Notes: generated by a model not told the origin, from the letters alone. A stretch of 56,787 nucleotides of DNA from Elusimicrobiota bacterium (GCA_016209085.1 JACQWV010000031.1:1-56787), one strand, 5' to 3'; counted from the first letter of the stretch, positions 1 through 56,787 are shown. Program-made: numbers and translations.

Positions 1-4
1 AGCT

Positions 5-50
5 TACTGATGCCTGCAAAAGTTATGTCTTACTTTCGCAGGCATCAGTA
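5..50. repeat. Long hairpin at window start
   Basis: Bases 5-23 pair with 32-50 (19 bp, one mismatch) around an 8-nt loop. No T-run follows, so a dispersed palindromic repeat is more likely than an intrinsic terminator. The upstream context lies outside the window. Confidence 0.6.
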
Positions 51-68
51 ATGAGGATATGAGGATAA

Positions 69-500
69 ATGAGTAAAGACTCCGTCTGTGAGATAAAAAA
101 TCATCTTGTAAACGGCCTGATAGGATTATTGGCAGGAGCATTTTTAGGCGCTATCATCGGTTTTTTATTCTCATGGAATTTGATGATTCGCACGCCTCAT
201 GACTGGCAATCATTTTTTTATAGTTGCGCTCCGCAGCTTTTTGTGCCGGTCTGGATGGGTTCCGTTACAGGTCTGGTTTCAGGTCTGGCGGGCGAATCTT
301 TCTGGGGATTTATCTGGACAGTTACAGCCGGAATCGGCTCCGGGTTTTTTGCCCCTGCAGTTTTCAGGCATCTGTTCGGCAAGTATTTTTTTATATCTTT
401 CGGGCCTGCAGCCGTTCCGAGCAGCATTATCCTTACATTTATCGGCGGCATGGCCGGCTTCTTTATTTATTTTTCCATAAACAAAATTATTCGCAAATAG
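69..500 (+). CDS. Hypothetical small membrane protein
   Basis: This 143-aa protein has about four hydrophobic segments (roughly residues 15-35, 55-75, 80-100 and 115-137) rich in Gly, Ala and Phe, so an inner-membrane location is likely. I do not recognise the family. Tandem GAGGATA-like words just upstream could serve as the ribosome-binding site for the ATG at 69. It lies upstream of the rpmH block but is separated from it by about 240 bp with its own promoter, so it is probably a separate transcript. No catalytic motif is visible. Confidence 0.6.
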   Translation: MSKDSVCEIKNHLVNGLIGLLAGAFLGAIIGFLFSWNLMIRTPHDWQSFFYSCAPQLFVPVWMGSVTGLVSGLAGESFWGFIWTVTAGIGSGFFAPAVFRHLFGKYFFISFGPAAVPSSIILTFIGGMAGFFIYFSINKIIRK

Positions 501-527
501 TGTCTGCTCGGAAAGTCCTCGCAGACT

Positions 528-560
528 GATTACGGCGATAAGCAATATATCGCTGTAATC
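528..560. repeat. Inverted repeat after the first gene
   Basis: Bases 528-540 and 548-560 form a 13-bp stem with one mismatch and a 7-nt loop. It could end the upstream transcript, but only a weak T-rich tail (TTTTA) follows. Confidence 0.4.
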
Positions 561-647
561 ATGCATTTTAATCGCTGTTATCATAGTTCCTGCGACTTTT
601 ATCGAGGAGGAACTAAATAGAATGATATACTGATTTGATTTGGAATT

Positions 648-676
648 TTGCAATTTAGGCGGATGTTTAATATAAT
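648..676 (+). promoter_or_regulatory. Probable sigma-70 promoter of the rpmH operon
   Basis: TTGCAA (648-653) and TATAAT (671-676) are separated by 17 bp. The -10 is perfect and the -35 matches four of six consensus positions. It is well placed for rpmH-rnpA-yidD. Confidence 0.55.
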
Positions 677-679
677 TTA

Positions 680-735
680 CCCCGTGGAATAATTTCGCTT
701 TTAGCGAAATTGCCGCTTTGCGGCATTCCACAGGG
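680..735. repeat. Three-way-junction palindrome in the rpmH leader
   Basis: An outer stem (680-690 with 725-735, one mismatch) encloses two perfect hairpins: 691-698 with 704-711, and 712-716 with 720-724. The structure ends 8 nt before the rpmH ATG, so it would fold in the mRNA leader and crowd the ribosome-binding site. A second cloverleaf of the same design at 45015-45068 suggests a repeat class rather than a gene-specific riboregulator. Confidence 0.7.
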
Positions 736-743
736 TGAATCTT

Positions 744-881
744 ATGTTACCGACATACAGACCGAATGTCAGAAAAAGGAAAAAAACCATCGGTTTTCGC
801 GCAAGGATGAAAACCAAAGGCGGAAGAAAAGTCCTTGCCAGAAGACGCCGGAAAGGAAGATGGAATCTCATTAATGAGTAA
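744..881 (+). CDS. rpmH: Large ribosomal subunit protein bL34
   Basis: This 45-aa, very basic protein is bL34, a structural protein of the 50S subunit. It begins [14 protein letters not shown], carries the family core [14 protein letters not shown] at about residues 15-28, and has an Arg-rich C-terminus. The usual family length is 44-47 aa. It is the first gene of the classic rpmH-rnpA-yidD-yidC-jag-mnmE order, and its stop overlaps the rnpA start by 8 nt, suggesting translational coupling. No strong Shine-Dalgarno is seen because the leader is filled by the cloverleaf palindrome at 680-735. Confidence 0.95.
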
Positions 882-1245
882 GTTTTCTTTTCCGAAGACT
901 TTCCGTCTTAAGAGGGAAAAGCTCTTTGAACTTGTTTTCAGCCAGGGCAGGAAAACAGCCGGCAAAAACCTGATAATGCGCTACTTTATGGTGAGCGAAG
1001 CCGAACCTGCTGCCGGGAATGAAAACAAAAAAATAGGGATTATCGTAAGCAAAAAATTTGGAAAATCCGTAGAGAGAAACAGATTCCGAAGGCTCATCAG
1101 AGAAGCCTTCAGGCTGAGCAAGCATAATCTGAAGGATGGAACTTACATAATAATTTCTCCGCGGGCCGGATGCAAAATAAAAAATCTTTCAGACGCCATG
1201 AAAGAATTAGAGGAGTTATGGATAAAGTTGAAAATATGGCGCTGA
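874..1245 (+). CDS. rnpA: Ribonuclease P protein component
   Basis: This 123-aa basic protein is the protein subunit of RNase P, which with the catalytic RNA removes 5' leaders from pre-tRNAs. The hallmark RNR region ([18 protein letters not shown]) lies at about residues 69-86, preceded by a [11 protein letters not shown] strand. An in-frame TTG at 835 would extend it back through rpmH, but the ATG at 874 overlaps the rpmH stop and gives the normal family length. The 3' end overlaps yidD by 28 nt. Confidence 0.93.
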
Positions 1246-1514
1246 AAACGCTGGTATTTATATACAAGATATTCAGGCCCATTCTGGGCCCGAAAACATG
1301 CCGATTTCATCCGACCTGTTCCGAATATGCGTTTGAATCGCTCAGGATTCACGGCTTTATAAAAGCTTTGCTTTTAAGCTTAAAAAGAATAACCAGGTGC
1401 CATCCTTTTCATCCGGGCGGCTACGACCCGGTTCCAGACGGAACAGCCGCACTGCGGCCAGAGGTGTCGGAGGCTATGCCGACGACTGTTTTCTCTCCGG
1501 TTAATCCAAAATAA
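1218..1514 (+). CDS. yidD: Membrane protein insertion efficiency factor YidD
   Basis: YidD assists YidC/Sec-dependent insertion of membrane proteins at the cytoplasmic face. The family core is present: CRFHPTCSEYA followed by ITRCHPFHPGGYDPVP. The ATG at 1218 has an AGAGGAG ribosome-binding site at 1210-1215 and is preferred over the upstream in-frame start at 1170. The family normally ends about at PGGYDPVP. Here a C-terminal tail of about 25 residues follows, encoded largely by an inverted copy (1437-1484) of the 48-bp element also found in hisS and the RND pump gene. Insertion therefore probably displaced the original stop. Confidence 0.88.
   Translation: MDKVENMALKTLVFIYKIFRPILGPKTCRFHPTCSEYAFESLRIHGFIKALLLSLKRITRCHPFHPGGYDPVPDGTAALRPEVSEAMPTTVFSPVNPK
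1437..1484 (-). repeat. 48-bp coding repeat, copy 1 (inverted, yidD 3' end)
   Basis: By my hand alignment the reverse complement matches 33013-33060 at 40 of 48 positions and 55563-55610 at 36 of 48, without gaps. The shared core includes GCATAGCCTCCG and GCAGTGCGGCTGTTCCG. Here it is read on the opposite strand and adds a C-terminal tail to YidD. Confidence 0.8.
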
Positions 1515-1521
1515 AAAAAGA

Positions 1522-1555
1522 GGTCAGGGGCCAGGGGACAGAGAAGAGTTACTGA
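1522..1555. repeat. Degenerate heptamer array H1 (yidD-yidC)
   Basis: The units GGTCAGG, GGCCAGG, GGACAGA and GAAGAGT run in tandem. The GGGGACAG word recurs inverted as CTGTCCCC near 1566-1573, so the array can also fold back. Confidence 0.6.
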
Positions 1556-1599
1556 CCGCTGTGCGCTGTCCCCTGTACGCTGATACAAGGAGATAAATT

Positions 1600-3174
1600 A
1601 TGCAAAAAAATCTGATTTTGGCTTTAGTTCTTTCATCTCTGGTTTATCTGTTGTGGTATTCTTTTCTTGAAAAAAGATACGGTCAGTCCCAAAAGAGCCA
1701 AATCACTGCGTCGGCGGGGGTAGAATCCCGGGACAAAGCCGTCACCGGCGCCGCTAAACAGCCCAAAACAGACTACGCAAAGCCTGTTGAGGAAAAACGG
1801 GGGGAAGTTAAAAAAAACTGGACTGAAAAAGCCGTTTCCCTTAAAACTTCAAAATCAGAAATTCTCCTTGACCTGAACGGCGCCAACATAAGAAGCTACG
1901 TGTATCAGGGGCCCGTGTCTCCGGTAGAGCTTGTAATCAGTCCGGAATACGGAATTTTTAATTGTTTTGATGATCTCGCGTTCAGGCTTCTGGATAAAAC
2001 CGGAAATATGGCAGTCTTTGAAGCGCAAACGCAAAACATGGTGATAAGAAAAAAACTGGTTTTCAGCCCGGAAAACAAGCTGAATACCCTTGAAATTTCC
2101 GCAACCAATAAAGGCTCTCAATCTCTTGAAATGAATGAATGGGCTCTCGGAATAGGACCTGGACTCGGGACCGCGTCAAGCGAACAGAAAGAAAACACAA
2201 AAGTATGGAGCGCCAAATACGCGGTAAAACATAAAGACAGGAAAAATCCATCTATAATAACCTTGAAAGAAAACGCCGAAGCTCCGGGCTGGATATGGGC
2301 GGGGCTGGACAACAGGTATTTCATTGCGGCGGTGACAGGAGAGGGAATTGAAAAAAGAAACAATCTTAACTTTTCCCAGATGGAAATAGACAAAAATAAA
2401 GCGCCTTATCTGTCCATCCCGTTTGAAAAAACCAGCCTTGCGCCAGGCCAGACAAAATCATGGAAGATGAATTTTTACATCGGTCCCAAGGATTACGGCC
2501 TCCTTCAATCCATCGGACAGGGGCTGGCTCAATCCGTGGACTTCGGCTTCTTTGCTCCTCTTGCAAAACTCGCCAACAGTTCGCTTGTTTATTTTTACGA
2601 CCTCAGCGGAAATTACGGAGTGGCCATAATAATTATCAGCGTCATCGTGCAGATAATCATTTTCCCTTTGAGCTGGAAAAGCTACAAGGCGATGAATATT
2701 ATGAAAAAAATCCAGCCGCAGATTCAATATCTCCAGCAGAAATACAAGAACGACCCGAAGCGTCTTAACGCCGAGATTCTTGATATTTACAAAAAACACG
2801 GGGCGAATCCCCTGGGAGGATGCCTCCCGATGCTTTTGCAGATTCCCATTTTTTTCGCGCTTTTTACCGCTCTCAGGAACAGCTGGAACCTGCACGGAGC
2901 GCCTTTCATGTTCTGGATAAAAGACCTCTCTGCAAAAGACCCTTTTTACGTTATGCCGGTTGTCATGGGGCTCATAATGTTCCTTCAACAACACTTCAAT
3001 CCCCAGTCCTCGGAGCCGAGCCAGGCCATGATAATGAAATGGATGCCTGTTATTTTCACTTTTATGTTTTTATCTTTCCCGTCCGGACTCGTTCTTTACT
3101 GGCTGATTAACAGCATATTCGGCTTTGCGCAGCAGATGTACATGCAAAAAGCTTTTAAAGGAGACAAACAATGA
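1600..3174 (+). CDS. yidC: Membrane protein insertase YidC
   Basis: This 524-aa protein is the Oxa1/YidC insertase, which inserts and folds inner-membrane proteins alone or with SecYEG. It has an N-terminal membrane anchor (about 5-20), a long Gram-negative-type periplasmic beta domain (to about residue 310), and the conserved C-terminal core of five membrane segments, with NPLGGCLPMLLQIPIFFALF at about 402-421. The hydrophilic-groove Arg is probably in the SWKSYKAMNIMKKIQPQ region. The start has a clear AAGGAGAT at 1588-1595. It overlaps jag as ATGA, indicating coupling. The heptamer array H1 separates it from yidD. Confidence 0.95.
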   Translation: MQKNLILALVLSSLVYLLWYSFLEKRYGQSQKSQITASAGVESRDKAVTGAAKQPKTDYAKPVEEKRGEVKKNWTEKAVSLKTSKSEILLDLNGANIRSYVYQGPVSPVELVISPEYGIFNCFDDLAFRLLDKTGNMAVFEAQTQNMVIRKKLVFSPENKLNTLEISATNKGSQSLEMNEWALGIGPGLGTASSEQKENTKVWSAKYAVKHKDRKNPSIITLKENAEAPGWIWAGLDNRYFIAAVTGEGIEKRNNLNFSQMEIDKNKAPYLSIPFEKTSLAPGQTKSWKMNFYIGPKDYGLLQSIGQGLAQSVDFGFFAPLAKLANSSLVYFYDLSGNYGVAIIIISVIVQIIIFPLSWKSYKAMNIMKKIQPQIQYLQQKYKNDPKRLNAEILDIYKKHGANPLGGCLPMLLQIPIFFALFTALRNSWNLHGAPFMFWIKDLSAKDPFYVMPVVMGLIMFLQQHFNPQSSEPSQAMIMKWMPVIFTFMFLSFPSGLVLYWLINSIFGFAQQMYMQKAFKGDKQ

Positions 3175-4106
3175 AAGAGATTAAAATAGAAGCGAAAACC
3201 CTGCAGGAAGCGGTTGAACAAGGCTTAAAAGAACTTTCTCTGAGCAGGGACCAGGTAGAAGTCGTGGTCATAAGCGAAGGCAAAAAGGGCGTATTCGGCA
3301 TAGGCAGTAAAAAAGCGTGCGTCCTGCTTCGCGAGAAAAAATGGACTGGCGACCAGGATCAACGGCCTGAAAGACGCGTAGAATTCAGAAAAAAGCCGAG
3401 AAGGGATAATTTCCACTCTTCCAGACGCGAAACCCAGCATTTAGTCAAAACCAGCCCGCAGGTTCAACGAACAGCGGCGGAACAGGGCGGCATTGACCGT
3501 CCCGCCGAATGGCGGGATGACCGGCCGGAACAGTCCGTCTCAAGCGAACCGGATTCGCCTTTGGCGAACTCCCGCCCCGAAGAGGCGGATATGAGCGTCG
3601 GAGAACATGCCGCGCCGGAGCCGGAAGCCACGCCTTCTGAAAAGGAAAGAATTGAACAGACTAAGGCAATCGTTTCAAAACTGCTTAATCTGATGGAAGT
3701 TCCTTTTACCATAACGGAGGCGAGATACAGCAGGATAGAGTCCAAAATATACATAAAATTTGAATCTGCAGATTCTTATTTTTTCACAGGTTATGAAGGC
3801 AGGGGGATTCATTCCCTGCAATACATCACGCAGCTTATCTTTTCCAAAAACCACGCTCAGAACATAACCATACAGGTGGATACCGGCGACTACTGGGGGA
3901 GCAGAGAACGGGAGCTTCTGCGGAAAATTGAAAATGCGGTCAGCATGGTCAAAAGAACTTCAAGGCCTTACAGGCTTGAGCCCATGTCTCCTGTTTTCAG
4001 AAAATACATCCACAACGTGATTAAAGAGCGCTACGGCGAACTCCAGACCGTTTCCGAAGGAGAAGGCAAATGGCGGAAAGTAGTGATTAAACTTAAGGGA
4101 CCGTAA
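3171..4106 (+). CDS. jag: Jag/KhpB-type RNA-binding protein
   Basis: This 311-aa protein has the Jag N-terminal domain (about 1-55, with KKGVFGIGSKKA), a KH-like region (about 165-235) and a C-terminal R3H domain with RKYIH and VSEGEGKWRKVVIK. Jag/KhpB proteins bind RNA and influence elongation and division in other bacteria; the precise role here is unknown. The linker (about 60-160) is longer than usual and low-complexity. Its DNA carries three palindromic words at 3500-3517, 3554-3568 and 3572-3588 that resemble intergenic palindromes in this window, suggesting in-frame repeat insertion. It overlaps yidC by ATGA and has an AAAGGAGA ribosome-binding site. Confidence 0.88.
   Translation: MKEIKIEAKTLQEAVEQGLKELSLSRDQVEVVVISEGKKGVFGIGSKKACVLLREKKWTGDQDQRPERRVEFRKKPRRDNFHSSRRETQHLVKTSPQVQRTAAEQGGIDRPAEWRDDRPEQSVSSEPDSPLANSRPEEADMSVGEHAAPEPEATPSEKERIEQTKAIVSKLLNLMEVPFTITEARYSRIESKIYIKFESADSYFFTGYEGRGIHSLQYITQLIFSKNHAQNITIQVDTGDYWGSRERELLRKIENAVSMVKRTSRPYRLEPMSPVFRKYIHNVIKERYGELQTVSEGEGKWRKVVIKLKGP
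3500..3588. repeat. Cluster of three palindromes inside the jag linker
   Basis: TCCCGCC-4-GGCGGGA (3500-3517), TTCGCC-3-GGCGAA (3554-3568) and CCGCC-7-GGCGG (3572-3588) lie within 90 bp of coding DNA for a disordered linker. Similar words occur in intergenic DNA at 36080-36098 and 54196-54222. Confidence 0.5.
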
Positions 4107-4110
4107 AGAA

Positions 4111-5493
4111 ATGCTGCCGGATATTAGGGAAACCATTGCGGCTCTTTCCACCGCCCCGGGCCACGGCGCCATAGCCATCATAAGGCTTTCCGGCAAAAAT
4201 GCCTTTGAAATCGCTTCAACTTTCCTCCATCCTAATCTCGCTTTGGCAAATCCTAAGACCGGCCGCACGTATCTGCTTGCGGTAAAAAACGGGGATAAAC
4301 TGGTTGACAATGCAATCGTCGCGTTGTATAAAGAACCAAAAAGTTATACCGGCGAAAACATGGCGGAGATATTCTGCCACGGCTCGCCTTACATAATACA
4401 AAACATAATCAATCTTGCGGTTAAGAACGGCGCCCGCCAGGCGTCCCCCGGCGAATTTACCATGCGGGCTTTTTTAAACGGCAAGATTGACCTGGCCCAG
4501 GCAGAAGCGATAAACGATTTAATACTGTCCGAAACCGAATCCGCGCATAAAAATGCCATGAGCCAGATATACGGCTCTGTTTCAAAAAAAATAAAAAAAT
4601 TGAAAGAAGAGACCGTTGGCATACTCGCGGAAATTGAAGCAAGGCTTGACGACTCCGACGGGGAAATTGAGGAGCTGGATTTAAAAAATCTCCTGCCGGC
4701 TGTTGAAAATCTGATTTTGGAAACGAGGAAACTCTCAGACAGTTTTGAAAACGGAAAATACATCCGGCATGGAATAAGAATAGGAATCGTCGGAGCTCCC
4801 AATTCAGGCAAATCCTCCCTCCTTAACGCCGTTTTAGGCCGGTCCCGCGCCATCGTATCAGATATTGCCGGGACCACGCGCGATACCGTTGAAGAGAAAC
4901 TGACGATTTCAGGATTCTCGGTAATATTTGCCGACACGGCCGGAATAAATCCGGACCCGAAAGACGCTCTTGAGGTCCAAGGCATGGCACGCACTCTTGA
5001 AGCGATTAAATCCTCCGATATCCTTTTGTGGGTTCAGGACGTTTCAAAACCTTTCGGAACGGAAGATGAAATCGTTGACAAAACAATCAGGCAGAATGCG
5101 GCGGCAGGCGCCCGCGTCATAAAAGTGTTTAACAAAACGGATCTTGAAGCGGCGCGGCCGATAGAACGCTCAAACAAAAATTCGTTCATGGTATCCTGTA
5201 AAACCGACAGGGGAATTGAAAATCTGAAAAAAAACCTGCTTGGATTCCAGGAAAATCTTTTTAACCATGAGTCCTCCGAAATAATAACCTCTGCCAGACA
5301 TTTTCAGGCTCTTTCAAACGGTCTGCGGGAAATCTCTGCCCTTCATAAGACGCTTGAATCCGGGAAATTTGAGCTTGAGCTCGCGGCAGAACATCTGAGA
5401 TGCTATCTTGACGGAATGGCGCTGATAACCGGAGAAACGACCCCGGAGGAAATTCTGGCGAACATATTTGAAAAATTCTGCGTGGGAAAATAA
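4111..5493 (+). CDS. mnmE: tRNA modification GTPase MnmE (TrmE)
   Basis: MnmE is a dimeric GTPase that with MnmG installs the (carboxymethyl)aminomethyl group at wobble uridine 34 of tRNAs. The 460-aa length is normal. An N-terminal formyl-THF-binding domain is followed by helices and a Ras-like G domain with P-loop GAPNSGKSS at about 228-236, the DTAG switch region and NKTD. The C-terminus is CVGK, matching the catalytic C-[IVL]-G-K motif. It follows jag after 4 nt. Unusually, a Yip1-like membrane gene separates it from mnmG. Confidence 0.95.
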   Translation: MLPDIRETIAALSTAPGHGAIAIIRLSGKNAFEIASTFLHPNLALANPKTGRTYLLAVKNGDKLVDNAIVALYKEPKSYTGENMAEIFCHGSPYIIQNIINLAVKNGARQASPGEFTMRAFLNGKIDLAQAEAINDLILSETESAHKNAMSQIYGSVSKKIKKLKEETVGILAEIEARLDDSDGEIEELDLKNLLPAVENLILETRKLSDSFENGKYIRHGIRIGIVGAPNSGKSSLLNAVLGRSRAIVSDIAGTTRDTVEEKLTISGFSVIFADTAGINPDPKDALEVQGMARTLEAIKSSDILLWVQDVSKPFGTEDEIVDKTIRQNAAAGARVIKVFNKTDLEAARPIERSNKNSFMVSCKTDRGIENLKKNLLGFQENLFNHESSEIITSARHFQALSNGLREISALHKTLESGKFELELAAEHLRCYLDGMALITGETTPEEILANIFEKFCVGK

Positions 5494-5494
5494 T

Positions 5495-6295
5495 ATGCTT
5501 ATATTCAAACTCTTTAAAAATTTTATTTTAAGGCCGGCAGACGCCATTGACGAGATAACTGCGAATGATTTTTCTTTCAAAACGCCTCTTCTCATTTACG
5601 CGGTTTATCTCGTCCTGAACTCCGTTTTCATGATATTAAAACCCTCGGGTTTTCCGGCTGAATTCGCAGGCTGGATTACGGAGCAGCGTTCCTTTCTTTT
5701 CTACCTCGGAAACGAGGCCGCATGGGGGTCCGCTCTTATCCTGATCTCATGCGCCTTTCTCACTTATTTCATCAGGCCTGCCAGCACCCTCCACACAACG
5801 TCGGAGGGCAGGCTGGCATTGGCGGGCAGGTCGGTCGGAAAGTTAAAATTTGCCGCAAAGGCGGCTCTCGGACTGATTCTTCTCTTTGTCTTTTTTGAGA
5901 TGATACGGCAATCGGCTGACGGCGCATCCGTTTACGTTCTTTTTCTCGGAGTCTCCGGATATGCGGCTTACGCGACATTCAAGAATATTAATCTGTTCGC
6001 CAGAATTTTGAAATTATCCTTAACCCTGCTGGCGATATATACGGCATTTATCCCTTTTTTTATCGTTTCCAGCGCGGTTTTAAAAATAGAGAATCTTTTC
6101 ATTCTCTTTCAGGCGGGAGCCGTAGTCTGGACTCTGATTCTCATGATAAAAGCAGTAAAGATTATCACGGGACTGACAATAGGGCGGATATTGCTTTGTA
6201 TGATTATATCCTCCTTTTATCCGGTTTTAATCGCATATTTCCTGTTTAAAACAGGCGTTATTTCCCAGGACATTTTGTTCCTGCTGTTTTTCTAA
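5495..6295 (+). CDS. Yip1-like multi-spanning membrane protein
   Basis: This 266-aa protein begins MLIFKLFKNFILRPADAID, the typical entry into Yip1-domain proteins, and has about six hydrophobic segments. Function in bacteria is unknown. The ATG at 5495 comes 1 nt after the mnmE stop and is preferred to the in-frame TTG at 5468 inside mnmE. Between two membrane segments, residues of about 94-114 form a hydrophilic stretch whose DNA (5775-5840) contains CCCTCC/GGAGGG and repeated CCTGCC/GGCAGG words. It looks like an in-frame palindromic insertion. The gene sits between mnmE and mnmG, which are usually adjacent. Confidence 0.6.
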   Translation: MLIFKLFKNFILRPADAIDEITANDFSFKTPLLIYAVYLVLNSVFMILKPSGFPAEFAGWITEQRSFLFYLGNEAAWGSALILISCAFLTYFIRPASTLHTTSEGRLALAGRSVGKLKFAAKAALGLILLFVFFEMIRQSADGASVYVLFLGVSGYAAYATFKNINLFARILKLSLTLLAIYTAFIPFFIVSSAVLKIENLFILFQAGAVVWTLILMIKAVKIITGLTIGRILLCMIISSFYPVLIAYFLFKTGVISQDILFLLFF

Positions 6296-6296
6296 T

Positions 6297-8114
6297 ATGT
6301 TTTTTGATTACCCGCAAAGCTTTGACATAATCGTAGTAGGAGCCGGCCATGCCGGAGTAGAAGCCGCTCTGGCTTCCTCCAGAATGGGGGCTTCAACCCT
6401 CCTCATAACCCAGGACCTTGATACCATTGCGCAGATGTCCTGCAATCCTTCCATAGGCGGCATCGGCAAGGGACAGATTGTCAGGGAAATAGACGCTCTG
6501 GGCGGAGAAATGGCAAAGAACGCGGACAAATCAGCCCTGAGTTTTCACATGCTTAATACTGCGCGCGGAAAGGCGGTTCATTCCCCGCGGTGCCAGTGCG
6601 ACAAAAAAATATACCAGTTCACGATGAAACACGTTCTTGAAAAACAAAAAAATCTTAAAATCGTCCAGGACGAAGCGGCGCAAATCCGGATTGAAGGCTC
6701 AAAACTGAAAGGAGTAACGACAATCAGGAAAACCCGCTATTCTTCAAAATGCGTAATCCTGACCACGGGCACTTTTCTGCAAGGCCTCATTCACATAGGA
6801 CTTCAGAATTTCAGGGGGGGGAGATACAACCACTATCCGAGCGAATATCTCTCTTCAAGCCTCAAAGAACTGGGGTTTGACATCGGCAGGCTCAAAACAG
6901 GCACTCCCATGCGGCTCAACGCGGAAACAATAGATTTGACCAGGTGCATTGAACAGAAATCCGACGACCCGCCGCAGCCTTTCTCTATTTTTACCGGAAA
7001 AATCACCAGACCCATGCTTTCGTGCTGGATAACCCGCACAAATGAAAAGACGGCGGATATTATAAGAGCGTCTCTCCCGAAATCTCCTCTTTATTCCGGA
7101 ATCATAAAATCAACCGGCCCGCGATACTGCCCTTCAATAGAGGACAAAATAGTCAAGTTCCCGCATCACAAGTCCCACCATGTGTTTCTGGAGCCTGAAG
7201 GATACCATACTGAAGAATATTACATAAACGGCCTTTCCACAAGTCTCCCGGAAGACGTCCAGATTGAAATCATACGTTCGGTACCGGGTCTTGAAAAAGC
7301 CCAGATAACAAGGCCGGGCTACGCGATAGAATACGATTTTTCTTTTCCGGTTCAGCTGAATTATAATCTGGAGACAAAATCCATAAGCGGTCTTTTCATG
7401 GCCGGACAGATAAACGGCACCACCGGATACGAAGAAGCAGCTGGCCAGGGGCTTATTGCAGGCATAAACGCCGCGCTTAAAATCCGCGGCGAAGAGCCAT
7501 TTATTCTGAGAAGGGACCAGGCATACATAGGCGTGATGATTGACGATTTAATAAACAAAAACGTGGACGAGCCTTACAGGATTTTCACCTCCAGAGCCGA
7601 ATACAGGCTTCTCTTAAGAACTGATAACGCGGACATGCGTCTGCTTGAATACGGATTCAGTCTGGGACTGGCGCCGGGCCGGCTGAAAAAAGCCTGGGAG
7701 CTTTACAAGAAATCGGCGGAAAAATTCATCAAAAACCCTGACGCTCCCGAGGAAAGCGCGTTTGAAATGCTCCCGTGGAGCGAATCGGCCGCAAAAAATA
7801 CCGCCCGGATTGAAAAAGATTACGCCGTTTACATAGAACGCAACCGCAGAGAAGCGGAGAAACTGAAAAACCTGGAAAAAATAATCATTCCTGAAACCAT
7901 CAATTACGAAAAAATCAGGGGGCTTCTCCTTGAATCAAAACAGAAACTTCTCAGAGTCAGGCCGCAAACTCTGGCGCAGGCTTTGAGAATACCCGGCGTC
8001 ACGCCGGCAGACGTGCAGCTTTTATGGATTCAGATTGAAAGAATGAAAACCGCAAAACACGGCCATGGTTCGGCTTCGCTCACCACGTATGAAAGAATTT
8101 CTGGAAAAACTTGA
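6297..8114 (+). CDS. mnmG: tRNA uridine-5-carboxymethylaminomethyl modification enzyme MnmG (GidA)
   Basis: MnmG is the FAD-dependent partner of MnmE in U34 modification. The 605-aa protein opens with a Rossmann FAD-binding motif VVGAGHAGVEAA (about 13-24) and carries the family signatures SCNPSIGGIGKG (about 48-59), GRLKTGTP and GQINGTTGYEEAAGQG. The C-terminal helical domain that contacts MnmE is present. The start is 1 nt after the Yip1-like stop, and the 3' end overlaps rsmG. Nothing is missing relative to the family. Confidence 0.96.
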   Translation: MFFDYPQSFDIIVVGAGHAGVEAALASSRMGASTLLITQDLDTIAQMSCNPSIGGIGKGQIVREIDALGGEMAKNADKSALSFHMLNTARGKAVHSPRCQCDKKIYQFTMKHVLEKQKNLKIVQDEAAQIRIEGSKLKGVTTIRKTRYSSKCVILTTGTFLQGLIHIGLQNFRGGRYNHYPSEYLSSSLKELGFDIGRLKTGTPMRLNAETIDLTRCIEQKSDDPPQPFSIFTGKITRPMLSCWITRTNEKTADIIRASLPKSPLYSGIIKSTGPRYCPSIEDKIVKFPHHKSHHVFLEPEGYHTEEYYINGLSTSLPEDVQIEIIRSVPGLEKAQITRPGYAIEYDFSFPVQLNYNLETKSISGLFMAGQINGTTGYEEAAGQGLIAGINAALKIRGEEPFILRRDQAYIGVMIDDLINKNVDEPYRIFTSRAEYRLLLRTDNADMRLLEYGFSLGLAPGRLKKAWELYKKSAEKFIKNPDAPEESAFEMLPWSESAAKNTARIEKDYAVYIERNRREAEKLKNLEKIIIPETINYEKIRGLLLESKQKLLRVRPQTLAQALRIPGVTPADVQLLWIQIERMKTAKHGHGSASLTTYERISGKT

Positions 8115-8769
8115 CGAATGGAAAGTAAATCTTACAAAAGAGCGCTTAACAGTTCTGGAATGTTTTGCCCGGGCCGTAATTGAAAAAAACCAGAAATTAA
8201 ATCTGATTTCAAGAAAAGACATCGGCAACATCTGGTCAAGACATATACTGGATTCTCTGGCTTTTGCGCCTGCAACTGCCGGAGTCCTCGCGGATTTAAA
8301 GGACAGGCTCATAATTGACGCAGGTTCCGGGGGGGGATTTCCGGGCATACCTAACGGAATTTTCGTCAACGAGGCTGAATTTGAGCTCTGGGAAGCCAGC
8401 CGGAAAAAACATTCTTTCCTGACATGGATTACGTCATCGCTCAAACTGAAAAATATTCGCGCGGTCTGCAGGCGGATAGAGGAATGCCGCAACGCCGGGG
8501 ACATAATTCTTGAAAGAGCCGCGGGTAAACTTGAAAATATCCTGCCTCAATGCTTAAATATCTTAAGAGAAGACGGTTTCCTGTTTGCATGGCAAAGCGA
8601 CGTCAGAATCATCAGGCAGGAAAGTTTTAAGGAAATTCTTTTAAAACATAAAGCGGAAATAAAAGAAATTTATAATTATACTCTTCCGGCTGAAACCCGT
8701 GAAAGATTTATAATAATATTTAAAAAAAATACGAAGCAGATTCACGGAGGAGCACAACAGAGGAGGTAG
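8089..8769 (+). CDS. rsmG: 16S rRNA (guanine527-N7)-methyltransferase RsmG (GidB)
   Basis: RsmG methylates G527 of 16S rRNA using S-adenosylmethionine. The SAM-binding signature IDAGSGGGFPGIP lies at about residues 75-87, after NLISRKDI and WSRHILDSL. The ATG at 8089 gives the usual N-terminus (MKEFLEKLDEWK); an alternative ATG at 8065 would add eight residues. Both overlap mnmG and neither has a convincing Shine-Dalgarno, so reinitiation after mnmG is likely. It keeps the classical mnmG-rsmG order. Confidence 0.9.
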   Translation: MKEFLEKLDEWKVNLTKERLTVLECFARAVIEKNQKLNLISRKDIGNIWSRHILDSLAFAPATAGVLADLKDRLIIDAGSGGGFPGIPNGIFVNEAEFELWEASRKKHSFLTWITSSLKLKNIRAVCRRIEECRNAGDIILERAAGKLENILPQCLNILREDGFLFAWQSDVRIIRQESFKEILLKHKAEIKEIYNYTLPAETRERFIIIFKKNTKQIHGGAQQRR

Positions 8770-8775
8770 ACATTT

Positions 8776-9288
8776 ATGCACGTGCTTAACATCTATTTCA
8801 TTCCGTTTGCGTTAATACTTATTTTATCCGCGATTTATTTTTCAGAGCCGGACCCGCGGATTACATACGTTTCATTTGCCATATTATTCGTGTTTTTTTT
8901 AATAAACCGCTGGCTGTCTAAAAACGCTTATAAATTCATAAAATGGACTTCCAGAATACGGATACTCACGGTCTGGCTGAACCTGGCAGCTGCCGCCGCC
9001 CTTTTTTATCTTTTAGGCTCTTACTGGGCGCCGACATGGCTGCTGTTTTTAATCCCTCCGGCTCTGGCCGCCATGTTCATGAAAAAAGCGCAGGTGTTTT
9101 TAATATCTTTGACGTCTTTAATCCTCATGCTCGGGACTTATTACGTAAAAAGCAGACTGATAGATCTGCCTTTAAGCTCGGTTCAATGGGCAATGGCCTG
9201 CATTCACGCGCTTTTTGTGATATTCTTTGCTCTTTTTGTTCAGGCGATGTCTGAAATGGCAGTAAAAATGCGGGATACATTAAAATAA
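8776..9288 (+). CDS. Hypothetical integral membrane protein
   Basis: This 170-aa protein has about five to six hydrophobic segments and ends in a short amphipathic tail (SEMAVKMRDTLK), reminiscent of the membrane part of a sensor without its kinase, but no output domain follows. A strong GGAGG ribosome-binding site lies at 8760-8766. The next gene starts 1 nt after its stop, so the two are probably co-transcribed. I do not recognise the family. Confidence 0.6.
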   Translation: MHVLNIYFIPFALILILSAIYFSEPDPRITYVSFAILFVFFLINRWLSKNAYKFIKWTSRIRILTVWLNLAAAAALFYLLGSYWAPTWLLFLIPPALAAMFMKKAQVFLISLTSLILMLGTYYVKSRLIDLPLSSVQWAMACIHALFVIFFALFVQAMSEMAVKMRDTLK

Positions 9289-9289
9289 A

Positions 9290-10396
9290 ATGGATATTTT
9301 TTTCAGATTGCGCGTGCTGTTCTGGGCGCTGATAATAATCTTATGGGGCGTGTTCATGTACCAGTACATCCGCAAAGATCTTGATACGACTCCCGCAACC
9401 CATATTTCGCAGAATCCTTTTGCAAAAATAAAGCCCGATATCCCGCAGGTCCCCCGGCAGCCCGTGGTTCAACCCGCGCCTACGCAACAAGGCTCAGTCG
9501 GACAGGCCGCGCCTGACGCAATGCCCCACAGGATTCTCATAAAGCCCCTGGATGCGGAAAAAATAAAAGAGATACCCTCGGAAAGAATTCCCGAACATTC
9601 CGCTGAAGAGAAAATAGGCGTCAGCCGGCCTCTGAAAGACGCTGGAAAACATCCGGCCGCGCCGCCGGGATTCGCTCCGACGGAGACCAGGCATTTCATA
9701 ATTTACCATGAAATCGTGGAAGCATCCGAAAAAATCAGAAACTCCATGGAATTGCTGCACGGAAACATCATGCTTGACCTGGTGGCTTTTTCGCCGTGGA
9801 CAAGAGACAAAAAAATTTTCGTTTATTTATGCACGAGCCAGGAAACCTATCAGAAACTGACGGGACGGCCAGTATGGTCGGGCGGAGCCGCTTCTTTAAT
9901 AGAGAGAAAAATATATCTCTATGAAAGCGAAGAAGCCTTCGGAATTCTGGCTCATGAAATGACGCACGTATATTTTGACGGTTTCTTCACGGCGCAGATT
10001 CCAAGTCCCCTGTGGCTGAGCGAGGGGCTCGCCACCTTCGTGCAGACGGAAAGAGGGCTGGCTCCTCCCGCATGGCTGAAGGAAAATCTTGAAATGCTCA
10101 AAAAAGGCGGCGGCTTTAAACTGGCTGATTTGACAAGAATAGAGAATCTCCATGACGCGGATGAAGACAGCATCAGGCTGTGGTACAGCCAGAGCTACAG
10201 TCTGGTAAAATTCCTCATGAGGTTAAAACAGGGAGACGCCTTTTATCAATTCTGCAAAAACCTCAAAGAAGGCCAGGCGCTCAACCAGGCTCTTTTCAGA
10301 GCTTACGGCATGCCTTATAATAAGATCAGCTCTCTTGAATACGTATGGAGGCATGATCTGAAAACCGGCGAAATTTCAAACCAAAGTCCTTATTGA
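9290..10396 (+). CDS. Membrane-anchored zinc peptidase, MA-clan-like
   Basis: This 368-aa protein has an N-terminal membrane anchor (about 7-25), a Pro/Gln-rich linker (about 40-130) and an extracytoplasmic gluzincin-like domain. The zinc motif HEMTH lies at about residues 222-226, followed by WLSEGLATFVQ, whose Glu fits the third zinc ligand. The fold matches the peptidase_MA-like group, probably acting on envelope substrates; the actual substrate is unknown. It is the last gene of the rpmH block before the mraZ promoter. Confidence 0.7.
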   Translation: MDIFFRLRVLFWALIIILWGVFMYQYIRKDLDTTPATHISQNPFAKIKPDIPQVPRQPVVQPAPTQQGSVGQAAPDAMPHRILIKPLDAEKIKEIPSERIPEHSAEEKIGVSRPLKDAGKHPAAPPGFAPTETRHFIIYHEIVEASEKIRNSMELLHGNIMLDLVAFSPWTRDKKIFVYLCTSQETYQKLTGRPVWSGGAASLIERKIYLYESEEAFGILAHEMTHVYFDGFFTAQIPSPLWLSEGLATFVQTERGLAPPAWLKENLEMLKKGGGFKLADLTRIENLHDADEDSIRLWYSQSYSLVKFLMRLKQGDAFYQFCKNLKEGQALNQALFRAYGMPYNKISSLEYVWRHDLKTGEISNQSPY

Positions 10397-10428
10397 TTTT
10401 TTCTACCCCAAAAAATCCTTGTTTTACA

Positions 10429-10448
10429 TACCTTTTTTAAAAAAGGTA
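10429..10448. repeat. Perfect 20-bp palindrome upstream of the mraZ promoter
   Basis: TACCTTTTTT followed by its exact reverse complement ends at the base before the mraZ -35. It could stop transcripts from upstream or act as an operator. The A/T composition makes a weak hairpin. Confidence 0.4.
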
Positions 10449-10477
10449 TTGACAAGTTTAAATTTATACATTATACT
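10449..10477 (+). promoter_or_regulatory. Strong sigma-70 promoter of the mraZ (dcw) cluster
   Basis: TTGACA (10449-10454), a 17-bp spacer and TATACT (10472-10477) form a near-consensus promoter 65 bp upstream of mraZ. It is the best sigma-70 promoter match I found in the window. Confidence 0.8.
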
Positions 10478-10488
10478 TACATTTCTCG

Positions 10489-10524
10489 GTGGTTTAAAGT
10501 GGTGTGAAATGTTAAGTAGTGGTG
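10489..10524 (+). promoter_or_regulatory. MraZ operator (GTGG repeats)
   Basis: GTGGTT at 10489 and GTGGTG at 10499 and 10519 lie on a 10-bp pitch just downstream of the promoter, with the 10509 position degenerate. This matches the GTGG(T/A)G boxes that MraZ binds upstream of its own gene in other bacteria, so autoregulation is likely. Confidence 0.65.
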
Positions 10525-10541
10525 AATTGTAGCTAAAACTT

Positions 10542-10988
10542 ATGTCGCTATACGGAGAATATTCTCATGCGATGGATCCCAAGAGCCGCATTTTCATTCC
10601 GACGCGGTTCAGGGAAGAACTCCGCAAAGAAGAAAAAAATTATTTCATGCTTACGATAGGGCTTGATAAATGCCTTGCGTTTTTTCTTCCGTCAAAGTGG
10701 GAGGAACTGATAGCGAACAACATGGCGGTTTTTAAATCCGAAAACAAGGCGGAGGAAAGGGCTTTCAAGAGATTTTTTTTCGGCAACGCCATAGAAGCGG
10801 AGCTTGACGAGCAGGGAAGAATTCTCATACCCAAAAATCACAAAGAATACGCCTCGCTCAGAAAAGAAGTGATAATAAGAGGCGTGGGAAACAAGGCAGA
10901 AATATGGAATGCGCAATCGTGGCAAAAATACAAAAAACAGACAATGGAGCCGGCTTTCGAAAAATTCAGCAAGATATTCGACGTATGA
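10542..10988 (+). CDS. mraZ: Transcriptional regulator MraZ
   Basis: MraZ is a double SpoVT/AbrB-like DNA-binding protein that controls the division and cell-wall cluster from its own upstream boxes. The 148-aa length is normal. Two copies of the fold are visible: GEYSHAMDPKSRIFIP near the N-terminus and EAELDEQGRILIP at about residues 84-96. It is directly downstream of a consensus promoter and three MraZ-type boxes. It overlaps rsmH by 4 nt (ATGA). Confidence 0.93.
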   Translation: MSLYGEYSHAMDPKSRIFIPTRFREELRKEEKNYFMLTIGLDKCLAFFLPSKWEELIANNMAVFKSENKAEERAFKRFFFGNAIEAELDEQGRILIPKNHKEYASLRKEVIIRGVGNKAEIWNAQSWQKYKKQTMEPAFEKFSKIFDV

Positions 10989-11872
10989 CGGACAATCTGA
11001 CCCATGAGCCGGTTCTCGTTGAAGAGACAGCGGCGCTCCTCGTGACGGACAGGCGCGGCACATACGTGGACGCAACCGTGGGATTCGGCGGCCATGCAGA
11101 AAAGATTATCTCCATGCTTGAGCCGGCTGGAAGGCTCATAGGAATAGACTGGGATCCCGAGCTTATAGCTATAGCCGGGACAAAGCTTTCCATGTTCTCC
11201 CCGCAGATTAAACTCCTGGAAGGAAATTTCGCGAACTTAGACGAAATACTGGCAAGGGAAAACATAGATTCTATTTCAGGGATTCTCATGGACCTGGGCG
11301 TTTCATCGCTTCATTTTGACAAACCGTCAAGGGGATTCAGCTTCAGATTAGAGGGACCTCTTGACATGCGGATTAATCCCTCAAATCCCCTGACCGCTTT
11401 CACCATCATAAACAAATGGCCTTACGAACAGATTGAACATCTCATAAGAATATGCGGGGAGAAATTCTCTGCCCGGATAGCGAAAAAAATCGTTGAAACG
11501 AGAAAAACGAAACAGATTGAAACCACGGCTGAACTGAGAAAACTGATTGAAAACTGCATATCCCGCAGAAACGAAAAAATCCACCCTGCAACCAAGACTT
11601 TCCTTGCCTTCCGGGCCGCCGTGAACCATGAATTTGAAAATCTCGCAAAAGCTCTTGAAAAATCGGCAAAATTCCTCAAAAAAGGCTCCAGACTGGCGGT
11701 CATATCGTTTCATTCAATTGAGGACAGGATAGTGAAAGAAACTTTTAAACTCATGAAGAAAGTCGGAGGATGGAAGCTCGTTACTCCTAAACCGGTAAAA
11801 CCCTCCGAAAAAGAAATCATACAAAACCACAGAGCCAGAAGCGCTAAGCTGCGTGTGATAGAAAAGGAATAA
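10985..11872 (+). CDS. rsmH: 16S rRNA (cytosine1402-N4)-methyltransferase RsmH (MraW)
   Basis: RsmH performs N4-methylation of C1402 in 16S rRNA. The 295-aa protein starts MTDNLTHEPVLVEE and carries the SAM-binding signature VDATVGFGGHAEKI at about residues 25-38, then ILMDLGVSS and RAAVNHEFENL. A longer in-frame start at 10904 lies inside mraZ. The ATG at 10985 overlaps the mraZ stop and matches the family N-terminus. Confidence 0.95.
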   Translation: MTDNLTHEPVLVEETAALLVTDRRGTYVDATVGFGGHAEKIISMLEPAGRLIGIDWDPELIAIAGTKLSMFSPQIKLLEGNFANLDEILARENIDSISGILMDLGVSSLHFDKPSRGFSFRLEGPLDMRINPSNPLTAFTIINKWPYEQIEHLIRICGEKFSARIAKKIVETRKTKQIETTAELRKLIENCISRRNEKIHPATKTFLAFRAAVNHEFENLAKALEKSAKFLKKGSRLAVISFHSIEDRIVKETFKLMKKVGGWKLVTPKPVKPSEKEIIQNHRARSAKLRVIEKE

Positions 11873-11886
11873 GACAGGGAGGAAAT

Positions 11887-12060
11887 ATGACATACGAAAA
11901 CCTGTTCAATATCAACGACAGACTGCAAAAATGGTTCTCTCCCAAGTCAGGCAGAGGCAGCCGGGTCAACAGACTCAAAAATCCCGCATCGCCGACCAAG
12001 ATACTGTATCTCTGGGAAAAACATACGTTAAGAAGAATAGAGCTTTTCAGCATGGAATAA
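11887..12060 (+). CDS. Small conserved-looking protein, 57 aa, unknown
   Basis: A 57-codon ORF begins MTYENLFNINDRLQKWFSPK and ends RRIELFSME. It has a strong GGGAGGAAAT ribosome-binding site 14 nt after the rsmH stop, so it is very likely translated. It is basic and shows no membrane segment. It occupies the position between rsmH and ftsL, where most dcw clusters have nothing. I do not recognise it. It could be an unrecognised division accessory factor or a degenerate remnant. Confidence 0.6.
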   Translation: MTYENLFNINDRLQKWFSPKSGRGSRVNRLKNPASPTKILYLWEKHTLRRIELFSME

Positions 12061-12065
12061 ACTAC

Positions 12066-12100
12066 AGTAACCAGTGGCCGGTGACCAGTGGCCAGTAACA
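12066..12100. repeat. Degenerate heptamer array H2 (before ftsL)
   Basis: Five tandem units occur in register: AGTAACC, AGTGGCC, GGTGACC, AGTGGCC and AGTAACA. A looser set follows at about 12158-12185. Confidence 0.8.
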
Positions 12101-12199
12101 CCAACTGCAAATGGCAGTATTATAAGAGATTTAGATTCAGGAAGGGACCTGTTTTTAACCTCAAACTTGACCTTAACCTTAATCTGTCGCTTCGACACA

Positions 12200-12520
12200 A
12201 TGAACAGGATTAAAAATTTTTACATAAAAATTCTGGTTTTTACCGTTGTTTTCCTGTTTATTTTCGCATGGGAAAACATTCAGGCCGTAAAACTCGGATA
12301 TAAGATAGAAGACCTCAGGAAAGAGCTGACGGACATTGAAAATACCAATAAATACCTGAAAAAAGAAATCCAGTTGACCCTGTCCCCGGAAAACCTTCAG
12401 GAAGAGGCAAAAAAACTTGACATGGTTTATCCGGAACCGCAGTCTATGATAGTAGTACAGGAAAATAAAAAAGAGAAGTCTAAAAGCTGCTTCGCCCGGC
12501 TCGCCGGAATTTTTAAATAA
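12200..12520 (+). CDS. ftsL: FtsL-like cell division protein
   Basis: This 106-aa protein has a short cytoplasmic N-terminus, one membrane segment (about 9-27) and a periplasmic coiled coil (about 36-65, with KIEDLRKELTDIENTNKYLK). The size, topology and position between rsmH and ftsI identify an FtsL-type divisome subunit, although sequence conservation in the family is poor. The ATG at 12200 is preferred to an upstream start at 12074, which would translate the heptamer array. The C-terminal tail is Lys-rich and contains a Cys. Confidence 0.75.
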   Translation: MNRIKNFYIKILVFTVVFLFIFAWENIQAVKLGYKIEDLRKELTDIENTNKYLKKEIQLTLSPENLQEEAKKLDMVYPEPQSMIVVQENKKEKSKSCFARLAGIFK

Positions 12521-12580
12521 TGCTGATTTTAAAAACAAGAAGCATATCCGCAGTCTTTTCCGAACGATTCAAATCTCAAT

Positions 12581-14254
12581 ATGGCTACAAAAACCTTCAG
12601 GACCCGTATAAAAATCTGCGCATATCTGGCAGTATTCCCTGTGATACCAATTTCAGGAAAATTATTCTACCTTCAGACAATAAAGCACGCAGATCTCTCT
12701 AAGACTGCCTCAAAAGCCGTAAACAAAGACATTTTTGAAACAGGGCCGCGCGGCCGGATACTGGACTCGGAAGGAAACGTCCTGGTTGAATCAATAACCG
12801 CCTGGGACTGTTCCATTTTAAAAAAAGAGGTCGCAGAGCCGCAGAAAATGCTGCATCAGCTCCCGCCTCTTGTAAACATGCCTCCTCTGGAATTTGCTTC
12901 AAAATATAAAAAAACGCGCAATTATTTAAGCGTCAAAAAGAACCTTGACAGGGAAACTTTTGAAAAAATAGAAAAACTGAAAATCAAGGGAATATCTCTT
13001 GAGCCGAAGTACAAAAGATATTATCCTTCAGGCAACATAGCAAGAGGTCTTCTTGGAATAGCGGGAGAGGAAAAAGGGCTCACCGGAATAGAACTCCTGT
13101 ACGACAGGGTTCTGGGAGGCCGCGTAAACAAAAGAGAGATACTTAGAGACGCCAAAGGCAAGATTATCTACCGGAATGAAACCGAAGAAGGCCAGCCGCT
13201 TGACGTCCATACCACGATTGACAAAAACATACAGTTTTTTGCCCAGGAAATGATAAAAAAATACACGGACAAATACATGGCGAATCTGGGCATAGTAATC
13301 GTGCAGGCGCCTCATACGGGACGGATACTGGCAATGAGTTCATACCCGGAAGACCCTGAAAAAACGATTCCCGTTGAATGGGTTTACGAGCCCGGCTCCA
13401 CCTTCAAAATCGTAACGCTTTCAGCCGCTCTTGAAAAAGGCATAGCGGCTCCCGAAGATAAATTCTTCTGTGAAAACGGCAAATGGCAGTTCAACGGCGC
13501 CGTGGCAATAAACGACCATGAACCCGAACAGACCCTGAGCGTTTCTGAAATCATAGAAAGATCCTCAAACATAGGAACGGCAAAAATAGCGTTAAAGCTG
13601 GGGCTGGAAAACTATTATTATTACACAAAAATTTTCGGCTTCGGCACCAAGACAGGGCTCGGTTTTTACGGCGAATCAGCCGGCATCCAGAAGCCGATGA
13701 AAAACTACAGGCCGGTTGACCTTGTAACAGGTTCATACGGACACGGGATAGGAGCTACACCGGTGCAGATGGTAAACGCTTTCTCGGCAATAGCCAACGG
13801 GGGAAACCTCATGGAGCCCATAGTGGTTGACGAAATAAGAAACGCGCAAGGCCTGACCGTTTTTGCAAATGAACCCCTGGCATTGAGAAGAGTCGTTTCG
13901 GAGGAAACCGCAGCTCTTGTCAAAAACATCCTGGAAAAGGCTGTGCTTTTCGGAACCGGCAAACAGGCAGCCATCGCAGGTTATTCAATCGCAGGGAAAA
14001 CAGGCACGTCAAAAAAGAGGGATTCTTCCGGGAATTACGTTTCAAAACAGTATGTGGTTTCTTTCTGCGGTTTCTTCCCCGCTGAAAACCCTTTGTACAC
14101 CATCCTGGTCATAATGGACCATCCCAAAACGCCGCAGCAGTACGCGGCTGAAACCGCTGTTCCGTGTTTCCGGGAAATAGCAAAAAAAATAATAACATTG
14201 AAGGGAATTCCTCCCGACACGGAACCGGCAACGGCTAGGCTTGCGCATTACTGA
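12581..14254 (+). CDS. ftsI: Class B penicillin-binding protein (FtsI/PBP3-type transpeptidase)
   Basis: FtsI crosslinks septal peptidoglycan. The 557-aa protein has an N-terminal membrane anchor (about 13-32), a pedestal domain including GPRGRILDSEGN, and a transpeptidase domain with STFK (S273-K276), SSN (S328-N330) and KTG (K473-G475). No PASTA repeats follow. It sits between ftsL and murE, as in canonical clusters. The start at 12581 has no obvious Shine-Dalgarno. Its 3' flank is occupied by a MITE-like repeat that extends to the murE 5' end. Confidence 0.93.
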   Translation: MATKTFRTRIKICAYLAVFPVIPISGKLFYLQTIKHADLSKTASKAVNKDIFETGPRGRILDSEGNVLVESITAWDCSILKKEVAEPQKMLHQLPPLVNMPPLEFASKYKKTRNYLSVKKNLDRETFEKIEKLKIKGISLEPKYKRYYPSGNIARGLLGIAGEEKGLTGIELLYDRVLGGRVNKREILRDAKGKIIYRNETEEGQPLDVHTTIDKNIQFFAQEMIKKYTDKYMANLGIVIVQAPHTGRILAMSSYPEDPEKTIPVEWVYEPGSTFKIVTLSAALEKGIAAPEDKFFCENGKWQFNGAVAINDHEPEQTLSVSEIIERSSNIGTAKIALKLGLENYYYYTKIFGFGTKTGLGFYGESAGIQKPMKNYRPVDLVTGSYGHGIGATPVQMVNAFSAIANGGNLMEPIVVDEIRNAQGLTVFANEPLALRRVVSEETAALVKNILEKAVLFGTGKQAAIAGYSIAGKTGTSKKRDSSGNYVSKQYVVSFCGFFPAENPLYTILVIMDHPKTPQQYAAETAVPCFREIAKKIITLKGIPPDTEPATARLAHY

Positions 14255-14296
14255 GCGTTGCAAAAGCGGGAGAATAATACTGAGTTTTCAGTAAAG

Positions 14297-14436
14297 GTAA
14301 ATCCTCACTGAACACCGTTATGTCAGGCAAAAATGTAGGGGCTCAATTCATTGAGCCCGAAAAATATGCGGGTCGGATGAATCCGCCCCTGTTCCATCAG
14401 GGAACAGGGGCTGTCCCGTCCTTATAATTCAAGGAG
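14297..14436. repeat. MITE-like element copy A, truncated, fused to the murE 5' end
   Basis: Bases 14297-14385 are identical to 45068-45156. The sequence then departs into a CCCCTGTTCC-4-GGGAACAGGGG hairpin and CTTATAATTCAAGGAG, a word also present at 24650-24665. The GTAAAT left end is kept. The right terminal repeat is missing, and murE coding sequence begins just downstream. Confidence 0.8.
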
Positions 14437-14447
14437 CAGACACCCAA

Positions 14448-15911
14448 ATAGAAGTTCGGGGGGATTCTGAAATTGAAATAGCGGGAATTTCAAATGAATC
14501 CGGGAAAATTAAAAAAAAATTTCTTTTTTTCGCCATACCCGGAACCAGGACTCACGGAAATTCCCACGCCGGAGAAGCCGTTTCAAAAGGCGCAGCCGCA
14601 ATCGCCACGGACCGCATAGACGAGGCTCTCCTGAAAGAAAAGGGCAATGCAGTCCTGATAAAAACGCCTGACATACTCTCGGCAATGTCCCGCGCCGCCT
14701 GCGTTTTTAACAACGACCCTTCCTCAAAAATGAAAATCATAGGAATTACCGGAACAAACGGAAAGACCACTGTTTCATATCTTTTGGAGTCAATCCATAC
14801 GCTGGCCGGCGATTATCCCGCAGTTATAGGCACCGTTGATTACAGAGCCGGCGGAAAGCGGCTTGCCAAGGCCTCAAACACCACGCCCCTGGCCATAGAG
14901 CTTCAGGGCCTGTTGAAAAAAATGTTTGAATCCGGCTCAAAAACCGCGATTATGGAAGTCTCCTCGCACTCCCTGTCCCTCAACCGGGTCGCAGATATCC
15001 AGTTTGATTGCGCAATCTTTACGAACCTGATGCGGGACCACCTGGATTTCCATAAAGACAGGCAAAACTATTTCAACGCCAAGATGAAACTTTTTGAATT
15101 ATCGGCTCTTCATTCCCGCAAAAGCAACAGGCTCGCGATCCTAAACGCTGATGATGCAAAATCGCCGGAAATAACGGCAAAGTTCGGCGACAAAATCAGG
15201 ATTTTAACTTTCGGCATAAACTCAAAAGCCGATTTCACGGCGGAAAAAATACGGATTTTAAAGGACCTGAGTTTATTTGAATTGAAAACGCCTTCAGGTT
15301 CACGGGAGATTAAACTGAACCTCATAGGAATGCACAACATTTATAACGCGCTTTCCGCGATTGCATGCGCCGAAGGCATGGGAATTGATTTAAGCGCGGC
15401 GATAAAAGGAATTGAGTTACTTAAAAACGTTCCAGGCAGGCTTGAGAAAGTTTCTGAAAGCGGGCCTTTCTCGGTTTTTGTGGATTACGCCCATACCGAC
15501 GGCGCTCTTGAAAACGTGCTTATTAATCTTAAAAAACTCCCGCATAACAGGCTAATAACCGTGTTCGGCTGCGGAGGCGACAGGGACAGGACCAAGAGAG
15601 CTCCGATGGGGAAAATAGCCTGTTCAATGAGCGACATCGCGATAATCACGAACGACAATCCGAGAACCGAAGACCCTTCCCGCATATTTGACGACATCAA
15701 AAGAGGACTTGAAGGTTTTTCAAATTACACGATAATACCGGACAGAAAAGAGGCCATCTTCAGGGCGGTTGAAACCGCAAAAGAAAACGACACGGTTCTT
15801 ATAGCCGGAAAAGGCCACGAGGATTATCAGATTTTGAAAGACAAAACGATTCATTTTGACGACAGGGAAGTCGCAAAAGAAGCGATAACAGCAGTAACCG
15901 GTAATCAGTGA
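14448..15911 (+). CDS. murE: UDP-N-acetylmuramyl-tripeptide synthetase MurE, start unresolved
   Basis: MurE adds the third stem-peptide amino acid to UDP-MurNAc-dipeptide using ATP. The ATP-binding motif GITGTNGKTT and the ligase motifs DYAHTDGALE and GCGGDRDRTKR are present. DNPRTEDP resembles the meso-diaminopimelate-type recognition motif DNPR. Frame 14355-14684 clearly encodes the MurE N-terminal domain (GISNESGKI, FFAIPG, AVSKGAAAIA), yet it contains no ATG, GTG or TTG after the in-frame stop at 14352; the first is ATG 14685. A MITE-like repeat abuts this end and may have removed the original start. I place the start at ATA 14448, 11 nt after an AAGGAG, as a guess. The alternative is a shortened protein from 14685. 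The C-terminus is written by heptamer array H3. Confidence 0.75.
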   Translation: MEVRGDSEIEIAGISNESGKIKKKFLFFAIPGTRTHGNSHAGEAVSKGAAAIATDRIDEALLKEKGNAVLIKTPDILSAMSRAACVFNNDPSSKMKIIGITGTNGKTTVSYLLESIHTLAGDYPAVIGTVDYRAGGKRLAKASNTTPLAIELQGLLKKMFESGSKTAIMEVSSHSLSLNRVADIQFDCAIFTNLMRDHLDFHKDRQNYFNAKMKLFELSALHSRKSNRLAILNADDAKSPEITAKFGDKIRILTFGINSKADFTAEKIRILKDLSLFELKTPSGSREIKLNLIGMHNIYNALSAIACAEGMGIDLSAAIKGIELLKNVPGRLEKVSESGPFSVFVDYAHTDGALENVLINLKKLPHNRLITVFGCGGDRDRTKRAPMGKIACSMSDIAIITNDNPRTEDPSRIFDDIKRGLEGFSNYTIIPDRKEAIFRAVETAKENDTVLIAGKGHEDYQILKDKTIHFDDREVAKEAITAVTGNQ

Positions 15912-15955
15912 CCAGTAACCAGTAATGAACTACTAACAACAAACTACAAATAACG
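15893..15955. repeat. Degenerate heptamer array H3 (murE-murF)
   Basis: Nine units run in register from AGTAACC at 15893 (GGTAATC, AGTGACC, AGTAACC, AGTAATG, AACTACT, AACAACA, AACTACA, AATAACG). The array encodes the last MurE residues and its stop, and runs to within 7 nt of the murF ATG. Confidence 0.85.
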
Positions 15956-15961
15956 AAATTT

Positions 15962-17344
15962 ATGCATTTAAAACTGACGCTGGGTAAGCTTGCGAAAATC
16001 CTGAACGGCAGATTGATAAGAGGAAACCCCGACATTCCCTTTGACTGTTTTGAGACCGACACGAGGAAATTAAGCGCAGGGGCTTTTTTCTGGGCTCTTA
16101 AAGGGAATGCTTTTGACGGCCATGATTTTCTGAAAGAAACCCTCAAAAAAAGCGCCAAAGGCTGGATAATGGAAAAGGAAAAAACAGGCAATTTTCCGGT
16201 AATGCCTGAAAATGTAATAGCAGTCCCGGGTACGCTCAAAGCGCTCCATAAACTTGCGGCTTTTCACAGGAAGAGATTCAACATCCCGGTTGCCGCAGTG
16301 ACAGGCTCCAACGGAAAAAGCACCACGAAAGAAATGCTCAAATCCATATTTTCAGTTAAAGACCCTGCATGTTCCAATGCCGGGAACTTTAACAACCAAT
16401 TCGGACTTCCTTTTTCCATTCTTGAAATGAATGAAAACCATAAATTCGCGGTTTTTGAGCTCGGAGCCTCCAGAAAAGGCGACATTCTTGAAATAGGCGC
16501 CATAACGCAGCCACGAGCGGCAGTGATAACAAATATTCAGCCTTCGCATCTTGAATTCTTCGGCGGCATGGAAACCATATACTCAACCAAAACAGAGATT
16601 ATTCAATGCCTTGATGAGAACGGAATTCTCGTTTACAATGCGGACGACGAATTCCTTTCCCGTCTTGAAAACGCAAAACCGTCCAAGATAAGCTTCGGCC
16701 GCTCTGCAAAAGCCGGATTAAAACTGGTTGATCTGCAGAATAATTTCAAGCTGGTTTACCGGGGAGAAGAACATTTAATCACTCTTGCGTCCAAACCGGC
16801 GCACGACCGCATGAACGCGGCAGCTGCCGCAGCTGCCGCAGCCGCGCTGGGAATCGGCTGGCAGGACATAACGGCAGGACTTGAGAATTTCCAGCCTCTT
16901 CCGATGAGAATGCAGGAGATTAAAATAAAAGATTCCATCATAATCTTTGACGCTTATAACGCAAATCCCCAGTCCATGAAATCCGCTATAACGAATCTGG
17001 TCAATTCAAACTATCCTGAGCCGCATTATCTTGTTCTCGGGGACATGAAAGAACTGGGCGGACATTCTGAAAAATATCACAGGGAGTTGGGCGACTTCAT
17101 CGCAGGACTGAAAATTGAAAACTGTTTTTTCGCAGGAACGGAAATAAAAACGGCAATCAACAGGCTGGCTGAGCTGAAAACGCCTCAAAAAACAAGGTAT
17201 GCGCCTGACTATCAAGGCTGGATTGACGAACTGAAGCGCCTTATAACCGAAAGCAGAGGGACTTTTTTGATAAAAGCTTCAAGAGCTATGCAGTTTGAAA
17301 AAATAATAGAAGAACTAAAAAAAGATGATAAGATGATAAGATAA
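15962..17344 (+). CDS. murF: UDP-N-acetylmuramoyl-tripeptide-D-alanyl-D-alanine ligase MurF
   Basis: MurF adds D-Ala-D-Ala to complete the UDP-MurNAc-pentapeptide. The 460-aa protein shows the N-terminal substrate domain (FDCFETDTRKLSAGAFFWAL), the ATP loop VTGSNGKSTTKEM at about residues 111-123, and the family motifs NNQFGLP and FDAYNANPQSMKSA. An Ala-rich helix spells several Ala in succession at about 281-293. The 3' end (KKDDKMIR) is encoded by the GATGATA-type array H4. No good ribosome-binding site precedes the ATG, because H3 fills the gap. Confidence 0.95.
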   Translation: MHLKLTLGKLAKILNGRLIRGNPDIPFDCFETDTRKLSAGAFFWALKGNAFDGHDFLKETLKKSAKGWIMEKEKTGNFPVMPENVIAVPGTLKALHKLAAFHRKRFNIPVAAVTGSNGKSTTKEMLKSIFSVKDPACSNAGNFNNQFGLPFSILEMNENHKFAVFELGASRKGDILEIGAITQPRAAVITNIQPSHLEFFGGMETIYSTKTEIIQCLDENGILVYNADDEFLSRLENAKPSKISFGRSAKAGLKLVDLQNNFKLVYRGEEHLITLASKPAHDRMNAAAAAAAAAALGIGWQDITAGLENFQPLPMRMQEIKIKDSIIIFDAYNANPQSMKSAITNLVNSNYPEPHYLVLGDMKELGGHSEKYHRELGDFIAGLKIENCFFAGTEIKTAINRLAELKTPQKTRYAPDYQGWIDELKRLITESRGTFLIKASRAMQFEKIIEELKKDDKMIR

Positions 17345-17349
17345 TAAGG
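17318..17349. repeat. Short GATGATA-type array H4 (murF 3' end)
   Basis: A run of GATGATAA/GATAATAA words encodes the MurF C-terminus DKMIR and its stop. A similar run encodes the same five residues at the end of the anti-sigma gene (27519-27552). Confidence 0.6.
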
Positions 17350-17356
17350 AAAAAAT

Positions 17357-18442
17357 ATGCTCTATTATATACATTATTTAAAAGAATTTTTCAGCCCTTT
17401 AAACGTATTCCAGTACATAACTTTCAGGTCCGGCGGAGCGGTAATCACTTCATTTATTTTGAGCCTTTTAATAGGCCCCTACATCATCAAAAAAATAAAA
17501 AATTACAAAATATTTCAGATACAAAGACAGGACGGCCCCCGGACGCACCTGGCAAAAGAGGGAACGCCCACCATGGGCGGACTCATAATATTCATAACTC
17601 TGGTCTCAAGCACGATTTTATGGGCGCGGCTTGACAACAGATTCATATGGCTGCTGTTATCCTCAACCGTTGTCCTGGCTTTCACGGGCTGGCTTGACGA
17701 CTACACCAAGCTCGTAAAAAGAAATCCGAAGGGCGCATCCTCAAAATTCAAATTTGCGCTTCAAATGCTGGCCGCCTTCGGCATTGTCGCATACCTGGCG
17801 GCGAATCCTCCCAACCCCGATTATGCTACGCATCTTCTGATTCCCTACACTAAGGAATTTTACATGAACTTGTTTTTCTGGTATTTTGCGTTTGCAATGA
17901 TAGTGATAATCGGGTCTTCAAACGCGGTAAACCTGGCCGACGGTCTGGACGGGCTCGCGGCAGGAAACATAGTTTTCGTGGCTCTGACTTTTGCGGCGCT
18001 TGCATACTCAGCCGGGAATATAAAAATGGCCTCTTATCTGAAAATAGTATACGTTGAGGGCGGAGGGGAAATAGCCGTATTCATGGCGGCGATGATAGGA
18101 TCGTGTTTGGGCTTTTTGTGGTTTAATTCCTATCCTGCCGAGATTTTTATGGGAGACACAAGCTCCCTGTTTCTAGGCGGAGCCATAGGAGTGGCGGCCA
18201 TATCAATCAAACAGGAACTCCTGCTGCCCATAGCCGGAGGGATATTTCTCATTGAAACCATGTCGGTGATACTCCAGATGGGTTCGTATAAATTAAGAAA
18301 TAAAAAAAGAATCTTTCTCATGGCTCCGATACATCATCACTTTGAGTTGAAAGGGATAGCCGAACCCAAAGTAACCATAAGATTCTGGATAGCGGGAATA
18401 ATGTTAATGCTTATCGCGCTGAGTTCGCTGAAAATAAGATAG
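17357..18442 (+). CDS. mraY: Phospho-N-acetylmuramoyl-pentapeptide transferase MraY
   Basis: MraY makes lipid I from UDP-MurNAc-pentapeptide and undecaprenyl phosphate in the inner membrane. The 361-aa protein has about ten membrane segments and the family signatures GTPTMGGLIIF, GWLDDYTK with the catalytic Asp pair, NAVNLADGLDGLA and MAPIHHHFELKG. An AAGGA ribosome-binding site precedes the start. Confidence 0.96.
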   Translation: MLYYIHYLKEFFSPLNVFQYITFRSGGAVITSFILSLLIGPYIIKKIKNYKIFQIQRQDGPRTHLAKEGTPTMGGLIIFITLVSSTILWARLDNRFIWLLLSSTVVLAFTGWLDDYTKLVKRNPKGASSKFKFALQMLAAFGIVAYLAANPPNPDYATHLLIPYTKEFYMNLFFWYFAFAMIVIIGSSNAVNLADGLDGLAAGNIVFVALTFAALAYSAGNIKMASYLKIVYVEGGGEIAVFMAAMIGSCLGFLWFNSYPAEIFMGDTSSLFLGGAIGVAAISIKQELLLPIAGGIFLIETMSVILQMGSYKLRNKKRIFLMAPIHHHFELKGIAEPKVTIRFWIAGIMLMLIALSSLKIR

Positions 18443-18443
18443 A

Positions 18444-18500
18444 GTGGTTAGTGGCGAGTGGCGAGTGATTAGAAAAATACTAATCACTATTCACTGTTGT
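18444..18500. repeat. Degenerate heptamer array H5 with inverted half (mraY-murD)
   Basis: GTGGTTA, GTGGCGA, GTGGCGA and GTGATTA (18444-18471) are followed by ACTAATC, ACTATTC and ACTGTTG in the complementary sense. GTGATTA and TAATCAC can pair as a hairpin. An in-frame GTG at 18444 could mislead automated start calling for murD. Confidence 0.8.
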
Positions 18501-18503
18501 TAT

Positions 18504-19883
18504 ATGTTTAAACCTGAAAAATTCAGAAACAAGACTGCAGCTGTTCTGGGAGCGGGGAAATCAGGAATATGCTGCGCAAATCTCCTGGTAAAAAACGGAT
18601 TTGCTGTTATCTTAAGCGAGGAGAAAAAACTCCTGTCACGCAAATTAAAGGAAAAAACCGCTCTTTTAAATTCCGCCGTATTGTTTGAAACAGGCGGTCA
18701 TTCTGAAAAAATTTTTAAAGCCGGATTCGCGGTAAAAAGTCCCGGCATATTCAACCACAGCCCCATTATAAAAGAGCTGAAGCAAAGAAAAATTCCCGTT
18801 TTCAGCGAAGTGGAAACGGCTCTTTCCTTAAGCAAATGCAAAAATATTCTGGCAATGACAGGGACAAACGGCAAAACGACCACAACCGTCCTTTTAGGAG
18901 AAATCATGCGCATGACCGGAGGGAAAGTCCGGGTGTGCGGGAATATAGGGACTCCCGTCTCCCAGATAGCGGATAAAGCCGGGAAAAACGACTGTATAGT
19001 CATGGAGATTTCAAGTTACCAGCTTGAGGACAGTTCTTATTTTCATCCCCGCATATCCGGCATTCTTAACATAACGCCCGACCACATTGACCACCACCGG
19101 AGCATGGAAAATTACATAAAGGCAAAAACAAAAATCTTTACGGACCAGGAACCGGGGGATTACTGCATTTTCAACCATGCGGACGCTTTCTGCCTGGAAA
19201 TGTCAAAAAACTGTCCTTCGGGCAAACTTTTTTTTTCCTCGTCTTCAACATGGAAAGGACTGAATGCTGCCTTTGAAAACGGAAAAATACTTGTCAATTT
19301 TAAAAGCGTAAAAAAATCAATCGCCCCGCCGAAACTTCCCGGAACGCATAATATTGAAAATGCGATGGCAGCCGCTCTCATGGCTCTTGCCGCAGGAGCG
19401 AAATTTTGCGACGTGGAGGCTGCATTCGCCGGTTTTAAAGGCGTTGAACACAGGATAGAAGAAGCCGGAACCATAAAAGAAATACGGTTCATCAACGATT
19501 CCAAAGCCACCAACGTGGATTCAACGCTTATCGCTTTAAAAGCCCTCGGCCGGACAAGAAACATATGGCTTATTCTCGGAGGGCTTGACAAAGGCAGTCC
19601 TTACGCCCCGCTTGCTCCGTTTATCAGAAATTACGTAAAAGCCGTGCTTACCATAGGCTCAGCCGCGCATAAAATAGAAAAAGAGCTCAAAGGAACCTCC
19701 GCTATCATGAGTTCAAAAACGCTGAAAAAGGCCGTTGAGACCGCGTACAAAAAGGCTTCCAGGGGAGACGTCATTCTCCTGTCTCCGGCCTGCGCGTCCT
19801 TTGACCAGTTCTCTGATTTTGAAGACAGGGGAAGACAGTTTAAACAAATCGTATCTTCGCTTAAAAAAATATGTCATTCTTAA
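18504..19883 (+). CDS. murD: UDP-N-acetylmuramoylalanine-D-glutamate ligase MurD
   Basis: MurD adds D-Glu to UDP-MurNAc-L-Ala. The 459-aa protein shows the N-terminal Rossmann loop AAVLGAGKSGI, the ATP loop MTGTNGKTTTTVLLG, INDSKATNVDST, and the C-terminal LSPACASFDQFSDFEDRG. The ATG at 18504 gives a normal N-terminus (MFKPEKFRNKTAAV); the GTG at 18444 lies inside heptamer array H5. The 3' end overlaps ftsW by 13 nt. Confidence 0.95.
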   Translation: MFKPEKFRNKTAAVLGAGKSGICCANLLVKNGFAVILSEEKKLLSRKLKEKTALLNSAVLFETGGHSEKIFKAGFAVKSPGIFNHSPIIKELKQRKIPVFSEVETALSLSKCKNILAMTGTNGKTTTTVLLGEIMRMTGGKVRVCGNIGTPVSQIADKAGKNDCIVMEISSYQLEDSSYFHPRISGILNITPDHIDHHRSMENYIKAKTKIFTDQEPGDYCIFNHADAFCLEMSKNCPSGKLFFSSSSTWKGLNAAFENGKILVNFKSVKKSIAPPKLPGTHNIENAMAAALMALAAGAKFCDVEAAFAGFKGVEHRIEEAGTIKEIRFINDSKATNVDSTLIALKALGRTRNIWLILGGLDKGSPYAPLAPFIRNYVKAVLTIGSAAHKIEKELKGTSAIMSSKTLKKAVETAYKKASRGDVILLSPACASFDQFSDFEDRGRQFKQIVSSLKKICHS

Positions 19884-20992
19884 AACTCGGAAAAAACTTC
19901 AGACACATGGATCATACGCTTTTTTTTGTGATTGCGGCTCTCACTCTCTTTGGATTATTTTCCCTGTACTCCGTTAGCGCATTTTACGCCGCAAACAGAC
20001 AGGACTGCAATTTTGACTCGTTATATTTCGTAAAAAAACAGCTGATATGGATATTCGCCGGCATAGCTGCCGGAACCCTAGCAATGAGAGTCAATCTTGA
20101 AAAATTAAGACCCCTTATCAAACCGGCTGTAATTGCAACCGTCATTCTTCTCGTCATTACGCTTTTCTGCCCTCCGGTTAAAAAAGTCAGGAGATGGATA
20201 CCGCTGGGCTTTATGAATTTCCAGGCCTCTGAACTGGCAAAAATCATGCTGGCGCTGTATTTTGCGGATTACTTTGACAGGAACCTGAGTAAAATATTGA
20301 ACGGCTGGAAAGGACTTGTTAAACCTTTTGGTTTGACGGCCGTAATGCTTATTTTAATAAGCCTCCAGCCGGACCTCGGCGCTCCGATTCTCATGTTCGG
20401 CGTGTCTCTGTTTGTTTTTTTTGCGGCAGGCGTAAAAGTAAGGTATATCGTCCTGACAGCTTTGACTGCTGTCCCGGCTGGAATTTACGAGCTTTTCCGG
20501 CACGAATACAGAATTAAAAGGCTAAAGGCCATGTTGTCGCCTATGGATTCGGCTGTTGAACAAAGCCACCAGCTTGTGCAGTCTCTTCTTGCAGTAGGGT
20601 CGGGAGGATGGTTCGGCAAAGGGCCCGGAGCCTCCCAGCTGAAGCTTCTTTATCTTCCCGAAGCTCATACTGACTACATATTTCCCATAATGGCGGAGGA
20701 ATTAGGTCTTGTCGGCGCTTTGTTCATAACCTTGCTCTTTTTCATGTTTCTGGTCAGGGGATTGAAAATAAGCCAGAATGCATCCTCATTTTTTTACTCT
20801 ATCGTGGCGTTGGGCATAACCCTTACAATAACTTTTCAGGCTTTCTTTAACATAGGAATGTCCATAGGACTGCTGCCGACAAAAGGAGTGGGACTTCCTT
20901 TTTTCTCTTACGGCGGGTCTTCAATCGTACTGACCTTATTCAGCGCAGGACTTCTCCTTAATATTTCAATGAACAGGAACATGATAAAATAG
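19871..20992 (+). CDS. ftsW: Lipid II-polymerising SEDS protein FtsW
   Basis: FtsW is the SEDS glycosyltransferase that polymerises lipid II at the septum with the class B PBP. The 373-aa protein has about ten membrane segments and the family signatures RRWIPLGFMNFQASELAK, QPDLG (catalytic Asp region) and GLLPTKGVGLPFFSYGGSS. It overlaps murD and precedes murG, the classic order. RodA is less likely given this context. Confidence 0.94.
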   Translation: MSFLKLGKNFRHMDHTLFFVIAALTLFGLFSLYSVSAFYAANRQDCNFDSLYFVKKQLIWIFAGIAAGTLAMRVNLEKLRPLIKPAVIATVILLVITLFCPPVKKVRRWIPLGFMNFQASELAKIMLALYFADYFDRNLSKILNGWKGLVKPFGLTAVMLILISLQPDLGAPILMFGVSLFVFFAAGVKVRYIVLTALTAVPAGIYELFRHEYRIKRLKAMLSPMDSAVEQSHQLVQSLLAVGSGGWFGKGPGASQLKLLYLPEAHTDYIFPIMAEELGLVGALFITLLFFMFLVRGLKISQNASSFFYSIVALGITLTITFQAFFNIGMSIGLLPTKGVGLPFFSYGGSSIVLTLFSAGLLLNISMNRNMIK

Positions 20993-20994
20993 TG

Positions 20995-21071
20995 TAGAGT
21001 TGAGAGTTTAGAGTCTATAGATTACAGAATAAGAAAGCAGAGAATTGAAAATTAAAAATTCAAAATTATGA
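20995..21071. repeat. Degenerate heptamer array H6 (ftsW-murG)
   Basis: Eleven units can be laid out from TAGAGTT at 20995 through ATTGAAA, ATTAAAA and ATTCAAA to ATTATGA at 21065-21071. The murG start codon is inside the last unit. It is the longest such array in the window. Confidence 0.85.
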
Positions 21072-22192
21072 ATTCCAAAATCTCCAAAAGAGCATTAATA
21101 GCCGGGGGGGGAACAGGAGGGCATTTCTATCCTGCTTTTGCTCTCGCTCTGGAATTAAGGAAAAGAGGATGGCAAATAGTTTTTCTGATAAGAAAAAACG
21201 ACATGGCCGCCGGAACCATTGAAGACAACGGCTTTGCTTCTGTTGAAACCGGGGCAAAACCGTTTCCAAGAACTTTTAACCCCCTGTCCTATTTGAATTT
21301 CGCAGCCGGTTTTCTCTCCTCCTGCCTGCAAATATCCGTGATTATCAGAGATTTCCGTCCCGACATAGTAATCGGCACGGGAGCCTATGTCTCTTTCCCT
21401 GCGGTATTCACCGCGAAACTGCATGGAATTCCTTCAATCATACATGAATCAAACGCCAGATTCGGACTTGCCAATTATCTCTCCGGTTTTTTCACAGACA
21501 GAACTGCTTTAGGCCTGCCAGTGAAAAAGAACCCATTCAGGGAAAAATCAGAATTGACCGGAACTCCGGTGCGGGAATTCTTCGCCCGCCTGCCCGGCCA
21601 GGCAGAGGCCAGAAAAGAACTGGGATTTAATCAGGACATATTTACGATTCTGGTTTTCGGAGGCAGTCAGGGTTCAAAAAAAATCAATCTTGCCGCGAGC
21701 CGGGCAATAAAAAAACTCAAAGCCATGAACAGGGTTTTTCAGGCAATTCACATAACAGGCAAAAGGGACTTTGAGGAAATAAAGAGAGAATACGACACAT
21801 CAGATTTAGCCGGAGACCCCGGCATAAAACTTCTGGATTACTGCGCGGACATGGATAAAGCGTATTCAGCCTCGGACCTGATAATATCCCGTTCAGGTTC
21901 AGGCACGATTACCGAACTTACTTGCGTAAAAAAACCGTCATTACTGATACCTCTGCCAGGCTCTGCAGGAGGCCACCAAGCGGAAAATGCAAAGCTGCTG
22001 GTTGAAAACGGCTGCGCCGTACTGGTGGAGGAGAATACGGGATTTGAAGAGAAACTGCTTTCAAATATCGCCGGATTTATTGAAAACCCCCATATAATTA
22101 ATAAATTAAAAGATTCCTTTATAAACATCAGCCTTCCAGACCCTCTGAAAGCCGCAAAAAATCTCTCAGATATTGCTGAAAAATTATCTTAG
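21068..22192 (+). CDS. murG: UDP-GlcNAc transferase MurG
   Basis: MurG transfers GlcNAc onto lipid I to make lipid II at the cytoplasmic face. The 374-aa protein has the N-terminal Gly-rich loop AGGGTGGHFYPA, the inter-domain VFGGSQGSKKIN, and the UDP-GlcNAc-binding RSGSGTITELTCVKKPSLLIP region. Its ATG is the end of heptamer array H6. No murC, murB, ddl or ftsQ follows, so the dcw cluster is split here. Confidence 0.95.
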   Translation: MNSKISKRALIAGGGTGGHFYPAFALALELRKRGWQIVFLIRKNDMAAGTIEDNGFASVETGAKPFPRTFNPLSYLNFAAGFLSSCLQISVIIRDFRPDIVIGTGAYVSFPAVFTAKLHGIPSIIHESNARFGLANYLSGFFTDRTALGLPVKKNPFREKSELTGTPVREFFARLPGQAEARKELGFNQDIFTILVFGGSQGSKKINLAASRAIKKLKAMNRVFQAIHITGKRDFEEIKREYDTSDLAGDPGIKLLDYCADMDKAYSASDLIISRSGSGTITELTCVKKPSLLIPLPGSAGGHQAENAKLLVENGCAVLVEENTGFEEKLLSNIAGFIENPHIINKLKDSFINISLPDPLKAAKNLSDIAEKLS

Positions 22193-22222
22193 CGGGGATG
22201 GGTCTTTGGTCCTATACTGTAT

Positions 22223-22259
22223 AGGCCTATGGTCCTTAAAAATCCGGGACCATAGGCCT
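22223..22259 (+). terminator. Probable terminator of the dcw cluster
   Basis: A perfect 13-bp inverted repeat (22223-22235 with 22247-22259, 11-nt loop) is followed by TTGATTTTAATC. An alternative hairpin CCTATA-3-TATAGG overlaps its left arm at 22211-22225. The T-run is interrupted, so termination strength is uncertain. Confidence 0.55.
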
Positions 22260-22273
22260 TTGATTTTAATCAA
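22260..22273. promoter_or_regulatory. Perfect FNR/CRP-type box upstream of the protease
   Basis: TTGAT-TTTA-ATCAA fits the FNR consensus TTGAT-N4-ATCAA exactly. A TATAAC-like -10 lies at 22283-22288, so the box is roughly 22 bp upstream of its centre, overlapping the -35. That position could favour repression. A Crp/Fnr regulator is encoded at 54399. Confidence 0.5.
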
Positions 22274-22320
22274 ATCAGGGTATATAACATTAACAGAAAG
22301 GACTGAAAAGAGGAGGAAAT

Positions 22321-23502
22321 ATGAAAACGAAAACCTTAATCAAAGCAATACTGAGCATAAGCGCAATTTCTTTTATCCTTCCTTTCTACGCCACTGCCGA
22401 CGGCAAAGTAATATACGGCCAGGACGACAGAATTGAATATTTCCAGGCTTCAGCCGCAGTCAAAACGCTGGCGGACGGAGTGGTATCCCTCTGGTCGTCC
22501 ACAGACATTGAATTTAATCAGCAGACGAAAACATACAAACTTAAAACCCAGAATTTCGGCCAGGCAGTGAACCTCTGCCAGCAGGAGAGATTCAGGGAGC
22601 AGCCTATCGGCGCTTTCTGTTCAGGCTCTCTCGTGGGTCCTGACCTGGTAATGACTGCCGGACACTGCGCAACAAGCGAGTCTAAATGCAAAGACACCAA
22701 ATTCGTATTCGGCTTTGCGATAAAAAAAGACGGAGGAACAGCTTCTGATACAATACCGGCAGGCGAAGTCTATTCCTGCAAGAAAATTGTGACCCGGGTC
22801 CAGGGAGCTGAAGAAAATTCATCCAATGTAGAGGCTCAAAATCTCGGCCATAATTATCCTCCTGTTAAAGGAACCGTTCAGACATTAAATAAAATCCGTG
22901 CCCAAGATCTCGGTCCTGACTACGCTCTTATCCAGCTTGACAGGCCGGTTGCAGAAAGAAAACCCCTTCAAATAAACAGGAATCAGAATCTTAAAAAAGG
23001 CGAATCCATGTTTGTCATAGGCCATCCAGTGGGCCTGCCGCTCAAAGTTGCAGGCGGAGCTACTGTCAGGGACCCGTCGCCCAAAGGATATTTTGTGGCT
23101 GACCTTGACACATACGGCGGGAATTCAGGGAGCCCGGTATTTAACACTAAGACAAAGCTGGTGGAAGGGATTCTGGTCCGCGGAGAGACCGATTTTGTAA
23201 CGACTCCCCAGGGTTGCAGGATATCCAATGTAGTCGGCCAGAACGCAGGCAGGGGCGAGGACGTTACAAAAGTTTCTGAACTTGCCTCTTTTATACCCCA
23301 ATTAAAAGACACTCTGGTAAATTACATCTCTGATTTTTCTGATTTCGTATCTGATACCGTTTCCGGAGCCGTTTCCTTCATAACCGGAAGCAAACAAAAC
23401 CCGCGTTTTGACGGAACTACGGAGATTGAAAAACCCCAACAGGATACTGAGGCAGTGAAAGACGCCATAGATTCAAAATTCGGGACATTCAGTTTTGATT
23501 AA
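22321..23502 (+). CDS. Exported trypsin-like serine protease (S1 family)
   Basis: This 393-aa protein starts with a signal peptide (about 1-26, ending near ATA-DG). Its chymotrypsin-fold catalytic triad is visible: His115 in MTAGHC, Asp in DYALIQLD and Ser in GGNSGSP. Cys residues around the His and the active site suggest disulfides. Its layout is closer to V8/glutamyl-type bacterial proteases than to HtrA, because no PDZ domain follows. The C-terminal 70 residues are low-complexity. AGGAGGAAAT is an excellent ribosome-binding site. It stands alone between a terminator-like hairpin and a strong terminator, behind an FNR-type box. Confidence 0.85.
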   Translation: MKTKTLIKAILSISAISFILPFYATADGKVIYGQDDRIEYFQASAAVKTLADGVVSLWSSTDIEFNQQTKTYKLKTQNFGQAVNLCQQERFREQPIGAFCSGSLVGPDLVMTAGHCATSESKCKDTKFVFGFAIKKDGGTASDTIPAGEVYSCKKIVTRVQGAEENSSNVEAQNLGHNYPPVKGTVQTLNKIRAQDLGPDYALIQLDRPVAERKPLQINRNQNLKKGESMFVIGHPVGLPLKVAGGATVRDPSPKGYFVADLDTYGGNSGSPVFNTKTKLVEGILVRGETDFVTTPQGCRISNVVGQNAGRGEDVTKVSELASFIPQLKDTLVNYISDFSDFVSDTVSGAVSFITGSKQNPRFDGTTEIEKPQQDTEAVKDAIDSKFGTFSFD

Positions 23503-23552
23503 ACTAAGCTTCTGCGAAGCTCAGTAACTCCAAAAGTTTAATAAAAGTTATA

Positions 23553-23584
23553 AATCCTCCCGCGAAACGCGGGAGGATTTTTTT
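23553..23584 (+). terminator. Strong intrinsic terminator after the protease
   Basis: A perfect 12-bp stem (23553-23564 with 23568-23579, loop AAA), GC-rich at its tip, is followed by a continuous T-run to 23584. This is the clearest Rho-independent terminator in the window. Confidence 0.92.
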
Positions 23585-23614
23585 ATCATACTGTTCTTTT
23601 TATAGAATTGAATA

Positions 23615-24196
23615 ATGGACACGGAGTTTGAAATTCTTAAGGCGCTATCCGCCGGAGATGATTCTTCTTTCTCTGAAATACTTAAAAGACACTCAAAACC
23701 GCTTCTGAATTTAATATACAGGTTTACGCTGAACAGGGAAGATGCCGAGGATTTGTGCCAGGAAGTTTTCCTGCGGGTGTATCAAAACGCCGGGAAAATA
23801 AAACCCGATGCCATGTTTTCAACCATTCTCTACAAAATAGCTTCCAATCTCTGCATTGATTACCTGCGCAGGAATAAAACAAAAAGCGCAAAAATACGGC
23901 TCACTTATCTTGACGCAGAAATTGAAACGCAGGAAGGCTCTTTTAAAACCCAGATATCCGAAGAAAAACCATTACAGCCGGAAGAAATGACGGAAAAAAA
24001 AGAAAAAGAGAGCAGAATCTTTTCAGCGCTTCAATCCCTCCCCGAATCCCAGAGACTCGCTCTCATTCTGAAAACATACGAAAATAAATCCTACAGGGAA
24101 ATAGCGGAAATAATGGAAATAACCGTTCCGGCAGTGGAATCCCTTTTATTCCGCGCTCGCCAGAACATAAAAACAAAACTCCAGACTATAAAATAA
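23615..24196 (+). CDS. ECF-type RNA polymerase sigma factor
   Basis: This 193-aa protein has sigma region 2 (about 15-85, with NREDAEDLCQEVFLRVYQN) and region 4 (about 130-190, with SLPESQRLALIL and YREIAEIMEITVPAVESL), a group 4 (ECF) arrangement. It would direct polymerase to a stress or envelope regulon. The matching zinc-finger anti-sigma factor is probably the gene at 27036, but a 2.8-kb cassette lies between them. It follows the protease terminator directly. Confidence 0.88.
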   Translation: MDTEFEILKALSAGDDSSFSEILKRHSKPLLNLIYRFTLNREDAEDLCQEVFLRVYQNAGKIKPDAMFSTILYKIASNLCIDYLRRNKTKSAKIRLTYLDAEIETQEGSFKTQISEEKPLQPEEMTEKKEKESRIFSALQSLPESQRLALILKTYENKSYREIAEIMEITVPAVESLLFRARQNIKTKLQTIK

Positions 24197-24201
24197 AATT
24201 T

Positions 24202-24235
24202 TTGAAAAAACAAGGCAACCGATATATTATATAAT
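24202..24235 (+). promoter_or_regulatory. AT-rich promoter region of the 50-aa peptide gene
   Basis: TTGAAA (24202-24207) and overlapping -10 candidates TATATT (24223-24228) and TATAAT (24230-24235) lie 52-85 bp upstream of the peptide ATG. Neither spacing is ideal (15 or 22 bp), so the exact promoter is uncertain. Confidence 0.4.
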
Positions 24236-24286
24236 GTAAATTCAATGCTTTGAGTAAATTAGCCCCCAACAAACCAAGGAGATACA

Positions 24287-24439
24287 ATGGATAAGAAGAA
24301 AAAAGAAGACCTGAACAAATGCGGTTGCGATGCTAATGTAATGACCAAAAAGGACAAAAAGAACAAGAAGTGGGTGAAGCCGGAACTGACAGATGTCTCT
24401 GGTCGTGTAATGGCACAGCCTTATATCAGATTTACGTGA
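24287..24439 (+). CDS. Candidate RiPP precursor peptide, 50 aa
   Basis: This 50-aa peptide has a Lys-rich N-terminal half containing CGC (12-14), then WVKPELTDVSG (29-39) and the tail RVMAQPYIRFT. W-x2-P-x-L-x4-G resembles the Y-x2-P-x-L-x3-G leader motif that RRE/PqqD domains bind in lasso-type precursors. It has a perfect AAGGAGAT ribosome-binding site, an upstream AT-rich promoter and its own terminator, and is followed by PqqD-like and radical SAM genes. That is the layout expected when a precursor must outnumber its enzymes. The core would be about residues 40-50, with Tyr46 a plausible target. The assignment is inferred from motif and context; I know of no matching family. Confidence 0.7.
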   Translation: MDKKKKEDLNKCGCDANVMTKKDKKNKKWVKPELTDVSGRVMAQPYIRFT

Positions 24440-24491
24440 TATTAAGCGAGTAAGCGATTTAGAAAACATCATAACGTTTTAAAGGGAGGGG

Positions 24492-24525
24492 GCGACGTTG
24501 ATAACGTCGTTCTTTTGTTTTATTC
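24492..24525 (+). terminator. Terminator between the peptide gene and its enzymes
   Basis: CGACGTT (24493-24499) pairs with AACGTCG (24503-24509), extended by a G-T pair, and is followed by TTCTTTTGTTTTATT. Incomplete read-through here would set the precursor-to-enzyme ratio. Confidence 0.7.
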
Positions 24526-24595
24526 TGAAATACCCCGGGTCAAGCCCTAGTGTGGTGTCCCTAACAGATCTTTAGATTTGGATATCATGGTTTTT

Positions 24596-24678
24596 GTAGG
24601 GGTTTGATTTATCAAACCCGCTTTTATTCGGGTCGGATAAATCCGTCCTTATAATTCAAGGAGAGGGACGACCCCTAC
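24596..24678. repeat. GTAGGGG...CCCCTAC palindromic element
   Basis: The outer GTAGGGG/CCCCTAC ends enclose a GGTTTGAT-TTATCAAACC hairpin and a GTCGGATAAATCCG word. Related copies lie at 33846-33905, within 14334-14390 and within 45107-45165. The whole gap 24440-24771 holds only the terminator and this element. Confidence 0.7.
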
Positions 24679-24771
24679 AATGCAGAATCAAATGTCAAGT
24701 TATTTATTCGCAACCCTTCAAGGACGAGGGAACATAATGATTAAAAAATAAAACCTGATTAGGAGAGAACT

Positions 24772-25023
24772 ATGGAATTCAAAAAGCATGTTCAGGTACG
24801 AAAAGAAAAATTTGGAATGGTGATATTTGAGACATTGAAAGAAAAGGTCTTTGTCACCAACTCAACCGGCGCAGATATTGTTGAGCGCCTCAAAGAGAAA
24901 AAGACGCCGGACACGATAATCACTGAACTGGCATTAGAGTACATCACCGAACCGAGCGCAATAGTCGATGATGTGAACTGTTTCATTGAAAAGCTTATCC
25001 AGCATGAAGTGTTGACAAAATAA
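24772..25023 (+). CDS. PqqD-like RiPP recognition element protein
   Basis: This 83-aa stand-alone protein matches the PqqD fold by pattern: beta strands with KEKFGMVIFE and VFVTNSTGADIVERL, then helices ending VDDVNCFIEKLIQHEVL. Such proteins bind the leader of a precursor peptide and present it to a radical SAM enzyme. Its neighbours are the 50-aa peptide upstream and the radical SAM gene 19 nt downstream. The AGGAGAGA ribosome-binding site is good. A mycofactocin MftB-like role is possible, but no MftA-like peptide is present. Confidence 0.8.
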   Translation: MEFKKHVQVRKEKFGMVIFETLKEKVFVTNSTGADIVERLKEKKTPDTIITELALEYITEPSAIVDDVNCFIEKLIQHEVLTK

Positions 25024-25042
25024 AAGGAGAACTAGACAACTT

Positions 25043-26023
25043 ATGGAACCCACAAAGAACTTTAACACCACCCCCGGCATGGCCGGAGAGAGCTTTGACG
25101 ATTTCAAGGCGCCGCTTTTCCTTGCGTGGCAAATAAATTCCGTGTGCAACCTTGGATGCCTTCACTGTTGCGAAGATTCTGGCCATCATATCCCCGGCGA
25201 AATGACAAGAGATGAGATATTCAACTTTCTGCATCAGGTCCGCGAAATGAATATTCCATACGTAGCTATTTCAGGTGGCGAGCCGCTCCTTCACCCTAAC
25301 TTTTTTGAGGTAGTAGAGTTCATCCGCGAATCTGGTATAAGCTTAAAGGTCGAGACCAACGGAGAGTTCATCGACGACAAAGTGGTAGATCGTTTTGTAG
25401 ATTTTGATTTCCGGTCGGTCCAGATAAGCCTTGACGGTGCAACCGCATCAACCCATGAAGTCCTGCGACTGAAGGGCGACTATAAGAAGTCATACACCGC
25501 TGTCAAAAACCTTGTGAAAAAGGGTGTGACAACAGAAATAGTGTTCGTCCCTACGAAATTCAATATTCATGAAGTTGGCGAAGCGATAGACATGGCATAT
25601 GACCTTGGTTGTTACGGATTTTATACAGGCAAGATAATGCGCATCGGCAGAGCCGCTTTGAACTGGGACAAACTGAACCCGATGGAAGAACAGTATAAGA
25701 CCTTCTTTAAGACGCTCGACGAAAAGACAAAACAATATGAGAATAAGATGAAGGTCTATTACTATCCCTACGATGTCATAGAAGAGCTTAAGTATAGATT
25801 AGAAAAACCCTCGGCGAGCCTCCTGATTGTTCCCAACGGAAATACCAAGCTTATAGGACCGCTTCCTTTCATCTGCGGCAATGTGAAGGAACAGCCTTTG
25901 GCGAAGGTCTGGGATCGCTATAAAAAGGCGTGGCATGAGCCAAAGGTCATAGAATTCACAAAAAGGGTCATAAAAGATCCGAGCCTTCTTGCCGAATCCA
26001 ATAAATGGCAAAACGTGTTTTAA
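25043..26023 (+). CDS. PqqE/MftC-like radical SAM enzyme with reduced SPASM region
   Basis: This 326-aa protein has the radical SAM cluster motif CNLGCLHC (Cys35, 39, 42, with an extra Cys43), then AISGGEPLLHP and VQISLDGA. It would cleave S-adenosylmethionine to modify a bound peptide. The C-terminal part has the SPASM-like path (VPNGNTKLIGPLPFICGNV then PLAKVWDRYKKAW) but only one Cys (Cys278). An auxiliary cluster with full Cys ligation is therefore unlikely. Lys codons here are mostly AAG and Arg codons mostly CGN, unlike the dcw genes, which suggests transfer. It overlaps the UbiA-type gene by 19 nt. Confidence 0.85.
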   Translation: MEPTKNFNTTPGMAGESFDDFKAPLFLAWQINSVCNLGCLHCCEDSGHHIPGEMTRDEIFNFLHQVREMNIPYVAISGGEPLLHPNFFEVVEFIRESGISLKVETNGEFIDDKVVDRFVDFDFRSVQISLDGATASTHEVLRLKGDYKKSYTAVKNLVKKGVTTEIVFVPTKFNIHEVGEAIDMAYDLGCYGFYTGKIMRIGRAALNWDKLNPMEEQYKTFFKTLDEKTKQYENKMKVYYYPYDVIEELKYRLEKPSASLLIVPNGNTKLIGPLPFICGNVKEQPLAKVWDRYKKAWHEPKVIEFTKRVIKDPSLLAESNKWQNVF

Positions 26024-26868
26024 GGTTCATCCGCTATCGTTTTTTGCTCTTTGCGGGTCTCCTGCCGTATTGTCTTGGCGCCTCCATCGCGTATCATGGC
26101 GTTTCGGTGTTCAACCTCAATCTTTTTCTAACAGGTCTTGTTGGCATCTTTTTTGCGCTTATTGGGGTAGAGGCATTCAATGAATATTTCGACTGGATAC
26201 TTGGGAGCGACCGTGTCTTTCAATTAGACCCTAAACCCGTTACAAAGAAAAAATTCCACATAGGTGTTGCGGCGTTTGCCGCAGCCCTTTTATTTGCAGT
26301 ATATCTAACCTTGCAGGTTGGAATAGGCATTGCCATTTTCGCTGTACTCGGTTTTATCGCGGCTGCGGGTTACCTTGGCCCGCCGTTAAGGTTCACATAT
26401 AGAGGATTAGGCGAGATCGTTATTGCCCTTTCATATGGACCCGACATGGTCCTGGGGAGCTACTATCTGCAGGCAGGTCATATAAGCATTATTCCGGTCG
26501 TTGTGTCGGTGATACCGGCTATTTTTTTGTTCTTAATAGCGATAATAAATGAGGTGCCTGACTTTTTGCAGGATAGACTCGTCGGCAAAAAAAATATATG
26601 CGTTAGGAACGGCAGGGAAAGAACGGTAGCCATATATGGCTTGATGTCGGTCGTTCTATATATAGCGTTGGCGCTGATAGTATTTGCAGGACTGCTACCA
26701 ACGGCCGGCCTTTTTATCTTATTAACCCTGCCTTTTATGTGGCGCAATTATTTCGTCGCAAAGGCCAAGTTGGACGCGCCTCAAGACATGTTGGGAGCGA
26801 TCCGCGGAACCCTGATAGTTTACATCATTTCCATGGGCATTTTGATAGTTTCTTACTTGAAAAAATAA
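26005..26868 (+). CDS. UbiA-family prenyltransferase
   Basis: This 287-aa protein has about eight to nine membrane segments and both Asp motifs of the UbiA superfamily: N-x3-D-x5-D in NEYFDWILGSD, and DFLQD in NEVPDFLQDRLVGKKN. It should move a prenyl chain from a diphosphate onto an acceptor in the membrane. It resembles the MenA-like branch, but the acceptor cannot be read from sequence. Its 19-nt overlap with the radical SAM gene argues for a joint pathway, perhaps prenylation of a peptide-derived product. A quinone-related role unconnected to the peptide remains possible. Confidence 0.8.
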   Translation: MAKRVLRFIRYRFLLFAGLLPYCLGASIAYHGVSVFNLNLFLTGLVGIFFALIGVEAFNEYFDWILGSDRVFQLDPKPVTKKKFHIGVAAFAAALLFAVYLTLQVGIGIAIFAVLGFIAAAGYLGPPLRFTYRGLGEIVIALSYGPDMVLGSYYLQAGHISIIPVVVSVIPAIFLFLIAIINEVPDFLQDRLVGKKNICVRNGRERTVAIYGLMSVVLYIALALIVFAGLLPTAGLFILLTLPFMWRNYFVAKAKLDAPQDMLGAIRGTLIVYIISMGILIVSYLKK

Positions 26869-26972
26869 CCTTGGCCGCTTGGAGTATACATTACTACCCG
26901 GAAATCATCCCTTGTAAAAATTTAAACACCGCAAGTTTTTGTGTTTTTTTGCGTTAAATATTATAGAGTGAT

Positions 26973-27042
26973 ACAAGTTGCAAGTCACAGGTCACAAGCA
27001 AGGAACTACGAATTGCGAAAATCTGAAGATTGAATATGAAAT
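26973..27042. repeat. Degenerate heptamer array H7 (before the anti-sigma gene)
   Basis: Ten units can be laid out from ACAAGTT at 26973 (GCAAGTC, ACAGGTC, ACAAGCA, AGGAACT, ACGAATT and others) to ATGAAAT at 27036, which holds the start codon of the next gene. Confidence 0.8.
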
Positions 27043-27539
27043 GCGATGACGCGATAAAAAAACTTTCGGCTTATCTGGATAACGAGCTTAAGGACAATCT
27101 AAGAACAGAGCTGGAAAATCATTTAAAAATCTGCCCGGACTGCAGCCGGGAACATGAGACTTTGGCCGGAAACGCAAAATTCATGCTTACCCTGCCGGAG
27201 ATTGAACCTTCCCCATATTTTATCCAACAGACCCTGGCAAAAATACGCAAAACAGAAAGACGAGAAAAAGGCTTTTTTACATGGGTTCCTGTCCCGGCAA
27301 TGGCTGTCCTGATTCTGGTTCTGCTTTCTTATTTTCTGTCTTTTTCAATCAAGGTGTTCGCTCTTGAACCTGAATCAAGGAAAAAAATAGCCGGTCACGC
27401 TTTTGAAAGCGCGGTCAAAGGCTCTCACGTTCTGGGGCATGTTTCGTTTAAAAAATTCTGCAAAAGATCCTGTGACATCTTGTGCGAATGCAAAATTTGC
27501 CCAATGTATCAGAACAAAGGTGATAAGATGATACGATGA
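27036..27539 (+). CDS. Zinc-finger anti-sigma factor
   Basis: This 167-aa protein has an N-terminal anti-sigma zinc domain (MKCDDAIKKLSAYLDNEL, then H-x3-C-x2-C in HLKICPDC at about 31-38) and one membrane segment (about 89-110), followed by a short extracytoplasmic tail. Such proteins hold an ECF sigma factor inactive at the membrane. The partner is probably the sigma factor at 23615, separated by the peptide cassette. ATG 27036 is preferred to TTG 27030. The C-terminus (GDKMIR) is encoded by a GATGATA-type repeat. Confidence 0.8.
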   Translation: MKCDDAIKKLSAYLDNELKDNLRTELENHLKICPDCSREHETLAGNAKFMLTLPEIEPSPYFIQQTLAKIRKTERREKGFFTWVPVPAMAVLILVLLSYFLSFSIKVFALEPESRKKIAGHAFESAVKGSHVLGHVSFKKFCKRSCDILCECKICPMYQNKGDKMIR

Positions 27540-27552
27540 TGAGTTGATAAGG
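27519..27552. repeat. Short GATGATA-type array H8 (anti-sigma 3' end)
   Basis: GTGATAAGATGATACGATGA-type words encode the terminal DKMIR and stop and continue toward the next ribosome-binding site. The murF end has the same arrangement. Confidence 0.6.
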
Positions 27553-27559
27553 AGAATTT

Positions 27560-27811
27560 ATGAAATCAAAAACAGCGTTAATAAGTCTGTTGCTCGGCAT
27601 ACTTTCATTTATACATTTATTCGGCATTGAAAAAGCGGCGATGGCGATAATATTCGGGACAATTGCCCTGAAAGAGGGACTTGAAGACAAAAAATCAGGA
27701 TACATGGCAAAATCAGGCATTCTTCTCGGTCTGCTTTATCTTGTTGTCCTTACAGTCGTGTCAATAAAGTATTTTCCGGAAATGTTTAAACTCATTGAAA
27801 ATCTAAAATAA
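27560..27811 (+). CDS. Small membrane protein, DUF4190-like
   Basis: This 83-aa protein has two hydrophobic segments (about 4-35 and 50-72) and the pattern LLGILSF...AIIFGTIALKEG seen in DUF4190-type proteins, whose function is unknown. An AAGGAGAA ribosome-binding site precedes the ATG. Its stop overlaps the ATG of the TolC-like gene by 1 nt, so it is translated together with the metal-efflux genes. Confidence 0.65.
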   Translation: MKSKTALISLLLGILSFIHLFGIEKAAMAIIFGTIALKEGLEDKKSGYMAKSGILLGLLYLVVLTVVSIKYFPEMFKLIENLK

Positions 27812-29022
27812 TGAAAACAGCATTTTTTCTGTTTTTTCTGACAGCTTCTCTCTCTCCTGCTTATCCGCAGGAAACGATATCCATTGAAGAAATAATAAGA
27901 GAGGTCATTGACAAGAACCCTGAAATCAAGGCAGCTGAAAGCCTGTCTAAGGCTTACAAGACCCGCGTTCCCCAGTCATACTTTCCGGCAAATCCTTCCG
28001 TTGAATTTGAAAGAATGTACCTGCCTGATTCAGGGGAAAAGAATGTCTTATTGAAACAGGAACTGGAAAATCCGTACAAACTTCTTCTCATGCGCTCCAT
28101 TTTCAGGAAAGACGCCGATTATTACAAAAAACTTTTCCAAGCAAAAAGAAACCGGGTTGTTGCCGAAACAAAACAGGCATTTTACAGATATTATCTCTCA
28201 GAACGGTACGAAAAAATTTTCCGGGAAACAGCAGACATACTGACGGGGTTTTCAAAGACGGCGGAAGCAAAATACGCTGCAGGCCATGCCCGGCAGACGG
28301 ACGTGCTGAAATCGCAGGTGGAGCTTTCAAAAACCCTGAACATGCTGGTTACGATAAAACAGGAAAAAGAAACGGCCCGGGCGCTCTTAAATTCCCTGAT
28401 GGACAGGGATACCGAGTCTCCCCTGCCTCCTCCAGAAGAGCCTGAAAAGAAACCTGTAAGTCTGGATTTATCAATACTGCGCGCAAAAGCTTTGCAGATG
28501 AATCCTGAAATAGAAGCAATGAAAATAAACATTGCCAGAGCGGGGGATTTGCTGAAATCAGGCAAATCACAATGGCTGCCTGACTTTATGCTGGCTTACA
28601 GAACGCGCTCTGCTGGCGGTTCCGTAATGGATAACACCTATGATATTTCCATCGGATTAACCATACCCCTGTTTTTAGGCAAAAACGCCTCAATTGTCAG
28701 GCAGGCGCGGGCTGAAAAACAGATGGCTGAGGCAGAGTATAAATCTTCCGGAAACAAACTTTCTTTTGAAATTAAAAACGCGATAGTGCAGATTGAGACC
28801 GGCTTAAGGCTTATTGAACTTTATGAAACAAGCGTAATACCCCAGGCCGAGCAATCCCTGCAAATAGCGGATTCAAGCTACCGGGCCAATAAAATTGATT
28901 TCATTGACCTTCTTGACGCAGTCAGGACGCTGCTTGATTTTAAAACTGATTACTATGCTTACATAGCGCGACATTTAGAGTGGAAAGCGGAATTGGAAAG
29001 ATTAATCGGAGAAAATTTATGA
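27811..29022 (+). CDS. TolC-family outer-membrane efflux channel (CusC/CzcC type)
   Basis: This 403-aa protein has a signal peptide (about 1-19) and the two-repeat TolC helical arrangement, with paired long coiled-coil regions (about 105-175 and 300-385). It forms the outer-membrane duct of a tripartite pump. It lies directly upstream of the adaptor (4-nt ATGA overlap) and the RND transporter gene, so heavy-metal efflux is the likely role. The length is typical of the CzcC/CusC class. Confidence 0.85.
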   Translation: MKTAFFLFFLTASLSPAYPQETISIEEIIREVIDKNPEIKAAESLSKAYKTRVPQSYFPANPSVEFERMYLPDSGEKNVLLKQELENPYKLLLMRSIFRKDADYYKKLFQAKRNRVVAETKQAFYRYYLSERYEKIFRETADILTGFSKTAEAKYAAGHARQTDVLKSQVELSKTLNMLVTIKQEKETARALLNSLMDRDTESPLPPPEEPEKKPVSLDLSILRAKALQMNPEIEAMKINIARAGDLLKSGKSQWLPDFMLAYRTRSAGGSVMDNTYDISIGLTIPLFLGKNASIVRQARAEKQMAEAEYKSSGNKLSFEIKNAIVQIETGLRLIELYETSVIPQAEQSLQIADSSYRANKIDFIDLLDAVRTLLDFKTDYYAYIARHLEWKAELERLIGENL

Positions 29023-30062
29023 ATGCTAAAAAAATATTTTTTGCAATTATAGCGATAGTTTGTTTAATCACAGCGGTAATCTGGGTTTACAAAAATCATA
29101 ATTCAAGGACGGATACCAGACGATATGAGGCAGCCAAAAATTTATATTACTGTCCAATGCATCCTGACTATACTTCTGATAAACCCGGCTCATGTCCGAT
29201 ATGCGGAATGGATTTAGTGAAACAGGAGACGGCTAAAGATGAGGAAGAAACAAATATAAAAGGAACTGTCTCAATTGATACTGAAAAACAGCGTTTAATA
29301 GGCGTTAAAACAGGAAAAGCGGTTAAAAAAGAATTCGTTCTGAAAATCATAAGCCCGGGTAAAATAGCGTATGACCCGGACCTCTACCATGCTATATCAG
29401 AATACACAGAGGCAGTTGCAACGTCAGAAAAAACAAAAAACAGCCCGTGGCCTGAAGTGCGGGAAAGGTCCGAAATGCTGGTAAATTCCGCCGGACTGAA
29501 ACTCAGACAGATGGGCATATCTGATGAACAAATAAAAGACATCACAAATTCAAATAATAATTATACTAGTTTGCTCTTACCGCAGGAAAATAAAAATGCA
29601 TGGGCGTACATTCAGATATATGAATATGAAATCGGACTCATAAAACCCGGGCAGGCGGTTGAAATAACGGCCCCGGCTTATCCGGGCAGGAAATTCAAAG
29701 GAACCATAAAATCCGTTGATTCAATAATTTCTCCTGAAACAAGAACCCTGCGCGCAAGGGCAGAAACCGAAAATCCCGGGGGGCTTTTAAAACCGGAAAT
29801 GTACGTTGATGCCGAGATATCAGTTAATCTGGGCAAAAAGCTCTTAATTCCCGCAGACTCTGTGCTGGACACGGGCAAAAAGAGAATAATATTTATAGAC
29901 AAAGGTTCAGGCAAATTTGAACCCAGGGACATCCAGACCGGCAAATCAAACGGAGAATACGTGGAAGTGCTGAACGGCCTTAAAGAAGGAGAAAAAATAG
30001 TCGTTTCGTCAAATTTTCTCATAGATTCCGAATCAAAATTAAAATCAGCGTTGGAAAGATAA
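29019..30062 (+). CDS. RND periplasmic adaptor with heavy-metal-binding domain (CusB type)
   Basis: This 347-aa protein has an N-terminal membrane anchor or signal (about 4-22) and a heavy-metal-binding module YYCPMHPDYTSDKPGSCPIC (about 39-58), common in CusB/CzcB proteins. A barrel-sandwich and beta-barrel adaptor fold follows (about 90-345). It links the RND pump to the TolC-like channel. ATG 29019 overlaps the upstream stop; the start at 28980 lies inside the preceding gene. The Cys/His/Met content suggests Cu(I)/Ag(I), but Zn/Co/Cd cannot be excluded. Confidence 0.85.
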   Translation: MNAKKIFFAIIAIVCLITAVIWVYKNHNSRTDTRRYEAAKNLYYCPMHPDYTSDKPGSCPICGMDLVKQETAKDEEETNIKGTVSIDTEKQRLIGVKTGKAVKKEFVLKIISPGKIAYDPDLYHAISEYTEAVATSEKTKNSPWPEVRERSEMLVNSAGLKLRQMGISDEQIKDITNSNNNYTSLLLPQENKNAWAYIQIYEYEIGLIKPGQAVEITAPAYPGRKFKGTIKSVDSIISPETRTLRARAETENPGGLLKPEMYVDAEISVNLGKKLLIPADSVLDTGKKRIIFIDKGSGKFEPRDIQTGKSNGEYVEVLNGLKEGEKIVVSSNFLIDSESKLKSALER

Positions 30063-30063
30063 G

Positions 30064-30085
30064 TCCGAAAATTGCAATTTTCGGA
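30064..30085. repeat. Perfect 22-bp palindrome after the adaptor gene
   Basis: TCCGAAAATTG is followed at once by its reverse complement CAATTTTCGGA. It lies 1 nt after the adaptor stop and could slow transcription toward the pump gene. No T-run follows. Confidence 0.5.
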
Positions 30086-30086
30086 T

Positions 30087-30128
30087 AGTCACAAGACACA
30101 AGTCACATGTCACAAGAAACAACTGAAC
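30087..30128. repeat. Degenerate heptamer array H9
   Basis: Six units lie in register: AGTCACA, AGACACA, AGTCACA, TGTCACA, AGAAACA and ACTGAAC. Confidence 0.85.
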
Positions 30129-30139
30129 TTTTCGGATTA

Positions 30140-30277
30140 ATATAAATGTAAATGCTCACTGAAGCACGTCATTCCCGTGTAAACGGGAATCTATAGATTC
30201 CCACTCCCTGCTTACTACCTGCAGGGACAAGTTTCGTGGGAATGACAACGGGATTCGCTGAATATTTACATATAAAT
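30140..30277. mobile_element. MITE-like element copy C with 8-bp target duplication
   Basis: The 122-bp element (30148-30269) starts GTAAATGCTCACTGAA and ends TTCGCTGAATATTTAC, imperfect terminal inverted repeats of each other. It is flanked on both sides by ATATAAAT (30140-30147 and 30270-30277), a perfect 8-bp duplication. The interior holds a GTCATTCCCGTG / CGTGGGAATGAC-type hairpin and no ORF. Confidence 0.85.
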
Positions 30278-30280
30278 TTT

Positions 30281-30500
30281 TCAAAGCCGCAAGGCAAGTT
30301 TACAAGGGAGCGATTTGTGAGGTTTAGCCTTGCCGAGCAAGGTTTATGAGGGTATCCCTCCGGGACGGCGAGGATGTTTGAGGGCAAAAACATTGCTTTT
30401 TGCCCGAGTTCCGCAGCCGCCGAGTAAACCGCAGCGAACAACGGCGTTAAAAACCTCACCATGAGCGATTCTGGAAACTTGCCGTAAAAGAGGGCTTTGA
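30281..30500. repeat. 220-bp long-arm inverted-repeat element
   Basis: TCAAAGCC, GGCAAGTTT and GTGAGGTTT on the left (30281-30325) pair with AAACCTCAC, AAACTTGCC and GGCTTTGA on the right (30451-30500), with internal loops. The centre holds a perfect GGGCAAAAA-6-TTTTTGCCC hairpin. It resembles the element at 54080-54296 in size and plan and lies directly upstream of the RND gene. Confidence 0.65.
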
Positions 30501-30532
30501 ATCTTATTATAGCTGTGACAGACACAAATAGT

Positions 30533-33500
30533 ATGATAAGAAAAATAATTGCGTTTTCAGCCAATAACCGGGGATTGGCGTTAATATTCTCCGCGATCGC
30601 GGTTCTCGGCGCGTGGCAGGCCCTGAAAAACATCCCGATTGACGCCATACCTGATTTGTCAGACACTCAGGTCATAGTTTATTCCAGGTGGGACCGCTCC
30701 CCGGACATAATGGAAGACCAGGTCACCTACCCGGTAATAACTTCTCTTCTGGGCCTCCCCAGAGTAAAAACAATAAGAGGATTTTCTGATTTCGGCTATT
30801 CATTCGTATATGTCATATTCCGGGACGGGACCGACATTTACTGGGCTCGTTCAAGAGTTCTTGAATATCTGAGCAAAGTTCTGCCCCAGCTTCCCGAAGG
30901 AGTGCGCACAGAACTCGGCCCAGACGCCACTGGAGTAGGCTGGATTTTCCAGTACGCGCTGATTGACAAAACAGGGCGGCATTCCCTTGCTGATTTAAGA
31001 AGCTATCAGGACTGGAACCTGCGCTACAACCTCCAGTCGGTTCCCGGCGTAGCTGAAGTCGCTTCCATAGGCGGATTCCAGAAGCAGTATCAGGTAAACA
31101 TCAATCCCAACAGACTTGCGGTTTACAACATACCTCTCACGAAAGTTCTTGAAGCAGTTAAAAACGGCAACCAGGAAACCGGAGCGAGAGTCATAGAATT
31201 TTCAGGCGCGGAATACATGATACGGGGCAAGGGCTACGCAAAATCAGTAAAAGACATAGAAACCCTAGTTGTCGGACGCGACAGAAGCGGCACGCCTGTG
31301 CTTGTAAAAAACATAGCCGGCGTGGCCACCGGTCCTGAAATGCGGCGCGGCATATCGGATTTAGACGGAGAAGGAGACGCTGTCGGCGGAATAATCGTAA
31401 TGCGCCACGGAGAAAACGCTCTCAACGTCATAAAAAGGGTCAGGGAAAAAATAGAATCCATAAAACAATCCCTGCCAAAAGGCATGGAAATAGTTACAAC
31501 TTATGACAGGTCAGACCTTATTTTAAGGGCAATGGACACGCTCAAACGCCAGCTTATAGAAGAAATGATAATAGTCAGTCTTGTAATACTTTTATTTTTA
31601 TGGCACATTCCTTCGGCAATAGTGCCCATACTTACAATACCAATTTCTGTTCTTCTGGCTTTCATGCCAATGTATTTAGCCGGCATAAATTCAAACATAA
31701 TGTCTTTATCAGGCATTGCGATATCAATAGGGGTTCTTGTGGACGGAGCCATCGTTGAGGTGGAAAACGCGTATAAAAAGCTTGAATTATGGCAGGAAGG
31801 GGGGAAACAGGGGGATTTTCATAAAATCAGGCTTGAAGCCCTGCAGGAAGTCGGCCCTTCCGTCTTTTTTTCTCTGCTTGTGATAGCAGTAGCTTTCATG
31901 CCCATATTCACCCTGGTGGACCAGGAGGGCCGGCTTTTCAAGCCGCTTGCATGGACAAAAAACCTGACAATGGCAATAGCGGCCATTCTGGCAGTAACCC
32001 TTGACCCTGCCCTCAGGATGAGTTTCACGAGAATGGACAATTTTAATTTCAGACCTGCCTGGCTTGCCAGAATCACCAACGGTGTTCTTGTCGGAAAATA
32101 CTATCCTGAGGAAAAACATCCGGTAAGTAAAATGCTTTTCAGAATATACGAACCCGCGTGCGAATTCGTGCTGAAATATCCGAAACAAATCATAACAGCG
32201 TCAGTACTGCTTGTGCTTTCAACTATACCGGTGTTTCTCAAAACAGGATCTGAATTCATGCCTCCCCTTAATGAAGGCAGCATCCTGTACATGCCCACGA
32301 CTCTGCCCGGAATATCAGTTACCGAAGCGCAGAAACTTCTTGAAGTCCAGGACAAGATACTTAAATCAGTTCCAGAGGTGGAAAGAGTTTTCGGAAAAGC
32401 CGGAAGAGCCGAAACTTCAACCGACCCCGCGCCTTTTTCAATGATGGAAACCACCGTGATTTTAAAACCCCACGAAGAATGGCGGGAAAAAACCAGATGG
32501 TATTCGTCATGGGCGCCGGATTTTCTGAAAGCTGTTCTGCGCCATGTATGGTATGACAGGATAACATGGGAAGAGCTTATTTCAGACATGGATTCAAAGA
32601 TGAAATTTCCCGGCGTTACGAACGCATGGACAATGCCCATAAAAGCCCGAATAGACATGCTCACGACCGGCGTCAGGACTCCGATAGGCATCAAGATTTT
32701 CGGCTCCGACCTTGACGCGATAGAAAAAACCGGCATAGAAATAGAAAAAGCTCTCAGGAATCTTGAAGGAACCCGCTCCGTTTATGCGGAGAGAACAGCC
32801 GGAGGCTACTTTCTTGATTTTGTTCTCAAGAGAGAAAACCTCGCAAGATACGGCATTTCAATAAAAGAAGCCCAGGAAATACTCATGACAGCCGTAGGGG
32901 GAGAGCCTCTTACTACCACGATAGAAGGAAGAGAGCGCTATACGGTCAGCGTCAGATACGGCAGGGAATTCAGAAATGACATTGAAAGCCTGAAAAAAGT
33001 CCGGGTTCCGGCCGTCGGCATAGCCTCCGGCACCTGGGGCGGCAGAGCCGCTGTTCCGGCCTCGGAAACCCTGCAGGTTCCGCTTGAGCAGATAGCTGAT
33101 ATTGAATTAAAACAGGGGCCCGGAATGATAAGAGACGAAAACGGGCTTTTGAGCGGGTACGTGTATGTTGACATAACAGGCATAGACGTGGGAACTTATG
33201 TAAAAAAAGCAAAAGAAACGGTAAACAAAAACATACGGCTTCCTGCCGGCTACACGCTTGAGTGGAGCGGGCAGTACGAAAACATGCTGAGAGTCAGGGA
33301 AAGACTAAAGATTGTTCTCCCCCTGACCATATTTATAATTTTCATTCTCTTATACATGAACACCAAATCCGTTTTCAAGACCCTTCTGGTTCTGACTGCA
33401 GTGCCTTTTTCTTTAATAGGCGCTGTATGGTTCATATACCTGCTCGGATATAACATGTCTATCGCTGTATGGGTTGGAATGATTGCTCTCATGGGATTGG

Positions 33501-33823
33501 ACGCTGAGACAGGCGTATTCATGCTTTTGTTTCTGGACCTTTCCTATGAGGAAATGAAAAAAAAGAAAGGAGTTCTGGACCATAACTCCCTGAAAGAAGC
33601 CATAATCCACGGAGCAGTGAAAAGAGTCAGGCCCAAGATGATGACTGTGTCAGCCGCGTTTATGGGTCTTATCCCTATCATGTGGTCATTGGGGACAGGC
33701 TCTGATTTGATGAAACGCATCGCGGCTCCCATGATAGGCGGGCTTTTCACGAGTTTTCTGCTTGAACTGCTGGTTTATCCTGCGGTTTATTATTTGTGGA
33801 AAAAACAATCTACTGCATTGTGA
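30533..33823 (+). CDS. Heavy-metal efflux RND transporter (CusA/CzcA family)
   Basis: This 1096-aa protein is the proton-driven inner-membrane pump of a tripartite metal exporter. It has twelve membrane segments in two groups and the HME-RND signatures RDG(T)DIYWARSRV, ISIGVLVDGAIVEVENA and LMGLDAETGVFMLLFLDL. The ATG at 30533 (MIRKIIAFSANNRGLA) fits the family; the TTG at 30497 lies in an upstream repeat. A 16-residue insert around residues 828-843 (GIASGTWGGRAAV) interrupts a periplasmic loop where homologues run directly from LPV to the VPL strand. It is encoded by the 48-bp repeat at 33013-33060, flanked by a 9-bp direct repeat. Confidence 0.92.
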   Translation: MIRKIIAFSANNRGLALIFSAIAVLGAWQALKNIPIDAIPDLSDTQVIVYSRWDRSPDIMEDQVTYPVITSLLGLPRVKTIRGFSDFGYSFVYVIFRDGTDIYWARSRVLEYLSKVLPQLPEGVRTELGPDATGVGWIFQYALIDKTGRHSLADLRSYQDWNLRYNLQSVPGVAEVASIGGFQKQYQVNINPNRLAVYNIPLTKVLEAVKNGNQETGARVIEFSGAEYMIRGKGYAKSVKDIETLVVGRDRSGTPVLVKNIAGVATGPEMRRGISDLDGEGDAVGGIIVMRHGENALNVIKRVREKIESIKQSLPKGMEIVTTYDRSDLILRAMDTLKRQLIEEMIIVSLVILLFLWHIPSAIVPILTIPISVLLAFMPMYLAGINSNIMSLSGIAISIGVLVDGAIVEVENAYKKLELWQEGGKQGDFHKIRLEALQEVGPSVFFSLLVIAVAFMPIFTLVDQEGRLFKPLAWTKNLTMAIAAILAVTLDPALRMSFTRMDNFNFRPAWLARITNGVLVGKYYPEEKHPVSKMLFRIYEPACEFVLKYPKQIITASVLLVLSTIPVFLKTGSEFMPPLNEGSILYMPTTLPGISVTEAQKLLEVQDKILKSVPEVERVFGKAGRAETSTDPAPFSMMETTVILKPHEEWREKTRWYSSWAPDFLKAVLRHVWYDRITWEELISDMDSKMKFPGVTNAWTMPIKARIDMLTTGVRTPIGIKIFGSDLDAIEKTGIEIEKALRNLEGTRSVYAERTAGGYFLDFVLKRENLARYGISIKEAQEILMTAVGGEPLTTTIEGRERYTVSVRYGREFRNDIESLKKVRVPAVGIASGTWGGRAAVPASETLQVPLEQIADIELKQGPGMIRDENGLLSGYVYVDITGIDVGTYVKKAKETVNKNIRLPAGYTLEWSGQYENMLRVRERLKIVLPLTIFIIFILLYMNTKSVFKTLLVLTAVPFSLIGAVWFIYLLGYNMSIAVWVGMIALMGLDAETGVFMLLFLDLSYEEMKKKKGVLDHNSLKEAIIHGAVKRVRPKMMTVSAAFMGLIPIMWSLGTGSDLMKRIAAPMIGGLFTSFLLELLVYPAVYYLWKKQSTAL
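33004..33060 (+). repeat. 48-bp coding repeat, copy 2 (inside the RND pump gene)
   Basis: The copy occupies 33013-33060. GTTCCGGCC occurs at 33004-33012 and again at 33052-33060, exactly 48 bp apart, so 16 codons were added without changing frame. It matches the yidD copy at 40 of 48 and the hisS copy at 35 of 48 positions by my alignment. Confidence 0.85.
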
Positions 33824-33845
33824 CATAAATAATGTTATGTTGAAT

Positions 33846-33905
33846 GTAGGGGCTTGATTTATCAAGCCCGTTATTTCGGGTTGGATAAATCCAACCCCTT
33901 GTAGG
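33846..33905. repeat. GTAGGGG-type palindromic element
   Basis: Two adjacent hairpins, GGGCTTGAT/ATCAAGCCC-like and GGGTTGGA-TAAA-TCCAACCC, lie in a GTAGGGG frame. It is the same family as 24596-24678. Confidence 0.65.
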
Positions 33906-33946
33906 ACTTATCAATAATTTATAGGACATAGCACTACTGTCAAGTG

Positions 33947-34594
33947 ATGATAATTAAAAATTCAGAAAAAAACGAATTCAGCGAACTGATAAGATATACA
34001 CTTTTTGGATACATTGCCGGAATAGTCTCTGGCATTGTTCTTGACAGATTCGGATTTCAAAAAAGCGGACTGGGACAGGCTTTTGTCAGGACGCTTTCAG
34101 GAGAGGGCGAGAGCATTTTTGAGGGATTTTACGCGATAAAGAAAAGGCTTTCCAAAGTTTCTTTTTCCATGGCCGAAGCATACGCATGGGGAAAATTTAT
34201 AGGAATGTTTCTCCCGTGGGTGATAGATTTTTCAAGCAGAATGCTCGGCGTGGATGTTTATGGAATAGAGGGATTCTACATTCCTTATTTTTATGCTTTG
34301 AGCGACCAGATAGGAGCAAATATTTCAGGAGCGATTTTTATTTACAGAAAAACCGGGAATTTTTCACTGGCAGCCAGAGAATACTTCAAAAGTCCTGTAA
34401 TGGTTGCAAGTCTTCTCATAGTTCTTTTAGTTCCTTTAGGGCTTTTTCTTGCCAGGGTATTCGGCTTTAGCCCATCCACCCAGACGCTTGCGGCATTTGA
34501 AACTATTGCGGCTAATTTATGCTGGGCGCCGCCGCTTGTTGGACATTTCACAAAAGATAAAGAGCATAAAACATGCTGTAACCATGATGATTGA
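33947..34594 (+). CDS. Hypothetical membrane protein beside arsC
   Basis: This 215-aa protein has about three to four hydrophobic segments (about 15-35, 82-98, 112-140 and 150-175) and ends in a polar tail HKTCCNHDD with a Cys pair. I do not recognise the family. It overlaps arsC by 11 nt, so the two are translationally linked and an arsenic or metal role is possible but unproven. ATG 33947 is preferred over GTG 33944. It starts 41 nt after a palindromic repeat, with no clear ribosome-binding site. Confidence 0.55.
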
Positions 34595-35018
34595 AAAGAA
34601 AATAAAAGTGCTTTTTCTCTGCACATCAAATTCCTGCCGTTCCCAGATGGCTGAAGGAATATTAAAAGCGCTTGCTTCTGACAGGTTTGAGGTTTTCAGC
34701 GCTGGAGCAAAAGCGAGTTTCGTGCATCCATTTGCAGTAAAAGTCCTGGCCGAAACCAGCGTTGACATTTCGGCGCAGAAAAGCAAATCGGTTTTGGAAT
34801 TCAAGGGTGCGGAATTTGACTATGTGATAACTCTCTGCGGGGATTCTGCAAAAGAATATTGTCCGTCTTTTATCGGAAAAGCGCAAAACAGACTGCACTG
34901 GAATTTTGATGACCCTGCACTGGCACAGGGAACTGATGATGAAATTCTGAATATTTTCAGAAAAGTGCGTGACCAGATAAAAATTGAAATTGAAAAATTT
35001 GTAAAATCAATAGAATAA
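34584..35018 (+). CDS. arsC: Arsenate reductase, thioredoxin-coupled type
   Basis: This 144-aa protein has the low-molecular-weight phosphatase fold with the CX5R loop CTSNSCR near the N-terminus and a later Cys pair CGDSAKEYC. That three-Cys relay is typical of thioredoxin-dependent ArsC, which reduces arsenate to arsenite in the cytosol. A low-molecular-weight tyrosine phosphatase is less likely given the Cys pair. Start choice between ATG 34584 and 34587 is open; the longer in-frame start at 34449 lies inside the upstream gene. No arsR, arsB or acr3 is seen nearby. Confidence 0.85.
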
Positions 35019-35033
35019 AAAATGGAGGTAAAA

Positions 35034-35855
35034 ATGAGAAAAGTAAAATACATAGTATTGCTACTGACAGGCGCGTTTATTATCAGCAATGTAGTTGCAG
35101 AGCTTGCTCTGCTGACAGCTGCAGAAAACCATAAAAAACATGAATGTCCGCACTCTGGCAAAGCAGCAACTTCACAAGAGGCAACAGAACAGGGACATAA
35201 AAACCATGATTGTCCGGGCATGAAAGGAAAAGAACACAAAAAAATGTGCCCGGAACACCTAAAAGGAGTCACTAAGACCAGCACAAACATTGACAATGGC
35301 GTGGAAATAACAATGACGGCAAAGAAAGCCAAGACTGTTTCCAAACTTAGAGAAATTGCCAAAATGCACTACGATTCAAAAGAATCAATGTGTCAGGATT
35401 GCCCATGTAAGGTGGAAGGCGCTATTGTCAAAATTGAAGACATAGAAAACGGCGTCAAAGTATCTATTACATCTGACAACCCTGAATCTGTAAAAAAAAT
35501 CCAGGAACTATCAGCAAAAGGATATAAGCACAAATCGTATAAAGAAGGACTCTCGTCACGTGAAGTTTTAAGTGATGAAATTGGTAAAGAAACTGTTTGT
35601 CCTGTAACAAAGGAGAAATTTAAAGTGGTTGCAGAAACAAAAGCAATTGATTATAAAGGAAAGACATATTATTTTTGTTGTCCTGGTTGTGATGCTAAAT
35701 TTATTAAAAAACCTGAACAATATATAAGCAAAGAGACAAAAAAATCCGTAAAATATGTCTGCCCCATGGGCTGCGCAGAATCGGACAAGCCGGGCAAATG
35801 CCCGAAATGCAAAATGGAAATGATTGAAAAGAACACTAAGCCACTAAGTGACTGA
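35034..35855 (+). CDS. Exported metal-binding protein with YHS and heavy-metal-binding domains
   Basis: This 273-aa protein has a signal peptide (about 1-26) and a His/Cys/Met-rich segment (about 30-80: HKKHECPH, HKNHDCPGM). A middle region has a CQDCPC motif, followed by a YHS domain (about 185-232, VCPVTKEKF ... YYFCCPGCDAKF) and a C-terminal heavy-metal-binding module (about 240-265, YVCPMGCAESDKPGKCPKC). It probably binds copper or another soft metal in the periplasm beside the Cus-type pump. ATG 35034 has a GGAGGT ribosome-binding site; the ATG at 35022 is too close to be the main start. Confidence 0.78.
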   Translation: MRKVKYIVLLLTGAFIISNVVAELALLTAAENHKKHECPHSGKAATSQEATEQGHKNHDCPGMKGKEHKKMCPEHLKGVTKTSTNIDNGVEITMTAKKAKTVSKLREIAKMHYDSKESMCQDCPCKVEGAIVKIEDIENGVKVSITSDNPESVKKIQELSAKGYKHKSYKEGLSSREVLSDEIGKETVCPVTKEKFKVVAETKAIDYKGKTYYFCCPGCDAKFIKKPEQYISKETKKSVKYVCPMGCAESDKPGKCPKCKMEMIEKNTKPLSD

Positions 35856-35935
35856 GCCACTATCGGGACCATTGCAGTCCTGTTCCAAGAAAGTTTCTTA
35901 AAATGGGGGGCTGCCAGCGGTTTACCGCGCAGAAC

Positions 35936-36150
35936 CAAGGGCGGCCAGTACGGCCGCCCTTGCCTTCCTCAACCTCCCGCATGTCCAAAGCTCAATTTAT
36001 GGCGCCTTTGTCGTGGCGCCAATGGCGCCACGTCTTTAGCGCCATTGAGCCCGAAACAAAAACGTCAGCATTAGGCAGACATCCGCCTCAGGCGGATGAC
36101 GGGGTTGATAAATACCTGTCCCGACGTGAGGTCGGGGAAACCCCTACAAT
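35936..36150. repeat. Palindrome-packed gap, gene-free
   Basis: The 398-bp gap 35856-36253 holds a perfect 11-bp-stem hairpin (35936-35962), a nested palindrome (35990-36049) around CGTGGCGCC-AAT-GGCGCCACG, ATCCGCCT-CAGGCGGAT (36080-36098), TCCCGAC-5-GTCGGGGA (36119-36138) and a degenerate GGGGTT...AACCCC unit. An 83-codon ORF across it has no coding character. Confidence 0.7.
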
Positions 36151-36253
36151 TTAAATTGACAGTCCACTGGTTTATTTTTTACTGCCTCATGGCAGGCAAA
36201 AAAACTTGTAAATAAAACTTTTAAAAAATTTGTATATTGTTAGAATATAGTTT

Positions 36254-37159
36254 ATGAAAAACCTAAAAATACTTGCAATTCTTTTATCCGCCTTACTCAT
36301 ATCTTGTAATAATGAAAGCCAGAAGCCCATAAAAGTGAAATTAAGAGATGACGCAAATATACAAGATAAAGAGCAAAAAAATGTCACTAATACTTTGAGG
36401 ATATTGATAGCTCCTGTGATTTCTCCGAAGGAATCCATGATTTTATATCATCAGTTTGTAGACTATCTATGGGAAAAAACAAATATGGAGATGACACAGA
36501 TATTGAAAAAGAACTATGCCGAAGCAAATGAAGCGATAAAAAATCAGCAATGCGATATAGCCCTTATATGCACAGGAGCATATGTGTTATCTAAAAAAGA
36601 ACTGCCCGTGGAAATTCTCGTTATACCGGTTGTAAAGAAAAAAATTGTATACAATTCTTATATCATCGCCAATATTAACAGTAATATAGAAATCTTTGAC
36701 GATTTAGAAGGCAAAACCTTCGCTTTCACCGACCCTCTTTCTTTAACAGGGTATCACTATGTAAGGCACTTGCTGTGGGCAAAAAAAACGAATACGAATA
36801 ATTATTTTAAAAGCACCATATATACAAACAGCCATGACATATCCATTGAAGCGGTAGCGCAGGGAATAGTAGATGTAGCCAGTATTGACAGCTTAATTTA
36901 TGATGATTTAAAGGACAAAAAAAATCCGTATGTTCTAAAAACGAAAATAATAAAAGTCTCTGAAGATTTCGGAATACCGCCGATATTAATAAGAAAAGAT
37001 TTGGATATAAAAATAAAGAACAAAATAAGAAACATATTGTTGGGCATGCATAATGACCCAAAAGGACGGGAAATTCTAAAAAAATTATCCATAGATTCAT
37101 TCACTGTCGGCAATGAGAAAATTTATGAAAGCGCAGAGAAAATATTAATCTTAAAATAA
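36254..37159 (+). CDS. PhnD-like periplasmic binding lipoprotein (sensor accessory)
   Basis: This 301-aa protein has a lipoprotein signal (about 1-18, lipobox LLISC) and a PhnD-type periplasmic binding fold (TLRILIAPVISPKESM ... CDIALICTGAYV ... FAFTDPLSLTGYH). It lies 2 nt before a sensor kinase and its regulator. In TtrS, AioX and ArxX/ArrX systems a PhnD-like module senses tetrathionate or arsenic oxyanions for the kinase. Here it is a separate lipoprotein, so it is probably a ligand-binding partner and not an ABC transporter component, since no permease or ATPase is nearby. Confidence 0.8.
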   Translation: MKNLKILAILLSALLISCNNESQKPIKVKLRDDANIQDKEQKNVTNTLRILIAPVISPKESMILYHQFVDYLWEKTNMEMTQILKKNYAEANEAIKNQQCDIALICTGAYVLSKKELPVEILVIPVVKKKIVYNSYIIANINSNIEIFDDLEGKTFAFTDPLSLTGYHYVRHLLWAKKTNTNNYFKSTIYTNSHDISIEAVAQGIVDVASIDSLIYDDLKDKKNPYVLKTKIIKVSEDFGIPPILIRKDLDIKIKNKIRNILLGMHNDPKGREILKKLSIDSFTVGNEKIYESAEKILILK

Positions 37160-37161
37160 CC

Positions 37162-38568
37162 ATGAGAAAACTGCTGATAAATTTTATAAACAAAATAACC
37201 TCTGTCTCATTATTTGTAAAGGTTATCGGAATAGCGCTATTTCTTACATTATTGTATGGATTTGGAACCCTGCTCCAAACAAAAACCTTATTAAAAACCA
37301 ACCTGCAAAAAAACACAGACGAGCAATTGCTTCTAATATCTCGCTATATTGAAAATAGAATTAAAAATTCACTATTGACAGACGATTGGGCAGATGTTTA
37401 CAAAACAATTGAAGATTCTTTGAGCATTTATAATGACATAAAATACATACTTGTTCTTGACAATGATTATAATTTGCTGTTTAAAACCCTGGACTATAAT
37501 GTTTCAAAAGAACTCATCCTGGCGAATAAACCAGAGCCCGGCAACATTTATAAACTGAAACTATTGAAAACTGAACAAGGCTATATAAGAGATATAGCAA
37601 TGCCAATTTTTGACGGCCGGCTTGGAATAATCAGGGTAGGGGTTACAATAAATCAAATATATCAGACATTAAGCGCCATAACTGAAAAACTTGTCATCTC
37701 AATATTTCTGGTTTCTATCGCTGCTGTATTCTTGTCATATTTACTGTCTTACATTCTAAATATACCCATTAAAAATCTAACGAAGGCTATCTCAGAAATG
37801 AAAAAAGGCAAGATGAATATAAACATAAAACCAATATTTAATGACGAGATAGGCGAATTAACCAGAACATTCAATGCCATGATAGAAAACATAAAAATTG
37901 AAAAACAAAAAAGATTTGACCTGATGAAAAAAATAATAAAAAGTCAGGAGGAAGAAAGGCATAGAATTTCAAGAGAACTTCATGATAAAACAGGACAGTA
38001 TCTGACTTCATTAAAAATGATGTTAAAGTCAATAACTAAAACATCTCTTGTAAACGCAAATGGAAACGATAAATTGGCAGAAATATCAAAAGCCCTTGAT
38101 GAATCCATAGACGAAATACATAATTTTGCGGTTGAACTCAGAAATCCGATATTAAGCGATTTGGGACTGATAAAATCTGTGGCCGAATTTATAAATAATT
38201 TTTCCCATAATTCCAATATAAAAGTGAGTATGCGCTTAGATGACAAAACAAAAAATATGAGATTTGACCCTAATGTTGAAATAGCGATATATAGGGTAAT
38301 TCAGGAGGCTTTCTCAAACATATATAACCATTCAAAAGCTACAACGGTAGATATATATTTTAAGTGTTCTGAAAACAAATTTGTAATAGAAATTATTGAC
38401 AACGGCACAGGCTTTGATGTTGAGTTGGCGAAAAATAATCCTGATAGAAAAAGCATAGGTCTTTTTGGAATAAAAGAAAGAATAGAACTTATAGACGGCA
38501 TTTTTTTCATATATTCAAAAATCGGCTCCGGCACAGAAATACGAATAGAAATACCAGCAAAAATATGA
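37162..38568 (+). CDS. Sensor histidine kinase, NarX/HisKA_3 type
   Basis: This 468-aa protein has two membrane segments (about 15-35 and 178-200) bounding a periplasmic domain, then a HAMP linker (about 200-252). A HisKA_3 dimerisation region with phospho-acceptor His274 in RELHDKTGQ is followed by a C-terminal HATPase (DNGTGFD; GLFGIKERIELI). It would respond to the upstream PhnD-like lipoprotein and phosphorylate the regulator encoded next, whose start overlaps its stop (ATGA). Composition is distinctly AT-rich. Confidence 0.88.
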   Translation: MRKLLINFINKITSVSLFVKVIGIALFLTLLYGFGTLLQTKTLLKTNLQKNTDEQLLLISRYIENRIKNSLLTDDWADVYKTIEDSLSIYNDIKYILVLDNDYNLLFKTLDYNVSKELILANKPEPGNIYKLKLLKTEQGYIRDIAMPIFDGRLGIIRVGVTINQIYQTLSAITEKLVISIFLVSIAAVFLSYLLSYILNIPIKNLTKAISEMKKGKMNINIKPIFNDEIGELTRTFNAMIENIKIEKQKRFDLMKKIIKSQEEERHRISRELHDKTGQYLTSLKMMLKSITKTSLVNANGNDKLAEISKALDESIDEIHNFAVELRNPILSDLGLIKSVAEFINNFSHNSNIKVSMRLDDKTKNMRFDPNVEIAIYRVIQEAFSNIYNHSKATTVDIYFKCSENKFVIEIIDNGTGFDVELAKNNPDRKSIGLFGIKERIELIDGIFFIYSKIGSGTEIRIEIPAKI

Positions 38569-39200
38569 AAGAAAAGATAAAAATAGCGATAGTTGACGAC
38601 CATCCGATATTAAGAAGCGGACTAAAAATGCTGCTGAGCGATTATAAGGATATAAATGTTGTAAGTGAAGCGGGCAGCGGAAAAGAAATCTTGCAAAAAT
38701 TAAATCTGAATTCAAATATAGATATAATTTTATTGGACATTAATTTGCCTGATATAAATGGGTTGTTATTGGTCAATGAAATAAGGAAAATAAATAACAA
38801 TATAAAAATACTGATTCTAACAATGTATGACAATGAAAGCTATTTAAATGAATTTTTAAGAAACGGGGTTTCAGGATATATCACTAAAAAATCAGCCGAC
38901 ATAGAACTCATAAAAGCAATTTATGAAGTAAATGAAGGCAGGACATTCATAGATAACATTCTATCCAGAAGCCGGATAAAAGCGCATGGTGAAGAAAAAA
39001 AATTAAGCGAGAGGGAAAAAGAAGTAGTCAATTTAGTAGTTAAAGGTTTGACAAATAAAGAAATATCGACAAAACTAAACATAAGCATAAAAACAGTGGA
39101 AACCTACCGTTTAAGAATCACAAATAAATTAAAAATATACAACAAAGGCGAGTTGCTGAAGTATGCGATAAAAGAAGGTATGTTTAATCCGCTTGAGTAA
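38565..39200 (+). CDS. NarL/FixJ-family response regulator
   Basis: This 211-aa protein has a receiver domain with acidic pocket VDDHP (Asp11, Asp12) and phospho-acceptor Asp58 in LLDINLP, then a LuxR-type helix-turn-helix (about 145-205: LSEREKEVVNLVVKGLTNKEIS ... SIKTVETYR). It probably activates the downstream porin and molybdoenzyme genes. It overlaps the kinase gene by 4 nt. An A/T-rich inverted repeat (TTTTAAAA-5-TTTTAAAA, 39308-39328) in the next gap is a candidate binding site. Confidence 0.9.
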   Translation: MKEKIKIAIVDDHPILRSGLKMLLSDYKDINVVSEAGSGKEILQKLNLNSNIDIILLDINLPDINGLLLVNEIRKINNNIKILILTMYDNESYLNEFLRNGVSGYITKKSADIELIKAIYEVNEGRTFIDNILSRSRIKAHGEEKKLSEREKEVVNLVVKGLTNKEISTKLNISIKTVETYRLRITNKLKIYNKGELLKYAIKEGMFNPLE

Positions 39201-39307
39201 ATTCAATCCCCTGCTTATAAAAATACCATTCCATAGTGCTGCTACGAAAAAAATGTAGTACGAGACTTTAGTCTCGCCTGCAATATCTTGTAAGTATTTT
39301 TCCTGAC

Positions 39308-39328
39308 TTTTAAAATCCAATTTTAAAA
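39308..39328. promoter_or_regulatory. Possible operator upstream of the porin gene
   Basis: TTTTAAAA, a 5-nt spacer and TTTTAAAA form a dyad between the response regulator gene and the porin. The A/T-rich sequence makes chance occurrence easy. Confidence 0.25.
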
Positions 39329-39380
39329 AGTAAACTTTAAAATCACTAATGAAATTAATTAAATAGGAGGAAAAATACTT

Positions 39381-40556
39381 ATGCGGTACATGCAATTGAG
39401 TTTATTGGGATTGGTGCTGCTGGTAGTCGGATTCAGGCTGACAAACGCTCAGGAAGAATTCAAGCCGACAATGGACTTTAAAGGCTCCAGGGTCGCAATA
39501 GGCTACATTGATTCTAAATATGACGGTTCTTTCCCTGTGGGTTCTTTCCAGATGCCGGACGGGAAACTCCGGTTTAACTGGAACACGACGCCTGACATAA
39601 CCTTTGTTACAAGGATAAGTTTTAGTAATACTACCGTCGCGGGATTTGATTATTTCTATATGGACTATAAAAATTTCCTTACAGAAATATCTCCTGCTTT
39701 TAAGGACGGATTGTTTAATCCAACACTTAGACTCGGCAGAATTAAATTAGATATCGGCGAAGAGACATGGTCGGACAATTCGGTTGAAAGCATAGTTGTT
39801 TCCAATTCAGCCGGCCTGGTAAACGGCTATGATGAAGGAGCGCAACTTCACCAATCTCTCAAAAAGGATCAACTTGGTATTCCGGTGAAATGGTCTTTAA
39901 GTCTTACAAATGGCAACAAGGATACCGGAGCGGATAATCAATCAGCCAAGGCAATTTGCTTTAAAGCCGGCATTAACCCCATAAACGAATTATATATTTC
40001 AGGAAGTTATTATAATTCCGGCGAACTTCTCACTGCTGACGCGGATGTCGCTTATGCAGGACTAAAGTCCAGACCTGTGAATGCCACAGAATGGACAAGG
40101 AACATAATAGAAGTTGATATGCGCTATGATTTTAAGCCGGTAAAAGAAGACAGGCTGAATCCCGGCGCTCCTGCGTGGTCAGACAGCAAAGCGTATATCC
40201 GGACAGCGTACGGTCAATTCAAGGATGACGGCGAAGACACAGCAGCGCCGATTACTGAAGTCGCAGACAGAAAAGGCATTTACTATTTTGCAGAAGGCGG
40301 ATACAATCTTACGGAAAAAATTTACCTTGGCGGCCGGCACAGCAAAATAGAGTTTGATAAAAACGATGTTTTTGCAATATTGAACAGCGTCGCTAATGCC
40401 AATGCATACACCCGCACTTCTTTTGGAGCCGGCTACCGCTTATCAGGAAACGCTCATGCGAAATTTGAGTATGTAAAAAACTCTGAAAAAATGCAAACAG
40501 GCAGCACGGAGCCTAAAAACGATCAGATTGTTTTTTTGATTACAGCTAAGTTCTAG
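39381..40556 (+). CDS. Porin-like outer-membrane beta-barrel protein
   Basis: This 391-aa protein has a signal peptide (about 1-24, ending TNAQ-EE), alternating polar/hydrophobic strands throughout, many aromatic residues and a terminal Phe (LITAKF). Together these are typical of a 16-strand porin. It has a strong AGGAGGAAAAAT ribosome-binding site. Its place between the sensor operon and the molybdoenzyme genes suggests it admits the anionic electron acceptor across the outer membrane; that is inference. Confidence 0.75.
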   Translation: MRYMQLSLLGLVLLVVGFRLTNAQEEFKPTMDFKGSRVAIGYIDSKYDGSFPVGSFQMPDGKLRFNWNTTPDITFVTRISFSNTTVAGFDYFYMDYKNFLTEISPAFKDGLFNPTLRLGRIKLDIGEETWSDNSVESIVVSNSAGLVNGYDEGAQLHQSLKKDQLGIPVKWSLSLTNGNKDTGADNQSAKAICFKAGINPINELYISGSYYNSGELLTADADVAYAGLKSRPVNATEWTRNIIEVDMRYDFKPVKEDRLNPGAPAWSDSKAYIRTAYGQFKDDGEDTAAPITEVADRKGIYYFAEGGYNLTEKIYLGGRHSKIEFDKNDVFAILNSVANANAYTRTSFGAGYRLSGNAHAKFEYVKNSEKMQTGSTEPKNDQIVFLITAKF

Positions 40557-40627
40557 GCATACAAGCATGATGTATCTCCATATAGAAGTGAAATATTAAA
40601 ATAAATATCGTTTATACTCCTTACTTT

Positions 40628-40661
40628 ACCTGCATCCCCCTTTCTAATGGGGGATGCAGGT
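40628..40661. repeat. Perfect 13-bp-stem hairpin before the Fe-S subunit gene
   Basis: ACCTGCATCCCCC (40628-40640) pairs with GGGGGATGCAGGT (40649-40661) around an 8-nt loop. No T-run follows, so it may be a palindromic repeat or an attenuating structure between porin and oxidoreductase genes. Confidence 0.6.
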
Positions 40662-40695
40662 GGGATAACAATAATAAACGAGAAGGTGAATGTCT

Positions 40696-41550
40696 ATGGA
40701 TAATTTATTGAAAGAAAAAGTTGACCGAAAAGAATTTTTAAAAGCGGCAGGGACAGGTTTGGCTCTCGGTGTCCTTGGAACTTTACTTACAAAAGTTCAT
40801 GCTGAAGATGTTTTACCAAAAACAGGAACTAAAAAAAGGTACGCAATGGTGATTGATTTAAGAAGATGCATTGGTTGCGGCGCCTGTGCTGTTGCTTGTA
40901 AGCAAGAAAATAATGTGCCGCTTGGTTATTATAGAAAATGGGTAAAATTAGGGGAGAAGGGAAGGTATTCCAATACAAGAAATTATTATATTCCTATCTT
41001 ATGTAACCATTGCGAGGACGCGATATGCAATAGGAACTGCCCGGTGCACGCCACCTACAAGACACCGGATGGACTTACACTTATTGATTATGATAGATGT
41101 GTCGGCTGCAAATACTGTATGGTTTCTTGTCCTTACAATGTCAGATTTGCTCATCCATATAGAAAAACCGTTGATAAATGCACATTCTGCGCTCATAGGA
41201 TTAAAAAAGGGCTTGAACCGGCATGCGTGGTAACATGCATGGCAAAAGCGAGAACTTTTGGAGATATTAGCGACAAAAATACTGAAATTTCAAAAATTTT
41301 TGCTACTAATTCCATACAAGTCCTAAAGCCGGAACAAAACACAAAGCCGCATGTTTTCTATATTGGACTTGACGAAATTGTAGCGAATGCAGGAAAAGAT
41401 GATTTCAGGTATATGAAATATTATCGGAGAGATATATTGAAAGAAGAGATTAGAATAACTAAAAAAGAAGCGGAAAATCATTACAATATTTTAAAAGGTG
41501 TTAGTAATGCTGATATAGAATATGATTATCGATTAAAAAGCAATACATGA
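40696..41550 (+). CDS. Tat-type four-cluster ferredoxin subunit (TtrB/PsrB-like)
   Basis: This 284-aa protein has Cys motifs for four [4Fe-4S] clusters (CIGCGACAVACK, CNHCEDAICNRNC, CVGCKYCMVSC, CTFCAHRI ... CVVTC) and would wire the molybdoenzyme to the NrfD subunit. The N-terminus (VDRKEFLKAAGTGLALGVL) looks like a Tat signal but has Arg-Lys, not Arg-Arg. The known TtrB signal is also non-canonical (Lys-Arg). ATG 40696 sits 7 nt after AAGGTG; ATG 40690 is only 1 nt from it. Gene order B-C-A matches ttr and srd operons. Confidence 0.88.
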   Translation: MDNLLKEKVDRKEFLKAAGTGLALGVLGTLLTKVHAEDVLPKTGTKKRYAMVIDLRRCIGCGACAVACKQENNVPLGYYRKWVKLGEKGRYSNTRNYYIPILCNHCEDAICNRNCPVHATYKTPDGLTLIDYDRCVGCKYCMVSCPYNVRFAHPYRKTVDKCTFCAHRIKKGLEPACVVTCMAKARTFGDISDKNTEISKIFATNSIQVLKPEQNTKPHVFYIGLDEIVANAGKDDFRYMKYYRRDILKEEIRITKKEAENHYNILKGVSNADIEYDYRLKSNT

Positions 41551-41604
41551 GATTCTTTCTTGGGAGAAGAATGACCTGAAAGTGAAAAAAGGAGGAACGC
41601 TGAA

Positions 41605-42522
41605 ATGGAAAAAATTATTTATAGCGTATCACATGAAATAACATTATCCACAAATATTGCTACTTATTTCTTTTTAACCGGCGTAAGCGCTGCATCTTTT
41701 ATTATTTCTTCATTAGCATATGTTTTCGGTATAGAGAAATATAAACCTTGCGGCAAATTGGGCGCAGTGGTCGCTTTTATTGTGTTGACAGTAGCACCAC
41801 TATTTCTGATTATTGACCTGCTTCAGCCAATGAGGTTTATTCATTTATTCTATATGTTTAATTTCAAATCACCAGTTACTTGGGGAACTATTCTTCTCAT
41901 TTTGTATCCATTAAACTGCCTGATATATATGTATGCTATTTATACGGATAAGAAACCAATGACAAAATTTTTTGGCAGTCTGGGTATTCCATTAGCAGTT
42001 GCCGTGCATGGTTATACGGGTTTCATTTTAGCATTAGCCAAAGGTATCGCTCTTTGGAACACGCCGCTAATGCCTATTTATTTCTTAATCTCGGCAATGG
42101 TTTCCGGAACCGCGTTGTTAATAATATTAGCCGTGTTAAAGGAAAGATACCTGGGTAATGTGGAAATAATTAATAGATATTTTCCTAAGATAGAAGATGA
42201 TATTATTCATGATTTAAGAAAAATGTTGGTAATATTCATTGGTGTTGATTTATTTGTCACTTTTTCTGATGTGCTCTTGTTATTCTATTCTACTCCGGAA
42301 AATTATACCGCGGCACGACTTCTTCTGAAAGGACCTTTCAGCACAATGTTTCTGTATGGGGAAGTCCTGTTAGGAATGATTATCCCGTCTATTATTTTTG
42401 TCACTCCCGGGTTGAAAAAAAATATCCGGTTAATAACGGCATCGTCTATTTTAGTCCTTATTGGAATATGGTTTATGAGATATGTCACTGTGGTAGCAGG
42501 ACAATATGTGCCATTAATGTAA
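41605..42522 (+). CDS. NrfD-family quinol-interacting membrane subunit (TtrC/PsrC-like)
   Basis: This 305-aa protein has about eight membrane segments in the NrfD/PsrC pattern and would take electrons from quinol and pass them to the Fe-S subunit. It has a strong GGAGGAACG ribosome-binding site. The Mo-subunit ATG follows 14 nt after its stop. The length is shorter than TtrC (about 340) and closer to PsrC/NrfD, so tetrathionate specificity should not be assumed. Confidence 0.85.
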   Translation: MEKIIYSVSHEITLSTNIATYFFLTGVSAASFIISSLAYVFGIEKYKPCGKLGAVVAFIVLTVAPLFLIIDLLQPMRFIHLFYMFNFKSPVTWGTILLILYPLNCLIYMYAIYTDKKPMTKFFGSLGIPLAVAVHGYTGFILALAKGIALWNTPLMPIYFLISAMVSGTALLIILAVLKERYLGNVEIINRYFPKIEDDIIHDLRKMLVIFIGVDLFVTFSDVLLLFYSTPENYTAARLLLKGPFSTMFLYGEVLLGMIIPSIIFVTPGLKKNIRLITASSILVLIGIWFMRYVTVVAGQYVPLM

Positions 42523-42536
42523 GGAGGGATAAAAAC

Positions 42537-44981
42537 ATGTCTAACTTAACAAGAAGAGAATTTTTAGGAATTGCGGGAACAACAGCGGGGATATTGGTTG
42601 CCGGTAAAAAAGTTGTTTCAGCATTGAAAAAAGAACCAGTGGGAAAATCAAAAAATTACAAAGAAGAATGGATACCTTCTTGTTGTAATATGTGCGGCGG
42701 ACAGTGTGGAATACTCGCCCGTGTTGTAGACGGCAAAGTAGTAAAAATTGAACCTAACCCGCATAATCCAAACAATTTTTCTAACAACTCAGAGGACTTT
42801 TTTAAGAACCACTTAAAAGAAGGCGGGTTAATCTGTCCTAAAGGCAATGCGGGTATTGCCACTTTATATGACCCGGACAGAGTGAAAACACCGCTGAAAA
42901 GAACCAATCCGCAAAAAGGGATTGGTGTTGACCCAAAGTTTGTGCCTATTTCCTGGGATGAAGCATATTCGGAAATAGTTTTACGGCTAAAAAAACTGCG
43001 TAATAACGGTGAAGCGCATAAACTGGTCTGGTTTTCGGAAGACCATTCATTCACACATATCCAGGGCGACTTCTGTAAACTCTACGGCACGCCAAATTAT
43101 TCAAATCATGCTAATTTGTGTGATACAGGCAGAAAAGCATCTTTTAAGATAATTATGGGTGATGAAAGACCACTATGTGATTTTATTAACTCTAAATATA
43201 TTTTACTTTTCGGTTGGAATCCGCTTTCAGCACTGAAATGGAGTCATTTAGGTAGAATTATCCCACGAGCAATGGAGAAAGGAGCAAAACTTGTTGTTGT
43301 TGACCCGTATTTAAGTGGAACAGCAGCAAAATCGCAGGAATGGATACCTATCAGACCTTCTACAGATGGCGCTATGGCTCTGGCAATGGCAAATATAATT
43401 ATCAGAGAGAATTTACAGGATATGACATTTATTGATGAGTGGACTACAGGCTTTGAGCATTATAAAGAATATGTCAAAAACAAAACGCCAAAATGGGCTG
43501 AAAAAATTACAAGCGTTCCAGCAAAAACGATTGAACGTATCGCAATAGAATTTGCCACAACAAAACCAGCGATTGTGGATGTCTGGTCAGGCCCGGGTCA
43601 GCATTCAAATGGCGTATATAGTAGTTGGGCGATTGGCTTGCTTGCAGCACTCACAGGCCAGATTGAAAAACCGGGAACATTGGTTATTCCAAATAAAAAA
43701 GGTAATAAGCATATTGGAGTTCATCCTGATGAGACGGCAGAAAAATCACTCAAAGAAAAACGACTTGACTTTGGTAAAGACAAATATCCTTATTTTCATT
43801 CTTCAGGTGTTTATGCGGAGAGTTTCAAGAACATTGCCGAAGGAAAAGGTCCTTATCAACCCAAAATGGCGATGATTATTTTTCAGAATGTTCTGATGTC
43901 ACTACCGGGAACAGAGACAATTGCTAAGGCATTATCTAAACTTGAATTTGTAGTTGTAAACGATATATTCCTTTCTGAGACAGCCCTGTTTGCCGATATT
44001 GTAATTCCTGGAACTACGTATTTAGAAAGATATGATTTGAATACTCATTGGGTAACTTGGCCAGCGCTTGGATTAAGGCAGCCGATAGTAAAACCTATTT
44101 TTAATCAACCGGCAGAGTATGAATTTGTCTGTGAACTTGGTCGCCGACTTAAATTAAAAGAAAAAGACGGGAAAGACTTTTTCTGGAATGGAGAAATGTC
44201 AGGAAATCGTATTTCAGATAAAACCAAGTGGTATGAAGAATTCCTTTCAAAAGAATTAAAAGAGGGAGAACCCAAAATTACACTTGAAGAATTAAAGAAA
44301 TTACCAGGTGCAGTATGGGTCAGTGCAAAAGGAACTGCGTATGAAAAACATAAGAAAACAATTCCAACTGATAAATTAAAAGATACTATTACAGAAGGGG
44401 TGATTATTTACAGCACAAAAAAAGATGGCAAAAAAGACAAGCAAATTGGGTTCTTAAAAGATGGCGTTCCCACAAGAGGATTTTGGACACCAACCGGAAA
44501 AATACAATTTTATGAGGAAAAACATAAAGACAAAAAAGATGCTAATGGCAAGCCACTATCTCCCTTGCCTGAATATTGTCCTCGGAACTGGCAGCCGGAT
44601 GAAAAGTATCCTCTATATTTAATCAACTGGAAAGAAGCATCGCATACTCATACACGAACACATAATAATCCTTATCTTGTAGAATTAAAACCAGAAAATC
44701 CATTAATGATAAATACTGATACGGCAATAAAAATGGGCATCAGGGATGGGGATATTGTCTGGGTTGAATCACCTTATGGAAAAGTTAAAGCAAAAGCAAA
44801 AATAACAGAAGGAATGCATCCTGAAGTTGTTGGCTTGCAACATGGTTTTGGCCATTGGGCATTAGGTAACATTGCAAAAGGGCGCGGAACAAGCGATGCT
44901 TTTTTAAGACCAACTGTTTCCTGCGCTCTTTCCGGTCAGGCCCTGCATAAAGAATGTTGTGTAAAAGTATATAAAGGATAA
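42537..44981 (+). CDS. Molybdopterin oxidoreductase catalytic subunit (Ttr/Srd/Arr/Psr-like)
   Basis: This 814-aa DMSO-reductase-family enzyme has a canonical Tat signal (LTRREFLGIAGTTAG), an N-terminal [4Fe-4S] motif CCNMCGGQC followed by the fourth Cys in GLICPKGNAG, and molybdopterin-binding regions (GWNPLSALKWSHLG; ADIVIPGTTYLERYD). LCDTGRKA provides a likely Cys ligand to Mo, as in Psr/Phs, Ttr and Arr enzymes. It is shorter than TtrA (about 1000 aa). The B-C-A order and the PhnD-like sensor favour an anion reductase for tetrathionate, selenate, arsenate or polysulfide. The substrate cannot be settled from sequence. No TorD-like chaperone gene is adjacent. AAGGAGGG precedes ATG 42537. 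Confidence 0.88.
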   Translation: MSNLTRREFLGIAGTTAGILVAGKKVVSALKKEPVGKSKNYKEEWIPSCCNMCGGQCGILARVVDGKVVKIEPNPHNPNNFSNNSEDFFKNHLKEGGLICPKGNAGIATLYDPDRVKTPLKRTNPQKGIGVDPKFVPISWDEAYSEIVLRLKKLRNNGEAHKLVWFSEDHSFTHIQGDFCKLYGTPNYSNHANLCDTGRKASFKIIMGDERPLCDFINSKYILLFGWNPLSALKWSHLGRIIPRAMEKGAKLVVVDPYLSGTAAKSQEWIPIRPSTDGAMALAMANIIIRENLQDMTFIDEWTTGFEHYKEYVKNKTPKWAEKITSVPAKTIERIAIEFATTKPAIVDVWSGPGQHSNGVYSSWAIGLLAALTGQIEKPGTLVIPNKKGNKHIGVHPDETAEKSLKEKRLDFGKDKYPYFHSSGVYAESFKNIAEGKGPYQPKMAMIIFQNVLMSLPGTETIAKALSKLEFVVVNDIFLSETALFADIVIPGTTYLERYDLNTHWVTWPALGLRQPIVKPIFNQPAEYEFVCELGRRLKLKEKDGKDFFWNGEMSGNRISDKTKWYEEFLSKELKEGEPKITLEELKKLPGAVWVSAKGTAYEKHKKTIPTDKLKDTITEGVIIYSTKKDGKKDKQIGFLKDGVPTRGFWTPTGKIQFYEEKHKDKKDANGKPLSPLPEYCPRNWQPDEKYPLYLINWKEASHTHTRTHNNPYLVELKPENPLMINTDTAIKMGIRDGDIVWVESPYGKVKAKAKITEGMHPEVVGLQHGFGHWALGNIAKGRGTSDAFLRPTVSCALSGQALHKECCVKVYKG

Positions 44982-45014
44982 GTCAAAGGGATAAAGGTAA
45001 TGTAGAAATGTAGT

Positions 45015-45068
45015 CGCAGGCTTTTCCGCCACACAGCACGGCGGATCAGCCTCTGGCTGAAGCCTGCG
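45015..45068. repeat. Cloverleaf palindrome, second three-way junction
   Basis: CGCAGGCTT (45015-45023) pairs with AAGCCTGCG (45060-45068) around two hairpins, TCCGCC-9-GGCGGA and CAGCC-TCT-GGCTG. The MITE at 45068-45190 is inserted at its right edge. After the duplicated target the palindrome resumes with CGTGGCGCC-ATA-GGCGCCACG (45198-45218). Confidence 0.7.
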
Positions 45069-45198
45069 TAAATCCTCACTGAACACCGTTATGTCAGGCA
45101 AAAATGTAGGGGCTCAATTCATTGAGCCCGAAAAATATGCGGGTCGGATGAATCCGACCCCTACACCAACGGCGTTGACTGAATACTTACAAGCCTGC
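45060..45198. mobile_element. MITE-like element copy B with 8-bp target duplication
   Basis: The 123-bp element (45068-45190) begins GTAAATCCTCACTGAACACC and ends GTTGACTGAATACTTAC, imperfect terminal inverted repeats. AAGCCTGC flanks it at 45060-45067 and 45191-45198. Its first 89 bp equal 14297-14385. The interior carries a GTAGGGG...CCCCTAC palindrome and no ORF. Confidence 0.85.
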
Positions 45199-45276
45199 GT
45201 GGCGCCATAGGCGCCACGGCTACCATAAGTCAGACTAAACTATTACGGTCTGCGTATATAAAGCATAGGAGGAAAT

Positions 45277-45426
45277 ATGAATTTTTTCACACAGGAGTGG
45301 ATGCTTGTCATTTTGTTGTGCGTTCTGCTTTTCGGAGCCAATAAATTGCCTGAACTGGGTAAGGCATTTGGAAATACGATAAAAGAATTTAAAAAATCCA
45401 TGAAAGAAATTGATTCCGAAAAATGA
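45277..45426 (+). CDS. tatA: Sec-independent protein translocase TatA/TatE
   Basis: This 49-aa protein has one membrane segment (about 8-20) followed by FGANKLPELGKAFGNTIKEFKK, the TatA/E amphipathic helix with its FG hinge. It forms the Tat pore that exports folded cofactor-loaded proteins, such as the molybdoenzyme encoded just upstream. It is short but complete for minimal TatA/E proteins. AGGAGGAAAT is a strong ribosome-binding site. The partner tatC next door is broken, so a working TatC must come from elsewhere. Confidence 0.9.
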   Translation: MNFFTQEWMLVILLCVLLFGANKLPELGKAFGNTIKEFKKSMKEIDSEK

Positions 45427-45434
45427 GTATGTGA

Positions 45435-45778
45435 ATGGATAATGAGCTGACACTGATAGAGCATGTTTCAGAGCTGCGCAGGAGAATTATAATTTCTCTG
45501 GTCTGTCTTGGCGCGGGCACAGTAGTCGTTTTTCCTTTTTCTTCTTATTTTCTTCACATCCTGAAAATACCGGCAAAAGGCGCAATTGACAAATTTGTTT
45601 TTTTAGTCCTGAGGAATCTTTCTTGATTTATATGCGCATTTGCATACTCGGGGCTTTTGCCTGCTCAATGCCTGTGATTGTCTATCAAATATGGGCATTT
45701 ATAAAACCTGCTTTAAATGAAAAGGTTGGTAAATTTACCGGTTATTTTGTCATATCCTGCTCTACTGCTTTAATATAG
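45435..45778 (+). pseudogene. tatC: tatC fragment, frameshifted and truncated
   Basis: Frame 1 gives MDNELTLIEHVSELRRRIII, the TatC start, and stops at 45626. The next frame continues with SPEESFLIYMRICILGAF and MPVIVYQIWAFIKPAL, the following TatC segment, so one base is missing or extra at the T7 run near 45600. Coding ends at TAG 45776-45778 after about 115 of the usual 240-250 residues. The remaining TatC is absent and mobA-like sequence follows. Sequencing error could explain the homopolymer shift but not the missing half. Confidence 0.8.
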
Positions 45779-46086
45779 AATTAATTAAATATATGAAAAA
45801 GAGTTGCAATGGATTTTATGTTGTTGTTCCAAAATTGAAATTTAGATATGAGACATTACACGCCATTTATTCCAAAGATTGCATTGGAACTATTGAAACC
45901 CAATTAAAAAAGAATAATCTTAAAATCACAGATTTTTTCCAAAATGTTAAAACAAAAGAAATTACAGCTGATATCATAAAAAAATTTGATCCCGCGTTTT
46001 TATCGTTTTTTAACATAAATACACCGTTTAATTATCGCAAAGCATTGAAAATTGCAGAAACTAAATCTTTCGAGTGTTTACCCTAA
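45769..46086 (+). pseudogene. mobA: mobA 3' fragment (molybdenum cofactor guanylyltransferase)
   Basis: The open frame (ATG at 45793, readable from about 45769) matches the C-terminal half of MobA: GFYVVVPKLKF, LHAIYSKDCIGTIE, a KNNLKITDFF-type helix and the terminal SFFNINTPFNYRKAL. The N-terminal GTP-binding half, with its LAGG-x-S-x-RMG loop, is absent. MobA would attach GMP to molybdopterin, which a DMSO-reductase-type enzyme requires. The fragment cannot do this alone. It abuts the tatC fragment, pointing to a deletion between two adjacent genes or to misassembly. Confidence 0.75.
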
Positions 46087-46162
46087 CGTTGTTGAGGCTA
46101 TGGTTAAACACCGACAGGGCAGCGGTGGAAACGCTTCTGCCTCCCGGAACTTGGAAAGAAAG

Positions 46163-47098
46163 ATGAAAACATTAAACAATATAGACAAATTTGGAAGAAT
46201 TCATTCCTACTTAAGAGTATCACTAACAGATAAATGCAATCTCTCTTGTAAATATTGCAATCCCCCGGAATTCCGCGCCAGACCTCCTTTAAAATCAAAA
46301 GAAATCGTCAAAATAATAAAAATTTTAAGCGATTTTGGGATAACAAAGGTCAGATTTACCGGCGGAGAACCTCTTTTAAGAAGCGATTTATTTGACATAT
46401 TGAATGAAATAAAAAAGATAAAGAAAATATGCCTCACTACAAACGGCCTTCTTTTAAGAAAAAAAATCCATAAATTGAAGATTTCAGGATTAGATTCCAT
46501 AAATGTAAGCCTGGATAGTTTATATCCTGAAAGATTCAAACAAATTACTGGAAAAGATAATTTCATGGATGTTATAGACGGTATTAATGCTGCAATATCA
46601 AATGGCATAAATGTAAAAGTGAATTGTGTAGCCTTAAAGGATTTGACAAACCATGAGATTGACAAATTTATTGTGTTTTCTGCCGACAACTCAATAGATG
46701 TGAGATTTATTGAATTAATGCCTTTCTGCTCAAAGAATTTCATAAACGCAAATTTTATGCCTGTATCTGAAATCAAAAAATACGTTCTCTCAAAATATCA
46801 AATTACATCAGTCTGTATGGACGGCGTGGCGAAAATGTATGAGATATTCAATGCCAAAATAGGTTTTATTTCCCCAATATCTCATCCTTTCTGTTTTTCC
46901 TGCAACAGATTAAGATTGTCTTCCGATGGCATCTTGTATCGCTGCTTATTTGATATAAATGGTTTTAATATGAAAAATTATGCTAAAACCAGAGATATAG
47001 AACATAAATTAAAGAAATATTTAGAAGAAAAAAAGGAAAGCCATAATATAAATAATAAAATCTCATCTAAAATTTCAATGAGATTTATTGGAGGATGA
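46163..47098 (+). CDS. moaA: GTP 3',8-cyclase MoaA
   Basis: MoaA is a radical SAM enzyme that with MoaC converts GTP to cyclic pyranopterin, the first step of molybdenum cofactor synthesis. The 311-aa protein has DKCNLSCKYC near residue 21 for the first cluster, RFTGGEPLLR, and the C-terminal second-cluster motif CFSCNRLRLSSDG ... C. It lacks the usual GG terminus and ends FIGG, close to the canonical tail. The ATG at 46163 (MKTLNNIDKFGRIHSYLR) is preferred to the TTG at 46052, which would read through a repeat. Confidence 0.93.
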   Translation: MKTLNNIDKFGRIHSYLRVSLTDKCNLSCKYCNPPEFRARPPLKSKEIVKIIKILSDFGITKVRFTGGEPLLRSDLFDILNEIKKIKKICLTTNGLLLRKKIHKLKISGLDSINVSLDSLYPERFKQITGKDNFMDVIDGINAAISNGINVKVNCVALKDLTNHEIDKFIVFSADNSIDVRFIELMPFCSKNFINANFMPVSEIKKYVLSKYQITSVCMDGVAKMYEIFNAKIGFISPISHPFCFSCNRLRLSSDGILYRCLFDINGFNMKNYAKTRDIEHKLKKYLEEKKESHNINNKISSKISMRFIGG

Positions 47099-48010
47099 AT
47101 GATAGATATTTCAAATAAATACAAGACTTTAAGAACAGCTAAAGCTTGTGCAATGATTTATACCTCGCCTAAAATAATAAAAATGATAAGAGACAAAAAG
47201 ATAGAAAAAGGCGACACACTTGAGACTGCCAGAATAGCCGGTATCATCGGAGGGAAAAAAACATGGGAAATAATACCTTATTGTCATCAGATACCAATTG
47301 ACAACATAAAAGTAGATTTTGAAATACTAAAAGACCATATTAAAATAACAGCCGCTGCTACGGCTATATGGAAAACAGGCGTAGAAATGGAAGCTCTGGT
47401 TTCTGCAAGCATTGCCGCTTTAACCATATACGATATGATAAAGCCTTTAAATGCGGTATGCCAGATAAGAGAAATAAAACTGATAGAGAAAAAGGGCGGA
47501 AAATCTGATTTACAAAAAGATTTCCAAATAAATATAAACGCGGCGGTGTTGGTTTGTTCAGACTCTGTTTATAATGAAGAGAAAAAAGATAAATCAGGCT
47601 TGTTGATAAAAGAAATATTGTCTGATTATAAAAATGTAAAAATAAAAGACTATAAAATTCTGCCGGATGAAAAAGAAATAATAAAAAATAAAATATTGGA
47701 GTGGTGTAATAAAAAAATTGATATTGTATTGATAACAGGAGGGACGGGTTTAGGACCAAGAGATACAACAACTGAATCTCTGAAAGAAATAATAGGAAAA
47801 GATATACCCGGTATATCTGAGGCAATGAGGAGTTTTGGTCAGGAAAGAACGCCGTATTCTATGTTGTCCAGAGGGATATGCGGGATGATAAAGAAAACCC
47901 TGATTATATCACTTCCAGGCAGTTCAAAAGGTGTGAAAGAATCGTTGTCAGCTATATTGCCAGGAGTTTTTCATTCTTTTTTGATGATTGAAGGAAAAGG
48001 ACATAAATAG
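47099..48010 (+). CDS. MoaC-MoaB fusion protein
   Basis: This 303-aa protein joins MoaC (about 1-138: MIDISNKYKTLRTAKA, PYCHQIPID, TGVEMEALV), cyclic pyranopterin monophosphate synthase, to a MoaB/MogA-type domain (about 145-303: AAVLVCSDSV, TGGTGLGPRDTTTESL, SLPGSSKGV), which adenylylates molybdopterin. Fusion of an early and a late step is known but uncommon. It starts at the base after the moaA stop, so the genes are coupled. Confidence 0.92.
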   Translation: MIDISNKYKTLRTAKACAMIYTSPKIIKMIRDKKIEKGDTLETARIAGIIGGKKTWEIIPYCHQIPIDNIKVDFEILKDHIKITAAATAIWKTGVEMEALVSASIAALTIYDMIKPLNAVCQIREIKLIEKKGGKSDLQKDFQININAAVLVCSDSVYNEEKKDKSGLLIKEILSDYKNVKIKDYKILPDEKEIIKNKILEWCNKKIDIVLITGGTGLGPRDTTTESLKEIIGKDIPGISEAMRSFGQERTPYSMLSRGICGMIKKTLIISLPGSSKGVKESLSAILPGVFHSFLMIEGKGHK

Positions 48011-48035
48011 GGTATAGGGTGTAGGGGATAGGGAA
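48008..48035. repeat. Heptamer array H10
   Basis: Four clean units lie in tandem: TAGGGTA, TAGGGTG, TAGGGGA and TAGGGAA. The first contains the moaCB stop codon. Confidence 0.85.
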
Positions 48036-48055
48036 AAAGAGATACAGGAAAAGAA

Positions 48056-48532
48056 ATGAAATTGGAAACCAAATTAAAGAGTGGAATAATTGAAAGCATT
48101 TGTATAAGCGACAAAAAAGGCATTCCTAAAAAACAAGTTGATGTGGCAAAGTTTATTGAAAATTTTGGAATAGAGAATGATGCTCACGCAAACTCTGAAA
48201 CTCGCAAGCAAGTGAGTCTTCTTGCTATGGAATCAATAGAAAAGATGAAAAATTCAGGGTTAGATGTGACGACAGGTTCTTTTGCTGAAAATATCACCAC
48301 TTCAGGAATAAATCTTCTGTTTCTAAACATAGAGGCAAGACTTAAAATAGGGAAAGACGCGCTTATTGAAATTACTCAGATAGGCAAGAACTGCCATAAA
48401 AAATGCCCCATATTTTATAAGGCGGGTTATTGTGTTATGCCGACAGAAGGCGTGTTTGCAAAAGTCATAAAAGGCGGAACCGTAAAAAAAGGCAGTCTTA
48501 TAAAAGAGCTTAAGCCCTATGAGTACTGCTGA
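48056..48532 (+). CDS. MOSC-domain protein
   Basis: This 158-aa single MOSC domain has the family motifs GIENDAHA, VSLLAMESI, FAENITTSGINL and the conserved Cys in IGKNCHKKCPI. MOSC domains handle sulfur or sulfurated molybdenum cofactor. In bacteria short MOSC proteins are often fused to or beside MoaB/MogA, as here. A role in cofactor sulfuration or delivery is likely. It overlaps the next gene by 14 nt. Confidence 0.85.
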   Translation: MKLETKLKSGIIESICISDKKGIPKKQVDVAKFIENFGIENDAHANSETRKQVSLLAMESIEKMKNSGLDVTTGSFAENITTSGINLLFLNIEARLKIGKDALIEITQIGKNCHKKCPIFYKAGYCVMPTEGVFAKVIKGGTVKKGSLIKELKPYEYC

Positions 48533-49259
48533 AATCGTTACATTGACTGTTCTCATCTTTACTGCCGCTCTTCTGTATTCTTCAGTTGGACATGGCGGGG
48601 GTTCAGGTTATTTGGCAGCTATGGCAATCGTGGGAGTTATTCCAGCCATTATGAAACCAACTGCGTTAACTCTAAATATCGTTGTGGCAGCCATTGCTTC
48701 CATAAAATTCCTACAAGCTAAATGTTTCTCCTGGTCTATTTTTTGGCCTTTTGCTATTACCTCTATTCCCTTATCTTTTTTAGGGGGTTCTATAAAACTT
48801 CAAGCATCCGTTTATAAATTAGTCGTAGGATTAATTCTTCTATATACCGCGTACAGATTTTGGTTTATATCGCAAAAGACTGCCAATCAAAATTTGCGTC
48901 CTATTCCACTTTGGGCAGCTTTATTTGCAGGTTCGGCGATTGGTCTGATTTCAGGGCTTATCGGTGTGGGCGGAGGAATTTTTCTTAGTCCATTATTGCT
49001 TTTAATGGGTTGGGCAGAGATTCGTCATACATCCGGTGTTGCTGCTGTATTCATTTTGGTAAATTCTATTGCGGGATTAATTGGTCATGTCTCAAAAACT
49101 GCCTATATCCCTCTTGAAACAGGTTTCTGGGCAGTTGCTGCGGCAATTGGCGGTTGGACAGGCTCACACTATGGCAGTCAAAAATTTGGAAATTTAACCA
49201 TTGGACGATTGTTAGCGATAGTTCTCGTTATTGCAGGCTTAAAACTGATTTTTATATGA
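48519..49259 (+). CDS. TauE/SafE-family sulfite/organosulfonate exporter
   Basis: This 246-aa protein has about eight membrane segments and the family signatures SSVGHGGGSGYLAAMAI and GLISGLIGVGGGIFLSPLLL. Members export sulfite, sulfoacetate or related anions. Its position inside the molybdenum-cofactor and respiratory cluster, overlapping the MOSC gene, suggests disposal of a sulfur-oxyanion product and mildly favours a sulfur substrate for the molybdoenzyme. That is inference. Confidence 0.85.
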   Translation: MSTAEIVTLTVLIFTAALLYSSVGHGGGSGYLAAMAIVGVIPAIMKPTALTLNIVVAAIASIKFLQAKCFSWSIFWPFAITSIPLSFLGGSIKLQASVYKLVVGLILLYTAYRFWFISQKTANQNLRPIPLWAALFAGSAIGLISGLIGVGGGIFLSPLLLLMGWAEIRHTSGVAAVFILVNSIAGLIGHVSKTAYIPLETGFWAVAAAIGGWTGSHYGSQKFGNLTIGRLLAIVLVIAGLKLIFI

Positions 49260-49295
49260 TACAAAGCACATCGTTTTGAAGGAGAGAATTAAAAA

Positions 49296-50480
49296 ATGAT
49301 AAGTGTGAAAAAAGCCTTGAGCTCAGTGCTTAACAATTTTAATTGGGAGAAGGCAAAGGAAATGCCGTTATTGGATTCCCTGGGACATGTGCTTGGAAAA
49401 GACATTTTTGCGCCTGACAAACTGCCGAGATTTGATAATTCCGCAATGGATGGTTGCGTCATTAGGTCACAAGACACGAAAAGAGGAAAAAGAGTTTTGT
49501 TAAAAATAGTTTCCAGCATATTTTCCGGTGATGATATTAACGGATTGCTTATCAAGAGAAGGGAAACCGCACAAATAGCTACAGGCGCTCCAATTCCCAA
49601 AGGAACCAACGCTGTTGTGGCAATGGAAAATGCTAATGTTAAAGACGGATTTATTGAAATTGATAAAAAAATTAGCAAGGGAACAAATATAAGGAAAGCC
49701 GGCGAAGATGTCAAAGTTGGTAAAATTGTGGCAAGACATGGGGATTTGATAACCCCGGGATTAATTGGATTCCTTTCCTCTCTTGGAATCACCTCGGTTA
49801 AAGTGTTTGCGCCTCCAGAGGTTGGATTGATTGCGACAGGAAGCGAACTCGCTTGTGCTTATGGCAGAATCGGCAAATTTCAAATAAGAGATTCAAATAC
49901 CTCAAGCCTTGTGGCTTTGCTTAAATCTGCGGGTATAAATCCTGTTTTTGTTAAAAGGTTTCCTGATAAAAAAAACACTTTGTGTAAATTTCTTAAAAAC
50001 CTGAAAACACATTCCAACATAATCATTTTGGCGGGCGGAGTATCGGTGGGAGAACACGATTATGTTAAGCAGGAACTTGAAAAATTCGGGGTTAAAAGAT
50101 TGTTCTGGAAAGTTTCACAAAAACCGGGAAAACCATTATATGCCGCAATTAGAAACGGAACGATTTTTTTCGGATTGCCGGGTAATCCAGCTGCCGTGAT
50201 TACATGTTTTTATCTTTATGTGCTTCCTGTTATAAATAAATGCATGCATAAATTATCAATACATCTTCCTAAAACTTTTGCCATACTTGAAAATGATGTA
50301 AAAACGGATGAATGTAGAACGGTTTTCTTAAGGGCGCGTTATAAAAATGGCAGAGTAAAATTACTCAAAGGACAAGGTTCTCACATGCTTTTGTCCTTTT
50401 CAAAGGCAAATTCGCTATTTATGGCAAATCCCGGCAAACACTATAAGAAGGGCAAAAAGGTGCAAATTTTTCTACTGTAA
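49296..50480 (+). CDS. moeA: Molybdopterin molybdenumtransferase MoeA
   Basis: MoeA inserts molybdate into adenylylated molybdopterin. The 394-aa protein has FDNSAMDGCVIRS near residues 47-59, TGAPIPKGTNAVV, GLIATGSELA, LAGGVSVGEHD and GLPGNPAAV, covering all four MoeA domains. It has a strong GAAGGAGAG ribosome-binding site 37 nt after the TauE-type gene and ends the cofactor block. A new promoter follows. Confidence 0.94.
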   Translation: MISVKKALSSVLNNFNWEKAKEMPLLDSLGHVLGKDIFAPDKLPRFDNSAMDGCVIRSQDTKRGKRVLLKIVSSIFSGDDINGLLIKRRETAQIATGAPIPKGTNAVVAMENANVKDGFIEIDKKISKGTNIRKAGEDVKVGKIVARHGDLITPGLIGFLSSLGITSVKVFAPPEVGLIATGSELACAYGRIGKFQIRDSNTSSLVALLKSAGINPVFVKRFPDKKNTLCKFLKNLKTHSNIIILAGGVSVGEHDYVKQELEKFGVKRLFWKVSQKPGKPLYAAIRNGTIFFGLPGNPAAVITCFYLYVLPVINKCMHKLSIHLPKTFAILENDVKTDECRTVFLRARYKNGRVKLLKGQGSHMLLSFSKANSLFMANPGKHYKKGKKVQIFLL

Positions 50481-50543
50481 TTTTATAATATAATTAAAAA
50501 AATATCCCTCAATAACTCCTCGCGTACACCCTAAAAAAATCAC

Positions 50544-50572
50544 TTGACTTTTATTAAGATACTTAACATAAT
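50544..50572 (+). promoter_or_regulatory. Sigma-70 promoter of the 29-aa peptide cassette
   Basis: TTGACT (50544-50549), a 17-bp spacer and CATAAT (50567-50572) each match five of six consensus positions. The peptide ATG is 26 bp downstream of the -10. Confidence 0.7.
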
Positions 50573-50581
50573 ATTGTTAAG
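50562..50581. promoter_or_regulatory. Candidate operator overlapping the -10
   Basis: CTTAACA (50562-50568) and TGTTAAG (50575-50581) form a perfect 7-bp dyad with a 6-nt spacer across the -10 element. A bound dimeric regulator would block the promoter. Confidence 0.5.
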
Positions 50582-50597
50582 ATGTGAAGGAGGAGAC

Positions 50598-50687
50598 ATG
50601 TTATTTGAAGAATACATTGACTCCGAAGTGACAGCGACAACCGAGCCTCACTGCCCGGATACCTGTGACGAGCCGCCGGGAGATTAA
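50598..50687 (+). CDS. Candidate RiPP precursor peptide, 29 aa
   Basis: A 29-codon ORF encodes an acidic peptide beginning MLFEEYIDSEV and ending PHCPDTCDEPPGD, with Cys19 and Cys23. It has a consensus promoter, an overlapping operator-like dyad and an optimal AAGGAGGAG ribosome-binding site, and is followed by a 15-bp hairpin and then a radical SAM/SPASM gene. A short peptide with its own strong signals just ahead of a SPASM enzyme is the usual arrangement for thioether-forming or related radical SAM peptides. The two Cys in a Pro/Asp/Thr-rich tail are natural targets. The assignment is by context; I do not recognise the family. Confidence 0.72.
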   Translation: MLFEEYIDSEVTATTEPHCPDTCDEPPGD

Positions 50688-50710
50688 TCAAAATCAGGGA
50701 ATGCCTCTGC

Positions 50711-50750
50711 AAGCGGCGTCCCGACGCATGTCGGGACGCCGCTTCTTTAT
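50711..50750 (+). terminator. Perfect 15-bp hairpin between peptide and radical SAM genes
   Basis: AAGCGGCGTCCCGAC pairs with GTCGGGACGCCGCTT around GCAT, then CTTTAT. It could attenuate transcription so the peptide exceeds the enzyme. Similar CCCGAC...GTCGGG palindromes occur elsewhere (36119-36138), so it may be a recruited repeat. Confidence 0.55.
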
Positions 50751-50764
50751 CCGCCGACAAGACA

Positions 50765-51991
50765 ATGTATAAGCTGATAGATATTGTTTTTAAACGCCGG
50801 GATCCGGACATCTGGATGTATCATACCGCAAGCTCCTATAAAGTCCGCATAAACGAAGAAACCCTGTCTCACATGTCAAATCTTCTTCAAAAAACGGATT
50901 CCGTGAGCCTTTCCAAAGAAGAGAAATTTTTACTGGATAAGCTTCTGGAAAAGAAAATGCTTGTGGCGGCGGCAGAAAAAACCCGGCTTCCCCCTGTCAA
51001 AAACAAAAGCAGGCTTGATTCAATAGAATTAGAGTTTTCCTCTGCCTGTAATCTGAAATGCAGGCACTGCTTTGCGTCTCTGTCAGGCAGGAATATGCAG
51101 CCGGGCATCATTGGAAAAATCCTCAAAGGCGCGGCGGAACTTGACATCATAAACCTTGTTCTGAGCGGAGGCGAACCGCTCTTAAACCCCCTTTTTGCGG
51201 ACACCCTTCAAAAAGCCCATGAAATGAATCTGAAAATAATAGTAATGACCAACGGAGCCGATGTGGCTGATGAAACCGCAAAAATAATGGCTGAAAACAA
51301 GGTTGCGGAAACCGTGGTCAGTCTTGACTTTTTTAAACAGCACCATGATGAAATAAGAGGAGAGGGTTCTTTTGACAAAACCATAAAAGGAATCCGGACT
51401 TTTAAGAAATACGGGCTCAGCGTTTACGTAACGGCCGTGGCTTGCGATAAAAGCGTTCCTTTCATTGAAGATTTTAAAAAATTCTGCCTTAGGGAACTGG
51501 GAATTTCGCAAATCCGCCTTTCAGCCGCAATTCCCGTAGGACGCGCCTCCGACCCCCCTGCTTTAAAAGATTTCTACATATCGGACGAAAATCTCAAGAA
51601 AATATTCTCTGAAGAATGCCTGCAGGAACAATCTGGAAAAGGAAAAACCGGCGAATCCGAACTTAGAGGATTCCCCTGCGCGGCCTGCACTGGACAATTG
51701 TTCGTTTCAGCCGAAGGCATTGTGTATCCCTGCCGTTATTTCCAGAACCTCAATGAGCCTGTCGGCAGTCTTGACGGCCTAGAACTTGCTAAAATATATG
51801 AGAAAGCATGCAAACACGGTCCCACAGCTTTGTTTAAACCTGCTGAAATGAAGGCATGCGTTTCGTGCGAAAGTTTTGCGGCATGCAGGGGAGGCTGCAG
51901 GGCAAGGGCAAAACTGCTGACCGGAGACGTTTACGGCCCGGATCCCTTCAAGTGCAGGACTTATGGGAAAAATTTTAAATACTATACTTGA
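50765..51991 (+). CDS. Radical SAM/SPASM peptide-modifying enzyme
   Basis: This 408-aa protein has an N-terminal region of about 80 residues that resembles a degenerate PqqD-like recognition domain (YKVRINEETLSHMSNLL). A radical SAM core follows with CNLKCRHC (Cys95, 99, 102) and LSGGEPLLNP. The C-terminal SPASM domain has Cys305, 308, 323, 365, 368, 374, 378 and 397, including the signature C-x2-C-x5-C-x3-C. It should hold two auxiliary clusters and modify the 29-aa peptide encoded upstream. It overlaps the cysK-like gene by 29 nt, so a sulfur-amino-acid link is likely. Confidence 0.88.
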   Translation: MYKLIDIVFKRRDPDIWMYHTASSYKVRINEETLSHMSNLLQKTDSVSLSKEEKFLLDKLLEKKMLVAAAEKTRLPPVKNKSRLDSIELEFSSACNLKCRHCFASLSGRNMQPGIIGKILKGAAELDIINLVLSGGEPLLNPLFADTLQKAHEMNLKIIVMTNGADVADETAKIMAENKVAETVVSLDFFKQHHDEIRGEGSFDKTIKGIRTFKKYGLSVYVTAVACDKSVPFIEDFKKFCLRELGISQIRLSAAIPVGRASDPPALKDFYISDENLKKIFSEECLQEQSGKGKTGESELRGFPCAACTGQLFVSAEGIVYPCRYFQNLNEPVGSLDGLELAKIYEKACKHGPTALFKPAEMKACVSCESFAACRGGCRARAKLLTGDVYGPDPFKCRTYGKNFKYYT

Positions 51992-52922
51992 GCGCATAGG
52001 CAGGACTCCGCTTGTAAAGCTGAATAAAATAACAAAGGCTGTTTCTTCAAACATTTACGCAAAAATTGAATACCTGAACCCCGGCGGCAGCGTAAAGGAC
52101 AGAATCAGCCTGGCAATGATAGAAAAAGCCGAGAAAGCCGGAATTTTAAAACCAGGCGCAACCATAGTTGAGGCGACCGCAGGAAACACCGGAGCCGGGC
52201 TTGCAATAGTGTGCGCCGTAAAAGGATATAAAATGCTGTTCGTTGTGCCTGATAAAATGAGCGCGGAAAAAATAGATCTTTTAAAAGCCTACGGCGCCGA
52301 GGTTATAATAACGAAAACAGCGGTCCCTCCTGATTCTCCTGAAAATTACAATATGATGGCAGAAAGGCTTTCAAGGGAAGTCCCCGGAGCTTTCAGGCCT
52401 AATCAGTTCGGAAACCCGGCCAACCCCAAAATCCATTATCTGACTACAGGTCCTGAGATATGGGAAGACACAGGAGGAAAAATTGACGCTCTGGCAGCAG
52501 GCGCTGGCACGGGCGGAACAATTTCAGGCGCGGGAAAATTCCTGAAGGAAAAAAATCCCAATCTGTTCGTTGTCGGAGCCGACCCCGAAGGCTCAATACT
52601 ATCCGGCGACAGCCCGAAACCCTACAAGGTTGAGGGAATAGGCGAGGATTTTTTTCCTGATACCTATGATAAAAACATCGTTGATGAATGGTTCAGGATA
52701 ATAGATAAAGAATCGTTTGAAACATGCCGGAGGCTTGCACGGGAAGAAGGACTGCTGGTCGGCGGCTCTTCAGGAACAGCTGTTGCCGCCGCTTTGAAAT
52801 ATGCGGCTAAACTCAAAGAACCGGAAGAAATCGTAGTGATTTGTCCTGATACGGGCAGGAATTATCTGACAAAAATATTTTCCGATGAGTGGATGAAGGA
52901 AAACGGGTATTTAGAGGATTAG
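51963..52922 (+). CDS. Cysteine synthase / cystathionine beta-synthase-like enzyme
   Basis: This 319-aa fold-type II PLP enzyme has the PLP-Lys in GGSVKDRI, phosphate loop AGTGGTISG and the substrate loop EATAGNTGAG. It could be CysK (O-acetylserine sulfhydrylase) or, given the EATAGNTG-type loop and the following gamma-lyase-like gene, the MccA-type enzyme of reverse transsulfuration. No CBS-regulatory or heme domain is present. It overlaps the SPASM gene, so it may supply Cys or sulfur for the peptide pathway. The 3' end and stop are part of repeat H11. Confidence 0.85.
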   Translation: MGKILNTILERIGRTPLVKLNKITKAVSSNIYAKIEYLNPGGSVKDRISLAMIEKAEKAGILKPGATIVEATAGNTGAGLAIVCAVKGYKMLFVVPDKMSAEKIDLLKAYGAEVIITKTAVPPDSPENYNMMAERLSREVPGAFRPNQFGNPANPKIHYLTTGPEIWEDTGGKIDALAAGAGTGGTISGAGKFLKEKNPNLFVVGADPEGSILSGDSPKPYKVEGIGEDFFPDTYDKNIVDEWFRIIDKESFETCRRLAREEGLLVGGSSGTAVAAALKYAAKLKEPEEIVVICPDTGRNYLTKIFSDEWMKENGYLED

Positions 52923-52945
52923 AGGACTGGAGGATTAGAGGGTGA
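52913..52945. repeat. Octamer-like array H11 (cysK-mccB)
   Basis: AGAGGATT, AGAGGACT, GGAGGATT and AGAGGGTG run with period 8. The array carries the cysK stop, the ribosome-binding site and the GTG start of the next gene. Confidence 0.75.
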
Positions 52946-54096
52946 AATTTGAGACGAAACTCATTCATGCGGGACAGGAGCCTGATAAACAGACCGGCGC
53001 GGTCATAGTTCCCGTATACCAGACTTCCACTTACAAGCAGGACGCAATAGGAAAAACACGGGGCTGGGAATACTCAAGAACCGGCAATCCCACCAGGAAA
53101 GCTCTTGAAGACTGCATTGCGGCTCTGGAAGGCGCAAAATACGGGCTGGCTTTTGCCTCGGGACTGGCTGCCGAGACAGCGGTTTTAAACATTCTCAAAA
53201 CAGGCGACCACATAGTGGCCGGAGACGGCCTTTACGGAGGAACTTACAGGCTCTTTGAAAAGGTATTTAAAAAATGGGGTCTTAAAATAAGCTACGCTGA
53301 TTCGGCAAATCCGCCTGCTTTTAAAAAAGCGCTCAAAAAAAACACGAAACTCATCTGGATTGAAACTCCGACAAACCCTCTTTTAGCCGTAACAGACATA
53401 AGAAAAATCGCGGACACGGCCAAAAACTCAAAAGCGTTTCTGGTCGTTGACAACACTTTTGCCACCCCGCATTTCCAGCGGCCCATGGAACTGGGAGCGG
53501 ACGCGGTAGTTCACAGCTCCACTAAATATTTAGGAGGGCACAGCGATGTGATAGGAGGGCTTGTAGTTACTTCTAATACAAAACTTTATGAAAGCATGAA
53601 ATTTTATCAAAATGCCTTAGGCGCCGTGCCTGGTCCGTGGGACGCATGGCTTGTGTTAAGGGGAATAAAGACACTGGCTGTCAGAATGAAAGCGCATGAA
53701 ACCAATGCAAATATTGCCGCGGTATTTCTGAAAAAACATAACGCGGTTAAAAAAGTTTATTATCCCGGTCTCAAAGAACATGAGGGATATGAAACAGCCC
53801 GAAAACAGATGAGCGGTTTCGCTGGAATGATTAGTTTTGAATTGAAAGGACGATTTAAAGCCGCCGATGCTTTTTTAAAAAACCTAAAGGTTTTCACGCT
53901 TGCGGAAAGTCTGGGGGGAGTGGAATCGCTTGCCTGCTACCCGGCCACAATGACCCACGCCGAAATTCCGGAAAAAGAAAGAATAAAAAGGGGCATTACA
54001 GAGGGGCTGGTTCGCCTTTCAGTAGGGATAGAGAACCCGGATGACCTTATTAGCGACCTGAAACAATCTTTGAGCAAATTACTGAGGCAAGCATAA
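52942..54096 (+). CDS. Cystathionine gamma-lyase/gamma-synthase family enzyme
   Basis: This 384-aa fold-type I PLP enzyme of the Cys/Met metabolism family has YQTSTYKQ, SGLAAETAV, the PLP-Lys in SSTKYLGGHSDV and the C-terminal LGGVESLACYPATMTHAEI. Paired with the MccA-like gene it probably completes reverse transsulfuration (MccB), though gamma-synthase activity cannot be excluded. The start is GTG 52942, with an AGAGG ribosome-binding site supplied by repeat H11. The last codons (LLRQA and stop) lie inside the left arm of the inverted-repeat element at 54080-54296. Confidence 0.88.
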   Translation: MKFETKLIHAGQEPDKQTGAVIVPVYQTSTYKQDAIGKTRGWEYSRTGNPTRKALEDCIAALEGAKYGLAFASGLAAETAVLNILKTGDHIVAGDGLYGGTYRLFEKVFKKWGLKISYADSANPPAFKKALKKNTKLIWIETPTNPLLAVTDIRKIADTAKNSKAFLVVDNTFATPHFQRPMELGADAVVHSSTKYLGGHSDVIGGLVVTSNTKLYESMKFYQNALGAVPGPWDAWLVLRGIKTLAVRMKAHETNANIAAVFLKKHNAVKKVYYPGLKEHEGYETARKQMSGFAGMISFELKGRFKAADAFLKNLKVFTLAESLGGVESLACYPATMTHAEIPEKERIKRGITEGLVRLSVGIENPDDLISDLKQSLSKLLRQA

Positions 54097-54296
54097 ATAA
54101 TGTCCGCTTTGGCTGAGCCGATTTTTGAGCGAGACAAGGAACGAGGAGCGCGCATAACTTGGGTTATGTAAGCGACGAGTGACGCAGCCACCGCCTCTGG
54201 CGGGGTTCCGCCGTAGGCGGAATCGCAGCCGAGCGCCTTGCATCCAATCCAAATCTGAGTCTCCAAAGTAGGACATTATTTATGCTTGCCTCAGTA
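54080..54296. repeat. 217-bp element with perfect 26-bp inverted arms
   Basis: Bases 54080-54105 are the exact reverse complement of 54271-54296. The left arm includes the last 17 bases of the upstream CDS. The interior has CATAAC-4-GTTATG, CCGCC-TCT-GGCGG and TTCCGCC-GTA-GGCGGAA hairpins and no ORF. It fills most of the 302-bp gap before crp. Confidence 0.8.
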
Positions 54297-54360
54297 GCCT
54301 TCCGTATTTTTTGATATAATAATTACAAATCTATAGCGCTATTTCGTATTCGTATTTCCC

Positions 54361-54395
54361 GAACCACAGACTACGAATTACGGATAACGAGGTTA
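54361..54395. repeat. Degenerate heptamer array H12 (before crp)
   Basis: GAACCAC, AGACTAC, GAATTAC, GGATAAC and GAGGTTA run in register, with looser units upstream from about 54338. The last two supply the ribosome-binding site of the crp-like gene. Confidence 0.7.
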
Positions 54396-54398
54396 TAT

Positions 54399-55073
54399 AT
54401 GGTTTATAAAGCCCTTAAAAAGGTTTCTTTTCTGAAAGGCCTGGTACAGAAAGACATAGGCCAGATTCTGTCCATAGCAAAACACAAAAAATTCAAGGCG
54501 GGGGAAATCATTTTTCATAAAAGCGAAATAGGAAACCACTTTTTCATAGTCAAATCAGGCAAAATAAAGATATTCACTTTTCTGGGCCCGGAAAAGAAGA
54601 AAACTTTTGCTTTCCTTTCCAGAGGAGACATGTTCGGCGAGATGTCGCTTCTCGGCGGAAAAACCCGTTCAGCGTCCGCGCAGGCGATTGAAAACACCGA
54701 ACTCCTGGTTATAAGCAAAAAGAATTTCAGGGATTTGATTATGTCAAATCCGGATTTTACTTTTAAGCTTCTAAACACTGTCGTGGAAAGGCTTAACAAG
54801 GCAAATAAAGAAATAGAATCAATGCTGTTTCACAACATACTCGGCAGGCTGGCCGATTCAATCATTGAGCTGTCAAAAAATAACCATTCAACTCCGGTAT
54901 GCTTAAAAATAGACCAGAACGAACTCGCGGAATGCGTCGGCACCACCAGAGTGCCGGTCTGCAGGGCCATCAACATCCTCAAAAGAAGCAAGACCATTGA
55001 ATACAAAAGGGGCGAGCTGAAAATCATGGACATGCAGCGCCTCAAATCAATCGCAGGCTCCGGCAACAATTGA
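54399..55073 (+). CDS. Crp/Fnr-family transcriptional regulator
   Basis: This 224-aa protein has a cyclic-nucleotide-type beta-roll (about 10-125, GDMFGEMSLLGGKTRSA), a dimer helix (about 120-150) and a C-terminal helix-turn-helix (DQNELAECVGTTRVPVCRAINIL). It lacks the N-terminal Cys cluster of FNR, so cAMP, heme or another ligand is more likely than an oxygen-sensing cluster. The roll motif GEMSLLGGKTRSA is close to that of cAMP-binding members. Possible targets are the box at 22260 and the dyad at 50562. It ends 2 nt before hisS. Confidence 0.85.
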   Translation: MVYKALKKVSFLKGLVQKDIGQILSIAKHKKFKAGEIIFHKSEIGNHFFIVKSGKIKIFTFLGPEKKKTFAFLSRGDMFGEMSLLGGKTRSASAQAIENTELLVISKKNFRDLIMSNPDFTFKLLNTVVERLNKANKEIESMLFHNILGRLADSIIELSKNNHSTPVCLKIDQNELAECVGTTRVPVCRAINILKRSKTIEYKRGELKIMDMQRLKSIAGSGNN

Positions 55074-55075
55074 TT

Positions 55076-56392
55076 ATGCGCCCTATTCATTCTCTCAGAG
55101 GTTTCAGGGACATTCTCCCGCCTGAATCCGGCCTGTTTTCAAAAATAGAAACAACGGCAAGGGAAATGTTCGCCTCTTACGGATACCGGGAAATCCGCAT
55201 ACCCACGCTTGAACTCAAAGAACTGTTCGTGAAATCAACCGGTGATACCACCGACATAGTGGAAAAGGAGATGTACGCGTTTGAGGACCAGGGCAAAAGG
55301 ATGATTGCGGCAAGACCCGAGGGAACCCCCGGAGTCGTAAGAGCGTACATTGAAAACAATCTGAGCCAGAGCGGGAAAAATTCCAAATTCTATTACATAG
55401 GCTCCATGTTCAGGGCTGAGCGGCCGCAGGCAGGAAGGTACAGGGAATTCACCCAGATAGGCGTTGAAAATCTGGGAAACCCGTCCCCTTTTGCCGACGC
55501 CGAGACAATAACGGTTCTGGTCAGATTTCTTGAAAAAACCGGCATTTCCGGCTGCTCCGGCAGTTCGCATAGCTCGTTGCACCTGGGGCCGCAGTGCGGC
55601 TGTTCCGTTGAAATAAATTCCATGGGCTGCGCAAAATGCCGCTCAATCTACCGGGAAAATCTTTTGTCTTATCTGAAAGCGAATTCAGGCGACCTGTGCG
55701 ACTCGTGCAAGAGCAGGATAGACAGAAATCCCCTGCGCGCGCTGGACTGCAAAACAGACGGCCCTGTTTTTGCCGAAAAGGCCCCGGGAATTTCTATGTG
55801 CGCAGAATGCGAGGAACATTTTAAAAAAACCGGGGAATTGCTGAAAATATCCGGCATATTTTTCAAACTGAACCCGCATCTGGTGCGGGGCATTGATTAT
55901 TACACCCGGACCGTTTTTGAAGTAAAAAGCAGCGCTTTAGGCAGCCAGGACGCGATAGCAGGCGGGGGACGATACGACGACCTGGTCAAATCAATGGGAG
56001 GCCCCGCCACTCCTGCGGTCGGCTGGGCAATGGGACTGGATAGGCTGGTTTTGGCCATCAAAGAAGTCAATCCGGCTGCTGATTCGCCGGAAGTTTTTGT
56101 GGCAGCCGCTGATAAAAATTCCCGGATTGAAGCGTTCAGAATTCTTACTGAACTAAGGGATTACGACATTAAAGCGGATTCCTCGGATTTTGACGCAAGC
56201 CTTAAATCCCAGATGCGGTCAGCCGATAAATCAGACGCAAGGCTGGCGATAATCATCGGCGAAGAAGAAGTCAGGTCTTCAACCTGCATAATTAAATTTC
56301 TAAAGGAAAAATTATCCCAGAAGACTGTTGTAAGAAATAATCTGTTATCTGAACTGAAATTAATTTTAAAGCCTGCAGTAACAGACCCTTGA
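55076..56392 (+). CDS. hisS: Histidyl-tRNA synthetase with a 16-residue insert
   Basis: HisRS charges tRNA-His. The 438-aa class II synthetase has motif 2 (FRAERPQAGRYREFTQIG), the histidine-binding RGIDYYTRTVFEV, motif 3 (GWAMGLDRL) and a C-terminal anticodon domain. ATG 55076 gives MRPIHSLRGFRDILPPES; the TTG at 55070 is unlikely. Between ISG and CSVEINSMGC, homologues continue directly, but here about 16 residues (CSGSSHSSLHLGPQCG) intervene. They are encoded by the 48-bp repeat at 55563-55610, flanked by near-identical 10-bp direct repeats. Extra Cys residues nearby (CAKC, CDSC) are also unusual for this family. Confidence 0.93.
   Translation: MRPIHSLRGFRDILPPESGLFSKIETTAREMFASYGYREIRIPTLELKELFVKSTGDTTDIVEKEMYAFEDQGKRMIAARPEGTPGVVRAYIENNLSQSGKNSKFYYIGSMFRAERPQAGRYREFTQIGVENLGNPSPFADAETITVLVRFLEKTGISGCSGSSHSSLHLGPQCGCSVEINSMGCAKCRSIYRENLLSYLKANSGDLCDSCKSRIDRNPLRALDCKTDGPVFAEKAPGISMCAECEEHFKKTGELLKISGIFFKLNPHLVRGIDYYTRTVFEVKSSALGSQDAIAGGGRYDDLVKSMGGPATPAVGWAMGLDRLVLAIKEVNPAADSPEVFVAAADKNSRIEAFRILTELRDYDIKADSSDFDASLKSQMRSADKSDARLAIIIGEEEVRSSTCIIKFLKEKLSQKTVVRNNLLSELKLILKPAVTDP
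55550..55610 (+). repeat. 48-bp coding repeat, copy 3 (inside hisS)
   Basis: The copy occupies 55563-55610. GGCTGCTCCG (55550-55559) and GGCTGTTCCG (55598-55607) are 48 bp apart with one difference, so 16 codons were added in frame. The core CACCTGGGGCCGCAGTGCGG includes a perfect GCCGCA-G-TGCGGC palindrome. Confidence 0.85.
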
Positions 56393-56521
56393 TTATAATA
56401 ATAAATACAACAAATGATTCAAGGAGACAAATTGGTAGATCTATTTTAATAAAGTATTAATCAGTGTCTTAATTCTCATATTTTATACGCCATCTGTACA
56501 TGGGAAAATTCTCTGTAAATG

Positions 56522-56787
56522 TGATCTTCCCCCGAAAAAGTGGACACTTTAAAGAGTTGCCTGCCTGCCGGCAGGCAGGGTGTTATAATAACCACTGACC
56601 CTAAAAACGAGGGAGGTGTCTATATGGAAGGGGAAGGCGTCAAAATGAAGCGTTTTGACAAGGCGTTTAAGGTTCAAGCGGTCAAAATGGTTACTGAAGA
56701 AGGCCAAAAAGCCTCAGAAGTAGCCCGTTCTTTGGGAATTCACGCCAATGTGCTCTATAACTGGAAAAAGAAGTATGCCCAAGATGG
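56522..56787 (+). mobile_element. Left end of an IS3-family-like insertion sequence, cut by the window
   Basis: A terminal-repeat-like sequence (TGATCTTCCCCCGAAAAAGT from 56522, then GGACAC) precedes a transposase OrfA start. A perfect 20-bp palindrome of CCTGCC words lies at 56560-56579, and TATAAT at 56584-56589 could be its promoter -10. The right end is outside the window. Confidence 0.7.
56624..56787 (+). CDS. IS3-type transposase OrfA, 5' part
   Basis: An open frame of 54 codons runs off the window end. It begins MEGEGVKMKRFDKAFKVQAV and continues with the helix-turn-helix VTEEGQKASEVARSLGIHAN and VLYNWKKKYAQD, typical of the OrfA DNA-binding protein of IS3-family elements. GGGAGG at 56611-56616 is the ribosome-binding site. 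ATG 56645 is an alternative. OrfB and the frameshift region that would join them are not in the window. Confidence 0.8.
   Translation, partial: MEGEGVKMKRFDKAFKVQAVKMVTEEGQKASEVARSLGIHANVLYNWKKKYAQD

Follow-up and report, generated by a model that had tools for sequence, protein, structure and literature searches.

The window, by which we mean the whole stretch of DNA analysed (56,787 nucleotides), comes from an Elusimicrobiota genome (G000; 2.35 Mb, 98% complete). At positions 24287-26868 it carries four genes on the plus strand, encoding a 50-aa peptide, a PqqD-like protein, a radical SAM (rSAM) enzyme and a UbiA-type prenyltransferase. The features of this cassette are as follows:

24276..24281, plus strand: AAGGAG, ribosome-binding site for the precursor peptide gene (sequence)
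24287..24439, plus strand: precursor peptide, 50 aa, MDKKKKEDLNKCGCDANVMTKKDKKNKKWVKPELTDVSGRVMAQPYIRFT (sequence; homologues)
24371..24388, plus strand: leader recognition motif W29-V-K-P32-E-L34 (WxxPx[LMI]), whose W and P do not vary among complete homologues
24407..24436, plus strand: invariant core VMAQPYIRFT, residues 41-50, followed immediately by the stop codon (homologue comparison)
24486..24516, plus strand: possible intrinsic terminator or attenuator hairpin in the gap between the peptide and PqqD genes (consensus match; fold not significant)
24772..25023, plus strand: stand-alone PqqD-like RiPP recognition element (RRE), 83 aa (PF05402; AlphaFold model and Foldseek)
25043..26023, plus strand: radical SAM enzyme, 326 aa (PF04055; model and Foldseek)
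26005..26868, plus strand: UbiA-superfamily membrane prenyltransferase, MenA/UBIAD1-like (PF01040; invariant motifs; UBIAD1 match in the PDB)

The initial annotation, made from sequence alone, had described a four-gene cassette with an overlapping UbiA gene, a W-x2-P-x-L-x4-G leader-like motif and a ribosome-binding site of the peptide, and a terminator of its own behind the peptide gene. Gene calls and Pfam matches upheld the cassette, in which the UbiA and rSAM genes overlap by 19 bases, and both the ribosome-binding site and the motif (W29-x2-P-x-L34-x4-G39) were confirmed. The terminator held only in part: the hairpin has 14 pairs and a T-rich stretch behind it, but the fold of the surrounding 105 nt is nothing exceptional when compared with shuffled sequences (z = −1.2). 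A separate terminator for the peptide gene is therefore plausible but unproven.

Two other genomes of the same family, G002 and G013, share the PqqD-rSAM-UbiA gene order, with 75-87% identity to the window proteins. The G002 peptide (47 aa, with WIKPELTDVSGRVMAQPYIRFT) occupies the same place as in the window and differs from it only synonymously in the last ten codons; the G013 contig begins immediately ahead of PqqD. Genes neighbouring the cassette are unlike among the three genomes; the cassette is thus a self-contained module. In the window, it is flanked by genes for an ECF sigma factor (23615-24196) and an anti-sigma factor (27030-27539). As a regulator pair of the cassette these could be ruled out, being absent beside it in G002 and G013. 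The rSAM gene has no other close copy in the G000 genome. A phage origin was rejected, since neither the tail pattern of the peptide nor the rSAM had a match in 2.9 million viral contigs, and so was a plasmid origin, since plasmid matches were ordinary MftC, PqqE and MenA.

The system is present in 51 of 341 phylum genomes. The rSAM family was detected in 50 of them, mostly as three tandem paralogues, and the remaining one, G215, was included on the strength of a partial rSAM3 at the end of a contig. In the other families of the class (~50 loci), the genes are arranged in the order polyprenyl-diphosphate synthase, PqqD, rSAM1, UbiA, rSAM2, peptide, rSAM3. This order breaks chiefly at contig ends, and one locus (L040) has a Fic gene inserted before rSAM3. 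The synthase (PF00348, E-value = 2.3e−44) opens nearly all loci of the class; no synthase match precedes PqqD in L050, which begins at a contig start, L053 and L140. UbiA lies within the operon in every complete locus. In the rSAM tree, rSAM1, rSAM2 and rSAM3 form distinct clades, and the window type constitutes its own branch adjoining rSAM3. The window thus represents a short form of the locus with a single rSAM and without rSAM2, rSAM3 or the synthase; whether this form is ancestral or reduced is undecided.

Clustering of the flanks revealed no additional gene conserved across all loci. Within the cluster, no gene looks like a leader protease and none like PqqB, PqqC, MftD or another late oxidase, the operon contains no gene for aromatic-acid synthesis, and an exporter is not an operon component in the loci read. 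About ten loci of one family (f15) have a MarR-like regulator immediately upstream of the synthase. The closest named cassette-bearing relatives are Elusimicrobia MAGs. It should be noted that outside the phylum only viral contigs and plasmids were covered informatively by our searches: a scan of a genome collection, based on an alignment of three near-identical rSAMs and on only two 7-mers, returned just two known relatives.

The peptide has no match to any family in Pfam, NCBIfam or PHROGs. Nevertheless, all 49 recovered peptides end in VMAQPYIRFT followed by a stop codon. Over their last 22 codons they comprise 42 different full-length DNA sequences and 18 different 22-mers. Synonymous changes are numerous in the tail codons and, as the DNA alignment of the family shows, are the only changes there, whereas the N-terminus and the spacer drift freely. 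The core does not vary over about 15 genera. In every complete copy, the leader has an invariant W at position −22 and P at −19, while only L, M or I occurs at −17. Good ribosome-binding sites precede the peptide in nearly all loci. A codon pattern for MAQPYIRFT matched 47 of the 341 phylum genomes, each of them bearing the rSAM cassette, and none of the 291 genomes lacking it; a reversed control pattern had no match in the 341 genomes. The association between pattern and rSAM cassette is strong (Fisher p of about 1e−54), with the caveat that the genomes are not independent. The three rSAM genomes without the pattern (G013, G181 and G207) are each truncated by contig ends, and the peptide was found in every locus whose rSAM2-rSAM3 interval is intact. 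Because of this, and because 22 of the peptide copies came from a similarity search that did not require the exact pattern, the invariance of the core cannot be solely an artefact of the pattern search. An additional stand-alone copy of the peptide (L167), with no enzymes nearby, was observed in G232. A role of the peptide as RiPP precursor is, in our view, very likely.

The PqqD-like protein matches PF05402 with an E-value of 1.4e−9. Its AlphaFold model (pLDDT 86.5) is most similar, according to Foldseek, to TbiB1 and lasso B1 proteins with bound leader peptide (TM 0.84-0.92), followed by the NMR structure of PqqD (TM 0.81). The model thus predicts an RRE fold capable of leader binding, for which there are no binding data. 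Discrete RREs recognise the motif [Y/W]xxPx[L/V/I/F/A] (PMC13381572), and the conserved Elusimicrobiota leader motif fits it, additionally allowing M. The rSAM enzyme matches PF04055 (E-value = 2.4e−23) and has invariant CxxxCxxC and GGEP motifs. The CxxxCxxC cysteines are the only invariant ones among 37 aligned members; no Pfam match to SPASM was obtained and the C-terminal SPASM cysteines were not found. The nearest structures to the rSAM model (pLDDT 92) are SkfB, SuiB and PqqE, all of them peptide maturases, and the enzyme is accordingly predicted to resemble RiPP maturases in fold. Its top NCBIfam match is MftC, with 137.8 bits against a cut-off of 265. Since NCBIfam matches of all three window enzymes are far under the family cut-offs, none of the three is a known equivalog.

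UbiA was assigned to PF01040 with an E-value of 6.9e−22 and 78.4 bits (gathering score 34.2). Both Asp motifs, NEYFD...GSDR and NEVPDFLQD...VGK, are invariant in 21 aligned members. By sequence, the sole PDB match is UBIAD1, the enzyme that makes menaquinone-4. However, the cassette UbiA falls below the MenA cut-offs (49.5 vs 102 bits for TIGR00751 and 92 vs 277 bits for NF004749). It is the sole UbiA-family protein found in G002, G176 and G210. G000 encodes a second UbiA, which exceeds the MenA cut-off and adjoins another polyprenyl synthase, so that this organism could prenylate salvaged naphthoate. UbiA genes outside any cassette occur in cassette-free relatives too.

We compared the cassette with known systems. 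A short precursor, a PqqD-type RRE and a radical SAM peptide maturase are shared with PQQ biosynthesis, and PqqE is among the nearest solved relatives of the rSAM. Moreover, the 22-residue layout, with W1, P4, Y18 and four residues after the Tyr, recurs in PqqA from a Streptomyces plasmid. These W, P and Y are the only identical residues, and the resemblance is a likeness of layout rather than proof of homology. PqqA has a cross-link between a Glu and this Tyr (PMC10906245); that Glu, at position 14 of the layout, is replaced by Met in the Elusimicrobiota peptide. The cassette also lacks PqqB and PqqC, contains UbiA and a polyprenyl synthase and, in most relatives, three rSAMs, and its scores are below the cut-offs for PqqD (25.9 vs 46 bits) and PqqE (73 vs 381 bits). 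Mycofactocin biosynthesis similarly combines an RRE with a radical SAM enzyme (MftC, the top match noted above) working near a C-terminal Tyr and yields a redox cofactor with ties to respiration. However, the MftA tail is IDGMCGVY rather than VMAQPYIRFT, mycofactocin is glycosylated rather than prenylated, and MftD, E and F are missing from the cassette operon. As the family cut-offs are not met, PQQ and mycofactocin themselves can be ruled out.

Other RiPP systems show more limited similarity. The RREs of lasso peptides (TbiB1 and relatives) and of the recent LPP family share the [Y/W]xxPx[L] leader motif and the leader-bound RRE fold. In contrast to lasso peptides, the core is invariant and no lasso cyclase, asparagine-synthetase-like C protein or B2 protease is conserved in the loci read, although the flanks were incompletely searched. 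SynChlorMet and GeoRSP, multi-rSAM cassettes of unknown function, also combine a PqqD-like protein with several radical SAM proteins, but our cassette scores far under their cut-offs, and to our knowledge their definitions include no UbiA. Cyanobactins and ComX are ribosomal peptides bearing a prenyl group; there, short prenyl groups are attached by enzymes of the ABBA type or by ComQ, and a UbiA membrane enzyme with a polyprenyl synthase is not known to take part. In the literature searched, no work dealt with radical SAM and prenyltransferase in Elusimicrobia, and none with the tail sequence or with a RiPP in combination with a respiratory quinone. The cassette is a genuine RiPP-type system at the level of the phylum, with UbiA and a polyprenyl synthase, and matches no class found in that literature.

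With menaquinone biosynthesis (futalosine/MqnP, MenA, UBIAD1) the cassette shares a polyprenyl synthase and a UbiA with MenA-like Asp motifs. Neither menaquinone pathway is present in the cassette genomes tested: MenD exceeded the cut-off in none of the 80 genomes tested, and full-length MqnA/MqnD were found in 30 of the 341 genomes, none of which has the cassette (p = 0.006, not corrected for kinship). Four genomes of family f11, including cassette-bearing G176, show only weak partial matches (PF02621 in G176). Because the genomes are MAGs of shared ancestry, p-values overstate the evidence. Two cassette-free members of the window's family, G014 and G022, encode UbiD-, UbiA-, UbiX-, MqnE-, MqnA-, MqnC- and MqnD-type genes in a row, and the UbiA of this futalosine cluster (MqnP) differs from that of the cassette. 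Phyletically, the cassette takes the place that the futalosine cluster has in sister genomes, and a normal menaquinone pathway around the cassette UbiA can be ruled out.

Most cassette genomes encode oxidases or other respiratory complexes. Heme-copper oxidase is present in 36 of 44 cassette genomes vs 10 of 36 other genomes tested, and NuoH-type subunits were detected in every cassette genome tested. One NuoH type of the window's family (~940 bp) is confined to three cassette and two futalosine genomes out of 22 tested. Directly behind the cassette, G002 and G013 have DsbD_TM, ResB, Cytochrom_C_asm and heme-synthesis genes. In the window, genes for an Fe-S subunit, an NrfD membrane subunit, a PhsA/ArrA-like molybdenum subunit and sensors lie 10-18 kb downstream, and molybdenum-cofactor genes come after this NrfD-type molybdoenzyme operon. 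Electrons pass between NrfD-type subunits and the quinol pool, and the organism therefore needs a membrane electron carrier. On the other hand, eight relatives (G178, G179, G180, G211, G214, G217, G226 and G229) encode oxidases without the cassette, Mqn or MenD, indicating that the cassette is not the sole route to respiration in the class. Of these, G214 and G217 are 97 and 99% complete.

The initial annotation had also proposed a new RiPP-type class combining PqqD/rSAM with UbiA, which is supported by the homologous loci, the conserved core and the literature searched. The check it proposed, on co-occurrence of the genes and conservation of the peptide tail, came out positive, the peptide accompanying the enzymes wherever the contig is long enough. 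Neither of the two outcomes it named as refuting was borne out: the peptide is not absent from related genomes in which the enzymes persist, and UbiA does not belong to a normal menaquinone pathway, MenD over the cut-off and full-length MqnA/MqnD being absent from the cassette genomes tested. Its suggestions of Tyr46 as the modified site, of a quinone and of a lipid anchor are still inference. The three rSAM paralogues and the polyprenyl-diphosphate synthase of most relatives, as well as the link to respiration, go beyond what it had claimed.

On balance, we favour the view that the cassette makes a RiPP-derived, polyprenylated membrane cofactor, although no product has been seen. Gene content and order, the unvarying core, the co-occurrence, the modelled folds and the absence of both menaquinone pathways are observed; the order of steps, the site and kind of modification, prenylation of the peptide product and the redox role are all inferred. 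The PqqD-like RRE would grip the leader through WxxPxL and offer the C-terminal VMAQPYIRFT to the rSAM enzyme(s), which would alter the core, most likely at Tyr46. This residue is the likeliest target because its distance from the W/P anchor equals that of the reactive Tyr of PqqA; by analogy, Tyr46 would reach the rSAM site as in PqqA, but the product would not be PQQ. UbiA would then join a polyprenyl chain, supplied in most relatives by the synthase of the same operon, to the Tyr-derived aromatic head group, with the fate of the peptide remainder undetermined. That the cassette UbiA prenylates the peptide product is likely, yet only inferred. The resulting lipid would act as a membrane electron carrier standing in for menaquinone, a part of the proposal that we regard as tentative and slightly less probable than its negation. 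The never-varying core suits a cofactor better than an antibiotic. Against this explanation, the cluster has no leader protease or late oxidase, and the window form has no rSAM2, rSAM3 or synthase; against its redox part, the polyprenyl group may be a mere membrane anchor.

The alternative that survives best, and remains possible, is that the product, a prenylated lipopeptide, has no redox activity and is anchored in the membrane for signalling, envelope maintenance or defence. In this case, the rSAMs would introduce cross-links or epimerisations into the core, and UbiA would supply the lipid anchor. The gene evidence for a RiPP and prenylation is identical, the ten invariant core residues seem more than a small head group needs, and the stand-alone peptide copy in G232 also speaks for it. 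However, a phylum-wide invariant core typifies cofactors rather than signals or toxins, the phyletic pattern tracks respiration and excludes futalosine menaquinone, and the operon has no exporter.

A second alternative, which we find unlikely, is that there are two unrelated products: a soluble cofactor akin to PQQ or mycofactocin, derived from the peptide, and an ordinary quinone made by UbiA (with the synthase) from a separate small aromatic acid. It is favoured by the MenA/UBIAD1-like character of the cassette UbiA, by the other MenA and synthase kept in G000 and by the oxidase-bearing lineages without Mqn, MenD or the cassette, which may have a quinone route not yet known. Against it, each complete locus of the class has its UbiA gene placed between those for rSAM1 and rSAM2, the short-form UbiA overlaps the rSAM gene on differing genomic backgrounds, the operon has no gene for aromatic-acid synthesis, and UbiA scores under the MenA cut-offs. 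Finally, that the small ORF is a regulatory or structural protein or arose by chance, with the enzymes acting elsewhere, is supported only by its lack of a known family and is all but excluded by its complete linkage to the enzymes, a C-terminus that stays invariant while its codons change synonymously, the good ribosome-binding sites of almost every locus and a leader motif suited to the RRE; the phylum-wide linkage of the pattern to the cassette, together with the conserved tail and leader, rules out a chance ORF.

To return to the favoured polyprenylated cofactor, isoprenoid quinones are not known to be built otherwise than from small aromatic precursors, nor are redox cofactors derived from ribosomal peptides (PQQ, mycofactocin) known to carry a lipid. 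If the proposal is true, the cassette would define a new class of RiPP whose pathway includes a membrane-bound UbiA and a polyprenyl synthase dedicated to it, and its product, a polyprenylated, ribosomally templated cofactor of a kind not known before, would unite the quinone and RiPP fields. The bolder reading, for which the evidence falls a little short, is that a gene-encoded respiratory quinone or quinone-like lipid carrier replaces menaquinone in much of Elusimicrobiota; it would account for the respiration of many oxidase-bearing Elusimicrobiota that have neither menaquinone pathway.

The cassette in the window sits between genes for an ECF sigma factor and an anti-sigma factor, as if inserted into a sigma/anti-sigma pair; no such bracketing is found at the cassettes of G002 and G013, two genomes of the same family. 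The adjoining RND gene set likely encodes a metal efflux system.

Window 23615-24196: ECF sigma factor
Window 27030-27539: zinc-finger anti-sigma factor
Window 27811-33823: genes for TolC-like, membrane-fusion and AcrB-type RND proteins, close to heavy-metal-binding domains

Within the cassette, the peptide-PqqD spacer (window 24520-24700) contains inverted GGGTTTGAT/ATCAAACCC as well as inverted GTAGGGG/CCCCTAC elements, resembling a small repeat insertion. The corresponding G002 spacer does not align with it.

Two related genomes carry additional parts.

L167 (G232:C257) 3582-3701, - strand: second, stand-alone precursor peptide of G232
L040 (G223) 4840-6342: Fic-domain gene

The G232 peptide has a tail identical to that of the cassette peptide and a slightly different leader (WETPVIDEVTDRVMAQPYIRFT), with no maturation enzymes on its short contig. 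In G223, the Fic-domain gene separates the peptide from rSAM3, an arrangement absent from the other loci read.

Other genes bear on quinones.

Window 36254-44981 and 46052-50480: operon for quinol-linked anaerobic respiration
L171 (G000:C137) 3377-5187: polyprenyl synthase and MenA

The operon encodes a phosphonate-binding-type sensor protein, a histidine kinase, a response regulator, a porin-like protein, an Fe-S subunit, NrfD and a PhsA/ArrA/TtrA-like molybdenum subunit with a Tat-like signal, whose gene is followed by MoaA, MoaCB and MoeA. Polysulfide, thiosulfate, arsenate and tetrathionate are all conceivable substrates, with no choice among them settled. MenA of L171 scores over the TIGR00751 cut-off, and the window genome (G000) lacks MenD and MqnA/D; the L171 pair might serve naphthoate salvage. 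Four other class members (G211, G214, G217 and G226) possess heme-copper oxidases and NuoH, and lack MenD, MqnA/D and the cassette. These genomes may have either a further quinone route, as yet unidentified, or a cassette that has diverged very far.
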